From assembly GCA_946699065.1 (NCBI GenBank), contig CAMPDV010000307.1, positions 186,001-250,000 on the forward strand: 64,000 nt of DNA, read 5' to 3'. The stretch comes from Loxodes magnus. Lineage: Eukaryota > Ciliophora > Karyorelictea > Loxodida > Loxodidae. This document shows, piece by piece, positions 1 through 64,000 of the stretch. Below the pieces are notes generated by a model. The model was not told where the DNA came from. It saw only the letters and a list, made by a program, of their open reading frames with translations, and did not search any database. Position numbers and translations under genes: made by a program. Within the stretch, counting starts at the first letter, position 1, and the number at the start of each line of letters is the position of its first letter.

Positions 1-942
1 ATGTGAATAATGTTAGTTAGAAATTAAACCATAAATAGCTAACGAAAGTAGAATTTTTGTAATTCTGATTTATTTTATTACTAAAATACTAAAATTTAAG
101 ATTAAGACTCTTAGTTTAGTTAAAGCTGTAATAAGTCTTTTGAATATGAAGAAGTAATAAAATATTCTAAATTAGACTAATAAAGATGAATAAAGCTTTA
201 ATTAGTATAAGTTAAGCTAATATAATAAATAAAGGAATAATGGCTCATAATGGAATATATTTCTTTTATATTAGTATAAATGTTTTGTATATATTTAGTA
301 AACAAAGATATTATTTATAGCTAGCATGTATTTTATATAATTAAAGGATTTTATTATTTATAATATTACTATTTTATATCTAAGCTTTTAGAATCTAATT
401 CTTTACCTTGCTTACTTTTTAAATAATTGGATTACCAAATTCCTATTGTGAGTTTTATATTAGTGTAATTATATTCTTTAGTAAGGGATTTTCTAAGTTT
501 TAATCTTATAGCTCAAAAGTTGCTGATATAGATCATATTCATATTAAGTAAATTTCTTAATCTTTTAAATTTCATATTCCTTTTAGAAAGATCAATTAAA
601 ATTGAGCTACTACTATTTAATCTGACTGCTAGAATATCTCTGTTAATTTTAATATTAAAAGTAAGATAATAAAGAAGAAAAAGCTAAGAGATGTAAATTG
701 ATGTTTCCTATATTAAGATTTATCAAGTTATAGCAGTTTAGAGTTAATTAATCAGATGGATTATATAATTGGAAGTTGTGAAAATAATTTAAGCCAAGTA
801 TTACTGAACTAGTTTAACAACATAAGTCAAAGGAATTTTAAAATTATTACTGAGTTAGTTTAAAGTTATTTTCTAATGTCTAAGATAGATTCTTTGAATC
901 ATTTTCAAACATTTTTGTTTCTTAAAATTTTTTACAAAGTAT

Positions 943-1030
943 CGCTTAAAATTATATTAGAATTATCAAAATGCATGTTAAAGGTGACTTTAACGTATAC
1001 CTTAACTTTCTCTATTTCTATCTTTGCTTA
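943..1030 (+). repeat. Conserved non-coding motif, copy 1
   Basis: A block containing CTTAAAATTA, a stretch close to TACCAAAAATAC, then GTGACTTTAACGTATACCTT and a CTATTT...ATCTTTGCTTAAACTA segment. It recurs near 57,625-57,715 and, inverted and weaker, near 63,920-64,000. It is better kept than its surroundings. It lies roughly 0.6-0.9 kb beyond the 3' end of each adjacent Cys/His gene. Function is unknown; a 3' regulatory element or part of an unseen gene are possible. Confidence 0.4.
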
Positions 1031-1847
1031 AACTAAAAATTAATTAAATAATAAAATAAAAATAATTCTTCTCTACATTTTCACTGTTATAAACTCAATC
1101 AATTATCACTGTTAATATTATAAACATATTACATTCATAAAAATTTAAAACTATGAGGAGATATGAAAACTCTTTAATATTCTAATTAAAATTAAATTAA
1201 GAAATTAATATTCATATGATTAAGAAGATTATATATAGCTAACCATAATTATAACTTCTCCTAAGTTTATAGAAACTAAGCATTAAAATAGTTATAATAA
1301 AGCTAATATGAGATATTTAGTTTATTTCGTTAATGCTTAACTATTTTTAAATAATTCTCTAATTCATCATTTCTAAGATTTTTATAGTATCATTCAAATT
1401 TATTAATTAGATCACTGCCTAAGATAAGTTCAGACCTTGTATTAAAATATAGAAACTCTGCTTCGGCAAGTTTCAAAAAATATTATTTATAAGAGTAATG
1501 CAGGTATATGAAAATTTCCATCACCATAGTAAAATATACTTTATTGCCATTTAAGTTTAATAATTGAAAGATAGATAAAATAATTTAAGTATTGAGCAGG
1601 GTGGGATTTCTAATTTAATGAAGATATTCATTGCTATTATGCAGTAAGAGCAACTAAGCCTGATATACTAAAATGTTTTATTTCAATTAAAATTTAGATA
1701 TAAGTTAATAGTTCATTTATTATCTATAATAGACATACAATCTTTGCTATATTTATTATTTTTTTATGTAAAAAGTAGATTGAATAAGCATAAACACTTT
1801 AAATAATTATTAACATCAGTTAAATATAATTTGATGTAGTCTATTAC

Positions 1848-2264
1848 TCATTCCTTTTATTTTAGTGTTCTTTTAACATATTGCTTGTATTTTTTCGAAT
1901 AACAACTGCAACACATATTTCTTGCGAACACTTTTCTATCACTATGGCCACACTATGCAATTTTGCCTTTCTTCCTTTCACTATGATAACAAACTGAGCA
2001 CTTATTCTTAGCGTAGTGTTTTCTATCTTTGTGTTCGCATTCCGTTACTTTCATTTATACTCTAGGCTCGAACAGAGTATTTTGGATGTCGTTATTGAAA
2101 ATATTACCCAAGTTAAAAACTTCAACATCCTATGATTTTAAGGTTCCTTTAGGAGAAGGGAGTATTTTGCTTAATGGCCATTTGTTCTAAAAGTAAGGAA
2201 AAGGCGTGGAACCGAGTAACGACGGCATACCTTAAAGAATAGAAGATTCTTGAGTATACTTCAT
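1848..2264 (-). CDS. Small tandem Cys/His motif protein, copy 1
   Basis: This 138-codon frame is open when TAA and TAG are glutamine; it runs from ATG at 2,264 to TGA at 1,848-1,850. About the first 75 residues are proline- and serine-bearing without a known motif. The C-terminal half has two tandem units: CEHKDRKHYAKNKCSVCY, then CGHSDRKVFARNMCCSCY, followed by a basic Lys/Tyr tail. The C-x-H...C-x2-C-Y pattern with DR(K)xxYAK resembles the tandem Cys/His units I know from many ciliate hypothetical proteins and is probably zinc-binding. Length, start and TGA position are identical in the copies at 58,291-58,707 and 62,686-63,102, which supports a real gene. This copy is the most divergent. 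A DNA- or RNA-binding role is conceivable but not shown. Confidence 0.7.
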
Positions 2265-4373
2265 TTAAATTATAATAGCTTAAAAATAAATAGTTTAAAT
2301 ATGGCTAAGTTCTAATTTATTAAATTTTAAGTGACTCTTTAATTTTAATGATTCTAAAATATTTCACTAAAGTCTTTTAGTTTATCCTGAATATATAATA
2401 TCTAAAGAAAACAATCAAATACTAAATTAAAAATAAAAGAAGAAGATTAACTTTATTCTAGTGAGATAATTAAGTTTATCTTTATTATTAGACTTCATTT
2501 GGTTTAATAGACTAAAAGATATAATAAAATGATTATTAATTTAAAAATGCTATCATTTAATAGCTTGTCATTCTTTAGTTATTTCAACCATCTAGCATTG
2601 TCTATTAATTTAAATTAAAATATTGTGATTTTCTTAGTGGCTTTGATTAAGTTTTTCTTTAATAATAATACTTTTTTATATTTATTATATAATTAGAGGC
2701 TTAATTTTTTTTATTTATTGGATTTAATAACTTAGAAATATATTCTCAATCTATTTAGTTATAGAGCCTAAGAAGCATTGATTATAATTAATTACCTATC
2801 CGACTAAAAATAGTTTTAGCTAAAATACCTTGGTCTTAAATGATCATATCTAGATATAATAGTTTATTCTTTTATACATAAGTCTACTGATGATAAAAAA
2901 GTATGAATATTAAATCTTAAAAGCTTTTAAAATATGTAAGGCCAAGTCTATAATAAGCCAACTTAGAAACAAATAATGTTTAACCTAAATAGTGGTAATA
3001 ATAAGCTGTTGTATCTTTAATCTTTTACTATAATTTATCTATCTTATGATGTAAATTATTTCTTTAATCCTACTATTACTACTATGTACAATACTTAATA
3101 CTCCAAAAGGAAAATTTCAGAGAGTTAATGAAGCAATAATTTAAAATAGTTAAATATACAGAAAAAGGTTAAATAAAAATATAGAGTCTATTTAAATTAT
3201 ATTAAAAAGACTCTATTTAAGAAGATTAAAGCTTTCTACTTTTGATAGAAGACTAGAAATTATCACTTTAACTAGATCATCATATCAAATACAAAAAGTT
3301 AAACATTTTCAACTGCTTTACAAGTTCTCTTATTTCAAAATTTACTAAGGGCAATTTTAATAAAATTAAAAGAAGTAATTTAAATTTAGCTTCAATCTTA
3401 AGAGTATTCATATTTTTAATTATTTTTATAATGAAAAACATATAATAACTTTAAGCTTTTTTATATTTTTATATCAACTTACATTATTTAATACTAGTAG
3501 CTAAGTATACTCGAAAAATTATTATCTTTAGTTCGATCATTGGTTTAATAAAAAAAATGCTAAATATTCACTTTTTTATCAAAGTTCCATTATTTGATAT
3601 CGTAAAAGTGTTTATGAAATAAACATTTTTTATATAATCAATCATTTAGAGTAACTATGTAAAATAATATTTAACTAGTAGACAAGACTATGATAGTTTC
3701 TCAGTAACTCTATATTCAACTTACTACTCTACTAAAATTATGCTTCTTTTTTTCTTTGCAAGTGAGGCTTATCCTTTAAAGAGATACTATAAGATTGATT
3801 TAATTCTTATATTAATTTTAGTTATTTTAATTTCTTTTTGTCTATTTATTATTTGTAAAATATTTATTCAGAATACTTCCAATTAAATGTATATCCCACA
3901 TTCTAATAACCTTCAGAGGATATTTTATTTTCAATGCTTAGTATCTTATGGTTATTAACTTTTTTTAATAGCTTTAATTATAGTATAAGTCTACTAAATT
4001 TTGTTGGCCTTCTTAAAGATATTTTCAACGCTAATTTATAGCAAATTAGCTGCTAAAAAGATTGATTGAGTCCTTATTAATCTAGTCAAATAAAGTAGAA
4101 AATTAAATTAATGTTGATAATTTAAAATTATTTATAATTAAGAATCTCCTATTTTAGCTAAATGGTTTTATTAGGTAAAATATTTATTTTAGAATTAATT
4201 CCAACACACTTTTCTCTTTAAAAACTCTCTAAAAATACATTTTCAGTTAAATTTCTTTCATTTTAATATTTTCTTTAATCTTTTAAACTTCCTAGTAAAT
4301 TCTTTTGTTTTTGTTGTATACTTTCTTTCATAATAATTCAGCAGCTACATTCTGATTTGCTATTCACTTTAAT

Positions 4374-6480
4374 ATGAACTAAGAGCAGGAAATAATTTCA
4401 ACGCCTATTCAATAATCAAACAACCAGATATTCATAAGGAGAAGACCTTTCTAAATTTCTTTATCGAAGTCTGAAACTAGCCTTTGCATAAAAGTATAGA
4501 GTAACAGTCTTTTTTAATTTCTATGATTAGAAAGAAATTTTGTCCTTAAATAATTAAGATATATACTCGCTAATTTTGACTTCAGCCTTACATAAATTCC
4601 AAGATAATTGAATTCTAAGTAAAGACTCAAATTTTAATGAGCCTTTAGTAGTTTGATGGCTTAGAGATTTCATATTATAATTCTTTATTTTAAAATAAAT
4701 TAAAGGAAACTAAGAAGCTTAATTTAGAATTTTAGTTTGAGATTCTTATCTTACTCAATCAAGTTTAGTATTAATTCAAATCATATGCAGTCTTAGAAAC
4801 TAATTTATAATAGAGAAATTCAAAAAGGAGAATTTAATCAGTACTTTATTAAAGTTAATCAAATGAAAAGACTCATAGAAAATTCTCTGAGCTATGAATA
4901 ATGAAAATAGAGAAAGAAAATAACCACTAAAAAAAATTTTCCAATCTCAAAAACGAATTTAGGAATTCTTGCAAAAAATAAAAGAAAAAATAAGAGATTT
5001 AATATTTGCTCTTTCAAATTGCTAAGAATAAAATAATCATCTTTGTTATTTTTGTAAATATCAGGAATATCTAAAAGGTATTACAACATAGAAATCTCCC
5101 AAAAGAAATAAAGATGTAAATAGTCTAATTAATATTTTACCTAATATAAATATTTTTCATATACTTTAGTTTGTATTTTGAATGGTTCTATAATCAAAAA
5201 ATAAAAATAATTCTCCTCTTTTTAAAGGAAACATATATCAAAGAATTATTAAATATAAAGTTATAGATCCAATTTATGTAAAATTAATTAAATTATTAAT
5301 TTAAGTCTTTAAGATTATACAACAAATAAAAATTAAACTAGAAATTAAAGTTATTCTATTTAAGATTGAGCTGATATAAATATAAAAAGGATTATTAGCT
5401 TTATTTAGCTATTTGTGTATTTTAATTTTTAATTTATTTTTTATAAGAAATAATTTTTATTTCACTTATAGAGCTGCCTTCTTAAATACCTAGTTTTTTA
5501 TAAAAGCTTATTTATTTTATTTATTTCAATTATTTAATTTCTTCCTTATCCTAGTTGTATGTAAAAATCTCTGCAGATAATAAATTAGTTATTTTTTTAC
5601 CTGTACCTTAACTTTTTCAATAATGCTTTTTAGTTATTTCAATTCTAACTTGGTTTATTTCATTTTAAACATTTTCTAGTTATTTAGTAAGTATTTTTAA
5701 ACAATTACGCCAAAAATATTTGGTTTAATTTGATATTTCTAAAAGGAATCAGATATTTAGATTTTTTATTAATAGGCTAATTATATTTTTAGCACTAGTA
5801 ATTAAGATGTAGATACTTGTATCTTAGGAAAATTTTAAGCAAAATATAAAAAAATTAATTTTCCTCTTAGCTTCGAAAACATTTTAATGCTATCTAGTAA
5901 GAAAATTTATCTAATGTCTTTATTTTAAAGTCTATTATCACTTTAAGAAAAATGAAGTTAAAATAGAGAAGATTAAAAGATGAGAAACTTGTAATAAACT
6001 AAAATAAAAAATAATTTTATAGAAGGAATGTTATTAATGAAGCTACTTAGCCATCTAATAAAGTTTATAGTTCTGGAAGTATAGATAAAAGTATAGAGAT
6101 TCTTATTATTTAATATGCTAACTTGAGAATAAATTTTTAATTATTAAAGGCTATACTTAAACTCTCCTTATTTATGCAAAATAAACCTAATTTAAATCTT
6201 CTAGATATTAAAGTGGAGAATAGTGATTACTCTACAAAGAATATGCTACGAAAATATAGAAATAAACTTAAAAGCTCTAATCCATCTCATTAAATATGCA
6301 ATATTTAAAAAGATATACTATGAGAGAGGAAATATGCTGAATTTATAGCCAAAATGGAGAATTGATAACTTGGAGTAAAAAAGGAAAACGTTAATTAGGT
6401 TTACGATGCCTCTAGATAAAAAGTATTTCAATTAATCGTCAGAAGGATATTCTTGATAAATTAAAGAATCGTAATGCATT
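4374..6480 (+). pseudogene. Unknown gene, probably decayed, related to 50.4-51.0 kb
   Basis: Starting at the ATG at 4,374 a frame with few TGA codons begins MNQEQEIISTPIQQ. The homologous start at 61,117 begins MNLENWLPSTQT, so this looks like a true N terminus. The middle (about 5,380-5,560) is rich in hydrophobic residues and could be membrane-spanning, but T-rich DNA gives the same picture. The 3' part, about 5,930-6,480, matches the minus strand of 50,400-50,990 at protein level: both have a FIA..xNWQ..VK core, a YD.S stretch and an N.QKxILDK ending. These parts lie in different frames, so at least one copy carries frameshifts or unseen introns. I do not recognise the family. The single-gene interpretation across the whole interval is uncertain. 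Confidence 0.35.
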
Positions 6481-7547
6481 TTATTAAATTAATAGATTCT
6501 TTTTTATTTTTAAGTTTCGGTTACTTATAGAAAGTTTCTAAATTAATTTTAAAGCATATATCTAGCTTTATTGACTATTACTTCCAGATTTAATTTACTT
6601 TGCTTTTACTTTTTCTCTCCTTTAAGTTTATCCATAATCAAGTCTATTAATTAAATTGTCTGAGAAATCTTAAAATCCATATTCTTCTTTGATTTAAATT
6701 TAATTTATTTAACTATTATTCAAAAATAAAATTTACATTTAAGAATTTTTAATCCCTTTAATATGTTTAATCTGAATAAAACAATAAATTTAATTAAAGA
6801 TTTCATTAGCTTAGTTTAAATTTTATCATTTCTTCTAATTTTTATTATATTTCTCTACAAATTTTTAATTTATTTATTTAAATATGTAAAAGAAAGCCTT
6901 TTGTATGCCACGTCAATTAAGTCTAGTTATAACTACCTAAAAGAGATTAAGATATTTACTTAAAATCTAAATTCTAAAAAGTTAAACTAAACTCCTGTTT
7001 TTATATTTTATAGTTACCTGTTTAGTTTTCTAATTTTTGAACTAAATTTCTTTACTTTGATTGAGTGTTTATCCTCTCAAATAAATTAAGGTATAAATTT
7101 CTTTATTGGTTCGTATTTTATCCAAACTAAAATTTAAACTAAAATAAAAAATTAATAAAATATCTTTCATTATCTGTATATATCTTTACTCTACTATCAG
7201 ATTTTTTCTCTTATAATGATAAAGCTTCTTAATTTTAGACTTAGTTTAAACTTTAATTGGGCCTTCTTAATTATTTTAACTATTGTTGGAATCAGATAAA
7301 TATAAAGTTATTTAAAATTGTAAAGAATTGATAGTAGGAAGATTAAGATGAAATGTATTATTTTATCAAAATAAAATAATTAATTAAAGTATGGGATTAG
7401 ACTTAGCAAAAACCCTATGCTTTAAATCATTTATTAAATATTCATCCTTTTATATTAAATTCAAGCATCTATTAAAATAAGCAACTCTAATAAATCAAAT
7501 TTATAAGCTATTATACATTTAAATTACAAAGCTTACTATAAAAAAAA

Positions 7548-8382
7548 ATGGAATCATCTATTCGCCTTTCCAAAAACCAAATTAAGAACGCAAAAAGGAA
7601 AGCTGCGAAACTAATGCAGAAACAATAACAAGAAGAAGATAAATCAAGTTCCTCATCTGAAGGAAAAGTTATAATTGGAACAATAGAGACGAATCCAGTA
7701 AAAGTACAAAAATAATCAGAAATCTAAATATAAATTGACTAAATGAAAACAATAATACAAAATTATTAGGAAACAATTTTAGAATCAAGGGGAAAAAATA
7801 AGAGAACTAATGAATACTATCGAAGATTAAAACAACGAGCTACTAATAATAAGACGACAATTGATTTAAAATAATTTAGTCACGGAATAGTAACTATATG
7901 AATAATCTCAATCGAATTTTAAACAAGAACAAAATATGATTATTGAAAAAGTTTCTACATAAACAAACATCCAAGAAAAATAGAATGACGAAAAGATTAA
8001 TATAGAATTACTCCAAAGAATTGATTAACTTGAAAAAAAAGTATTTCTGAAGAGACTCAAGAAAAGACCAATCAAAAATTGCTATTATTGAAAATCAAAG
8101 TGACACCTATTACAAAATTGCGATCAGTGAAGATAAATTTAGATGAAAGAACAACAAAGAACGTTAAGAATGCTTAGCAGACTCTGAATCACCGAAACGA
8201 GAATTTACAAGAAGAAGATATTCGTATAAAAGACAGAAGATTCTCAGTGGTTCCATCCACAAAAAAAAATGTCGTGGTATCCATCCACGCTAAAAAAATG
8301 GTAGCAAAAACCTGGTTGAAAATCCAGGGAATGCTAAACTTTAATTACTTTTAGTTTACTATTACTATTATTATTATTACAA
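7548..8382 (+). mobile_element. ORF1/Gag-like zinc-knuckle element E1
   Basis: From the ATG at 7,548 the frame gives a basic, Gln-rich N terminus (MESSIRLSKNQIKNAKRKAA), a long helical, coiled-coil-like middle, and a degraded CCHC knuckle near 8,080-8,130. After the coding part comes a hairpin pair (ccatccac...gtggtatccatccac, then cctggttgaaaatccagg near 8,310) and a simple tail of TTA/ACT units at about 8,355-8,381. A knuckle ORF with no polymerase plus a 3' hairpin next to a short repeat fits a non-autonomous LINE-like element better than an LTR element, but the class is not proven. It is broken, with several breaks. Confidence 0.5.
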
Positions 8383-8639
8383 AGCTTACTATAATTAATA
8401 GAGTAATTCTTTTAAGTGTAAGGTATAATTAAATGAGATAATTACCTATAGAAGCATCTATTAATTAAAAGATTAAAAAAATTAAAATAATGATAGAAGC
8501 TTTTTTATTATTCAGTATATTTAAATAGCTATGCTTCTTTAAGAGCTTAAATTTTAAGATTTGCTTGCAATTCTAACTTGGTTATAAATAACTACTCCTT
8601 TTATTTTAAAATCCTAACACAAACAAACAATATATAAAT

Positions 8640-9440
8640 ACTAAACTCATTAGTAATTTTTTGCCTTCCCTTGGATTGCAATCAGTTCCTGCGTAAGTAT
8701 TTCGTGTGGTCGCATACCACGACATTTTTTTGAAAGTGGGTGGCTAATACTATTCTATTGATTTTATGAAGACGCACAGGAAGCTTTTGTTTATAAATGT
8801 TTGTTTACTTTATCTAAATTTTATTTAAATTTTCATGTTCTTCTCTACTCTTTTTCATTTATTTACTTTAATATCAGCAATTTCATAATAGATATTAAGG
8901 AGATTGGGAAAATCGACATTTTTTTTAATAGTTATTATTTAAGATTGTTTTAAGAATAATTTGTTTTTATTTTTTCCACTCTTGGAATGATATTATTTTC
9001 AATTATTTTAATTTCTTTGTTATCTATTTTCTTGATTTGTGGTAGAATCTTTTCTAAGTCCATTTTCGAGTTTAATTTGAAGCTTTATTGAGATAAGGCA
9101 AAGTTGCTCTTCTATTACAAGTTTATTCTCGATAAGCTAATTTTTAAGGATTTCCATTTAGTTTTTCTACACATTTATGTTTGTTTCCAGTTTTCATATT
9201 TACATGCTTTGATTAAAGGTGGTCTCTTCTTACTGGAATAAAATTTCTTTCTTTTCTTAAATCATTTTTAGACTTCTTCATGAATTTAAGATTTATATTT
9301 TTCAGTTATGACCTTTCCAATCAATATTTTACCTTACGAATCCAAATTTGATTCTTCTTATTTCTTTTCAATTTTACGCATTTCTTAAACTGAAATCCTC
9401 CAAGCTTTTTTATTTTTTTTTGAGAGTCGAATATTCTAAT
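8640..9440 (-). mobile_element. Decayed relative of E1 in opposite orientation (E2)
   Basis: On the minus strand the segment aaaaatgtcgtggtat...ccac near 8,705-8,735 repeats the 3'-end hairpin region of E1, so the two elements lie tail to tail. The interval is Lys/Glu/Asn-rich in one minus-strand frame, as expected for the helical part of such an ORF, but I could not find a knuckle. It is older than E1 and clearly broken. Borders are approximate. Confidence 0.35.
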
Positions 9441-10340
9441 CCATTTTTTTAATTTTATAATTTTATAATCATGGTATAAATCAATCTGGAAAGTGAAAAA
9501 AAAGATTATTATAAAATAAATATTTTTAATTTTTTGTTTTTTATACTGAAGATACTATGCTTCTTTAATTTAATGTCAAAAATAAAGGTTTTTTTAATTT
9601 TTAATAATTTTAAGCCAAAATTTTATTCTTTATTTAAATTTTTTTTTTCTAAGATTATTAATTTACATTTCTAAATAAATTTTTCAAAGTTAAAGATAAT
9701 ATAAAATAAATAGTAAAAATATACTAAATAAAGTATATTAATTAATATTAATTTAATTTAATAGCCTTATCTTTCTTTTACATTGTCTATTTTTATGAAA
9801 AGTAAAAATATATGATTTTAGAAATAAATTATTTAAATTATAAGAAGTAATTAAACATATAGAAGATCTTATTATTAAAGTTATAATAAATTTATTATAT
9901 TTAGTTAGTTTAAATTTAAAATATAATTAAAGAGTTTTCTTTATAATTCTTAAATTTTAATCTTCATAGTTTGTGAACTTTTAATTTAATACATCATATA
10001 TTATTCTAAATTAATAAGTTGTAAAACTTAGCATCTAATATCTAACTTGTACTTTTTTACAACTTTATTTATAATATTTTACTTAATCTCTAGATTAACG
10101 AATACCCTTAAATATATTTATTTTAATTTATTTAGATTATAAACTATAATTAAGATTACATAGATAAAATTTATTATGATAAAAAATGGAAAATTTCTTG
10201 ATAAAATCTCTTCTTAAAATGATTCATCTCAGCCAAAATACGATCAGTAAATAATATTTTAAGATCTAAAAATAATACAATAACAAAATTTAAAACTTTT
10301 AAGAAAAGTATAAGAGCTCCAAATAAAAATTCAATTCCTG

Positions 10341-11321
10341 ATGATTAATACAAATCTGAAAAAAACTGAAAATAAGTAGGTAGCAAATATCAGAATCGAC
10401 CAATTAGAAAAAACTCTACCAATTCTAAGAGTTGATGGAAAACATATTCCTCTAAAAGATATCGATGGATGATTCGTTGGATTTGAAACAAAAAGCAACG
10501 ATAGATTATATTTCCTATCGGAAAACAATGAGCTGCTGATATTGGAAGAGGTCCCGATACATAAAGACCGAAGCTACTTATAGTTTAGACTAAAACAAAG
10601 GAGAATCATAGAAAATTAATGAAAAAATATATTCAGACTATTTTGCAATTAAGAAGGCAAACTTTACGGGAAAAATACTCCAAATAAGCAAAGAAACTCC
10701 ACATTTCTAATATTCAGTTAATGAATTTAATAGAAATTTATGAAACTAGTTCTATCGGAAACTATTAGAAAGAACAAACTAAAAATCATCAGAGCTTATG
10801 AAAGACATGATCTAAGCAAATTTGAAGTTAATGCTTTTATTTAGCAATAAATTTTTAATTCGTAATGAACCAAATATAGGTGGAATCACGTTATCTAATT
10901 ATTATTATATGGATTAGAAAGAGTAACTAAGCAAATATTTTTTAATATAATAGAATTTCAGAAAAATTTTAATAACTACTTTTTCAATGTTTGCGAATAA
11001 TTTTTGGATGTAAATTTATTTTAAAAACAAATTTATTTAATTGCATTTTTTTAATTTTGTAATATTTTATAAATAATTTCTTAATTAAATTAAATTTATA
11101 GAGAATTAAATTTTATTTAAGTAGATTTACAATTAAATTAAAAATGCTTATAAAAAATGAATATTTAATTAATAAACTTAAAGCTAAGATAAAGGGTTTC
11201 ATAAACTGAGTTTTAAATTTAAATGATTTAATTATTTTTCATCTTAAATACTTTCTAGTTCTATCTTTATAAATAAGATTTATAAAAATCAATCATTAAG
11301 CATATATTTCTCTTTAACTGA
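10341..11321 (+). CDS. Unknown 326-codon frame; part resembles a retroelement integrase C-terminal region
   Basis: A frame from ATG 10,341 to TGA 11,319-11,321 is strongly protein-like for its first 230 codons, including LPILRVDGKHIPLKDIDG and then FVGFETKSNDRLYFLSENN. The G.FVGF....S....Y.L......I..E.V pattern recalls the region after the Ty1/copia integrase core, so a fossil LTR-type element is one possible origin; I did not find the integrase core, protease or reverse transcriptase around it. The last 90 codons are low-complexity and may lie beyond the true end. A 51-codon frame (10,186-10,341, MENFLIKSLLKMIHLSQN) ends right at this start and may be its 5' part. A host gene of unknown function is the alternative. 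Confidence 0.4.
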
Positions 11322-11563
11322 ATCATAAACAAAATTTATGCTGTAAAATATTCAGAAAATAAATGACTTTAGCTAATTAAAGTAAAATTATTTTTTTCTT
11401 TTTTTAAATATAAACTAATTAGGTGAATATATTAAATCCTTTTATTTTTAATTAAATTTGTTTATTTTGAAGAACTTTTTAATAAAAATTTCTTATTATC
11501 AATTTAACTTTTTATAATTTTCATACTATTTAGTACTTATTAAGAAAATCGCATAAAAACATA

Positions 11564-12100
11564 ATGCTACAAATTATGATTGATTATTAACTCCAAAGAG
11601 ATATAGCAGTAATTCTTAAAACTAGTAATTTAAATAAATTAGCAGAAAAATTAAAATCAATCTAAATGAGCTAAGAGAAAAGTGATATTCAGTACTTATT
11701 CAATTCGATAAAGGTTTAAGAATTTTCAAATCTAGTTGCGACTATTATCTTCTTTTATTTAAATGAGCATTTTTATATTAGTAAAAACATTATAAATAAG
11801 TTTATTTTTATTTCTCTAACTTTAGTAAACTCAAAATAAAGAAATAATTTAATTATTAATAAGCTAGAATAAAATAAATTAAGAAGTTATTAGTTAATCC
11901 TTAATATCTAAATATCATATGTATTCTATATATGTTAATTAATTTAATTATTTTCTTCTAAATCCTTTATAATGTATATAAGAGCTATAATTAGATTAAA
12001 ATAAGCTATTGTAGAATTTGCATGCTATTTGAATAATTATATTTAATTATATTTTCACAAGAGTAAATTACTATAATAAAATATAGTTAAATACATATGA
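11564..12100 (+). CDS. Hypothetical protein, 178 aa
   Basis: The frame is free of TGA from ATG 11,564 to TGA 12,098-12,100 with TAA/TAG as glutamine. The first 75 residues look like genuine protein: MLQIMIDYQLQRDIAVILKT, then a helical K/E/S-rich stretch, then a short hydrophobic patch (VATIIFFYL). The second half drifts into AT-driven I/N/K/L sequence, so the real end may be earlier. I recognise no domain. A run of this length free of TGA can occur by chance in such AT-rich DNA, so the case rests on composition. Confidence 0.3.
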
Positions 12101-12264
12101 AAAGGTTTATAATATAGCTTAAAATAAGAATGTGTTTGTATAAACTGAAGCTGATTGCTAATAAAATAGTAGGTAGATATATGAATTTATAATTTTAATT
12201 TAATAAATTTACTAACTCTTAAATTAAGTTTATTATAATTCAAAAAAAATTAAATTGCTTTGCT

Positions 12265-12765
12265 CATTGTTCGAAGGTGAGCAAAAAGGTCATCTTCATC
12301 AGAGGTTGGGGAAGTTAAGTACCCATAATCGACTTTATGTCTTCCTCTACTTTGGTTTGACCTCGAGACATAAGATTCTTAGACCTTCGGCACTGGCTCA
12401 ATTTAAATTTAATTTAATTCTGGAACTAAAAAGAAATAATATTGCGAGCTTCATCAGAGGTGGGGAATTTAAGTACCCATAATTGACACATGTCGTCCTC
12501 TGCTTTGGTGATGCAATGAGACACAATCCTACCATGTCCTTGGACCTCCAATAAGTATTAAAGATTACGAGTATTCTAAAATTATATCAGTATTGAACAT
12601 TTTTATCAGTACTGAATAATTATACCAGTATTGAACAAGGTTTATCAGTATCTGATAATTTTATCAGTAACAAACATTCTTGTCAGTATGAAACATTTTT
12701 TTTTAAAGAGCTGCGCACCAATGAGAGTGCTACGCTCTCTATAATCAAATTTATTTATTTATTAT
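12265..12765 (+). mobile_element. Composite SINE-like element S1 (two core monomers, minisatellite, tail type A)
   Basis: Two tandem core monomers, each CTTCATCAGAGG.TGGGGAA..TAAGTACCCATAAT..AC followed by ATGTC.TCCTCTGCTTTGG, occupy about 12,290-12,360 and 12,450-12,520. Next comes a minisatellite of TATCAGTA-type units at about 12,580-12,700, then tail A (agctgcgcacc...gagtgctacgctctctataat) and a TTTA-rich end. The core's CATCAGA...GAAGTTAAG.ACC resembles the box A region of 5S rRNA, which would make this a 5S-derived (SINE3-type) element; that is inference. Other copies are at 52.9, 48.5, 48.7 and 20.9 kb (minus strand). A fuller relative is the copy at 52,938-53,430. Confidence 0.6.
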
Positions 12766-12807
12766 GAGGTTTTTCATTTTTTAACAAAAAGTACTATAAA
12801 ATAAAAT

Positions 12808-13768
12808 AGAAGGATTCAAAAGAGGTTTCTACACCACCTCCAAAAAAGTTTGAGAGAAAACCTGAATCCAATCTCGGATATCTTCTTTCCCTCAACCCTA
12901 ACCTTTTTCTTAATCCTAATAACCTAAGAGAAACAAAACAAGTTCAGAAGACTACATATGCAATAACTCCAACCTCATAAGAGATGCTAAGGAAGCAGAT
13001 GAAGTCTGCTCTTCACTAGGAGGTCTCGGAATTCAATTTTTCTAGCCAGATGAATATGGAGCAACTCATCAAAGTGGTACTAAACCTCCACGAAGAGGTC
13101 AGGAAGCTGAAAAAGGACAATGATAAATTAATGGAGAATCTGAGCAAGCAAGAGAAAATCAAATCAAGACTCATGTCTCAGGATAGAGATAAAAGAGCTT
13201 TCTAGAACATATCTCGAAGTCAGAACAGCTAATCCTAGAATCAAAATTAAAAATACAAAGAAATTGATGGTAAATTAGCCCAGCTAGTAGAAAATCAGTA
13301 AACATTATAAAATAAAATTGAATCAAAGGATTAGAAATAAGACAAGTTGGAGATCGAAGAAATTAAAGTTGACAAGTCTGTATACAAGCGAGAAGTGAAA
13401 TTCTTCTACTACTATAACTCAAGAGAACACTTTTGAAGGAAGTATAGGAAATTCCTAAATTTCAAGCAGAGTTACTGGCAAAAGCAAAGCTAGCAGTAGG
13501 AAAAAAGGAATATTTAGCAACAGCTCAAGTTATGAAGAGAGAACAGCTATGGATGAACGATCTTGGGAATATGTACAAGAAAAAAGGCAACTAGTAATGG
13601 AAGAGAAACTAGAGACTTTAAGAACAAGCAAGACAGGACAGTGGATGGAGTACGAAGATTTAATTTTAGCTTTCGGAGCAATCTGGAGGCAGGTTAGAAA
13701 AAGGTTGACGTATCTACAAGAAGACCAAACACTTTTATTTATAATAATAATAACAATAAATACTTAAT
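12808..13768 (+). mobile_element. ORF1/Gag-like zinc-knuckle element E3
   Basis: This copy belongs to the same family as E6 (32,864-33,806). They share the opening GFKRGF(Y)TTSKK, a Ser/Pro/Gln stretch, a helical region, and a knuckle-like site near 13,395-13,445 that is degraded here. The 3' end has a GGAGCAATCTGG...GG hairpin region like E6, and an ATA/ATAA simple tail at about 13,735-13,765. It begins about 45 bp after the end of SINE-like S1. It is broken, with several breaks, and diverged clearly from E6. Most likely non-LTR-like and non-autonomous; no polymerase follows. Confidence 0.5.
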
Positions 13769-14141
13769 CTAAGTTTAAATTTAAGTTAAAAGCAAAATAA
13801 TTAAAAATAAATTATCTTATATGATAAAACTTAGTAAGCAGACTTACATACTAATTTATTAAAAGTAATTAACAATATTTTTATTTATTTAAGTTTTAGA
13901 TAGATTTATATATCAAATATATAAATCATGATAATTTCTTCTAATTTATATTTATTATTAATATTTTGAACTTTAAACTAAAGATATATTATCATTAGTG
14001 AGAAAGGTATTGACAAAAAAATCCAATTTCTTCTAAGAGTTTTGATATTTATTTTAGATACCAATTTAAAAATATACAATTTAAAATATTTTATCATTTA
14101 ACCTGATAAATTTTATTTTTAAATTATTAACCAAAAAATAG

Positions 14142-15005
14142 ATGACAGGATTTAAATCAGAATATTTTAGCAGTCCAAGAAAACAGAGTTAGCTACATTT
14201 TAAAGAAATTATGACCAGGAAAAAAAGTACCAAAAATGTAGGTCACCAAATAGAGACTTTCACCTTTGAAGAAAAACTTAGGAAATAGGCAAAAAATATT
14301 ATTTACTCTAAAGTTAAGAAATAAGCCAAAGAGCAGTAAATAAGCTATATTTGTTGATAAAAGTTATTTTAAACTTTCTGGAAGAGGTCAAAAATCTAAA
14401 GAAAAATAATAAGATATTTTGGAAAAACTCGAAATTGCAGAGTGATTAGAATAAAGAATCATTAACTAAGAAAGAGATCTTAGCACATTTTAAAACATTT
14501 CACAAGATCAGAAGAGCCAATCATAAAATCAGCAATAAAAAAAAGAGACGGATAAAAGAAAAGAAAAAACAGAAGAAATCAACAAAAATAGCATTAAATG
14601 GAACTAAAATAATAAGGAAAAGATCCAAAAATAATTGAAGGAGAAAAACTCAAGATTTAAGCCTAAAAGAGAAGAGAAAAAATGCTTTTATTACAGCTTT
14701 CAAACATATCTGTAGAAAAGATGCTAGAATTTTTATAATTTTTAAATAAGAATATTAAAAATAGTAAAAGAAGTTAGAGATGAAAAAAGTGACAATAGCA
14801 ACAACTAAAACTATCAAGAAAAAGAAAAAGCTCATATTGTAATAAAAATGATATCAAACATAATCTAGGAGAAAGAAGAGTTCAAGGATTACATGCATGA
14901 CAAGGATATGAGTTGTAGAGATTTTCAAAATTTTATATTTAACCTTTAACAATCTAAAAGTTGGCAGGAGTGAAATTGAAATACCTCCAAGAATGCCAAA
15001 CATTT
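14142..15005 (+). mobile_element. ORF1/Gag-like zinc-knuckle element E4
   Basis: A frame starts at ATG 14,142 (MTGFKSEYFSSPRKQS), with Lys/Gln-rich helical sequence and a degraded knuckle near 14,685-14,730. It ends near 14,960-15,000 with a hairpin-like ggcaggag...cctcc..tgcc segment, comparable in position to the 3' hairpins of E1 and E6. It is from a different subfamily than E3. Broken; number of breaks not resolved. Class (LINE-like) is inferred from layout only. Confidence 0.4.
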
Positions 15006-15009
15006 AATC

Positions 15010-16380
15010 TTGTCTTTCTTGACTTTTTTGTCTAGATTAATAATCAATTAATTACTTGCTTCTCCAAAAAATGAATTAATTAATACCCTTATATTTTACC
15101 TATACTTTAAATTACTTAAATAAAAAAATAATTAAGCAAAAAAATTAAATTAAATTTTATCAGCCTCATGATGTCAGAAAAAATTTTAACGAGATTAAGA
15201 ATTAGTATAATAAGCAATATTTAGCATATTTTTTAAGTACCAAAAGGCTTATATCTAAATTATTTTCTAAAAGATAGTATATCCTAAACCGATTTTAATT
15301 GGCATCAATCTTACAAATATCATACATAAGCATCTTTTCATTAAATAAAACCAAAAAAATCATAGTAGAATTTAATGTTTCTTTATATGAGTGATAGAAT
15401 ATAAAAATTTATGCTTAAATAATCTATTTTACTTCCGTTATTGAAAATTTTAAATTTAAAAAGATAAAAGCAATAACTTAAAAAACTTAAATTTCTTAAA
15501 TAACTTCTAATAATTAGTGAAATCTAAAGGATTTATTATATATTATTAATGTAATTTACAAAAGAATTTATTAATCCAATTAATAATTTATTAATCTTTA
15601 TTATTTTATTACCTTAGATTTGAAATAAATTCATTGTAATTCTTTACTCTTTTCAATTTTAGCAAATTTTAGGATATTTATAAAAAGCTAAGCAAAAATT
15701 TAAATTAGTTTTAGCTGACTTAATCTTAAATAAATGAATCTAGATAAACATTAATTAATATAATAATATAATCAAAAATCTAATATTTTAATACATCTTA
15801 CTATGTTTTATATTCTTTTTCCAGGTAAAAATTGTAATAAAATAATTTAAATCTTTTTAAGATTAAATTTCTAATTTTCATAAACCATTTTTATAGAAAT
15901 AAAACTTTACAAAAAAATGTAAAATTAGACAAAGAGTCTTGAAATATTCTATCATATCTAAATTTAAATATAAAAAATAGCAAGTATACATAACTAAGAT
16001 TTAAATAACTATTAGTAAAAAGAGAAAATAGTAAAATATAAAGATAAAGTTATAAATGTCTTCATAAATTATCTTATAACATCAAATAATTTATCTTACT
16101 GCTTGTAATCTCTTTAGAAAGTTAAAAGCTTATAAAGTAAATAATTAGAAAATAAACTTATTTAATAAAGTTATAAGCAAAAGGTATATAAACTATTATA
16201 GAGTTAAATAATACAATTTAAACTTTTATCTTAAAACATTGTTATCATATGTTTATTCATCATTTGGCTTACTGGAAAAATACTTATAATAATTCATTAT
16301 AAAGAAACAAATATATTACATAATAATTCTATGCATTTTACACTGGAAACCAGAAATTTTGTATTGATTTCAATTATTTT
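15010..16380. other. AT-rich spacer with one coding-like patch
   Basis: Most of this interval holds nothing I can support. At about 15,145-15,430 on the plus strand one frame gives a polar, protein-like stretch beginning near FYQPHDVRKNFNEIKNQ; a different frame gives an ATG-to-TGA run at 15,168-15,623. They cannot both be real and I cannot choose, so no gene is called. Confidence 0.3.
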
Positions 16381-16387
16381 TTATGAT

Positions 16388-17449
16388 ATGAAAGATTAAC
16401 TATTTAAAGAAGTAAATAACAATCTAGTTGGGAAATCAAGTGATAAGAAAAGAAGCAGAAGAGATTCAAGATTTATTTGAGAAATAATTGAGCTAATGGA
16501 GGATTATGATCTATAGCAAGGTAAAGTCTAAACATAGAAAAATTTACTTAAAGTAAAAAATTATATTTGCAAATAAAAAGGAGAATACCGTTCTACGTTA
16601 TATGGATATGACAGACATTTGAACAAAATGGGAATTGCTTGACTTTTTGATATTGAAAAGCATAAGAAAGAGAAAATAGGAGAATTATATAAATATAACA
16701 CATAAATAAAAAATTCTATAAAAGCAGCAGTTAATCAATTTTAATAGAACAGCAATTTTTATTTATTTGCTTTTCATATCATTAAGCAAGATCTAGCAAA
16801 GATTGGACATTAAGATTGCTGTATAGCTAGGAGACTGTTAACTGAAAGTAACAAGCACACTATTAGCGAAATAATAAAGACATGAGCTCTCAAATCAAGT
16901 TTATAACTTAAAGGAATTCCTACTTTAGACATGATAAATGATGATCTAAATGAACAAATTCAGAACGAAATATCATAGCTTCATTAAGATTACTAGCAAA
17001 TAAGTCCTATTTGTAATCCATAGTAAGACCCTATAGAAATGAATCTATAAAACATGATAAATATAATCATAAAAATATAAAATTTAGCAACAAGTAATAG
17101 TGAGATTATAAAGGCTTTACTTGAATAAGGATACGGGATAGAATAAATAATAGTTACACAGATAAAATACGAAGATAATTTATAAAAAATATTAATTTAG
17201 TTGTAGAAGCAAGGAAAAATACAAACTAGCTTAAATTTAAAAGTGCTATATTTAATGGATTAAAACCTTCCATATGAAGAAAATAATAAATTAGTGAATG
17301 AAATATACGAGGAGTTATTATAAAATTTAAAGAAGTTACAAATCTCTAAAGAATAGAGAAAAAATATTTTTTGAGAAGCGATAAAACTTAAGAATGATTA
17401 ATTTAAACATTAAATTTAAAGATTTTTTTAATTATTAAAATAATTTTGA
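16388..17449 (+). CDS. Unknown protein family U16, 353 aa, with a second copy at 35-37 kb
   Basis: The frame runs from ATG 16,388 to TGA 17,447-17,449 without a frameshift if internal TGA is read through. Composition is convincingly protein-like: a basic N terminus (SSDKKRSRRDSRF), a central part with YRSTLYGYDRHLNKMGIA and KAAVNQFQQNSNFYLFAFH, and a Q/N/E/K-rich helical C terminus. Four in-frame TGA codons occur at places where tryptophan fits (for example GIA-x-LFDIEKHKKEK), and I see no TGG in the frame. An interrupted, diverged copy on the minus strand at about 35,160-36,935 keeps the same reading. I recognise no domain. The existence of two dispersed copies means it is either a gene family or cargo of a mobile element. 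Confidence 0.6.
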
Positions 17450-17689
17450 AATTTGAGTTTTATCATATTTATTTTACATAATTGCTACTACAAAAATTTT
17501 CAAATATTCTAAAATATAAAAACTTTGCAATAAAAATCTATAAGATGAAGTATAAATTAATAAAGTTTAAATTATATTTAATAGTTTTTTTAATTTCTAA
17601 TTATTTTTAATTTAAATACTTACTTTCACCTTTAATTAAGCATGTATATTTATTATTATATTTTTTATATAAATTAATTAATTAATTAA

Positions 17690-18010
17690 ATTATCGTGGC
17701 TTCACCATTATTAGGTGAACCACGATTAAATAGAATAAATCTTAAAAAATTGAGATTAAATCTCTTATAACTACCAAAGCAGTGCTCATAAATCACCTCA
17801 TTTCAGATTCCAGTTTAAATAGCCATCATAATTGCAGGATATTCCGTTCAAGGTTTTGAAAATAAGCCAATACAGTGAAAGACATATTTTATTATGGGTA
17901 TTTAATACCCCAAACTCTGATGAAGCAATCCTTTTTTTTATTCCTCGTTTGATGGTATAAGTTCCTTTGGAGGTTCCACCCCTAAAAGCTAGCATAGCAA
18001 GCTAAAGCTT
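17690..18010 (-). mobile_element. SINE-like element S7, tail type B
   Basis: Read on the minus strand this aligns over about 320 bp with 34,310-34,640 (plus). It carries one core monomer (gcttcatcagag...taccCATAAT...tgtctttc), a variable middle, and a 3' hairpin at 17,695-17,724, CGTGGTTCACC-taata-ATGGTGAAGCCACG, followed by (TTTAA)/(TTAA) simple repeats. The core is shared with S1 but the tail is different, so the elements are modular. Immediately upstream in its orientation lies a coding-like fragment (18,010-18,430). Confidence 0.55.
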
Positions 18011-18430
18011 GGAAACTTCCATCTTAATATTTTTTATTATATATCAATTGAAAAATGGAAGGCTAGAATTTTGGACCTTGAATGTAAAAACTTTCGAGCA
18101 AGTTTAAAGGGACTTTAATGGAATAGCAATCCCCTGTGCTGGATATAATTTCCTAAGGTTCTCTATTAAGGTTTGGCATCTTAGCCGCAATTATTGCGTT
18201 CAGTGACTCTCTAACAGCACAGCTAATTGTTTCTATATTACCTTTCTTTCTGTATTTGCAGAATAAGATGTCATAAAAATTTGGATTCTTATTTAATGCT
18301 CAAAAATCAAGTTAGAACATCTTGATTATCATTATCAAATCGTGGACATCAATCTTATTAGACGGTTTAGATCTATAAGCACGAAAGTGAGTCCACTTTA
18401 GATTAGAAAAGAAATTAAAAAGAAGCAGAA
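18010..18430 (-). pseudogene. Coding-like fragment joined to SINE tail
   Basis: One minus-strand frame gives protein-like sequence such as LKWTHFRAYRSKPSNK, NPNFYDILFCKYRKKGN and AVRESLNAIIAAKMPNLN, with one in-frame TGA at a site that suits tryptophan. It leads directly into the tail-B SINE-like unit at 17,690-18,010. It may be the remnant of the autonomous partner that shares this 3' end, but I see no reverse transcriptase or endonuclease motif, so that is only a suggestion. Start and end are undefined. Confidence 0.35.
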
Positions 18431-18840
18431 TCAAAAAATAAGCGAATTAAAGGATTATTTTAAGCTGAAAATTGAACTATATATAATTTGATTTAACATT
18501 TTTATATAATAAATAATTTGATTTATGATTTATATTGTATTTATATTTATTTAATTAATTATATGCAAATATAGAAGGAAAATAAATACATTAAAATAAT
18601 TTAATATATTTTTAATTTAGCAATTTTACCTATTTTTAAGTTATTTTTAATTTAGAATCTTAATTTATTTTTTAGTATTTTAATTTTAAATTATAGCTTA
18701 TATAAAATTAAAATATTGCATTTTTAGCATTTGCTAAAATAAAAAATAAATATAAATAAAATTATTTAATTTTTTAATTTAAAATAATTATATAATAGAA
18801 AAATAAAGAATTACTTAATAAATCTAAATCTATATCTTAT

Positions 18841-19640
18841 TAAATTAAATTAAATTAAATTAAATTAAAAATTTGTAAGGCTAATGGAATGTTCCCTTAA
18901 AAGATCCATAACCCTCTGTATTACCTTTTACAGGGTCTCGGACTCCCCGGTGTCTCCACCCAAGTTCACTTCCGAGCTTTCCGAATGGTCTTTGAGTTAT
19001 CTTTTTCCGTTATAGCTAACCGTCCGAGGATGGGTAAAACGTAGTCAATTCGTTTAAAATCTTTTATCTAATTTGCATATTCTCCTTGCATCATCTTCAA
19101 AGGTGATATTAGCTGCCGCATATGTGGCACTTCTTTTTGAAGAACTTTTATTTAGTCATGGGCTGTTCTTCTATTATCATTTGATCTTGATTTTTTTAGG
19201 ATTGTTAATTCTCTAATTTTGCTAATCTTTATTTAATTTTTATAACTTGCTAGAAGGCATTTTCATATTTTTGAAAATCTATTCCCATTTGCTCATCTAG
19301 TCTTACAATATCGCATTCTATTTCGTAATACCTATTATTAATGTCCTATTTTGTTATAAATTCAGAGTGCGGTTACTCATCTTCGACATGATCTTGTAAA
19401 TCTTGTTATATGTTTATGACGTAGTGTTCGAGATTCTCTACTTTATCGGTGTAGTCGATAATGATCTCTACAAGTTATTCCTTATCTAACTACATTAGTT
19501 ATTCGAATGTATGCCTCTTTTTTGGAATTTTGGAAGGTAGTTATTTTTCTTCTGAGATTTGGCAATATTGTCTTTTTAGATCTTGATTGGTGTTTTTTAG
19601 TTCTAGAAAGAATGATCAGAAGTGCTATGGATCATCTTTT
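18841..19640 (-). mobile_element. ORF1/Gag-like zinc-knuckle element E5, best preserved
   Basis: A minus-strand frame from about 19,480 runs through an acidic, helical coiled-coil-like region (DKEQLVEIIIDYTDKVENL), a basic linker (QKFFKKK), a CCHC-type knuckle CHICGSQYHL...C at about 19,085-19,125, and a Gly/Arg-rich end (LGSELGWRHRG). An N-terminal Ser/Lys-rich part begins near 19,635 (MIHSTSDHSFQNQK). The unit ends at 18,841-18,870 in a perfect AAATT array on the plus strand, that is a (TTTAA)n 3' tail. A single knuckle ORF plus pentanucleotide tail fits a LINE-like, non-autonomous retroposon. It looks nearly whole in its main ORF. Confidence 0.55.
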
Positions 19641-19945
19641 TTATCTATATTTTATTATATATTTATAAAAGATAGTATGAGAAGAATAGTTTTTTATTCT
19701 TTTATTTATTTTAAAATATTTTCAACTTTTAATTTATTTATTTTTATGTGTAAAATAAAAGGTATTAATTCTTTAAAAATCAGCAAAATAATAAAAGCAA
19801 TATAATTTAAAAATGAACAGATAAATTTAATGATTTCTAAATTAGATTTAATATAAAAATTAAAAAGAAATAGTTTAAAATATAATTTTGATTATATAAA
19901 CTTTTTATTTTTAGTATTTATATGCTATTCAATTTTTAAACTTAG

Positions 19946-20779
19946 TCACTAAGACACAATAGAAATCTAAGTAAAGTTTTTAAATTCTTTATTTTTAGTT
20001 TGAAGAGCTTATGTGATATTTAAATGTTACTTTAATATTAATGAGCAAATATTAAAGGAATAATAAAAATGTATCTTATCTTAATTAATGTTTTCGAGAA
20101 TCAGTAATTATTGGCGCTAAAGAATAAGCAATTAAAGCATTCTAAAAATTTCACTGTCATAAATTAAAATTTACTGTCTCATGTTTTTGGTCTAATCATT
20201 ATCTTGACAATTTTAGGATAAAATGCTAAATAAATTTCTATCTTAAGGCATTTACCAATTCTTAAGTATAAAGGAATAATAGCTTTTTCTTTGAAGTTAC
20301 TTATTTAAAATTTGATTTTGTCTTTGTTATTCTAAAAGTTAGCTTTTAAAATAACTTAAGTTTAAGAGATAATTAGATAATGCGTTGAGAAGGGCGAGAT
20401 CCAAAAATATGCTTAAAAATGTATAAAAATGGATTTTTTTCTACAAAATGATTTATTAGTATTTAAAAGAAATATTTAAAATAATAACTTTTATCAATAG
20501 CTTTAATAGATTACCATTTTTACAAATCATATTCTTCGCTAATAAGCCAAAACTCCCACTTATCTCGCACAAAATTGATTTATCAATTTAGTTTAAGAAG
20601 ATCTTAAATTTCATTGGATGCATTTGAAATATCATTTATTGTGCAAGGTTGAAAAAATGTACCATTTCTAAGAAATAAAAATCCTAATATGCTATTTTGA
20701 GTTAATTGAAAAAGTAACCAGCATTATCCCTAAATTTTAGGGTGAATCTTAATTTATTAATTTTATAACAAGTAAGCAT
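19946..20779 (-). CDS. Hypothetical protein, 277 aa
   Basis: This frame runs from ATG 20,779 to TGA 19,946-19,948 with no internal TGA; the competing frames contain several. The N terminus is MLTCYKINKLRFTLKFRDN. The middle contains KSILCEISGSFGLLAKNMIC, hydrophobic helical stretches (FYTFLSIFLDLALLNALSNY), then a polar Gln/Asn/Arg-rich helical part (KSQLLEQQRQNQILNKQLQR). The distribution of residues is that of a real protein, possibly with one or two membrane-associated helices. I recognise no family. It lies between element E5 and SINE fragment S3, which borders its 5' side, so a promoter would have to fit in about 80 bp or lie inside the repeat. Confidence 0.5.
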
Positions 20780-20859
20780 AGAAGCAAAAGAAAATATCAT
20801 AATAAATAAAAAGCGCGTAAAATAGTAAGAATAAATTAATAGAGATAGGTAACTTAAGA

Positions 20860-21030
20860 TTCATATACTTTAAAAATACTCGTAATCTTATCTACTTGTT
20901 GGAGGTCCAATGACATGGCAGGATTGTGTCTCATTGCATCACCAAAGCAGAGGAGACATGTGTCAATTATGAGTACTTAAATTCCCCACCTCTGATGAAG
21001 ATGACCTTGTTGTTCACCTTCAAACACTTA
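20860..21030 (-). mobile_element. SINE-like fragment S3
   Basis: On the minus strand this is one core monomer plus the following unit: TTCATCAGAGGTGGGGAATT, ACACATGTCTCCTCTGCTTTGG, the GATGCAATGAGACACAATCC block and AAGATTACGAGTATTC. It matches S1 and S2 closely (over 90 percent by eye) but lacks the minisatellite and tail A. It is truncated at the 3' side. It sits just upstream of both the 19.9-kb minus-strand frame and the plus-strand F-box-like gene. Confidence 0.6.
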
Positions 21031-21321
21031 TAATAAAAATAAGTTAAAAGTACTAAGAGTCTTATAATATAAAAATGAATTAAACCAAATAAAATTATCC
21101 TTATAAAATTTAAGTATCTTATAATTAATTTTTAAACTTTAATTTATATAGGAATACTAAAGAAAATCGTTGGTTTCTTTTATGTTTTTAAAAGATTCTT
21201 AAATAGATATAAAATAATAGCATAAATGGTTTATACTGTTAAAAAATATTGATATAAAAGAATTAGTTTTTAGATAATAATAAAGATGTAAGAAAGTCTA
21301 AGCTTATAAAAGAAGTTTTTG

Positions 21322-23700
21322 ATGAAAAATACACTGACCAAGATAGCAGCGTTTTTAGATATAAATGATCTTTTGAAAGTAATGTTGCTGTGCAAAAGAA
21401 CTAATAATATAATAAATGATAGCAATTAAATATGATTCATGCTATGCAAGAAGAAATGGATGAGTGAAAACGATTGGTTTAATTTGGAAACCTTAATTAA
21501 TCAAGTAGAGTAATTAAAGGAAAGAGACTTATAAGTGATTAAAGAAATTGTCAAAGTTAATTGGAAACTATTATATAAGAGAGGGTCTTAAATTTATTTA
21601 AAACAACTTGAAGGAAATATTTGTACGGAAAATGAAGCTAAAATAATGCAAGATTATTTACTAAATACTTTAAAAACGCCAGCAATTCCTTTTCCAAAGC
21701 TTAGAAGAGAATATACTTTTCCAACAATTTACTAGGATTGTCTTGCTAATTATTATATGCCTGATTCCTATAAACATTGTAGCAGTGCAAATCAATTACA
21801 AAATATCTTCAGAAAGCTAGAAAAAAATGGGTAAAATATGTTTTAGGAATTAAAAGAAAATGAAGTATTTAAAGCATAATTTTATTATATGAGATGACTT
21901 GCATTATAGGATTGTAAATAAAACGAATACTTGAATATTAAAAGTTAATTCTAGAAAAATAGCAACTCTGTTTTATCTTGTAATTAAGATTTCCAGCTAT
22001 CATAGTAAAGATAATTTGAAAACAGTAAATAGAATCCTTTTATAATAGAAATGTTTAATTTCTTTGATTCCTAGATATAATTTTACTGCTAGCTTTAAAA
22101 AGCTAGCATATCTATAAATATACAAAATGACGAAAGTTTGATCCAAGAATATACCAAATAATGGAGTGCTTATACCTGTTCAATTTAAGATATATAGGAA
22201 AATTTTGATATTTATTAATAATTGATAAATGACTTTTACGATAGCTTATTGAATGAGACAGTTGAAGTTCCTTAATATACAATATGAAGACATATGTCCA
22301 CTATTTGGATTAAAGAAGTATATATTTAATTATAAAGCCAACTAAGAACAGCTGCTATTAATTTAATTACACAATGAAGAGCTAAAAAATTGGATTTATT
22401 TAGATGGCAACATATACAAAGAATCTAAGAATATATCAACAAGCATAAGCTAAGTAAGCATCAAATTGAATAAGATTAAATTTCTAAGATTAAATAATAT
22501 GAATTTCACTTAGTCAAAAAATTAATGTAATCTATCTTTGATATTACTTTAAACGAGTAGACTGTTTAATATACCAACTCCCAATAATTGATTCCAGAAG
22601 AAATGTACCAGAGTATAATAGAAGAAATAGAAGAAGAAACAATAAGATTTTATGAGTTACTATTGACTAACACTTAAATAGATTTAGAATCAGTTATATA
22701 ATTCTTTTAAAAAGACTTAAGATATCTAAGAAACATTTTTATTGCGGATAGTGCTACTAAAACAGTTTCATAGATTTAATAAAAAGTAATAGAGATAATT
22801 AAAAATAAAATTATAAATCACTTCTTATAAGAAGCAGAAGATTAAAGATACAAACCTAACTAAAACGTAGAAATTATTATAAAGAGTACACATCTAAAGT
22901 TTTAAGCATTACTAAATTAATTTAGCTTAAGTTAGAATTAATAAAGATAGCTATTAGAACAATTATTCTTTAAAAATAAGTTAGAAATTCTAAATAAATT
23001 TCAAGTACTTCTTGATTTATAGATTGGAGCAAAATACAATAATGAAATAGAAATAAAACTAAAGAGACTAAAAATTAATTAAAACTTAAATGAAAATCAA
23101 AAATAATTACTTTCAGTCATCTTTTTTAAAACTCGATAGTTCGTGAATAAACTCGTTAACTAGGAAAAATAAGATATAAAGACAAATGATAAATAATAAG
23201 AATTAAATTTTAATAATTAGAAGGAATATTATAGCAACATAATGGAAGAAAAATTAATAATCACAAAAATATAAAAAGTGAGTAATTGGGAGATGTAAAA
23301 GTCTTAGTTTTAATAAAAGAAATTAAATTTGCTCTCTTTATTATGAATATAGAATTCTAGAAAAAAGAATAGTTAGATTATAAGGAATATAGAGATAAGA
23401 TGCTGAGATAATTTCAACTTAAATACTTCAATAAATTCAAATAGTTTTGTAGAAAATTACTTAAATAATTACTAAGCAGTAACTAATTATTCAAATACAA
23501 TTATTATCTTTGTCCAAGAATTATTTTTCTGACTTAAAGATAATCAAGATAAAGATCAGAAACGGAAAGTATTTAGAATAATCAATATCTAATAATCTGG
23601 AATATTTTCAATCATACAAATTAAGATATTCAGAATGAGACCATCAAATCCCATTGTTTAGAAGAGTTTGCTTGATTAAAAATATGTATAAAACTTTTGA
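21322..23700 (+). CDS. F-box-like protein, 793-codon frame
   Basis: From ATG 21,322 to TGA 23,698-23,700 one frame stays in register for 793 codons when TAA/TAG are glutamine and seven internal TGA are read through. Residues 1-50 match an F-box pattern: LTKIAAFLDINDLLKVMLL, then CKRTNNIINDSNQI-x-F and CKKKW, where x is TGA at the position F-boxes usually carry tryptophan. The rest is a long helical, Gln/Asn/Glu-rich protein with no repeat I can name. The other internal TGAs also sit where an aromatic residue would be acceptable, and about six TGG codons are present. F-box proteins act as substrate adaptors of SCF ubiquitin ligases; here that is inferred from the N terminus only. If TGA is always stop in this organism this is a pseudogene, yet it has no frameshift. 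Confidence 0.6.
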
Positions 23701-25925
23701 TTTAGTGATTTTTCCATTAAAATCTCTTTATATATATCTTTTATCTTTTAAAATTATGGATTTATTTATATTTTTTAGATTAACTTCAAAAATTAAAAAA
23801 ATATATTTGGAAGATATTTATCTAATTCTTAAAATTAAATTAAAAATTATAATAATTTCTATATTTTATAATTATAATGAGATTTCAAGATTTATATTTT
23901 TTAATTACTCGAAAACAAAAATTAAATTTTACTCAAAGTAAAAGTTTATAAGATATATTTAAAATTAAAATGCAAAATGAACCTTCTTATTTCAGTTCCA
24001 ATGTAAAAATACTTAAAATAAAGATTTTATTATTAAGCATTATATTTTAAAGTTAAAACTAGTATATCTTAGAAGTTTATTTGTAAACATAATTATTTTA
24101 ATTAAAATTTAAACTTTTATCTAAATTTTTACTTAAACCATATCTTTAACTTAAAAATATATAATACCTAAAAATAATAAGGAATGCTAATAAGAATATA
24201 TTAAAATTTAAACGAGAAAATGAATTTCTTTATTATTATATTTTAACATTCTACGAAAAAGTAAATATTAATAAAAAATAATATTTTAATTTATGGAAAT
24301 GAATGATTAGATCTAATAATTTAAATTTAAATATTTTACTAAATCTATATATAATCTAAATAATTATCTTGAAAACTTTTAATTTATAATTCTTAAAAAA
24401 AGTCTAATGAAAGTAATATCAAATTACTTCATATAAAAAAATAAAAAAATAATTTAGTAATAACGCTAAAAAGGATAATTATGATATAAATGCAAAATAT
24501 TTAAAAATTTAACTTTTATAGATAAATAAAAATTTTCTAAGATGTTAGCTATTAATAAATATGCAATTAAATTCTTAAGAGATTATGGAAGAAATATTTA
24601 ATTAATAATATGAAATATTATTTTAATAATTATAAAATCTAAAAATATATTTAAATTTAAATCTTTTTAAATAATTTTAATCCAAATTGAATTAATCCTT
24701 CATATGAAATTCAAAGATATTAAAAATCTTAAACATGCTTTTCACAATGTAATATTAATTATTATATATTTGTTTAAAATAAATAAATATATTTATTTTA
24801 ACTTAAAATCTTTTAGGATTTTTAATAAATTGAAAAAGGAAATAAATATAAATTAAAAAATTAGAATAGAAATGTTATTAGATTTAAATTAATAGAACAT
24901 AATTATTAAATATCTTTTATAATAATTTCATATATTATCCTTATTTTTATGTTACTTTAATAGTTTTTAATTTAAGAATAACTTATTAAGTAATTTTTAA
25001 ATATATTAATGTATAAATCAAAGCAAGAAAAAAGGGTAAGTCATTTTAGACTAGAAATTGAAGCATAATAATTTAAACTGTTATTCATATAATGATTTAT
25101 TATAATAATAACGATAAGTTGGTATCATTCTCTTTCTTACAATTATCTTTATAAGATTTAATGAATGGTGGTCAGATTTTATAATGTTAGAAGTTGATTT
25201 CATTCATAGCTAATTATAAAAACACGCGAAAATGATTATATTTTGTATTTTTATGTAAATTAATTAATTTACATAAATTATTACATAAATGCATTAAATA
25301 ATATTTTCTATTTATTTTAAAGTAAAAATATAAGGTATATTCTTTTACTTTTAATCTAATTAAATATTTTATTTTATAATATTAATTTCATAATATCTAG
25401 TATAATAAATATAAAATTATAATTAACTAAATTAATTCAAAATTCTTTTCATTTTTATATTTTAATCTTTAAAATGAAGTTATGTGATTGATAAGTTAAA
25501 AATAATTTTATATAAGCCAAAAAACTAAGAATTTGTAGATCATTTGCAGCAAAATTAAATTTATAATGTTCTCTCTTTTTTTATAAGATTATACTTTATT
25601 TAATATAATAACTTAATTTTTATTTTAAAATACAATTAAAGTAATTTTCATCTATTTTTTGAGTATTTAATATATTTTATTGGTACTTGAATAAGTAATA
25701 GTTATAATTGTCTCAAACTAAAAATAATTTAGCATTATAATTAATTTTATTTAGCATAATTAAAAATATTAAGCATATATATGTTATAACATTTTTTGCA
25801 TAATAAATAATAGATGCTATTAAATATTTAATCTAAATAATATAAAAAGATTAATTTAAAATTAAAAATATATTAAAAAATAATTATTTTATTAACTAAT
25901 TAGATAAAATTAAATTAAGGGTTAT
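23700..25925. other. AT-rich spacer without supported genes
   Basis: Extremely AT-rich sequence. The only patch with some protein-like character is on the minus strand near 25,207-25,030, starting MNEINFQHYKI, too short and uncertain to call. No repeats shared with the rest of the window were noticed. Confidence 0.4.
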
Positions 25926-25928
25926 TAT

Positions 25929-26330
25929 AAAAATGGACGTCGACTGTGGTCAGGAGAACTATAGGTAATCTGGTGCAGTGAATGCTGCATTGCGAGTAAT
26001 CTCGCACTAGATGCCACTACGGGAAAGGATGGATAAGCTCGGAAAAAAACCTAAATTGCACTAGGGTTCTCATTAGCAGTATGAACATTTGAATGATGCG
26101 TTGCTAATGACTTAATTACTAATTCTTATTTGGATCTTATTAGAAGACTAGAACATTTTATTTAAGATTTAAGAATAATTTTTAATAAGCAGATTCTCCA
26201 TTTGGAGAAGTGGGTGTTATTCATATGACAACAAGAAGTATCAGAACACTTTTTTAATATTAAATAATAATATTGAAAAGCTGCTCGCCAATGTGGTGCT
26301 ACTTGCTCTATAATTATATTTATTATATAT
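25929..26330 (+). ncRNA. Folded RNA-like element R1 with tail type A
   Basis: A GC-richer island in AT-rich DNA. It contains GGTAATCTGGTGCAGTG, then a perfect hairpin TGCGAG-taat-CTCGCA at 25,991-26,006, a GATAAGC block, AGGGTTCTC, and a second stem CATTAGCA...TTGCTAATG near 26,069-26,107. A third hairpin, TTCTCC-att-tGGAGAA, is near 26,190-26,206. It ends in tail A (aaagctgctcgccaatg...gtgctac...ctctataat) near 26,276-26,312, the same tail as SINE-like S1. R2 at 26,339-26,890 repeats the same order with compensatory base changes in the first hairpin. No tRNA cloverleaf or known RNA was recognised. A SINE whose head is a structured RNA is the best guess. Confidence 0.5.
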
Positions 26331-26338
26331 TCCATTTT

Positions 26339-26890
26339 TTTAATGGATGTCGGGCTCTAGTCTGCCGAGTAGGTAATCTGGTGCACTGTAGACTTCATTA
26401 CAAGTACTCTTGTAATAGATTTCACCACAAATAAGTAAGACTACGCTCTTGTGTGATAAGCCTTATTTATTTGAGGGTTCTCTCTATCAGTAGAAAAATC
26501 TGATTAGTGTGCTGAAGTCCAGGCCTCAGAGTTATCCAGCCTCTACATGTCGTTAATCTGGTAGGAAGATGGAAAAACCTAAAAACATGACTGAAATGAA
26601 TTATTTTTTTAAGTAGAAAAATTTAATTCGGTTATGACATTTTACACAAGAATCAGAATTTATTCTAATCAATTCTAACTCTGGTTTTCAGAAAGAAACA
26701 TAAGAATTTTGAGAGTGAATATAGTAAATTTTTATTTCAAAAATGGAGAAAGAAGTGACCAAAGAGACGAGAGGAACTAGAAATATTTCTAGACTATTTT
26801 AACAACAAAATTTTGTTTCTTTTATTAATTATGGTGAATCTAATAAAGATGGAGCCACATCAATTAATTTATTATGAAATTTTAAATAAA
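26339..26890 (+). ncRNA. Folded RNA-like element R2 with tail type B
   Basis: Shares with R1 the opening ATGGA(C/T)GTCG, the block GGTAATCTGGTGCA.TG, a hairpin TTACAAG-tact-CTTGTAA at 26,398-26,415, GATAAGC, and GAGGGTTCTC followed by a short ATCAG...CTGAT stem. Relative to R1 two G-C pairs of the first stem have become A-T pairs, on both sides, which keeps the fold. The element continues through a unique region and ends at about 26,830-26,880 with tail B (ATGGTGAATCTAATAA.GATGGAGCCAC then TTAATTTATT), as in S6 and S7. The 3' end therefore differs from R1 while the head is the same. Confidence 0.5.
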
Positions 26891-27574
26891 AATAAACTAT
26901 AATAATCAAATAATATGGCTTAAAATTGGTGGAAAATTTGAAATTTTAAAATTAAGTTTTTGACATAAATAAGACTCAAATAAATCTAAATTTTCCAAAA
27001 AAAATTTCATCAATTTTTTCAATTAAAAATAAATAATTTATTTATGATTTAATACATTTTTTAACTTAATTATAAGTAAAACAGATATATCTATATTAAG
27101 AGATATTAGTTTAAAAATCAAAGTTTCAATTTTTATTTAATATTTATAGAATTAAAAAATGCTATTTTTATAGAATAATAAACAATAAATCTCAGAAAAA
27201 TTTGAGATATTTTAATTTGCAATTAAAATAAATATTTACTATATTTTTTAATTATTTTACTTTAATTTATTTTAAATAAATAAAAATAGAAATTTAATTA
27301 TCCGATTTTTTCTTAACTAGAATATATTTCTTAAATCATTAATAGAAATAAAGTTATTTATATAGAAAGACTTTTAATATTATAAATTTTTAGTTTTAAC
27401 TTGAATTAGTAAATTAATTTTTAATACTAAATTCGAAATTACATAAATAATCTTAATTTTTAATAATAATAAACTATAAGAGTTTCAATATTTTAAATAT
27501 TGAGATATAAATGCATAATTATTGGTAAATAATCATGTAAATTATGTTAAATTTACAAGTTTCTGCATTTTCAA

Positions 27575-28700
27575 TCACGGCTCTCTTTCACTCTCATCTT
27601 GATAAGCATTCGATTAGTTAACTAAATCTATTTATTATTTTCTTTTTTTAATAAGATCAGCTTCTTCACTCTATTCTTTAAAAATCTTTAATCTTCTTCT
27701 AAATAATTATTGATGTAATATTGCTATATACTTGTCTACTTTAATCATCTAACTTTTTGTAAATTATTGATTAAAATAGTTTTAATCGTATAAAATTAGT
27801 CTTCTTTAATATTTACGGTAATTATTTTGTGTTTTATTAAAATTCTTCTAAATGTCTGAATAAAGATTACATTGAAAAATGGGCTCAAATGTATCAAATT
27901 CATATCTGCATAAACAAAGTTAGTTGAATTATGTTTCGATATGTCGTTGATTCAGTTTATATTAATAATTATAAATGTAAGTCCTTAGTTTATAGATTGA
28001 AATAGTTTCTTGGATTAGATGTTATTGTATTTAGTGTATGCTATTAAAGAGAAACATTTTAATTACTTTCTATTTAATCAATAAATCTTTTTGCTGTTCA
28101 CATTCCTGTATTCCTTTAAAGTTATTCTTAGAAGAATTTATTTAGATTTAAATATTAAGATACTTATTGAACTCTTTGAAATCATAAGTTCTTTAAATAT
28201 CTAAATCATTTTTTTTCAATGCTTTTATCTATATATTTCTTGTAGGGAAGGTTAAATTTATTACACTTTTGAAGTAAAAAGGCTATATCTGAATTAGGAT
28301 TTTCCTAGCTGAATCAAGTTATTTTCAGCAAAATGCATAAATTTTTATGTTAAAGAGTGGATAAATGGAAGTAAATTTAGATAAATAAATAAAGATTAAT
28401 TAAAAGAAGATTATGAAGATTTGAAGGCTAATTTTGATACAAGTCTTTGTAATCTAGTAATTTTTTTAATCATTCATTTAATTTCTGACTTTACTGCTCA
28501 AGGAGTTATATTGCTTCTATATTCAACTTTGGGTAAAATGAAAGTTCTACAAAAGTTCTTATAATTAATTGGAGATACAATGTCATATTTGGAAAGTGTA
28601 ACAGTCGTTTTCAAAGATGCTCTCCTATGTACAGAAACCTTTTCTTCACATCGCTATAATCTAAATTTTTTTAATTCAAAAATTAAGCATCAACATCATT
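27575..28700 (-). CDS. Unknown protein, probably with one frameshift or small intron
   Basis: Two minus-strand frames join to make one protein-like product. The upstream one (from about 28,700 or further) includes FYPKLNIEAIQLLEQQSQKL and NPNSDIAFLLQKCNKFNLPY; the downstream one, from a run of eight A near 28,210, includes NDLDIQRTYDFKEFNKYLN, RYEFDTFEPIFQCNLYSDIQ and ends SNAYQDESEREP at TGA 27,575-27,577. The downstream frame is free of TGA for roughly 190 codons. The switch at the A run suggests a slippage frameshift, so this may be a pseudogene, though an unrecognised tiny intron is possible. In-frame TGA codons in the upstream part fit tryptophan. The start was not found; coding-like sequence may extend to about 28,850. 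No domain recognised. Confidence 0.5.
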
Positions 28701-29112
28701 TTTTATAGTTTAAAGTACTCTTTTAAATTAGTTTAAAATTTAACTTTATTTTTATTCAAGTTATCTATAAAAATAATACTAAAGCTAAAAATTTTTATTT
28801 AAAAAATTTATTTGTTTACATCAATTTTAAAACCTGCATCTTTAAGTTATATTATAATCAAGCATAGAAAGTAATAGCTTTTATCTTTATTTTTCTAAAA
28901 GAAATTAAATAAAAATTGTCAAATTTTTCAAATAAAAAAGCATTAAAAATATTTGATATAATATAAAATGAAATTTATTAAATATAAATGTTTATTTGAT
29001 TTAAATTAATGTAAAATAAATAATTCCAATGAAATAAATAATAAATTTAAATATTTTAATTAATAAATTTTATTTTCATATTTAGCTTTTTATTTAATAA
29101 TCAATATATCCT

Positions 29113-31033
29113 ATGTATTAGTTACCTTCTTATTGCAATAATTGTAAGAAAGAACCAAAATACCCTGAATTTACTCTAACTTGCAAGCATTAATTGTGTT
29201 AGAAATGCATATCCAATTCTTTACTTTCTTAGCAGTATTAGCCTTTATTTGATAAATATCCTAGGAATTATTTTTTCAAATGTCCTGTTAATTCTTGCAT
29301 TTATATAAATTCACTAACTGATGAAAATTTAGAATATGCTTTGAAAGTATGAAATGAAAAGGGTAAAATTGAATAGTTATAAACAGTAATTTTTAATTTT
29401 AGATAGATAAAAACAATATTTCCTAAGAATAAAGCTATATTAAAACTACAGATTAAAATACTTTTACTCTAAATTTAATAGAAGGACAACAGTAAATGAA
29501 AAGTTAAAGTTTTGAGATTCAGTGAAGCTCATAAATTTAGCAGCAAATACCTATTAACTATAAATAAAGTTAAAACTTAAATTGGGATTTTCCAACTATT
29601 TAATAAAGAGTAAGTTCTATAAAATTTAGTATTAAGTACTTAGTGACTTAAAATAAGTTCAAGAAGAATGGATAAAAGAAAATAAATTAGAGTAAATTCA
29701 AATAAACTAACTATAGGGATAAAACTAGCAGTTAAATGAATAAAATTATCACTAAAAAATTGAAATTAACTAGTTGATTTGCAAGATACAATCTCTTGAA
29801 TAATCATAACAGAACTATGATAAATTAATAATAGAAAAATAAGAGATAATAAATTAATTACAAAAGCAGAATTAACAGTTTTAGAGAGAAATAAGTGATA
29901 AAAATAATGAATTTTATGTATAAAAATTAAAATGTGACTTCAATCAGGATAACTAGCTAAAAGAAGTTTCAGAAATTTAAAGATACCAGTCCGAATCTGA
30001 AAATAAAATATCTAAAACTTACATTAAACAACTTGAGAATGAAATTTAAAATTAAAAGATAAAATATTAGTTAATTCATCAGCAACTAGAAAAAAGCAAA
30101 GATTTAGTTTTACTATTGCACAATCAAACGGTAAAACTTGAATATTCATAACAATAGGAAAAGTTGAAATATGAAAATATTCTTAAAGGATTAGAAGAAA
30201 AAAATACTGATGTTAAGTTAAAAGATAATTATATTCGCAAGCTTATTTTGGAAAATGAAACGTTAAAATAAAGCATTAATATATTCAAGCAGTAATAAAC
30301 ATCAGAATATTACTAAAAGGGACAAAACGAAAATCAAGGTAGTTTTATAATACAACAGAATTCAAACTATGAATAAAAAATTAACATTACTCCAACAAAA
30401 AGTTCTATTTCCGATATTTAAGATTAAAAATTAATAAAAGTAGAAAATTAATAAAATTTATATTTTAATAAATAACTAAATTAGTTTTAAAAATTTCCTT
30501 AATAATTTTAAAGTAATATTTCTTATAAATAAATTCTCATCAAAGGTATTTCATCATAAAATCCCTAAATTTCATAGTAATCTAATTTCTAATAATTAAA
30601 TTATCAAGTTTAGTAAGTTGATACTAATAAAGTAAGCAAAACTAATTCTAAGAATAGTAAAATAAAGTAAAAATATAAAACTTAAAAATAGTAAATGACT
30701 AAGAAATTAATTAAAGAATCAATTTAGAAGAATAAATCACTTTAATATAAATGTTAATTAAATTAAGTTATTGATATGAATCACTTACTTCATTTTAATT
30801 ATATTCCTAAGTCCAAACATCGTTCTTTTCATCTTTCAACTATTGCCTGTTGTTTCTTGTACTTTCTTGTTGTTCTTCTTTAGACTGCAATTATTTATTT
30901 TTATTTTGTAATACAATTTAAATTCTTTTTTAGTAGATTCCTATTAAAAGAATCAATTATAAAAAGTTAATATAGTAGAATTAATAATTTTTATCTTCAG
31001 AATTAAAAAAGCATACTTTAAAAAAGATTATGA
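29113..31033 (+). CDS. RING-finger coiled-coil protein, 627 aa, two tiny introns
   Basis: ATG 29,113 opens a three-exon frame (29,113-29,385; 29,403-29,609; 29,630-31,033) that sums to exactly 628 codons ending at TGA. Residues 8-65 form a RING-HC-like domain: CNNC, then CKHQLCQKC, then CPVNSC, with the spacing expected for two zinc sites, implying E3 ubiquitin-ligase activity. From about residue 160 to 450 it is a long Gln/Glu/Lys-rich coiled coil (for example EEWIKENKLEQIQINQLQGQ), then a Ser/Asn/Gln-rich part. A hydrophobic segment near the end (STIACCFLYFLVVLLQTA) could be a membrane anchor. Two in-frame TGA codons (29,350 and 29,523) sit where tryptophan fits; TGG is also used. The architecture is TRIM-like without a visible B-box. 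Coding-like sequence at 31,140-31,300 may be a further exon, so the 3' end is uncertain. Confidence 0.75.
29386..29402 (+). other. Predicted 17-nt intron
   Basis: GTAATTTTTAATTTTAG lies in phase 0 between the RING domain exon and exon 2. Removing it moves the reading frame into the polar, Gln/Asn/Ser-rich frame. It has GTA..TAG ends like other ciliate micro-introns. Confidence 0.6.
29610..29629 (+). other. Predicted 20-nt intron
   Basis: GTAAGTTCTATAAAATTTAG, again in phase 0. Removing it joins exon 2 to the 468-codon coiled-coil exon. Both introns are needed for the three segments to share one frame, and neither length is a multiple of three. Confidence 0.6.
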
Positions 31034-31333
31034 AGATTTTAGAACTACAAAAATGATAAATTATAGTTTTTATATAGCTATTGAAATCTTTTATTTAAAA
31101 AATTTTATATAACCTTCTACTTCTAGTTAAGTTTTCTTTTCTTTATAGGAAATCTTAAAAAACTTAAGTGAATTGCTGAGTTAGAAAAGGAAATGGAAAT
31201 ATTACATAAAGATAAAAATTTATAAGTTTATTTTATTCTCAAAAAGAATAAAAAATATAAGAAAACATTCAAATTTATTAATTTTAGAATAATAAACTTC
31301 AGAAAATGTTAACTAAACTGATTATTTTGTTTT

Positions 31334-31956
31334 ATGCAAAATGACAATTCTTACAGCTAATTATTTAGAAGCACGTAAAGCGCTCTCCCGAACTTTTTTC
31401 TTAAATTCCTTTTCTAAATTTACTACAAAATACATTTTAAATAAGATATAAAGCAGAAGGAATTTGTTTAGGCATTTTATAAATAGTTTTAGCTTTGAAT
31501 GTTGAAATTATACAATTAGAAATTAATTAATATTTACTATTTGACATAAGTAAAATCAAAACTTAAGGATTTTATGCTAATTTTAAGTTTCATGCAAGAA
31601 TGGAAATTATAATTTTGTCTATCAAAAGATAATTTCATAAACTAAAGGGTTTGACTCTCAATTGGAATAATGAATTAGCACGTAATAAATCTAGATAAGT
31701 AAAAATATAGTTCGTCAATCACTTTTTTGTACTTTAAATGAGATATAGCAATAAATATTTCCTAAAACTGAAAATATTTAATTTTAGTAAGAATTTCAAG
31801 TAGGTAAGAAGAATTATCCATATTAAGAAAAATAGATAAATAAATAAGATAATATAACTTAAAAAACCAATTTATTTAAAATATTGGAATATATAATCAA
31901 TAAACCAATTTGCTAATTAACCTCCTTTAAGATTAAAATGTTCAAAAGTTTGTTGA
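31334..31956 (+). CDS. LRR-like protein frame
   Basis: One plus-strand frame is free of TGA from 31,345 to its TGA at 31,954-31,956. Its centre contains GICLGILQIVLALNVEIIQLEIN, here split as GICLGILQIVLALN and VEIIQLEIN, then GFYANFKFHARMEIIILSIK and LKGLTLNWNN. The spacing of leucine/isoleucine at about 25-28 residues resembles the degenerate leucine-rich repeats common in ciliate proteins, so a protein-binding solenoid is likely. A good-looking N terminus (MQNDNSYSQLFRSTQ) begins at ATG 31,334 but in another frame, so a small intron or a frameshift must lie near 31,380-31,450. It starts about 300 bp after the RING gene in the same direction. Confidence 0.45.
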
Positions 31957-32863
31957 AAAGTTTTTAAATACCGAAACAATAGAGGAAAGAAAAAATAATG
32001 TGAAAAATTAAAATTAAATTTAGCTTTCATAAATATTTAATTATCTTAGAATAATTTATATTTATTAAAATTATTTTTTTTAAAAACTTAAATAAGCAAA
32101 ATTAAAATATAAATTTAGCCTATTATATTTTACTTCGCTTCTCTTTTTAAAATTTATTTTGTTTTTTTTAATTTTAAGCCTTAATAATAATCAAAAATGT
32201 TTTTCTTTCGTTTAAGAAATATATAATTTATATGTATATAATTTTAATTATTTCAATTATTTATTTTATTTATATTCTTATTTTTATTTAATACTATTTA
32301 TTTTTAAATATTTTAAATTGTAATTTGATACTATTTTCTAAAAATAAAGACATTAATTATTTTTAATATACAATTTTTTTAATTAAAATATAAATAAAAT
32401 GACACCTAAGAAAAAAAATGATATCTTTCTATGAATAATTAAAAATAAAAATGATTTTATAGCTTAATTGAATAAAACCTTAATAATATAAAAGGTAATA
32501 GCTTCAGAAATCATTTCCATAATCAGTGCATTAAAAAGAAATAAAAAAATAAAGATTAAAGATTGAAAATTAGAATAAATAAAGAAAAATAGAAAAATAG
32601 CAATATCTTAAATTTTCATCTATAGAGGATATAATTAATTACGTGTAATCATAAATGGATGAAATTGGAAAATATCATAATTATATTCATTAAATATTTT
32701 AATTTTAGTTTTCTTATTTCATTTATCAAAAAAAAGTTGTAAGAAAAATAAGCAATATAATAAGAAATTACTTAAAAAATCAATGGATAACAGGGAATTA
32801 TACCTAAAATTTTTAAATTAAATTATTATTAATAAAATATAAGAAAAACATTTAAATTAAAAA

Positions 32864-33806
32864 ATGGAAGGATTCAAAAGAGGTTTCTACACCACCTCCA
32901 AAAAATTGGAGAGGAAACCTGAATCCAAACTTGGTCAGTCGTCTTTTTCTTAACCTTAACCTTCTTCTTAATCTTAACAACCTGGAATTCAAACAGGATA
33001 TGACGAGCAGAAGAAATTCTAGAAAGCGACTCACTTAATAATTCCTACATCGGAGGAAAAGCCAAGAAAACAGATGAAGTCTGCTCTTCACCAGAAGATG
33101 TCAGAATTTAATCCTTCTGGCCAGATGAGCATGAGTAGCTCATCAAAGTGGTACTGAACCTCCAGGAAGAGGTTAGGAAACTGATGAAGGATAATGAGAA
33201 GCTTATGGAACAACTAAACTAGCGGAAGGAATAGAATCCAGATTTATGTCCTAAGAAAGAGAACTAAACACTTTCTGAAACATATCCTTAGATTAGATAA
33301 AATAATTCTAAAATTAGTTTCAGAAACAATATGATCTGAGTTATAGACTGGAAAAATTAGAAAAGAAGCTAGACAAACAAAGGGGAGACCAACGATGATT
33401 GAAGAGACCAACATGAAGTATAGGGTTAAACCACAAAAAGTAGTGAAGAATTGTTACTAATGCAATTCGATAAAACATTTGTGAAGACGCTGCATGAAAT
33501 TCCAAAATTTCAAGATGTAATATTGGAATAAATAAAGAAGAATACAAGCACAGCAGAGGAAAAAAACAAATGAAATAGAGACAAATCAGAGAGAGATTAT
33601 ATCTAAATGAATTAGGTTTCATCTACAAGAGAAAATCTGATTAGAAATGAAGATAGAATTGGAAATGACATGAGCAATGGAAGGAGAAATAGAGACCTTT
33701 AAAACTTTGTTTTTAACACCGGAACAATCTGGTGTCCAGCATGAAGAGGTGAAAATCCTCATTAATTGCTAAACTTAATTTATCCTATTATTATAAAATA
33801 AAAGAA
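32864..33806 (+). mobile_element. ORF1/Gag-like zinc-knuckle element E6
   Basis: ATG 32,864 opens MEGFKRGFYTTSKKLERKPE, a Ser/Pro/Gln-rich linker, a helical region (VVLNLQEEVRKLMKDNEKL) and a good CCHC knuckle, CYQCNSIKH...C, at about 33,450-33,495, followed by basic sequence. The 3' end has two stem-loop segments, CACCGGAACAATCTGGTGTC and GAGG-tgaaaat-CCTC, then TGCTAAACTTAATTT and a short A/T-rich tail. GAAAATC in a hairpin loop followed by TGCTAAAC is shared with the 3' end of E1. Same family as E3. Broken, with a few breaks. The layout fits a non-autonomous LINE-like unit. Confidence 0.55.
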
Positions 33807-34309
33807 AAAATGCTGCTATATATGTTAAAAGCAGTATCATTTTAAGATGTTGGTAAAGAAACAAAAATTATAAAAAAATATAATAAAAATCTATTTTAAA
33901 TATGACCAACTTAATCAGGCTTAATATATAGAATTTTTTTTTATATTAGTAAATTAAACAATTTTAAAAATAACTATTAGATAAGATAGGATTTCTTATA
34001 TCTTAAAATTTAATTTAATATCACTAAATCTGGCTATTCAATTTTAAATATGATACTACTTTGATTTTTTGTTAATTCTTCTTTAAAGAATTATATTTTT
34101 ATTTTTACTCTCAATAAAAAAAAACTATCTAAAAAATATACATATTTTAAAATAAAAAATAAAAATAAAAAAATTTATTCTTGCTAAACTATCTTTTAAG
34201 TATATATAACTAATTAAAGATTTCAATACTCATGAATTAATTCATTTTATTTTCATTTATACAATTATTTATAAGATTTATAAATCAAAAATTAATCAAT
34301 TATTGTAAA

Positions 34310-34666
34310 AAATATTAAGATGCAGGTTCCAAAGCATTAGTGGGTGGAACATCTGAAGAAGCTTAAGTCATGAATAGAGGGGTGAAAAAAAGGATAGCTT
34401 CATCAAAGTGGAGAATTAATTACCCATAATCAACTATGTCTTCCATTGCTTTGGCTTATTTTCGGAATCTTGAACAGAATGAACTTCGGTTGTGGAGCTA
34501 TTGAACCTGAAAGCTGAATTGGAGGATGTGGGGATCGCTACTTTGGTAGTTGTAAGAGACGCAATCTGAGATGTTTCCATTTTTCGAGATATATCCTATT
34601 TACTTGTGGTTAATCTAATAATGGTGGAGCAACATTAATTTAATTTAATTTATTTATGTAATTTTT
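34310..34666 (+). mobile_element. SINE-like element S6, tail type B
   Basis: Aligns with the minus strand of 17,690-18,010 across its length. It has the core (gcttcatcaaagtggagaat...acccataatcaactatgtct..cattgctttggc), a variable middle, a GTGGTTAATCTAATAATGGTGGAGCAAC tail with a weakened hairpin, and (TTTAA)n at about 34,640-34,666. It is similar in length to S7 and moderately diverged, so neither insertion is recent. Confidence 0.55.
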
Positions 34667-35159
34667 AAATTTATTTAAAAAAAGCTAAAATTATATTATT
34701 TTAAAAGACCTAAGAGTTTATCAAATTAAAGGGGAAATATTAATACTAAAACTTTAATAAAAGTTACAAATGATAATATCTTTAAAAATAAAAATAAAAT
34801 ATTAGCAAATTGAAAAATTATATCTTAGAATAATTTTAAATATTTATTTATCTTTAATTTTTGTAATATTTAATAAAAAAATAAAGATAAAAATAGACTA
34901 ATATAAATAGAAAATGAATATATAAAAAATATAATAATTTAAATATAATGTATATCTATCTCAAAGTTAAAAATAAAACTATAAGTTTTATTAATGCATT
35001 AAGATATTTTAAAATACTTTAAAAACTTACCAATCATGTAAAATTTATATGATAAAAAACATTTAAAAAATTATATATATAGTAATTATAAAAAATATTT
35101 CATATATAAATATTTATATTTATAAATATTAATTTTTTATTATTTTCAATAACTATTTA

Positions 35160-36935
35160 TACTCTTTTTAATCTTTCATAACTACTCTAATTTTTATTAG
35201 TTCATTATTTATTTTATTCATTAATTTTATGCTTTCCTTATTAGAAATATTTTATTTCATCAAATTTAATACTTTTTAGTATAAATTCATTTCTATTTTT
35301 TCTTGCTTCTACAATTAAATTAATATCTTTTTAAATCATCTTCGTATTTTTCTGTGTAACTATTATATATTCTATTCCACATCCTTATTCAAGTAAATTC
35401 TTTATAATTCCTTTATTATTTGTTGCTAAATTTTATATTTTTATTATTATATTTATCATTTTTATAGATTCATTTCTATAGGGTCTTACTATGGATTATA
35501 AATAGGATCTATTTGTTATTAATCTTAATGAAACTATGATATTTCGTACTGAATTTGTTTATTTTGATCTACATTTATCATATATATAAAATGGCTTCTA
35601 AGAAATAACAGAACTTTAAAAAAAACATTTAAACAGGAAAATTCTCTAAAAAATAAAAAAACGAAATAATTACAATGAGTGAAAGTGAGAAATATGATTG
35701 ATATGACGAGCATTAACCATTTGGAAATCTAGAACTAAAAAAACTTCCGATACAAACTAAAATAGAAATATTATCTAAGTCATTAAAAGAGTTTATGTTT
35801 AAAAATAGATACTTCACTGATAAAGTAGAAAAATTAGAAAAGTTAATAACGTCTTACTTGAGAAACAATATTAATAATCATAAGAAATAGAAGACAAACT
35901 GGAACAAAGAATTCTTTAAATTTAATAATAAATTCAGGTTACGCCATTTTCGATTTAACAGAATTAATCAGATCCTATGGAAATAGAAAATGAAGCCTCA
36001 ATTTAAAATAAACAGTAAACGTTTATTTAAAATAAGTAGTAAATTTAAATTAAATAAGTGTTACAGGAATAATAGGTTAAAAGAAGAATAAAATGCTACG
36101 TGTGCAATAAATAACACCAATGAAAATACTGCTACTAACTAAGCGAAATTTAAAGAAAGAATAAATAAGATATTTTTAGAAAACTATTTAGGATATATCC
36201 AACATAAAGCGGAAAAATTTATAGAAAAAATTCTTTAATTCAAATCTTAATCCTTGGATAAATAATTAGGAACGCTACATGCAAGATGAAAACTATTCCG
36301 AATATTAAAGGATGGTGCATTAATGAAGTGCTACACCGCCTAACTAAGCCTAGTAGGAATTCAAGACAAACTAATAGAGACAAGCTGATAGATTAGGTCA
36401 GATAGCTGACTACTAAGGCTTCAGCAAAGCTTTTTAACTTTAACTTTATGACCAAAGAATCTTTTAAGTTATAAATATGATTTGAAATCTTTTAATTTGA
36501 TAATTTTATTTATAGTATGCTTGCTACTTTCAGTTAATAGTTACTTATTTATTAATCTAATTTCCAATATTTCAAGGTTTTTTATGATATGAAAAGCAAA
36601 TAAATAAAAATTGCTGTTTTATTAATTTGATTAACTGCTTCTTTGATAGAATTTTTTATTTATACGTTATATTTATATAATTCTCCTATTTTATCTTGCT
36701 TATGTTTTTTAATATCAAAAAATAAAGCTATTCCCATTTTATTCAAATGTCTATCATATCTATATAGTGTAGAACGGTATTCTCCTTTTTATTTGCAAAT
36801 ATAATTTTTTATTTGAAGTAAATTTTTCTATGCTCAGACTTTACCTTGCTGAAATTCATTGTTTAACTTTAGATAAATTATTTCATAAAGAAATATTGAA
36901 TCTTTTCTGCTCCTTTTTCACGTGAGCAAAATCTT
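35160..36935 (-). pseudogene. Second copy of U16 gene, interrupted by element E7
   Basis: Read on the minus strand, 36,935-36,456 aligns with the N-terminal and central part of the 16,388 gene (cagcaaggtaaagtc, cttcatatcat and tgaaagta.caagca.act blocks) and 35,575-35,160 aligns with its C-terminal part (gaccctatagaaatgaatct and cttgaataaggat). The intervening 0.87 kb is element E7 on the opposite strand. Apart from the insertion the C-terminal part is degraded and loses a clear frame after about 35,300. The two copies differ too much for a recent duplication. At one site where the 16-kb copy has TGA this copy has TAT, which is consistent with an aromatic residue there. Confidence 0.6.
35591..36455 (+). 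mobile_element. ORF1/Gag-like zinc-knuckle element E7 nested in U16 copy
   Basis: ATG 35,591 opens MASKKQQNFKKNIQTGKFSK. An acidic helical part follows (LPIQTKIEILSKSLKEFM), then a Gln-rich linker and a CCHC knuckle CYVCNKQHH...C near 36,090-36,135, then a basic C terminus. The element's borders are seen from the host copy: about 35,570-35,590 on the left, where the ORF starts within 20 bp of the junction, and about 36,452 on the right, just after AAAGCTTTTTAACTTTAACTTTATG. No clear target-site duplication beyond 3-4 bp. It is a short complete insertion of an ORF1-only unit with no polymerase. Broken, with a few breaks. Confidence 0.55.
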
Positions 36936-36939
36936 TCTC

Positions 36940-39900
36940 TAAATTATTTTTTATTTCTTAAAAGAAATGATTGCTATATTTAATAAATTGAATTTTAACA
37001 GTATAAAAATTGTTCTTAATTATATTTATTTTTTTATTTTTATAATAGATTTTTGGTTATTCCAAATAGTGTTTATATATTCTTTATAAGGTAAACTTTA
37101 ATTTATAACTTAAAATTTTATAGTTCGATATTATTTTGTTCTAAGTTAATGATTTTACATAATTTTATACCTCAAAAAAAACCTATTATAAAATTGTTTA
37201 TTTTGTAAGGTTATTATATTTAAATTCTTTAAAAAGGTAATTAAAGCAAGTCTATTATATTATAAATTTAATTTGGAAATTATTTGGATTTTTACCTTTA
37301 TAAGCTTGAGATTTTTTATTTTATATTTTTAAGTGCCTTATCTATATTTTAAAATATTTACATATTTAGTTTATATTATATTTTTCTTTCCATAATAATC
37401 TGTTTAATTAATAAAATACTTTTAAAAAATTTAAGAAAGATAATGATGTAATCATACAAAAAATGTTGCTATGGTTTTTGAAATTATTTTAAATTTAAAT
37501 AAGAATATGAAACTAATAAAATGCTTAAAAATAATGATCTTATATGATTCTTTATAGTTACTTTAAATTATTTATATAATTCATTTAAAAGAATAAATCA
37601 TTTAAAACAAATTTAAATTTTGTATAGAATTTTATTAAAACTACCTTAAATTATGCTTAAATTGAAAAAAGTAAAAGTTATCATAAATTTAATTTTAAAT
37701 TAAAAATAAATTTGAATAAGAAGAAATTAAACTAAATCATTTTGCTTATTAATTTCTTTGATATAATGCATTTTATTTAAAAAATAAATATTTAAGATGC
37801 AATATTTATTTTATATTTAATACAGAAATTAAATCTTTTTAAATTATTGGACTTTTTCTATTTTTAATTTTTTAATTAATAATATTTTAGAAAAATTAAA
37901 ATTATTTAATCTTAATTTAAAAAATATTATTTATAAATTATTAAAATATTATAATTATTATTAATTATATATAAAAATTATAAAGAAATCTACTAATAAA
38001 TGTTATAGAAATAATTTATACTTCATTTTATTTCTAACTATAATAAATTTTTATAGATATAAACAATTTTTTAATTCTATTTTTACAGACAAATTATTTA
38101 TTTATAGTGAATCCAAATAAATCTCTCTTTTCTTATAAATCCTCCTAAAAAATGTTTAGTTCAGCGATTATGTTTTTTATTTTTTCCATTCTCCTTAATG
38201 TTTAACTTAGTTAATATTCTATAATGCTCTTTTGCTTATTTCTGTTATATCACATCTTTCTTCAATAATAAGAATCTAGAAACTCGATTTTTCCTTTTTA
38301 TAAAGCTGATTCTCTTTCTTCATTTTACTAATTTTTAATCGAATTATTTTATTAATTATGCAAAATCTTTTTTCTCTCTTATTTTTAATTTTAAAATAAA
38401 TATTTTTCTATAATCACCACCAATTCTTTTTCTTCAATTATTTAAGTTTGTAGATAATCGACTTATTTAAAATTCTTTTTGTTTGAAATTTAATCTTTAA
38501 ATTTTTTTTATTTTACAGGTTAAAAACAACCAATTTCAGCAATTATACAAATACTCATTGCTATAATTAATTAATAATAATCTAATTTCTATCGTTTTTT
38601 GATGAATGAAAATTATTGATATAACGAAATTTTGTATGAGTTTTAGATATCTAAGAATTAATTTTAATCAATCCCCCATTCTATAAAACTTAAATAACTG
38701 TAAAAGCCTCACCCTACTTTTAATTAATATTTTATGACCTTTAAAATAATAAATTTTATGTTCTTTTTATATCTAAAATATTAATAAAACTTAGTTTGAA
38801 AAATTAGTTACTAAGCTATTTTAAAATTATAAAAAATGTTTATATTAATGAGCTTTTTCATTTTATTTATTTAGCATATTTTAAAATTATTTTTAAAGCA
38901 AAATCTCTTCTATTATTATTAATTTTAATGTAAGTTTTAACTTATTTATTTAAACTTGCAAAACTAAATAAATTTTGTATATAATCTATTTGTTGGTTTT
39001 AACTTTTAAGAATAAGCTAAAAAATAAATTTAGACCATTAAACTCGCAATTATCTTTGAATGCAAATTAGTTAATTATATTTATTCTTAGCTAAATCTAT
39101 GAATAAATTTATTTAGTTAAACTTTATTAATAATTATATGCTTTTAAAATTTTATAGCTTTTTGTTCTTTACAAGTTTTTTTTTTACTTAAACCGCTTTT
39201 AATTTATTGTTAATTAAGTTATTCTATTAAATATTATAAATTCACTTTTAATGTAGTTTCTATTTCTTGTAACTATTTTATTTTCTGATAAAATGTTCTT
39301 ATGGAGCTACAATATCGTTTTAATAATTTTACTTTTATTTATTTAATGAAGCTTATAGCTTTTTTAGTTAATATAATCTTGCTAACTAAATGTTCAAGTA
39401 AGAGTACTTTGTCAAATAATCATTTTATATTACGAAATTAAAAATAATTATTATTAAAATTAGATGTAATCTTAGATTCTTTCTTTTTTATTAAATCCAT
39501 ATAAATAAAAACATTAAATTTAAATTTAATCATTTAACTTTACCTAGTTAAACAATTTTCTCTGCTGTTTAGAAAATTTTCAATAAAATTTTAGTTAAAA
39601 CTAATTTAAAAATATAGCAAACTACTAGTTATAGAAATTTTATTCTTATAACAAAAATTAAAAATATAATAGAATTTTAATCAGTTAGAGACTAATAAAT
39701 CAAATATTATATAAAAATCTAAAAAGTTTGAACTTGAAAGGATTAATAAATATTATTTAAACTAAAAAATATAACTAAAACTTTTAAAATTCTTAATAGC
39801 AAAATTTAAAATTTAAAGTTGGAAAAGTTTTTAAAAGGAACAGATCAAAATTAATAATTAGTAACTTATATTAGCACCATTTAGATATAAATAAAATTTA

Positions 39901-42300
39901 TCAAAAGAAATAAAAATATCTAAATTATTTCTTGAAGAATCATTACTTGAAAAAATCTAATATAGTTTTTTTCTCTAACACATTATTATATTCTTATTAT
40001 TTTTTATTTAAAGAAAGGAATTTTCTTTATAGCCTATTAAATATCTATCCTGAATACGGATATATAATTGATAAAAACTAACCTTAAAATAAAGAAACTT
40101 CAATATACAAATTGCCTATTAAAATGCTTAAATTTATTCAAACTCAACTATTTATTTAACTTAGATTTTTCTAGAAACATACTTTTTTTTTTTCAAAAAT
40201 TTAAATAGATAAAGTATAATAATAGTTATTTTATTAAGATAAGAAAAAATAATAGAAAAATTAAACTAGAAAAATAAAGAGTTAAAGCTAAATAATTTTA
40301 TATATGAGTTAACTCATTCGATAGTAAGCATATTCTCATATATATAATTTAAATATTTCTTTTATCTTATTAAATAATTAAGTCAAGATGAAAAATTTAA
40401 ATTTTGCATAATGTGAATGTAAGCATCCTTCTATCTTTTATATTTGAAATTAGATTTTTTTGAAATAGAATGCTATATTTTATTTTTATAACTTTTCACT
40501 TTTATCTTATATTAATTTCAAAATAATTAGAGATTTTATATTAAACATTCTAAATGTATCCCTTAAAGTTAGTATAGTGTTTTTAAACTACAGCTTTATT
40601 AAATTTATTTAAACAATTATATAGGAAATATTACAGAACTTCAATTTTTAAGTCAACACTCTGAATCATAATTTTGATTATATCAACTTTTTTATAAATA
40701 ATCATTTTATTTATGAATTGGTTACATTTTATACAAACAATTTTAAAACAAATGTTAGTAAGTTATTTTAATCCATAATTAATTAAAATAAATTAAATTT
40801 TCAAATTTTTTAGAGTTTAATAGCTTTTATTAAATTCATTTATTCAATCCAAACCTTTAAAAGAATGTATTAGTGTATAAAATATTCAAAATTAGATGAA
40901 TTAAGCAAAAAGCTAGAGTTTACTTATTTAGTTAATTAAAAATTAGTAATTTTAATTGGCTTATCTCATTAAATTATTTATCTTGCTTTTATTTATAAAT
41001 TCTATATTAAAACGCTATCATTTTAACTAAAGTAAATAGCACTGCTAGAGTTAGAAAACTATGAAGTAAAGAGAAAATTAAAGAGTTTTAATAGGAAGCT
41101 ATATTTTTTATTCATATTTTTGTTTTTGATAATATTTTTAGCTTCTCCAACTATATTATTGTACTTAAATCTGATTTATTTAAAGTGGTAGTAGTAAGTT
41201 AAGCGTAGTAACAATTTTTTAAATTTGCTATAGCTCAAAATTTAGGAAAATTGAATTTTATTATGAAGTGAAAGTAAAAATTATAGAAATACAATTAAAG
41301 TATTTTACTAATTAGAAAATAAAGACAAATCTATGTTAATACTAGTTAATTAAAAAATTAAGCTAAAGTTATTTTAATTTCAAAGCTATTTTATACTAAC
41401 TATATTTATTAAAAACAAGCAAAAGAAAATAGTTAAACTGATGAGTAAAACATCATGTTATATCATAATGTATATTAGTTAATAATTAGAAAATAAAAAA
41501 AAATAATTATTGATATATATAAGTATATTTACAGAGTTTAAATAAACCATACAATTATAAATTAAAATAGTGTTGATATGATTTAATTGAAAATTAATAG
41601 TATATTATAATTTTATCAATCATATATATAAACTAATTAAAAATTTAGATTAACAGACGATAAAATTAATTTTATCTAAAAGATCGAACGGAAACAAAAT
41701 AAAATAATAAAGTTTAAAATAAAATATTAATTTTCCTTTCAACTTCTTCTAAAGTATTTTTAGATAAAATTTTATTAAATTAGTTTAGAATAGAAAGAAA
41801 AATCACTTGAATAGTTTACTAATAAAGACTACTTTATCTTTAATCAAAAATTTGATCTTTGATATATCGAAATGATATAGTTGCTATTTTTATCTAATAA
41901 AATTTATAGGATGAAACATTTAATTTAAAATTACAAAATATATTAAGAATAATCAAAATTTATTTTATTTATTAGTAAAAACATATTAACTAGAAATAAT
42001 ATTTTAAACTTAATTCAAGAAATATAATTTTATTTTCTATGAAAATAATGAAACAAAATTTTTAAATTTTACTCTGGAACTTAAATATGAAACACATTTT
42101 TCCTTTATTAAATAGAAAATTTCATAATTGTCAGGATTTTATTACTTCAAATGATTCTTTAATAAAAATAATTGCTTAAAGCTTTATCTTATTTTCATAT
42201 AATTGAATAAAAATATGAATTAAATTTAATTTTTTTTCTTGATTTCTTTAATATTTAAACATAAGTGTTTAATTTTAAGTATTTAAAGTTTACAATATTC
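36940..42300. other. AT desert, left part
   Basis: More than 5 kb of near-pure A/T sequence with homopolymer runs and short palindromes. I see no repeat shared with the rest of the window and no gene apart from the weak candidate at 38,100-38,580. Confidence 0.5.
38100..38580 (-). pseudogene. Weak coding-like patch
   Basis: The minus strand has raised G+C and two competing frames with protein-like stretches: one with MSICIIAEIGCFQP and EEKELVVIIEKYLFQN, the other with LIIEERCDITEISKRALQNI and VKHQGEWKKQK. They would need at least one frame change to form one protein. It may be a decayed gene or one with an unrecognised small intron. No domain recognised. Confidence 0.25.
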
Positions 42301-42339
42301 AAAAAATAAAAAACGGATCTAAAGAGTGTATTGTCCAAG

Positions 42340-42510
42340 TACTTTAGTCCAAGGTAAGAAAAATTATTCAATTTTGAGAGGAATTATCATCTTTGACCTT
42401 GATTAAAGAATTAAATCGAAGCGATTTGTTTCAGAAAGTAAAAACAAACCATCTTCTTATTGAAAGGGAATCAATAAGAAGAAATCAGCACTCTGCTGAG
42501 CAAAGAAAAG
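42340..42510 (+). ncRNA. Hairpin-rich island, candidate structured RNA
   Basis: Within 10 kb of AT desert this short G/C-richer block has four exact stems: CAAGGT 42,350-42,355 with ACCTTG 42,396-42,401; AAATCG-aag-CGATTT at 42,413-42,427; TCTTCTTATTGA with TCAATAAGAAGA at 42,452-42,482 (12 bp, seven-base loop); and CAGCA-ctc-TGCTG at 42,486-42,498. A related partial unit with TCGAAGCGAT and AAAAACAAAC occurs near 42,640. I see no long frame. It does not match tRNA, 5S, U-snRNA or telomerase RNA features that I can recall. Orientation is assigned arbitrarily. Confidence 0.4.
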
Positions 42511-42699
42511 AAGAGTAATACATTTTAATTTATAAAAATATTATACAGAAATTAAAACTTTCTTCTTAATATTATTCCAGTGCTTTTTTGCAGAATTTAA
42601 CAGATATTAAGAAAAATTCAAAAAGATAAGCAAAGTTTGAAGTCGAAGCGATCTAAAAAACAAACTTAACTCTTATTTAATTATATTTTTATCTATTGT

Positions 42700-45600
42700 A
42701 ACTCAAAAGTATTATAAATTCATTTCTTTTTTAAGATTTTCTAAATTATTTTTATTTAAATAAAAGAAACTTATATCTAATATTATTCAGATATTTTATT
42801 AATTAACTGATTATTATCTTAATGAATATAAACTTTGCAAAAATATCTAAGTTAAATTTCAAAAAATAAAGATAATTGTAATTGCAATTCTCCAAAAATC
42901 AAGATTCTCACAATAAAACTAGTTGATATTATTTTATAAAGTAAAATGATAAAAATTTATAGAAAATAAATGTATTATTATATATTTTTATTATATTATA
43001 TAAGAATTATTTTAGCTTTTTGATTTTCATTATATTAATCTTTTATTGTTTTAAGTTATTTTAATACATCATTTTTATAAAATACTCTAAAAATATGTTA
43101 AATCTAAATCTTTATCTTTAAAACTAGAAAAAAATTCTTACTAATAAAAACTAGTAAATTATTAACTTTTTGTATACATTTAATTTCATTTTTTTAATTT
43201 CCAAAGTTTCCAATTTTATTTACTATATTGCAAAGCAATGAGATTTTTAGAAAAAATTTTTAGCAGTAGAAGTAAAAGATTTAAAATGCTTTATAAAAAA
43301 ATTTTGCAATAATAGTTTAAAATTTCGGTTTTATTATCTATTAAATTTCTTGGCTTCGAGCATTCTCATTATATTACAATTTAATTTTATTAATTTTAAG
43401 ATTTAACTTTTCTTATGTGATAATTAAATAAATAAGTCAGAGTAAAATATTTGATTAAAAATAAAGAGAGTATTTATAATATTTTTTAATTTTTATCGTT
43501 AATAGAAAAAAAACATATTAACACATAATTTCATCCTATAATTTTTTAGGTTGATCTCATTAAATGTTTTCTAATATTTTAAATTTATACCTGATTTTAT
43601 GATTTATATGTTTTTTCTTTATATAATATATTTAAAAACTATTATTTAAATATCAAATAGATTTATTATTTTATTAATTTAACTTTCTTTAATTATTTAA
43701 ATAATATCATCTATTTAAAACTTTTTGCTTAGCTAAATTTAATGTTTTTAATGAAATTAATATTAACTATAATTTTGTAAAAAAATATAATAATTTCAAT
43801 ATATTAACTTGCTTTTAAGTTTATGCATTCATAAGTAAAAAAATGAAAGAGATATTATTAGTAATATTGAAATAGAGAAAGTTATTCTAAATTTATGATA
43901 ACAATTTTTTGTAAGAGATAAAATTTTGATTATAATGAAATTTTTCTCTTCAATTTATATGCAAATTTCAATTTTTTAAATTATTATATATATATATATA
44001 AGATTGTAAGAAAAGCTTATTCATAGTTATATATAAATAAATACCTAAAATTTATATGCAATGTTTCAATTAAATTTTATTTTGTTAATTTTTAATAAGT
44101 TAATATTAGCAAAAAACATTTTCCAAGCTCTGCTTTGATGAAAAAAAATTAACTTAAATAAAATACTTTATAGACAAATCAATAAAGATAACTTGTATCT
44201 TTATTTAAAGTTTTATGCTTTATTTCATTAATAAATTTTTTATTTTTTTAATTTGTAAATTTTACTTTTATTAATTATTATTTAATAGCTCAAATAGATA
44301 ATATACAAATATTTTACTATGATGTATTGATTTTTTATATTAAAGATGCTAATTTATAAATTTTTATTTAATTATTCTTTGTAAAATTAATTAATTAAAA
44401 TAAATTTAGTTTAAACTAAAAAATATTATAAAGGAATTAAATTTACATAGCTGAGTAAGATAGAAATTATAAATTTTCTTTTTAAGATAAAACTATCTTT
44501 ATATTTAAATTATTAATATAATAATAGAAGTTTTTATTTAATTAGTAATTATGAAGATATAATATAAAATAATTATTGTATTTATATAAAATAAAATACT
44601 TGTATTCTAAATATTTCATAACTATAAGCATTTAATATCATATAATTAAAATAATAATATAAATATATTATATTCATATTTTTTAATCTTAGTCATTTAA
44701 ATACAGTTTTAATTAAATTTTATTTCAAATGAAAAGATATATACATGCTACCTTAAATATTTAAAAATGCTTAATTTATAATTTAATACTAAAGTATATA
44801 TAATGAATTAGGTTTATTATTTATGCTAAGTATTAATAGGTAAACATTTAATAGATTTTATATATTTGGAATATATCTAAATTTAAAAATATTAAGATAA
44901 TATTTAAATTTAGAAAAATTACTTTAAGATTAATTAATTTCCGTATTTTTAAATTATTTATGCGTTTAAGTTATAATAAACTAAAATTGAAAGTATAAAA
45001 GAAAGTTTATATTATATTATATAATTACTTATAAATATTTAATATTTATTCTAAATTTACAAACTATTGTGCACAAACGTTAAAAGATTATGCTATTTAG
45101 TTTAAAAATATTAAAGAAAACAGATTAGCAAAAAATGTATTTAAATTAAAATCTAATTACTTTTAAATAAATAAATAAATATTCATTTGTAATTAAATTA
45201 AAATTTTATCGGAGTTTATGTTAACCCAGTAATTAATTTTTCTTAAAAGATAAATTTGTGCAGTTTAAAGTTATTAAACTCTAGCAATTTTTATTATATT
45301 ATTGAATTATATGAAATAAAGCTTTAAATAAGATGAAAATTAAAAAAAATTATATATGAAATATAAAGGGACCAAGTATATCTGATTTTAGCTACTTTTG
45401 AAATGAAATCCACTTGTATTGTAATAGCTTCATATAGAAGAATAATGACAAATTTGTTAAATAGGTTTCCGTTTTGGAAAGTAAAATAAAACCATACTTT
45501 TTTAAGATTTCTCTATTCAACGTAAAGTGAAAGAAATGCTATTCTTGAAAATAAATGGACTCCTAATAAATGAATAAATTTTTAAGTCTAAAAATAAAAA

Positions 45601-47555
45601 GATATTAAAATATATTGAAAGAGTTAGAATAATTAGATTTTACGTTAATAATAAGATATGATAACTTAACTTTATTTAAATTTTTATTAAAAAATAAAAA
45701 TTAATAATACATTTTTATGTTTAAGGTTTTAAACACAAAATAAATTTAAACTTCAATGTAATATAGATAAAGTTCAGATAAAATAAAATAAAAAACTAAG
45801 TGAATTGAATTTGCTATTATTTAGTAATTTTGTTTATTATTAATAATTTATTAAAATTCATTTTATTTTTCTTATTTTTTAATTTAGAAATAAAAAATAA
45901 ATAATTACCTAAGTTAAAATAATAACAGAATTAACTCAATTAGATTTTTAAATTAACTATGAATAATTTATAAATTTTAATAGATTAAAGCTAATTTAAT
46001 AAGATTTTATAAAATATTTTGCTATTAAGATAAATCTTTTACAACTTTATAATTTCTCTTTTATAAAATTTTATTAATAAACAATCTATTGAGATTTCAA
46101 TTATATTTTTTATGTTATTTATATCTTGAGAGCTAAGTTATTTAAGCCAAAATAATTATATTTCTGATTTAATAAATTAAAATATAATTTTAACTAATTA
46201 CAAACTAATTAAAAAATAGAATATATTGATATTTTCTTATAAATATATTTTAATATTATTTAATTATACTAAAAATTATTTTTTATATTTTAACTTAGTA
46301 TGTCGAAGTTGATAATAATTTAAAATTTAAAGTAGGTTAAATTTTAATTAAATGTTGTAATAAAAATAAATATATAATTAATATAAAGGTATTAAATAAC
46401 TCTTAAATAAAAAAATTTGATCTAATATGTTATTAAAATTAATAATATTATAAAAAATATTTTTAGTTTTAACTTTGTAATTAGATAATAAAATAATTTA
46501 ATAATAATTAAAATGTTAACATATATTTTTAATTTTTTATAAATGGTTTCAATTTTAATTTTCTTTAAGTTTAATCTTTTAAATTTATAAGCATTTTAAT
46601 TACGTATATTTAATTTTATAAATTATCAATAATATTTGTATAAATTTTAAATATTTATTACCATTTAAGTTAATATTTATATAATATTTTTAAATTTTTA
46701 TATTAATTTTATTAACTTTTCTACTATTATTTATGCCTTTATAATTTATTAATATTTATTTAGCTAGTATATTTAAAATATATAAACATTTTATTTATAA
46801 CAATATTATTTTTATTTTTAAGATTTATTAAGCACTAAAATAGAAAATTACAAATAATTAATAAAAATTATAATTTTTTACTTTTTATAAAGTCTTTTAC
46901 TTTAAAATATTTTTGATGACTAATCATTTGATAAAAATAAAGAGTTGATATAATTTTACATTTGTAAATTAAAAATAAATATAAAAATTATAAGATTAAA
47001 GAGTAGCCACATGTGAAAAATTAAAATTATGCTAAATAAAAAGTTTATTTTTACATACTATAGAAGATATATATCATAGAAACAATTTCTATACCTCAAA
47101 TAATTAATTTATATAATTATTATTAAAATTTACAAATTTCAGTGTGTATGAAATAATGATATAACCCTTTAATAAATTCTCTATTTATATTGTTTTCATT
47201 TTAGTTTAAATTAATAAAAAAATTATTTAACAAACATAATTTTTATAAGGAATATTTTTGTATAATTATTTATTATACTTTTGTAATTTTTTATTTAAAT
47301 GTTGTATAATTTTATGAAGAAAATTAAAATTTGTATGAAATATATTTAATTTTATAGATGTAAAACATAGTATCAAAATATGATAAATCGATAATCTAAT
47401 ATTCTAATTTTAAACAATATATAATAGGTTATCATACTTTTATATAAAATGAATAAATATATCTTTAAAAACTTAGCTAAATAAAAAAAAACTTTGAGTC
47501 TTTTTAAAGCAATATTATGTAATTAAATAAAGGTAGTTCTAAATTATTTAAAAAC
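42700..47555. other. AT desert, right part
   Basis: Nearly featureless A/T sequence. A faintly G/C-richer patch at about 45,365-45,600 gave no frame I would defend. No repeats shared with other regions were noticed. Confidence 0.45.
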
Positions 47556-47560
47556 GAAAA

Positions 47561-48374
47561 ATTTCTTTTTATTTCTTTTTATTTCTTTTTATTTCTTTTT
47601 ATTTCTTTTTATTTCTTTTTATTTCTTTTTATTTCTTTTTATTTCTTTTTATTTCTTTTTATTTCTTTTTATTTCTTTTTATTTCTTTTTATTTCTTTTT
47701 ATTTCTTTTTATTTCTTTTTATTTCTTTTTATTTCTTTTTATTTCTTTTTATTTCTTTTTATTTCTTTTTATTTCTTTTTATTTCTTTTATTTCTTTTTA
47801 TTTCTTTTTATTTCTTTTTATTTCTTTTTATTTCTTTTTATTTCTTTTTATTTCTTTTTATTTCTTTTATTTCTTTTTATTTCTTTTATTTCTTTTTATT
47901 TCTTTTTATTTCTTTTTATTTCTTTTTATTTCTTTTTATTTCTTTTTATTTCTTTTTATTTCTTTTATTTCTTTTTATTTCTTTTATTTCTTTTTATTTC
48001 TTTTTATTTCTTTTTATTTCTTTTTATTTCTTTTTATTTCTTTTTATTTCTTTTTATTTCTTTTTATTTCTTTTTATTTCTTTTTATTTCTTTTTATTTC
48101 TTTTTATTTCTTTTTATTTCTTTTTATTTCTTTTTATTTCTTTTATTTCTTTTTATTTCTTTTTATTTCTTTTTATTTCTTTTTATTTCTTTTTATTTCT
48201 TTTTATTTCTTTTTATTTCTTTTATTTCTTTTTATTTCTTTTATTTCTTTTTATTTCTTTTTATTTCTTTTTATTTCTTTTTATTTCTTTTTATTTCTTT
48301 TTATTTCTTTTTATTTCTTTTATTTCTTTTTATTTCTTTTATTTCTTTTTAAAAATTTATTTTTATTTCTTTTT
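47561..48374. repeat. Satellite of 10-bp unit ATTTCTTTTT
   Basis: About 80 tandem copies of ATTTCTTTTT, nearly perfect, with occasional 9-bp variants (ATTTCTTTT) more frequent after 47,785. One strand is pure pyrimidine apart from the single A per unit. The low divergence implies recent expansion or continuing homogenisation. It ends in a broken unit near 48,374. Replication slippage is the likely source; a nucleosome-excluding or triplex-prone structure is possible. Confidence 0.95.
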
Positions 48375-48460
48375 AATTAATAATTCAAAAAGTATTTTAA
48401 TAATCTTAATAAATAAATTATTTCTATTCTTTAGACTATTATTTTTAATTATTTGATTAT

Positions 48461-48600
48461 AGAGCGCGTAGCACTCTTGTTGGTGCGCAGTTCTTTATGT
48501 TTCATACTGACATGAATGTTTGTTACTGATATTATCAGATACTGGTAGACCTTGTTCAATACTGGTATAATTATTCAGTACTGATAAAAATGTTATTGTA
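48461..48600 (-). mobile_element. SINE-like fragment S4 (tail A and minisatellite)
   Basis: On the plus strand it reads gattatagagcgcgtagcac, then ggtgcgcag and repeated ACTGA-type units (TACTGGT, TACTGAT), the reverse of the S1 3' end. The core monomers are missing, so it is 5'-truncated, as is usual for target-primed retroposition. It starts 90 bp after the satellite. Confidence 0.6.
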
Positions 48601-48675
48601 TTAGTTGAAATTTAAGCAAAATCAAAAGATGTAGGAAATATAAAAATTTATATAAATAAATAAATTGAATTTTTG

Positions 48676-48870
48676 AGCACGTAGCACTTCTTTAGTGCGC
48701 AGCTCTTTAAATTAATTTTATTTAATGTCGAAAAATAACATTTTATGCGTTTCTATCCTTGTTTTCTCTTCCTGCAGTACGTCCTTGTAATTTTTCTTTT
48801 CAAGCATAGGATACAATATGCAATTACAGACATCTTTCCCCGACCTATGATGAAGAAAGTTTTCTCCTTT
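48676..48870 (-). mobile_element. Diverged SINE-like element S5
   Basis: Begins on the plus strand with gagcacgtagcac...gtgcgcagctctttaa, a tail-A variant, and ends near 48,870 with CCCCGACCTATGATGAAG, the reverse of a diverged core start. The middle is unlike S1. It has no TATCAGTA array. It may represent an older or separate subfamily using the same tail. Confidence 0.45.
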
Positions 48871-48879
48871 CATTCAGAG

Positions 48880-50400
48880 TAAATAATGAAATTATAAATT
48901 TTAACTTAAAATTCCAAAGTTTATTACTTAATTTTGATAATACTGAAAATTATAAATTTAGATTTACAAATTAGATAATTCTATGAAGAAGTTGATATTT
49001 TTATTTAAATATTTAGTAAAAATAAAGAAATAAACTATTAGAGTTAATCTATTATCTTATATATTTTAAATTTAAAAAATAAAAAGATTAATAAACTCAA
49101 AGCAGTACAGAATTAAACAAACTAAATTATTAAATTATTAAAAATAGATAGATAATTATTTATTTAATATATTAACTATTTAGATAAATTTCTTTAGATA
49201 CTAAAGCTATTTATAAATATTAATCATTAAGTTATTGATATTTATCTATGTAATTTTTCATTTTATTTTTATTCATTCATAAAAAGATTATTCTAAGAAT
49301 TGTTTAACTGTGTAAGACAAAATAATTATATAAATGGAATTTATCTCTAATTTAATTTAGAGTATTAATTTTGTTAATTTATCTTAGGTATTTGATAATT
49401 AAATGAAAAAAATCAAAAATAAGTTTATTTTAAAGCCTAAGACTTTTGCTTAGTCTAATATCTTTAATTAAATTAATTTTTTCCTTTATCTTAAGTTTTA
49501 CTAAAATTTTAAATAATACTTTTATCTTAATCTTGCATGTTAAATTTTTTTGTATTTTGAAATATTTGCAAAATTTATCAAATTTCTTTAGCTTAAAAGT
49601 TAAAAATGAAGATAATAAACTTAAAAAGTAAAATAAATTTATAAAGCATTTACCATATAAAAATATAATACAGAAAAGAAAATAAAGAATTTTATAGTTA
49701 TTAAAAACTTTATTTTCACAAATAGTTATAATTGATATATATTTATCTAAAATAGAAATATATATTAAAAATTATTTTTAATTAATAAATATTGAAATGA
49801 AAGAAATTAATTACATTTCTAGAAAACCTGAGACTTAAATATCGAATAAAATTTAGAAATGAAAAAATCGAAGTTTAATTTAAACTTTTAAAGAGATAAA
49901 AAATGTATTTTCTAGATTTAATTTAAGATGGTTATAATCAGATCAATCTAATTTGATATACAACTTTTTTGCTGCATATTAAAAAATAGTATTAAAATTT
50001 GAAGGAAAAACATAAAAAACTTAAAAGAATTGAGTAAATTTTATAATTTGCTAAAGAAGTATTTAATTTTTAATTGTCTAACTAATAAAAATTAAAACAA
50101 TTTGAGAAAAAATAAAAATAAATCCTTAAATGTAAGTTATTTTGCTTTAACTTTTCATAAATGAAAAGAAAATTCAATTAAATCAAAATCTTTAAATTCA
50201 CATTCAATTCTGTGAACAACCTTTAATGAGTAAAAGATTTTAAACGTATTAATAAAAAAATAATAAATAAATAGATAAATAAATAAAAAAATAAGAGGGT
50301 TAAATGGATTTTATATAAGATTTAGATAACTTTTTAAAGGAATCAACATTTTAAAGTACAAAGAAAATCTTATTATTTCAAATTGTCTCCTTATAAATAT
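48880..50400. other. AT-rich spacer
   Basis: No supported feature. Short open stretches here are AT-driven Ile/Leu/Phe/Lys sequence with no motif or second copy. Confidence 0.45.
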
Positions 50401-50990
50401 TAATTTTATCAAGAATCTTCTTCTAATTCTTAGATATCCACGAAGGTGATATTTATTTCGATATATCGTAAATATCATCATAAGTTTCTCCTTTACTCTA
50501 ATCTATCAATTCTTCACTTGGGCTATAAACATCTGCATGTCTTCATTTATATATTATTCTTTTTAAGTATTATAGAACATCTAAAGAACTGGTATACAAC
50601 TTGTCTCTTTATATCTATATATTTTTTTAGCATTTTAATTTGTATATCAGTCACTATATTTCACTCTAATATCTGGAAGATTTGAGTGAGGTTTAATTTT
50701 ATTTAAATAGGGAGAATCAAAGTATAAGTTCTTAATAGATAAAAATTAATCTTATAGTTCATATCTCTATTAATAAGAATGTTTGTACTTTTAGTTATAC
50801 TCATAAAAAGTAGGAACTTTATTTATTGCATTGATGCTATTATTATATTCTATTTCTGTAAAAATTAATTTTTCTTTGCTATTCTTCTATGAAATCCTTA
50901 TTTTTTAAGCTTCTTTACTCCTATTTCACTTTTCTTCTTCCGATTATTAGTATTCTATATTATATCCTTCTTCAACATATTCTTTTCATA
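50400..50990 (-). pseudogene. Relative of the 5.9-6.5 kb gene segment
   Basis: The minus strand aligns with 5,930-6,480 (plus) over about 550 bp. Shared DNA blocks include aacattcttattaat.., the ctt(c/t)(t/c)agatatta.agtg block and aatagtga. At protein level SSRYQS..QWL.YK, FIA..xNWQ..VK and N.QK.ILDK are kept, but in more than one frame. A TGA follows a glutamine codon at the same site in both copies (QWL read with TGA as tryptophan). The homology is old. No family recognised. DNA flanking it on both sides (to 52,930) shows nothing I can support. Confidence 0.45.
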
Positions 50991-50999
50991 AAGATTTGA

Positions 51000-52930
51000 C
51001 TTAAGGGTTAGGATTACAGTTAATTCAAGGCTTTACCAAGTTAGAGATATTAAAAATGAAGGCAAATGGGATAGGAAATACTAAGCAATTACTCTAAATT
51101 AAACCAGTTTAACTCATCTTTCTTTCTCTGATTTAAGAAAGACGCTAAATTTTTAGAGATCTCATTAAATTTAAATAATAAACCTCAATTTTAATAATAT
51201 AAGCTAAATAAACCTAAGTTTGATAAATTAGAGCTAATATATTTTACACTAGCCATATTAATACAAATATAGTTATAGCTATTATAATTTAGGTATTTGT
51301 TAATTATTCATTTTATTTAAAAAGGCTTATATGCTAAAGTTTAGAACTTAATTTAATTGATGGTGATTTATTATAAATATATGATTAAAAGTAGTTTTCG
51401 TAGGATATTTTATTTCAGAATAATTTAATGAAACAAAACTTTAATTTTTAGGTTTAAAAGATCTAACAATTTTTTCCTTAAGAAAGTTTCTATTATTCAT
51501 ATTAATACTTTTGTTCTTATGATTTCTGCAAAATAGAAAGGATTACAATAATTAATTATTTCACTTTGTAGCAATATATGTAGCTTAGAATCTTTTATAT
51601 TATAAAAATTTAAGGTTAATAAATAATGAAGAAAGGTTAATAGTTGAAGAATTACAGAGATAATTAATTAATTCTATATTAAATTTCAGCTAATTATATA
51701 TAATTGTTTTATCATTATGAACTTTAAATAATTATAAAGGCTTAGTAATACTCAAAAAATAATTAAAATCAAATATCTAACTCTAATATATTTGGTTACA
51801 ATCAATAAACTAAATAATGTAATTTATTTCTATAATCAAAGTAGGATTTTATCTTCAAAAATAGATGAAATGTAAAACAATCTAAGGGAATTTAAATTAA
51901 ATTACTAATATTTTTATTTAAGATATTTATACTATGTATTATATTTAAATTTTAAGTTTAAATATATTCCTTTAGAATATAAATTAACTATTATAGAAAA
52001 AAATCATACTAAAATAAAGAAAATAATTTAGGCTAAAAACATTCAAATCTCTTTAAAAAGACTTTTATTATTATTTATACCAAATTTAAAAAGGCATAAA
52101 AATTTAGGTATTAAAATAGTTTAATCAAAATCATTTATTTTATAATACTCTTTTATTTTTTAATTTTAGGCTTTTTATATCTATTTGGTATAAATGTATT
52201 CAAATTAAAAAGAGTTACCAATATCTAAATTAGAATGTATAAATTAGGCTTATATTTAGCTATATTTACATAATCAAATAAATTTATTTATTTATATTCT
52301 AATTACCCTTACTTTAAATGAGCTCTTCTATTTAACTAAATTTATCTAGAAGAAATATAAAATTTAGGATACAATCATTGTTAATATATAGAGACTTAAT
52401 CAATTAATAATCATTTATTAATTAATAAATATTAGGAAATCTAAAGGAATATTGAAATAATAGCTCTATAATATGTAAATAATCTAAATCTACCAAACAA
52501 AGAAAATGTTTTATTAAATTATAATAAAAAGATAAAAATAGTATAAACAATTGCACATCATATGATGAAATCAATTAAGTCTGCTAACTATTTTTATTTC
52601 CCTTAAGATTGTTGGGATGTATAAAAGAAAAATTAGTGAACAATGTATTATTAAAAAGGATTAAAGTAAACATTAGAATTAATATTCATTAAAATTTATT
52701 AATTATCTCTTATAAGTTAAAATTAAGAATCAAAAAGATATAAAGCATTCATTTTTTCAAATTGTCAAAATACTTTAGCAATCATTTACTTTTGATACCA
52801 AACTATTTTTTAAGAGTTATAGTATACAATTTTAAGAATAACCCAAAACTAAAGAAGTATTTACATTTTGAGAATTAGTAAGAATAGAAAACATTTTCAA
52901 TCTTAATAAAAAATAAAAAATAATAATAAA
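51000..52930. other. AT-rich spacer
   Basis: No gene, repeat or folded element that I can support in this stretch of about 1.9 kb. Confidence 0.45.
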
Positions 52931-52937
52931 TAAATAA

Positions 52938-53430
52938 ATTTGATTATAGAGCGCGTAGCACTCTCGTTGGTGCGCAGCTCTTTAAAAAAAATGTTTCATA
53001 TTGACAAGAATGTTTGTTACTGATAAAATTATCAGATACTGGTAGACCTTGTTCAATACTGATATAATTATTCAGTACTGATAAAAATTTTAAATACTGA
53101 TATAATTTAAGAATACTCGTAATCTTTAATACTTGCTGGAGGTCCAAGGACATGGCAGGATTGTGTCTCATTGCATCACCAAAGCAGAGGACTACATGTG
53201 TCAATTATGGGTACTTAAATTCCCCACCTCTGATGAAGCTCGCAATATTATTTCTTTTTCGTTCCAGTATTAAAAATAAACGAAACCAAGTCAAGCCAAC
53301 GTCGAAGGTCTAAGAATCTTATATCTCGAGGCCAAACCAAAGCAGAGGAAAACATAAAGTCGATTATGGGTACTTAACTTCCCTAACCTCTGATGAAGAT
53401 GACCTTGTTGTTCACCTTCGAACAACTATG
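52938..53430 (-). mobile_element. Full-length composite SINE-like element S2
   Basis: The best full-length copy beside S1. On the minus strand it reads: TTGTTCGAAGGTGAACAACA, first core monomer (to the CTCGAGATATAAGATTC block), an A-rich linker, second core monomer, the GATGCAATGAGACACAATCC block, a TATCAGTA-type minisatellite, then tail A ending in agagcgcgtagcac (plus-strand view) and TTTATTTATTATTA. Identity to S1 is high (over 90 percent by eye), so the family was active fairly recently. The two monomers differ from each other more than S1 and S2 do, so the dimer formed before spread. Confidence 0.65.
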
Positions 53431-53943
53431 GCGGTTTTAAAGAATATATAATATAATAAAATAATATTTAGTTACTTGCACAGAGAATCTTTTGCTTTCA
53501 CAAACTCTTTAGAAAAATTATATCAATGGATTTAATAAAAATAAATATTAGAGCATCATTTATTTAAATTAGAATAGTAAGAATAAATTATAAAAAAATT
53601 AAAAAGCTAAGATGTAAAGTGTAAACTTAAATCTTTCAATGAATTACTTAGCTTTAAACCTTTATGATTTTTATTTTTTATTTTAATTAAATGTTTAATT
53701 CCTATTTCAATAGATTAAATTATCGTAAGTTTATAATTAGTTATGTGTAAGGCTAAATAGATCTAACTCATTTGTGAGTAGTGCCAGAACCTATTAATCT
53801 CTTAGTAGCATGTTGTAGAAAAATAGAACTAAGCAGAAAGTTTAAGTTATAAGTGGTGGATTATCTAATCAATAGCAAAGTTAGCTAAGAAACTAATTTG
53901 AAACTAAAGTAAGAAATAATCAGATACTTGCTGTTGTTCTAAT

Positions 53944-54802
53944 ATGCAAAATCTAGAAATGGAATCATAGGGATGGATGATTCCTGATCCTAAAATCAAT
54001 TCTCTCAATCCTTCTCTCAGCTCAGATTTCATGATTACAGATAAAGAAATTAGCGGTGTAGCAGATGGAATTTCATAATGGAAGAAATATTATATAAACC
54101 CAAGAGTATTTGGATAAAAACTACTAACAAATGTTAGAGATATTAAAAAGAGTAGAAAATAAGAACTTAATTCTAACTTATAAGAAGAAAGTATTTAAAT
54201 ACTTCAATAAGCTTTTGAAGGAGTCTAAGATGCTGGAAGTAGTACTATCATCTTCTATTTCATAGAAAAGTAAACTTTACACTTTACTTGAATTGGAGAT
54301 TCATAAGCTCTTGTTTTACGAAGGAATAAGTGCAATTATGAAGTTTTATACTAAACTCAAGTTGATTAGTATGCATTTAATGCTACTCGATAGTTAATAA
54401 GATACCTAACTCTGATTTTGCTTAGATACTAATGAAGAAGAATGAAGAATTAGGATTGGAATTAAATAAACTGATAGAAAAATGTAAGAGAGGCAAACTA
54501 TTAAAAGCTAAGGATGCAAAGCATTATGAGATATAGATATAAAATGAGGACATAATAATATGTGGCTCAGATGGATTCTTTGATAACATGTGGATTGAGA
54601 ATATAGTGGAGATAGTGAACAAGTAGATGAAATAGATTTGTAAAAATTGTCTAAAAAGTTATGTAAGAAAGCATGAGAGTAAAGTTAGAAATAAGATTTT
54701 GAAAGCCCATTTGCGAAAGAAGCATGCAAATAAGGAAGGAGAACAATTGGAGGAAAGAAAGACGATTGTACAGTGGTAGTGACTAGAATTAGAAGCTATT
54801 GA
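53944..54802 (+). pseudogene. PP2C-type protein phosphatase relic, PTC7-like
   Basis: The order and spacing of PP2C motifs are clear: GVADGI (54,055-54,072), a PTC7-like GSSTIIFYFIEKQTLHF, IGDS (54,292-54,303), SDFAQILM, SDGFFDN near 54,567 and the terminal GGKKDDCTVVVT at 54,749-54,784, ending at TGA 54,800. Total length (about 286 codons) is normal for the PTC7 branch, whose members are metal-dependent Ser/Thr phosphatases, often mitochondrial. The metal-binding aspartates of VADG, DGFFDN and GGKKDD are present. However, these motifs lie in three different frames, so there are two frameshifts (one between about 54,395 and 54,410, one between about 54,690 and 54,749). One TGA also stands before IGDS at 54,289, a spot where some PP2Cs have tryptophan. 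As read, it cannot make a full enzyme. No GT-AG micro-intron cleanly repairs either shift by eye. Confidence 0.75.
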
Positions 54803-54809
54803 AGACAAT

Positions 54810-56690
54810 ATTATGAATATGGTTATTTAATTTTTTAATTTATATCAGCATCTACTTTTTTAAAATAGACTCAAATTTAAAAGGTAGTCTAATTTATTAA
54901 ATATATAGAAATGAAATTATAGAAATATATTAATAAAATTTGAATAAACTAAAATACCAAATATAAAACATAGAAATGCTATTATAATTCTAAAAGGCTT
55001 GACTTCATTAAAATAAAAAACTTACTAATAGATTTAGTTCTAAATAAGCAAATTTATTGTTTTAATGAGTTTCTATCAATACCTCTTATATTCTTTTTAC
55101 AATTAAAAATTTTTATAAATATTATTTTATTTTGATTACTTTACTCAACTTATATGAGTAGCCAAAATTTAGAAAATAATTAAAGCATAAAAATTGAAAA
55201 CTTAGAGCGTCCAAAAATCTAAACTTTTGCTTTTTATTAAATAAAAAATGTATAATCTTAAATTTTTAGCATGATTTATTCTTTAAATAAGTTAATTTCT
55301 TGTTAATAATAATTAAAAAAATTACCTAAACTAAAGTACTTTTAAAGAAATTTTATTAATTTTTATTGTAAAGATAGCATCTAGTTATCCTCCTAAGATA
55401 AATAAAGCATAATTAATTTTTAATATTTTAACTGTCTAATTGCTCTTTAAAATTCTGAAAAATGTATTAAAGGATATAAATTTAATCTTTTACTTAAGAA
55501 AAGGAATGAATCATTTAGGACTTAAGATTGCTGAGATATATTTGATTTATAAATTACATACCTAATATTATTTGCTTAATGTTCAATTTCTTTGTTAAAT
55601 TATTGTATATAGACTAAATATTATTTATATAGGTGTAATTTAATTGATAGCTTAAGCATATTAAAGAATGATTGAACTATAAATAGAATCTGCTTAAAAA
55701 TATTCTTTTATAAAGCTTTTTTTAATTCAAAATGATACTTAGCACTTTAAATGTTCGCTGTAAAATGTATTTAATGATTATGACACTATATTAATACCTA
55801 CTAAGCATAGAGGGAAACTCTTTAAGATATTAGTATCTTATGCTTGCTTTAATGGAATAAACATTAATTGTAATTTAACTTACTAAAGAATAATTATGCT
55901 TACAATAAAGATAGAATATTAAGTTAAATTATAAAATAAAGCTTAGTTAAATACTTAAATAATTTATAATCATTGAAACTACTATTTCTAATAAACTTAA
56001 ATGCAATAAAGCATCATACTATCTAATTAGTACTAAAGAAATAGGAACATTTTAAATAATTATTTAATTTTCTAAGAATTCCCTTAATTAATTTAAATAC
56101 TCTATTTAGGTATTATTTTAAATATTCATCATTTCATATACTTTTGAATATATTTCTATAGATTTATTAAAGATAATAGTAACTAAGATAAGTTTCCTTA
56201 AGAAAATATTAAATTATATGGTTTATTTTATATCTTTTAAGAGAAATTAGTTAATTATCCTTATTTTTTCTTTAGAATAGTTGTTAGAAAATTAATCTAA
56301 AATGTAAATTAAATAGTATGATATTCTATATAAATCCTCTTAGTTAACTTTAAAAAAGATTATTAATTATATTTTTACAATTTAACCTATAATTAGAATT
56401 AAGTTAGCTATACTTATCAAATTAGAATGTTAAATAATATCTATTTATCTAATATTTTATATAGCTTATTTTATATTAATTTAGCTAACTATCTTTATTT
56501 AGTATCTCTATCTTTAAAATAGATCTATTAAATAGCAGTCTCTATTATATATTAATGTTGATTTGGTATTTAATTAATTATCTTAGATAATAGTTAAAGA
56601 CTTATTAGAAATATTTATACTATTATATTTTCCTTCCTTAATACTTATATAAATATCTATTATTTCTTTTATGAATGTATTATGGAAATT
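54810..56690. other. AT-rich spacer
   Basis: Nothing supported between the PP2C relic and the right copy of the long direct repeat. The left border of that repeat is not sharp. Confidence 0.4.
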
Positions 56691-57624
56691 ACATCTACTA
56701 GAAATTAAAATATAAGTATTAACAAAGTAGATATTTTATAGCTCTAATACTCATTATTTTATATACAGATTTATAATTTAGTTATAGCTGCACATGTATT
56801 TTAGATGAGCGCAAAGTAATAAAATATTCTAAAATTAGAAAAATAAAAGTAGATTAAAGCTTTAATTATTAATAAAAGCTTAGTTTAGATAATAAAAAAC
56901 AAAGAGTTATTTATAATGGAATTGATTCCTTTTATATAAGTGTAAGTGTTCTATATATATTTAGTAAATAAAGATTCTATTTATTGTTAGCATGTATATA
57001 ATTAAAGCATTCTACTATCTACATTAATAGTATCTTATATCCAAGCTTTTAGTATCTTAATCTTCATTTGTTTATTTTTAATTTGAATTATCTAATTCTT
57101 ACTATGAGTATTTATTTAATACTAGTATGGTAAATTAGCTTCTCTGGAAAGGAATTTTCTATATTTTCATCTTATAGTTTCAAAAGTTGCTGCTTAAAAT
57201 CGTGTTCATATTATGTAAATACCCTAATCTTTTAAAATTCAAATTTTAGAAGGTCAATTTAAATTAAGCTACTAACAATTTAATCTTTTCTTGAAACTTA
57301 TTGTTAGAATATCTAGTCAATTTTAATATTAAAAGTTAGATAGTAAAGAAGAACAAGCAAAGAGATGCAAAAAGATATTTCCTATACTAAGAATCATGAG
57401 TCATAGCTATTTAAGTTAACTAATCAGACAGAAAAGATATAAGAGGAAATTATGAAGATAGTAGAAGCCTATATTATTGAAGTAGCCTAGCAAAATAAAA
57501 CTAAGAAAATGTAATTAAAACTGAGTAATTTAATATTATTTTCTAATATTCAAGATAGATTCTTAGAATAGTTCTTAAAGCATTTTTTAGTTTCTTTAAA
57601 TTTTGTAAAAAAGTATCACTTAAA

Positions 57625-57715
57625 ATTACATTAGAAATACCAAAAATACGTGTATAAAGTGACTTTAACGTATACCTTGACAATCTCTATTTAGATCTTT
57701 GCTTAAACTATAAAA
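57625..57715 (+). repeat. Conserved non-coding motif, copy 2
   Basis: Carries CTTAAAATTACATTAGAA, ATACCAAAAATACGTGTA and GTGACTTTAACGTATACCTT, nearly as at 943-1,030. It is the best match to the weaker inverted copy at the right edge of the window. Confidence 0.4.
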
Positions 57716-58290
57716 TGCTTAGATAAAATAAAGAATAAAATCTCTTTAAGTACTTTATAGTTAATAAAAATCATTCTCTTTTACATTTATTTACTTCTAA
57801 TTTATCAATTCTAAGATATAGCATCATTCAAATTTATTACTTAATTCACTGCCTAAGATAAGACGTTAACTAGTATTAAATTTATAGAAACTCTGCTTCG
57901 ACAAGTTTCGAAAAATATTATTTATAAAAAATGCAGGTATATGAAAATTTTCATCACCTCATTAAAAAGATATACTTTAATGCCATTTAAGTTTAATAAA
58001 TGAAAGATAGATAAAATAATTTAAGTATTAAGTTAAGCAAATTTTCTAATTTAATGTAAATATTTCATTGGAATTATGCAGATAGGGCAAATAAACATGA
58101 TAGATTATATTTTTTTATTTCAATTAAAATTTATATATAAGTTAACACTTCCTCATTATCTATAACAGATATAGAATCTTTATTTTATTTATTAATTATT
58201 CTTTAATGTATAAAAAGTAGATTGAATAAGCATAAACACTTTAAAATTACTATTAACATCAATTAAATTTAATTTCATGCAGTCTATTAC

Positions 58291-58707
58291 TCACTCCTAT
58301 GTTGTTTCTTTCCCTTTTACATATTTCTTGTATGCTTTCGAATAGCAACTACAACACATTTCTCTTGCAAACACTTTTCTATCACTATGCCCACATTATA
58401 CCGTCTTACCTTTCTTCCTTTCACTATGATAGCAAACTGAACATTTATTCTTAGCGTAGTGTTTTCTATCTTTATGCTCACATTTTGTAACTTACATTTA
58501 TGTTCTAGGCTCGAACGGAATATCTTGAATATTGCTACTGAAAATTTTACCCAAATTAAAAACTTCAACATCCTTAGATTTTATGCTTCCTTTAGGTGAA
58601 GGGAGTGTTTTACTTAATGGCCATTTGTTCTAAAAGTAAGGAAAAGGAGGGAAACCAAGTAACGATGGCATCCCTTAAAGAATAGAGGATTCTAGTGTAT
58701 ATTTCAT
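58291..58707 (-). CDS. Small tandem Cys/His motif protein, copy 2
   Basis: 138 aa, ATG 58,707 to TGA 58,291-58,293, with TAA/TAG as glutamine. The N-terminal half (MKYTLESSILQGMPSLLG...) is followed by the two Cys/His units CEHKDRKHYAKNKCSVCY and CGHSDRKVFAREMCCSCY. It differs from copy 3 only at a handful of bases, including RTQMQVT versus RTSKQVT just before the first unit. It sits in the right-hand direct repeat at the position of copy 1. Keeping an open frame while flanks diverge argues for function or recent gene conversion. Molecular role unknown; zinc binding is inferred from the Cys/His pattern. Confidence 0.7.
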
Positions 58708-61116
58708 TTAAATTATAATAACTCTAAGTAGAAGGCTTAAATATGGCTCTTATTTAAAGTTATTAATTCAACTATATTCATTTAACCTTTAAATTTATTA
58801 AAATCACATTAGAAAAGCTTCCTAAGACTCTTATATGTATTCTTAAATTTAAAATTAATGAGAATAATAAGCAAGAAAATTAAATGAAAATAGAAGTAGA
58901 TATAAATTTTCCAGTGATAGTAGTTAATTTATTGTTTTTGAGATTTACTTAATAATTGTTAATGCTTTAAAGACTGCAAGATTGATATTAATTAAAAAAA
59001 TCCATTTAATAGCATGCAATTCCATTCCTTAGTAAGCATCTTATCATTGTCTCTGAATATACAATTTAAAAATTGAAGGTTTATAGAATTGTTTTCACTA
59101 GAGCTATTAAAGACGATAAAAATGTTATTTTTTCTCTATTCTAATTTTTAAATTTAATAATTTAAGATATATTTCTATTAAATTTTACTAAAAAATATCT
59201 TATCTTTTAATAAAAGAATTTACTAAGATATATTGCAGCTTATTCTTTTTAACTTGAAACTTATTTTGTTAAAAAATTTTAAATATTAAATCATTAAAAA
59301 TATATTAAAGCATGAAAAGTTAAATCTATAATAAATAAACTTAGAAACTAATTGTCTTTAACTTAAATTTTAGGAAATTAATTTATAATATCTGAAGCCT
59401 TTAAATTAATTAATTTATAGTATATTCTAAATTTTTAGTTTATTCATATTATTGTTGCTGGGTATTTATGCTGGTTCCGTTATTTATTTATTTATTTATT
59501 ATCTTTACCTATTTCATGTTTCTATATAATGGGTGTAATAGAAAAAATATATTCAAATAAGTTGAATATTAGGCTTTTTTTATTTAGTTTTAAATCATTC
59601 ATCTTAAACTTTGTCTTCGTAATTAAACATTTAACCTTCACTGTTATTAGACACTTCTATTTCATAAACTAGTTCTTTCAAAATTCTATCTTTGAGTTAT
59701 AAACTTCCTCTATTTATTTTACAATTCTAGGTTTCAAATAAAATTCTTTTAAGGATATATTTTAGATTAGTCCCTACAAGAAGCCTTTGCCTAAATGATC
59801 AAATATATAAAAATAAAGTTCTACTATAGAGTTCCTTTAAATATAATATAAAATCTACTTTCTAAAAAAGCTAAAGCTTTCAAACTTTGTTGACAGGATA
59901 CTATTTCTAACTATCCACTTAATTGGATCATATAATACATTAATCTAGTTATTCTAAAATCCAAGTTATCATTAGATACTAAACTCATTTATGTATAGAT
60001 ATAATATATTCGATTGCTTTATAAATTTAGTATTTATAATAATTTATAAATAGAACTGTTCTAGTAAACTTAGAAGAAACAATTTAAATTTAGCTTACAT
60101 CTCTATAAATATTTTACAGCATTTTTCTATGATAATAAAAATATAAAAGAGTGTAAGGCTTCTTATATTTTATAAGGTAATTTACATTATTTCATGCTAG
60201 TAGCAAAGTATTATATCAAGGACTGCTATCTTTAATTCAACATTAACTTAATAAACATATTTTATCTAATTATCCCTTTAAAAAGTTTCATTAATATATA
60301 TTAGCTAATTATTTGTAGTAATAGAAAAGTTTAAATATCTTTATAGTTAAAGGATTTTTTTAATAATTTTAAGCTTTAAGAAATTATTAAAATAGATTTT
60401 CAGAAACTTTATACTTAACACAAGTCTACTAAATTATGCTTCTTTCCTTCAACTATTCCTTTCCAACATTATTTTTTCCTTTTAAATATTAATCTATAAT
60501 TGTTTATTGAGAAATTTTTAAGTTTTTTTGTATTTTTTTTATAAATTTTTTGAGCTACAAGCTTTCTATTTGATAAATTTATTGTTTGTTCAATGATCAT
60601 TTGAATAATGCCTTTGAAATATAAATAACTTTAACATTTTTAAATCTTTGAATGATAGCGTTTTTAAAATGCTGCAAAATTATGTTTCTAACTCTTTTAA
60701 GAGATTTGCTTAACTAAATTTTAAATTTACTAATTAGGATTTTTGTCTTTATTAAGGAATCTATTTCAAAACAAATGTATTGCAAATTAGTAGTTAAAAA
60801 GATTGATTAGATCCTTAAAGGTCTCTCTTATCTAGTAAAATTAAATTCATTTCGATATTTTTAGAAAATTCTTGTACTTAAAAATCTCAATTTTTAGCTA
60901 AATGCTATTATTAGATAAATTAAAGATTTTAAATTAATTCCACAGACTTTAGAAACCTATAAAAGTTCCACTAAATTTTGTAGTTAAGCCGTATTTCATT
61001 TTATTATTTTCTTACTTCTCTTAATCTTCCTAGTTTTTATTATAAATATTTGGATTTATTATATATTATTCTTCATTTCTGGAATGCTATATCTCTACTT
61101 TACTAGCATAATTAAA

Positions 61117-61310
61117 ATGAACTTAGAGAACTGATTACCTTCAACTTAGACAAACAAAAAAATTATATATTCATAAAAATGAGAGCTTTCTTACTTTCTT
61201 TAATCAAAACCTGGAACTAAAAAGGAATGTGGAAGTATGGAGAAGCAGTTAATTAAATATCTCTATCATTAAATAGAAATATTCTCCTTCAGACATTAAG
61301 GTAAATCCTT
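61117..61310 (+). pseudogene. Remnant 5' end of the 4.4-kb gene
   Basis: Begins ATG-AAC like 4,374 and gives MNLENWLPSTQTNKKIIYS in line with MNQEQEIISTPIQQSNNQIF there. Beyond about 61,310 the reading frame becomes unclear and TGA codons crowd, so this copy appears more decayed than the one at 4,374. Confidence 0.3.
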
Positions 61311-62656
61311 TTTAATTTGAATTTGATTCTTGCATCATTATCTAGATAAATTATAATTAATCTAAAATATCTAATGTTTAATTAGCTTTTAACCAAATTA
61401 ATGGTTTAGTTATTACATTTTATTAGTTAATTTAGGATAAATTATAGTAAATTAAATATAAAACTAAGAGGATTAATTTAGAGAAATAGTTGAAGATATT
61501 TATTTTATTGAAATAAGATCTACTATGACTATATAGTAAAGAGTATAACAAATATTTAACACAAGATAAAATAGTTAAAGCAATTGCTAGAATTACCAGA
61601 TAAATAAATGTATACAATCGGAGAAATTACTATATATATTAATAATTGCAGCTAAATAAAATTAAAATCATTTGAAAGCCAATCTTTTATATATCAAAAA
61701 AGAATTAGGAACTTATGCTACAAAGATTGATAAATAAAGAGATTTCATACCTATAATTACAACTTAGCAAAAATAAAATAAAAGAGAATATATTTAAATT
61801 TATATAACCATTTAATCTAAATTACGTTTATATAAATGAACAATCAACTAATTAAATAGAATAATAATCCTCTTTATTATTTTAATAGATATCATAAAGA
61901 TAACTAAAACCTATTATTACACTAAAATTAGAAACAAAGATGTAGATGTTCTAATTGCCTTATTACCTAGACAGAGTATTTTAAATTGATTCTATTTATA
62001 ATTTAAATATTTTATAATTAAAGCTTCAAAGTTATTCTCTTTTTATTTTGGCGAGTATATAGCAAAGGGTTATATAAAATAAAGAATTAGCTTCATTTTA
62101 TCCAACTTAGTTTAAACATAAATTAATGCTAGTTAATTATGCAACAATTATAAAACTAAATTAAAAAGAAAGCTTATTTAATTTAAGATGTAGCTTATGT
62201 AAATTTCTTAGCATCATTAATTTAGCTACAAAAATGCTTTAGTTTATTCTTCTTTTTCTTTATAAATAATAAACTTTATTTCCCTTTTTTAACAGAAATT
62301 ATCAAAAACCACCCAGAAGACCACATCAATTTTTCGGATATTTAGAGAATTTAAAAATGGTTAGAATAAATAGAGAATATATGCTAAATGAAAGAATTTT
62401 AAGCTAATAATTAATATATTAGACTTTTATAGCTTATATAAATAATTAATTAAGTCCAATAATAAAGGATAACTTAATTCTCTCACTAAAGCAAACTTAA
62501 TCTCCTTATTTTATTTTCTAATTTATCATTTATTTTTCCTTCTCAATTATTAAACATAAAGAACAAATAAAGTGGTATTAGTTAAATACTTTATCATCAT
62601 TAAAATTTAAGAGTCTCTTAAAATATATTGAATTAGAACTTTAGAGTCAAATTTGT

Positions 62657-63160
62657 GCCTTCTACTTAGAGTTATTATAAATTAAATGAAATATACACTA
62701 GAATCCTCTATTCTTTAAGGGATGCCATCGTTACTTGGTTTCCCTCCTTTTCCTTACTTTTAGAACAAATGGCCATTAAGTAAAACACTCCCTTCACCTA
62801 AAGGAAGCATAAAATCTAAGGATGTTGAAGTTTTTAATTTGGGTAAAATTTTCAGTAGCAATATTCAAGATATTCCGTTCGAGCCTAGAACATCAAAGTA
62901 AGTTACAAAATGTGAGCATAAAGATAGAAAACACTACGCTAAGAATAAATGTTCAGTTTGCTATCATAGTGAAAGGAAGAAAGGTAAGACGGTATAATGT
63001 GGGCATAGTGATAGAAAAGTGTTTGCAAGAGAAATGTGTTGTAGTTGCTATTCGAAAGCATACAAGAAATATGTAAAAGGGAAAGAAACAACATAGGAGT
63101 GAGTAATAGACTACATCAAATTAAATTTAATTGATGTTAATAGTAATTTTAAAGTGTTTA
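62657..63160 (+). repeat. Inverted near-identical duplicate of 58,262-58,742
   Basis: About 500 bp, starting at gccttctacttagagttatt and ending at aattttaaagtgttta, match the reverse complement of 58,262-58,742 with only around ten differences. The repeat covers the whole Cys/His gene with about 30-60 bp of flank on each side. Neighbouring DNA on both sides is unrelated to that around copy 2. No target duplication or terminal repeat is visible. The pair could form a hairpin of about 0.5 kb with a 4-kb loop. Confidence 0.75.
62686..63102 (+). CDS. Small tandem Cys/His motif protein, copy 3
   Basis: 138 aa, ATG 62,686 to TGA 63,100-63,102. Domains are as in copies 1 and 2: a proline-bearing N-terminal half, then CEHKDRKHYAKNKCSVCY and CGHSDRKVFAREMCCSCY, and a Lys/Tyr-rich end (AYKKYVKGKETTQE). 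This copy is the dispersed one: its flanks end sharply 30-60 bp outside the frame. With so little 5' flank it would depend on a new promoter or on short conserved upstream sequence (GCCTTCTACTTAGAGTTATT). Conserved start, length and TGA across three copies are the strongest evidence that TGA can terminate in this genome. Confidence 0.7.
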
Positions 63161-63164
63161 TTGA

Positions 63165-64000
63165 TTGTAATATTTATACAAGAAATAAGGAAATAAATGT
63201 AGAGTTAGCTTATGCAAGCTAAATAATAATTTTAAGTTTTTAAGGTTTATTTATTGAATTAATAAAGCAGCAAAAACAATTATATTAAATAAGTCTATTT
63301 AGCTTAGTACTTTAATAACTTAAAAGTAAATTTTATTTAAGAGAGAAATAATTTCTTTTAATTAAATAATTTTTATTAATATCTTATGAAATTTGTTGGA
63401 TTATAGCTTTTATAAGTTTAACATTAAGCAATAGCTTATATTAAATAATGATCTAAATAATTTATTTAAAAGTGTAATAAAAAAAGTTAGATTTGATAAA
63501 TTAGAGAATTATTATAAAATAGCTAGTTAAATTAATCTAAATAAATTTAAATCTGATATAAACTTTGTTTAAGCTATTTAATGCTTAATGTGTAGCTTTA
63601 GGATTTGCTATGATTATGGCTAATTATAGCTAATTTTATAAATAAAATGAGATATATCTTTATATATATTAATAAATCATCTAGATATTAATTTCTTACT
63701 ATGATTCTACTTTTGATGCTATAGAGTTTTATATCTCATAATAATTCTAAATACTCTTGAGCAAGATATGTTGATAAATATATAAAGAGTAAATTGATTG
63801 AGTTTATAGCAATAAAATGAAGAGGAAATTATTTTTATTGGATACAAATTACCAAACTAATTTACTTTTTTATTTTATTTTTTAATATTTTCTAATGATT
63901 TATTCTAACTAGTGATTGAAATGGAATTGTTAATATACTCGTTTAAGTTACTCCCCATATGTATTTTTGGTAATTCTAATGAAATTTTAAGCAAAATTAA
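63165..64000. other. AT-rich end with inverted motif copy
   Basis: No gene supported. The last 80 bases, read on the minus strand, resemble the conserved motif of 57,625-57,715 (cttaaaatttcattagaatt, accaaaaatacatat, then a weaker match to the ACGTATACC part). Confidence 0.35.

Follow-up and report, generated by a model that had tools for sequence, protein, structure and literature searches.

The window, by which we mean the whole stretch of 64,000 nucleotides that was analysed, is nuclear DNA of the karyorelict Loxodes magnus and, judging from its sequence, is read with NCBI code 27 (probability about 0.96), in which UAA and UAG encode Gln, and UGA encodes Trp internally and stop terminally. 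The in-frame TGAs of an F-box gene, a RING gene, a gene at 16.4 kb and several ORF1-like elements would then be sense codons. The initial annotation had proposed a code of the kind known from karyorelicts, in which UAR is Gln and context decides whether UGA is Trp or stop, and the proposal is supported by the exchange of TGA and TGG, by genes that end in TGA, and by an eRF1 of the Loxodes type. The dual meaning of UGA can be recognised from one single window, and reading the window with table 27 fixes how the F-box, RING and 16.4-kb genes must be translated; under the standard code or table 6 their proteins would be shortened wrongly. The dual-meaning code itself is already published for Loxodes, with others reportedly citing Seah et al. 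2022 for it, and the genes of the window are further examples. L. magnus uses the karyorelict nuclear code, NCBI table 27 (PNAS 2024, PMC11441545). The window shares with that description UAR = Gln, UGA as Trp or stop, gene ends at UGA and a retroelement-rich genome, and we found no difference from it.

The F-box protein gene (21286..23346, forward strand) has a frame that opens at 21,286 and carries four TGAs read as Trp, at 21433, 21895, 22285 and 22375. Internal TGAs at Trp-like sites had been suggested for this gene, and they were borne out by Trp in the relatives and by purifying selection. The first 665 codons also contain six TGG codons. Two Pfam models, F-box-like (1.2e-4) and F-box (7.7e-4), matched the protein, both narrowly missing their curated cut-offs. 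The gene had 14 more matches in its own genome, several of which are fragments of one gene, and the column counts drew on six diverged segments located at four sites of the genome. In these relatives, Trp occupied 13 of the 15 residues aligned with the four TGA codons (7 TGG, 6 TGA), 18 of the 23 aligned with the six TGG codons (8 TGA, 10 TGG), and just 14 of the 1,686 aligned with the remaining, non-Trp codons. At codon 334, two distant relatives had Phe and none had TGG. Compared with the 57% identical paralogue L037, codons 1-676 had a dN/dS of 0.21 and codons 687-789 one of 0.51; the near copies, with few differences, gave 0.37-0.57 and 0.35-0.47, respectively. The value of 0.21 indicates purifying selection on the gene across its TGA-bearing codons. 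The gene possibly ends at the candidate TGA at 23344. Codon 677 is TGA in four full-length relatives and TAA in the window copy, and the similarity to the diverged paralogue extends to ≈ 23650, beyond the candidate end.

The RING exon (29113..29430, forward strand) is a frame of 106 codons holding a TGA as Trp at 29350-29352, and its Pfam match to zf-C3HC4 (6.3e-6) exceeds the cut-off. The exon had 32 genome matches, counting itself. The TGA column was occupied by a residue in 14 of the 15 aligned relatives (10 TGA, 2 TGG, 1 His, 1 Leu), giving Trp in 12 of the 14. Two TGAs had been attributed to this gene; the one at 29,350 is Trp-like in relatives, whereas the one at 29,523 (29523-29525) sits in a different frame, the third by three-frame translation. 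After the exon, a coiled-coil-like open frame of 505 codons (29516..31033, forward strand) continues in another frame than that of RING, and the two are probably joined through tiny introns. Loxodes introns are tiny, with a mode of 17 bp (PMC11441545).

The gene at 16.4 kb (16388..17449, forward strand; candidate stop TGA 17447) belongs to a large uncharacterised family with the motif GESRSTxYGYERHLxKMGxxWLFD and 106 matches in its own genome, counting itself. As the initial annotation described, it has four internal TGAs, at 16,478, 16,640, 16,883 and 17,372, and zero TGG. Column counts covered 20 fetched relatives and three of the TGA columns (codons 31, 85 and 166). Codon 85 (TGA 16640) corresponded to Trp in 18 of the 20 relatives (10 TGA and 8 TGG) and codon 31 (TGA 16478) in 6 of the 20, and the TGA of codon 166 (16883) was private to the window copy; pooled, the three columns had Trp in 24 of 59 cells. 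A local inverted copy of the gene carried Tyr, Leu and Lys opposite three aligned TGA columns. A Pfam scan of the window copy returned zero matches. The alignments indicate that some TGAs in the window are not old Trp codons.

We confirmed that the knuckles of the ORF1-like elements carry TGA, at 19,097 (reverse strand), 33,482 (forward) and 13,434 (forward). The first lies in an ORF1-like retroelement protein (18872..19645, reverse strand) with the CCHC knuckle CHICGSQYHLWRWC (TGA 19097-19099), for which 147 matches were scored among 4747 first-look candidates. The other two elements are of one family: that at 32.8 kb (32838..33840, forward strand) has the knuckle CYQCNSIKHLWRRC (TGA 33482-33484), and that at 12.8 kb (12780..13800, forward strand) has the knuckle-like stretch YYYNSREHFWRKY (TGA 13434-13436), with Tyr at the position of Cys in the 32.8-kb element. 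Between them, pN/pS was 0.41 in one sense frame and 0.47 in one antisense frame. The knuckle column, counted in one family, contained TGA in 20 of 21 rows and TAA in the remaining one; since TGG never occurs there, this column alone is no proof of Trp. At codon 185, 18 of the 21 rows had Arg or Lys, and three had TGA. TGG does occur elsewhere within the same ORF1-like proteins, and the 12.8- and 32.8-kb elements, the two window copies of a second ORF1-like family, likewise have TGA at the knuckle. That an ORF1-like element uses a slow, contested knuckle UGA to restrict its own protein dose, or depends on hosts with a dual-UGA code, is in our opinion very improbable.

Aligning homologues at the TGA columns, a check proposed in the initial annotation, covered ten TGA codons of the window. 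Seven were mostly TGA or TGG in relatives (F-box 4/4, RING 1/1, 16.4-kb gene 1/3, ORF1 1/2), and three misfitted, namely codons 31 and 166 of the 16.4-kb gene and codon 185 of ORF1. TGG was present in at least one relative at five of the seven fitting codons; F-box codon 334 and ORF1 codon 183 had TGA only. For comparison, triplet counts over the whole window were 1,771 TGA versus 574 TGG, i.e., 3.1 TGA per TGG.

Gene ends were represented in the window by three Cys/His genes, copy 1 (1848..2264, reverse strand, start codon presumed), copy 2 (58291..58707, reverse strand) and copy 3 (62686..63102, forward strand). As had been noted earlier, all three are terminated by TGA at the identical codon, at 1848-1850, 58291-58293 and 63100-63102, respectively. 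Between copies 1 and 2, pN/pS was 0.32 in the chosen frame and a nearly equal 0.34 in one antisense frame, so the choice of frame leans also on the Cys/His pattern. Pfam scans of the trio, of the ORF1-like proteins and of the 16.4-kb family gave nothing over the curated cut-offs; a few weak matches, e.g., HTH_3 (0.02) and CBM9_2 (0.0043), fell below them.

We also inspected 20 tubulin loci, which were picked for having a TGA, and their counts are uninformative on frequency. Four Trp columns accommodated 46 of their 63 internal TGAs (41 of 54 without two frame-changing loci), and the remaining protein was well conserved. In four TGG-only tubulins, TGA was located at residue 446 or 453, the expected end of the protein. 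Among the 17 usable TGA-bearing loci, 12 had an end TGA at residues 427-453, and the frame read contained no TGA at residues 425-455 in five (L054, L065, L066, L068, L069). In the tubulins read, the last TGA that falls on a Trp column lies near residue 395-402, ahead of an end TGA at 427-453, a spacing given here descriptively. In L. magnus, sense UGA is depleted shortly before the stop, and nearness to poly(A) decides (PMC11441545). The same 20 loci placed 177 of 388 in-frame TAA/TAG within 28 Gln columns of 466, and the reading frames of both the F-box gene and the tubulins require UAR = Gln.

Two eRF1 copies of the source genome, L049 and L050, both contain GRAQNIKS, FFLCENTF and Ala70, with residue 70 presumably in human numbering; eRF1 domains were recognised in L049 by Pfam. 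Loxodes striatus eRF1 is listed with RAQNIKS, FLCENTF and Ala70 (Table 2 of PMC4695839), and by sequence comparison the motifs of the source genome match it. A tRNA-Trp(UCA), expected in the initial annotation, did not appear among the 100 matches listed of the 123 from the tRNA-Trp search; the anticodon was CCA in 100 of the 100. Instead, we found tRNA-Trp(CCA) with a 4-bp anticodon stem and a 7-nt loop, the pairing of which was checked for three sequence types. By inspection, 99 of the 100 matches listed from the 123 leave positions 27 and 43 unpaired and one pairs them, and the ARAGORN drawing of L083 had the 4-bp stem. The search results indicate that the 4-bp-stem tRNA-Trp(CCA), a known UGA reader, is abundant in the genome. 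A 17-base UCA-arm pattern was discarded as uninformative (457 matches versus 175 for the reversed control); of its loci, 12 were scanned with ARAGORN, and none of them gave a tRNA.

Following the literature, UGA would be decoded by the short-stem tRNA via C:A wobble, with the altered eRF1 being a poor competitor for internal UGA, and the last UGA may become a stop through proximity to the poly(A) tail. The code of Condylostoma magnum is reportedly the subject of Swart 2016. That ciliate likewise has stop codons doubling as sense, context-dependent termination and a 4-bp-stem tRNA-Trp(CCA); it differs in that each of the three stop codons has gained a sense meaning and still serves as a stop, whereas UGA alone was present at the gene ends examined here. 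In Blastocrithidia nonstop (Kachale 2023), according to papers that cite the work, a 4-bp-stem tRNA-Trp(CCA) also reads UGA and eRF1 is changed at position 70. The differences there are Ser70Gly, UAR = Glu and UAA as stop, compared to Ala70, UAR = Gln and UGA as stop in our case.

The TGAs might instead be nonsense mutations produced by TGG-to-TGA decay in dying gene copies. Private or rare TGAs, such as 16.4-kb codon 166 and ORF1 codon 185 (3 of 21 rows), would fit such decay, as would the degenerate-looking copies at 34.3-36.9 kb of the window. Intact TGG paralogues, which the initial annotation regarded as evidence against a dual-meaning code, do exist. Nevertheless, they do not refute it, given that TGA and TGG swap both ways and the F-box gene is under constraint, with dN/dS of 0.21 over its TGA-bearing codons. 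Some relatives at 25-57% identity share the TGA columns while others have TGG, and window TGG faces TGA of relatives. In the tubulins, moreover, TGAs fall on Trp columns of an otherwise well conserved protein. The two-way exchange and the constraint on the F-box gene leave decay without explanatory power, and we assign it only a slight chance. Decay of germline-limited DNA in particular was rejected on the F-box dN/dS together with the germline finding in Loxodes: the Loxodes genome study reports no canonical germline-limited sequence, which makes DNA of this kind unlikely here.

Under table 6, UAR would be Gln and UGA a stop only, so that internal TGAs would lie in unrecognised tiny introns or end short proteins. 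This is compatible with the clear reading of UAR as Gln, with the 17-bp mode of Loxodes introns and with genes that do end in TGA, but the frames and the homology run unbroken across TGAs that are aligned with TGG in relatives. We rejected UGA as a pure stop on the TGA/TGG alignment in the F-box relatives and consider the probability of table 6 negligible.

The initial annotation had also placed the same coding TGA in a diverged pair at 5.9-6.5 and 50.4-51.0 kb, which we could not confirm because the coding frame there is undecided. The two segments share 62% DNA identity, with pN/pS of 0.66 to 0.93 across the six frames. In a translated search with the 5.9-6.5 kb segment, the six frames matched about equally (best E-values 4e-18 to 3e-17), and a single frame passed 1e-6 with composition correction. 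Codon-usage scoring of coding potential was dropped, as it tracked base composition. In one frame pair of these segments, TGG stands opposite TGA twice and TGA opposite TGA once.

The F-box frame was open from 21,286, and its first 665 codons contained four TGA, six TGG and 64 UAR (TAA or TAG) codons. The protein had 15 matches in its own genome, itself counted, several of them being pieces of one gene. In the codon alignment, codons 50, 204 and 364 (positions 21,433, 21,895 and 22,375 of the plus strand) faced Trp in the relatives, the codon being TGA or TGG depending on the relative; the one exception was Phe at codon 50 in a near-copy fragment, at the edge of that fragment's alignment. Codon 334 (22,285, plus strand) was TGA in seven of nine relatives, Phe in two distant ones and TGG in none. 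We then restricted the counts to the diverged relatives, comprising six stretches from four genomic places with 57% and 25–42% identity. Here, 13 of the 15 residues aligned with the window's TGA codons were Trp (seven TGG, six TGA), as were 18 of the 23 aligned with its TGG codons (eight TGA, ten TGG), versus 14 of 1,686 at all remaining codons. The initial annotation's reading of these in-frame TGA codons as Trp is therefore supported. Against the 57% paralogue, dN/dS was 0.21 for codons 1–676 and 0.51 for codons 687–789; against the near copies, with few differences, it was 0.37–0.57 and 0.35–0.47, respectively. The gene appears to be functional, with an uncertain end: at codon 677 the four full-length relatives carry TGA against TAA in the window, whose own TGA follows at codon 687. 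A distant F-box relative (L044, 1501–2655) had a weak Cullin match (2.5e-4, under the curated cut-off) adjoining its F-box.

The first exon of the RING gene (29,113–29,430) matched the Pfam RING domain (6.3e-6), with 32 matches in the genome, self counted. The alignment had 16 rows, in which the window was joined by five near copies and ten further relatives, including two that nearly duplicate one another. One relative had a gap opposite the TGA at 29,350, and the remaining 14 had TGA (ten), TGG (two), His (one) and Leu (one), so the proposed Trp holds in 12 of 14. The second TGA (29,523) lay out of the first exon's frame, and the open frame at 29,516–31,033 was in a third. These frame changes would fit tiny introns; the mode of intron length in Loxodes is given as 17 bp (PMC11441545).

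The protein of the 16.4-kb gene had 106 matches in the genome, and columns were counted over stretches of 20 relatives plus the window. At codon 85 (TGA at 16,640), within the motif KMGxxWLFD, the 21 rows comprised 11 TGA, eight TGG, one Leu and one TAA, and therefore 18 of the 20 relatives have Trp. Codon 31 was Trp in six of 20 relatives (five TGA, one TGG), the others being scattered, and the TGA at codon 166 was unique to the window copy among the rows aligned. Taken together, the three columns gave Trp in 24 of 59 cells versus 6 of 3,209 at all other codons. From these counts, one TGA is clearly a conserved Trp, and those at codons 31 and 166 are recent or variable; the earlier assignment of Trp to the gene's internal TGAs is thus borne out by the relatives at codon 85 and not at the other two. 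Where a local inverted copy (34.3–36.9 kb) aligns with three of the TGA codons, it reads Tyr, Leu and Lys. The F-box, RING and 16.4-kb families have members that co-occur on each of five contigs (C307, C584, C657, C2410 and C3484), pointing to segmental duplication of a block or to uncollapsed haplotypes.

LINE-type elements are described as abundant in the published L. magnus genome (PMC11441545). The ORF1-like protein at 18,872–19,645 (minus strand) had 147 scored matches, of which 20 fetched stretches were aligned with the window. Codon 183, in the knuckle, was TGA in 20 rows, TAA in one and TGG in none, which agrees in part with the suggested Trp; codon 185, with TGA in three rows and Arg or Lys in 18, does not. 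Codon 197 was TGA in 14 rows, TGG in four and Leu in three, including the window. The knuckle TGA was also present in the 12.8- and 32.8-kb elements, two copies of a second ORF1-like family. The stretches at 5.9 and 50.4 kb (62% identity) gave one listed translated match, 37% over 173 residues (7.6e-8). Their pN/pS was 0.66–0.93 across the six frames, and without composition correction all six frames of the 5.9-kb stretch matched about equally (best E-values 4e-18 to 3e-17). In one of these uncorrected frame pairs, TGG faces TGA at two sites and both stretches have TGA at a third. Protein coding, and with it the shared Trp-like TGA claimed for this pair, is not established.

TGA also ends genes. 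The Cys/His gene region occurs three times in the window (1,798–2,280, 58,232–58,750 and 62,643–63,161), with two of the copies forming an inverted repeat (98%) separated by 3.9 kb. All three genes have their terminal TGA at the identical codon, as had been noticed initially; pN/pS was 0.32 in this frame and 0.34 in one antisense frame. As a yardstick, we picked 20 tubulin loci with TGA in each, and defined Trp columns by TGG-only alpha or beta tubulin from the same genome. Four such columns held 46 of the 63 internal TGAs (41 of 54 without two frame-changing loci). Leaving out these two and one fragment, 12 of 17 loci had TGA at residues 427–453; no such end TGA was present in the other five (L054, L065, L066, L068 and L069). 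Four TGG-only tubulins had TGA at residue 446 or 453, beyond the acidic tail. The best 30 of 150 listed tubulin matches had a domain without TGA, which suggests that TGA may be avoided where conservation is highest; highly expressed genes of Blastocrithidia are reported to avoid reassigned codons. Contig C64 held 21 of the 150 listed matches, in both orientations, which may be real arrays or assembly expansion.

Both eRF1 genes in the genome (L049 and L050) encode GRAQNIKS, FFLCENTF and Ala70 (human numbering), and Pfam recognised the eRF1 domains of L049. The same motif set (RAQNIKS, FLCENTF, Ala) is given for Loxodes striatus in Table 2 of PMC4695839, where it is unique among the rows shown, and the genus assignment follows from this match. 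Ala70 in Loxodes eRF1 is already in print. Blastocrithidia differs in having Ser70Gly, tied to UGA readthrough. A degenerate tRNA pattern allowing any NCA anticodon found 123 places, and all 100 listed had CCA. Reading through that list, we tallied positions 27/43 as unpairable A-C in 47 (contig C67), unpairable T-C in 52 (C148) and paired T-A in one (C110), which alone among the listed copies has a 5-bp stem. ARAGORN drew a 4-bp anticodon stem for one locus, L083. The short-stem genes form arrays of at least 47 copies at C67:482300-491201 and at least 52 at C148:155441-169444, spaced mostly ~187 and ~241 bases apart. A 4-bp-stem tRNA-Trp(CCA), which reads UGA in Blastocrithidia and Condylostoma, is common to those organisms and this genome, and is stated as known in Loxodes (PMC13092985, PMC12005148).

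These results show that UGA serves as sense and as stop, and that a short-stem tRNA and a changed eRF1 are present. The proposed karyorelict-type code, with UGA as Trp or stop by context, is upheld by TGA/TGG exchange in the relatives' Trp columns and by TGA at gene ends. By analogy with the literature, the short-stem tRNA-Trp(CCA) would read UGA by C:A wobble; inside genes eRF1 would be a weak competitor, and a nearby poly(A) tail would favour termination at the last UGA. Karyorelicts including Loxodes are described as using NCBI table 27, in which UGA is the sole stop and can also encode Trp, provided that it lies at a sufficient distance upstream from the poly(A) tail (PMC11441545). The window, C307:186001-250000, belongs to an assembly of 705,730,643 bases in 7,843 contigs, which compares with the 706 Mbp published for the L. 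magnus macronuclear genome (PMC11441545). Within the literature drawn on (PMC11441545, PMC13092985, PMC12005148, PMC12153298, PMC4695839), the code, tRNA and eRF1 motifs are already published for Loxodes; our addition is how particular window genes are to be read. Under the standard code, just three open frames in the window reached 150 codons, and all were underlain by a tandem array at 47,561–48,375 (82 copies of the 10-base unit ATTTCTTTTT). One plus-strand frame at 53,923–54,783 had a weak PP2C phosphatase match (0.0011, just under the cut-off).
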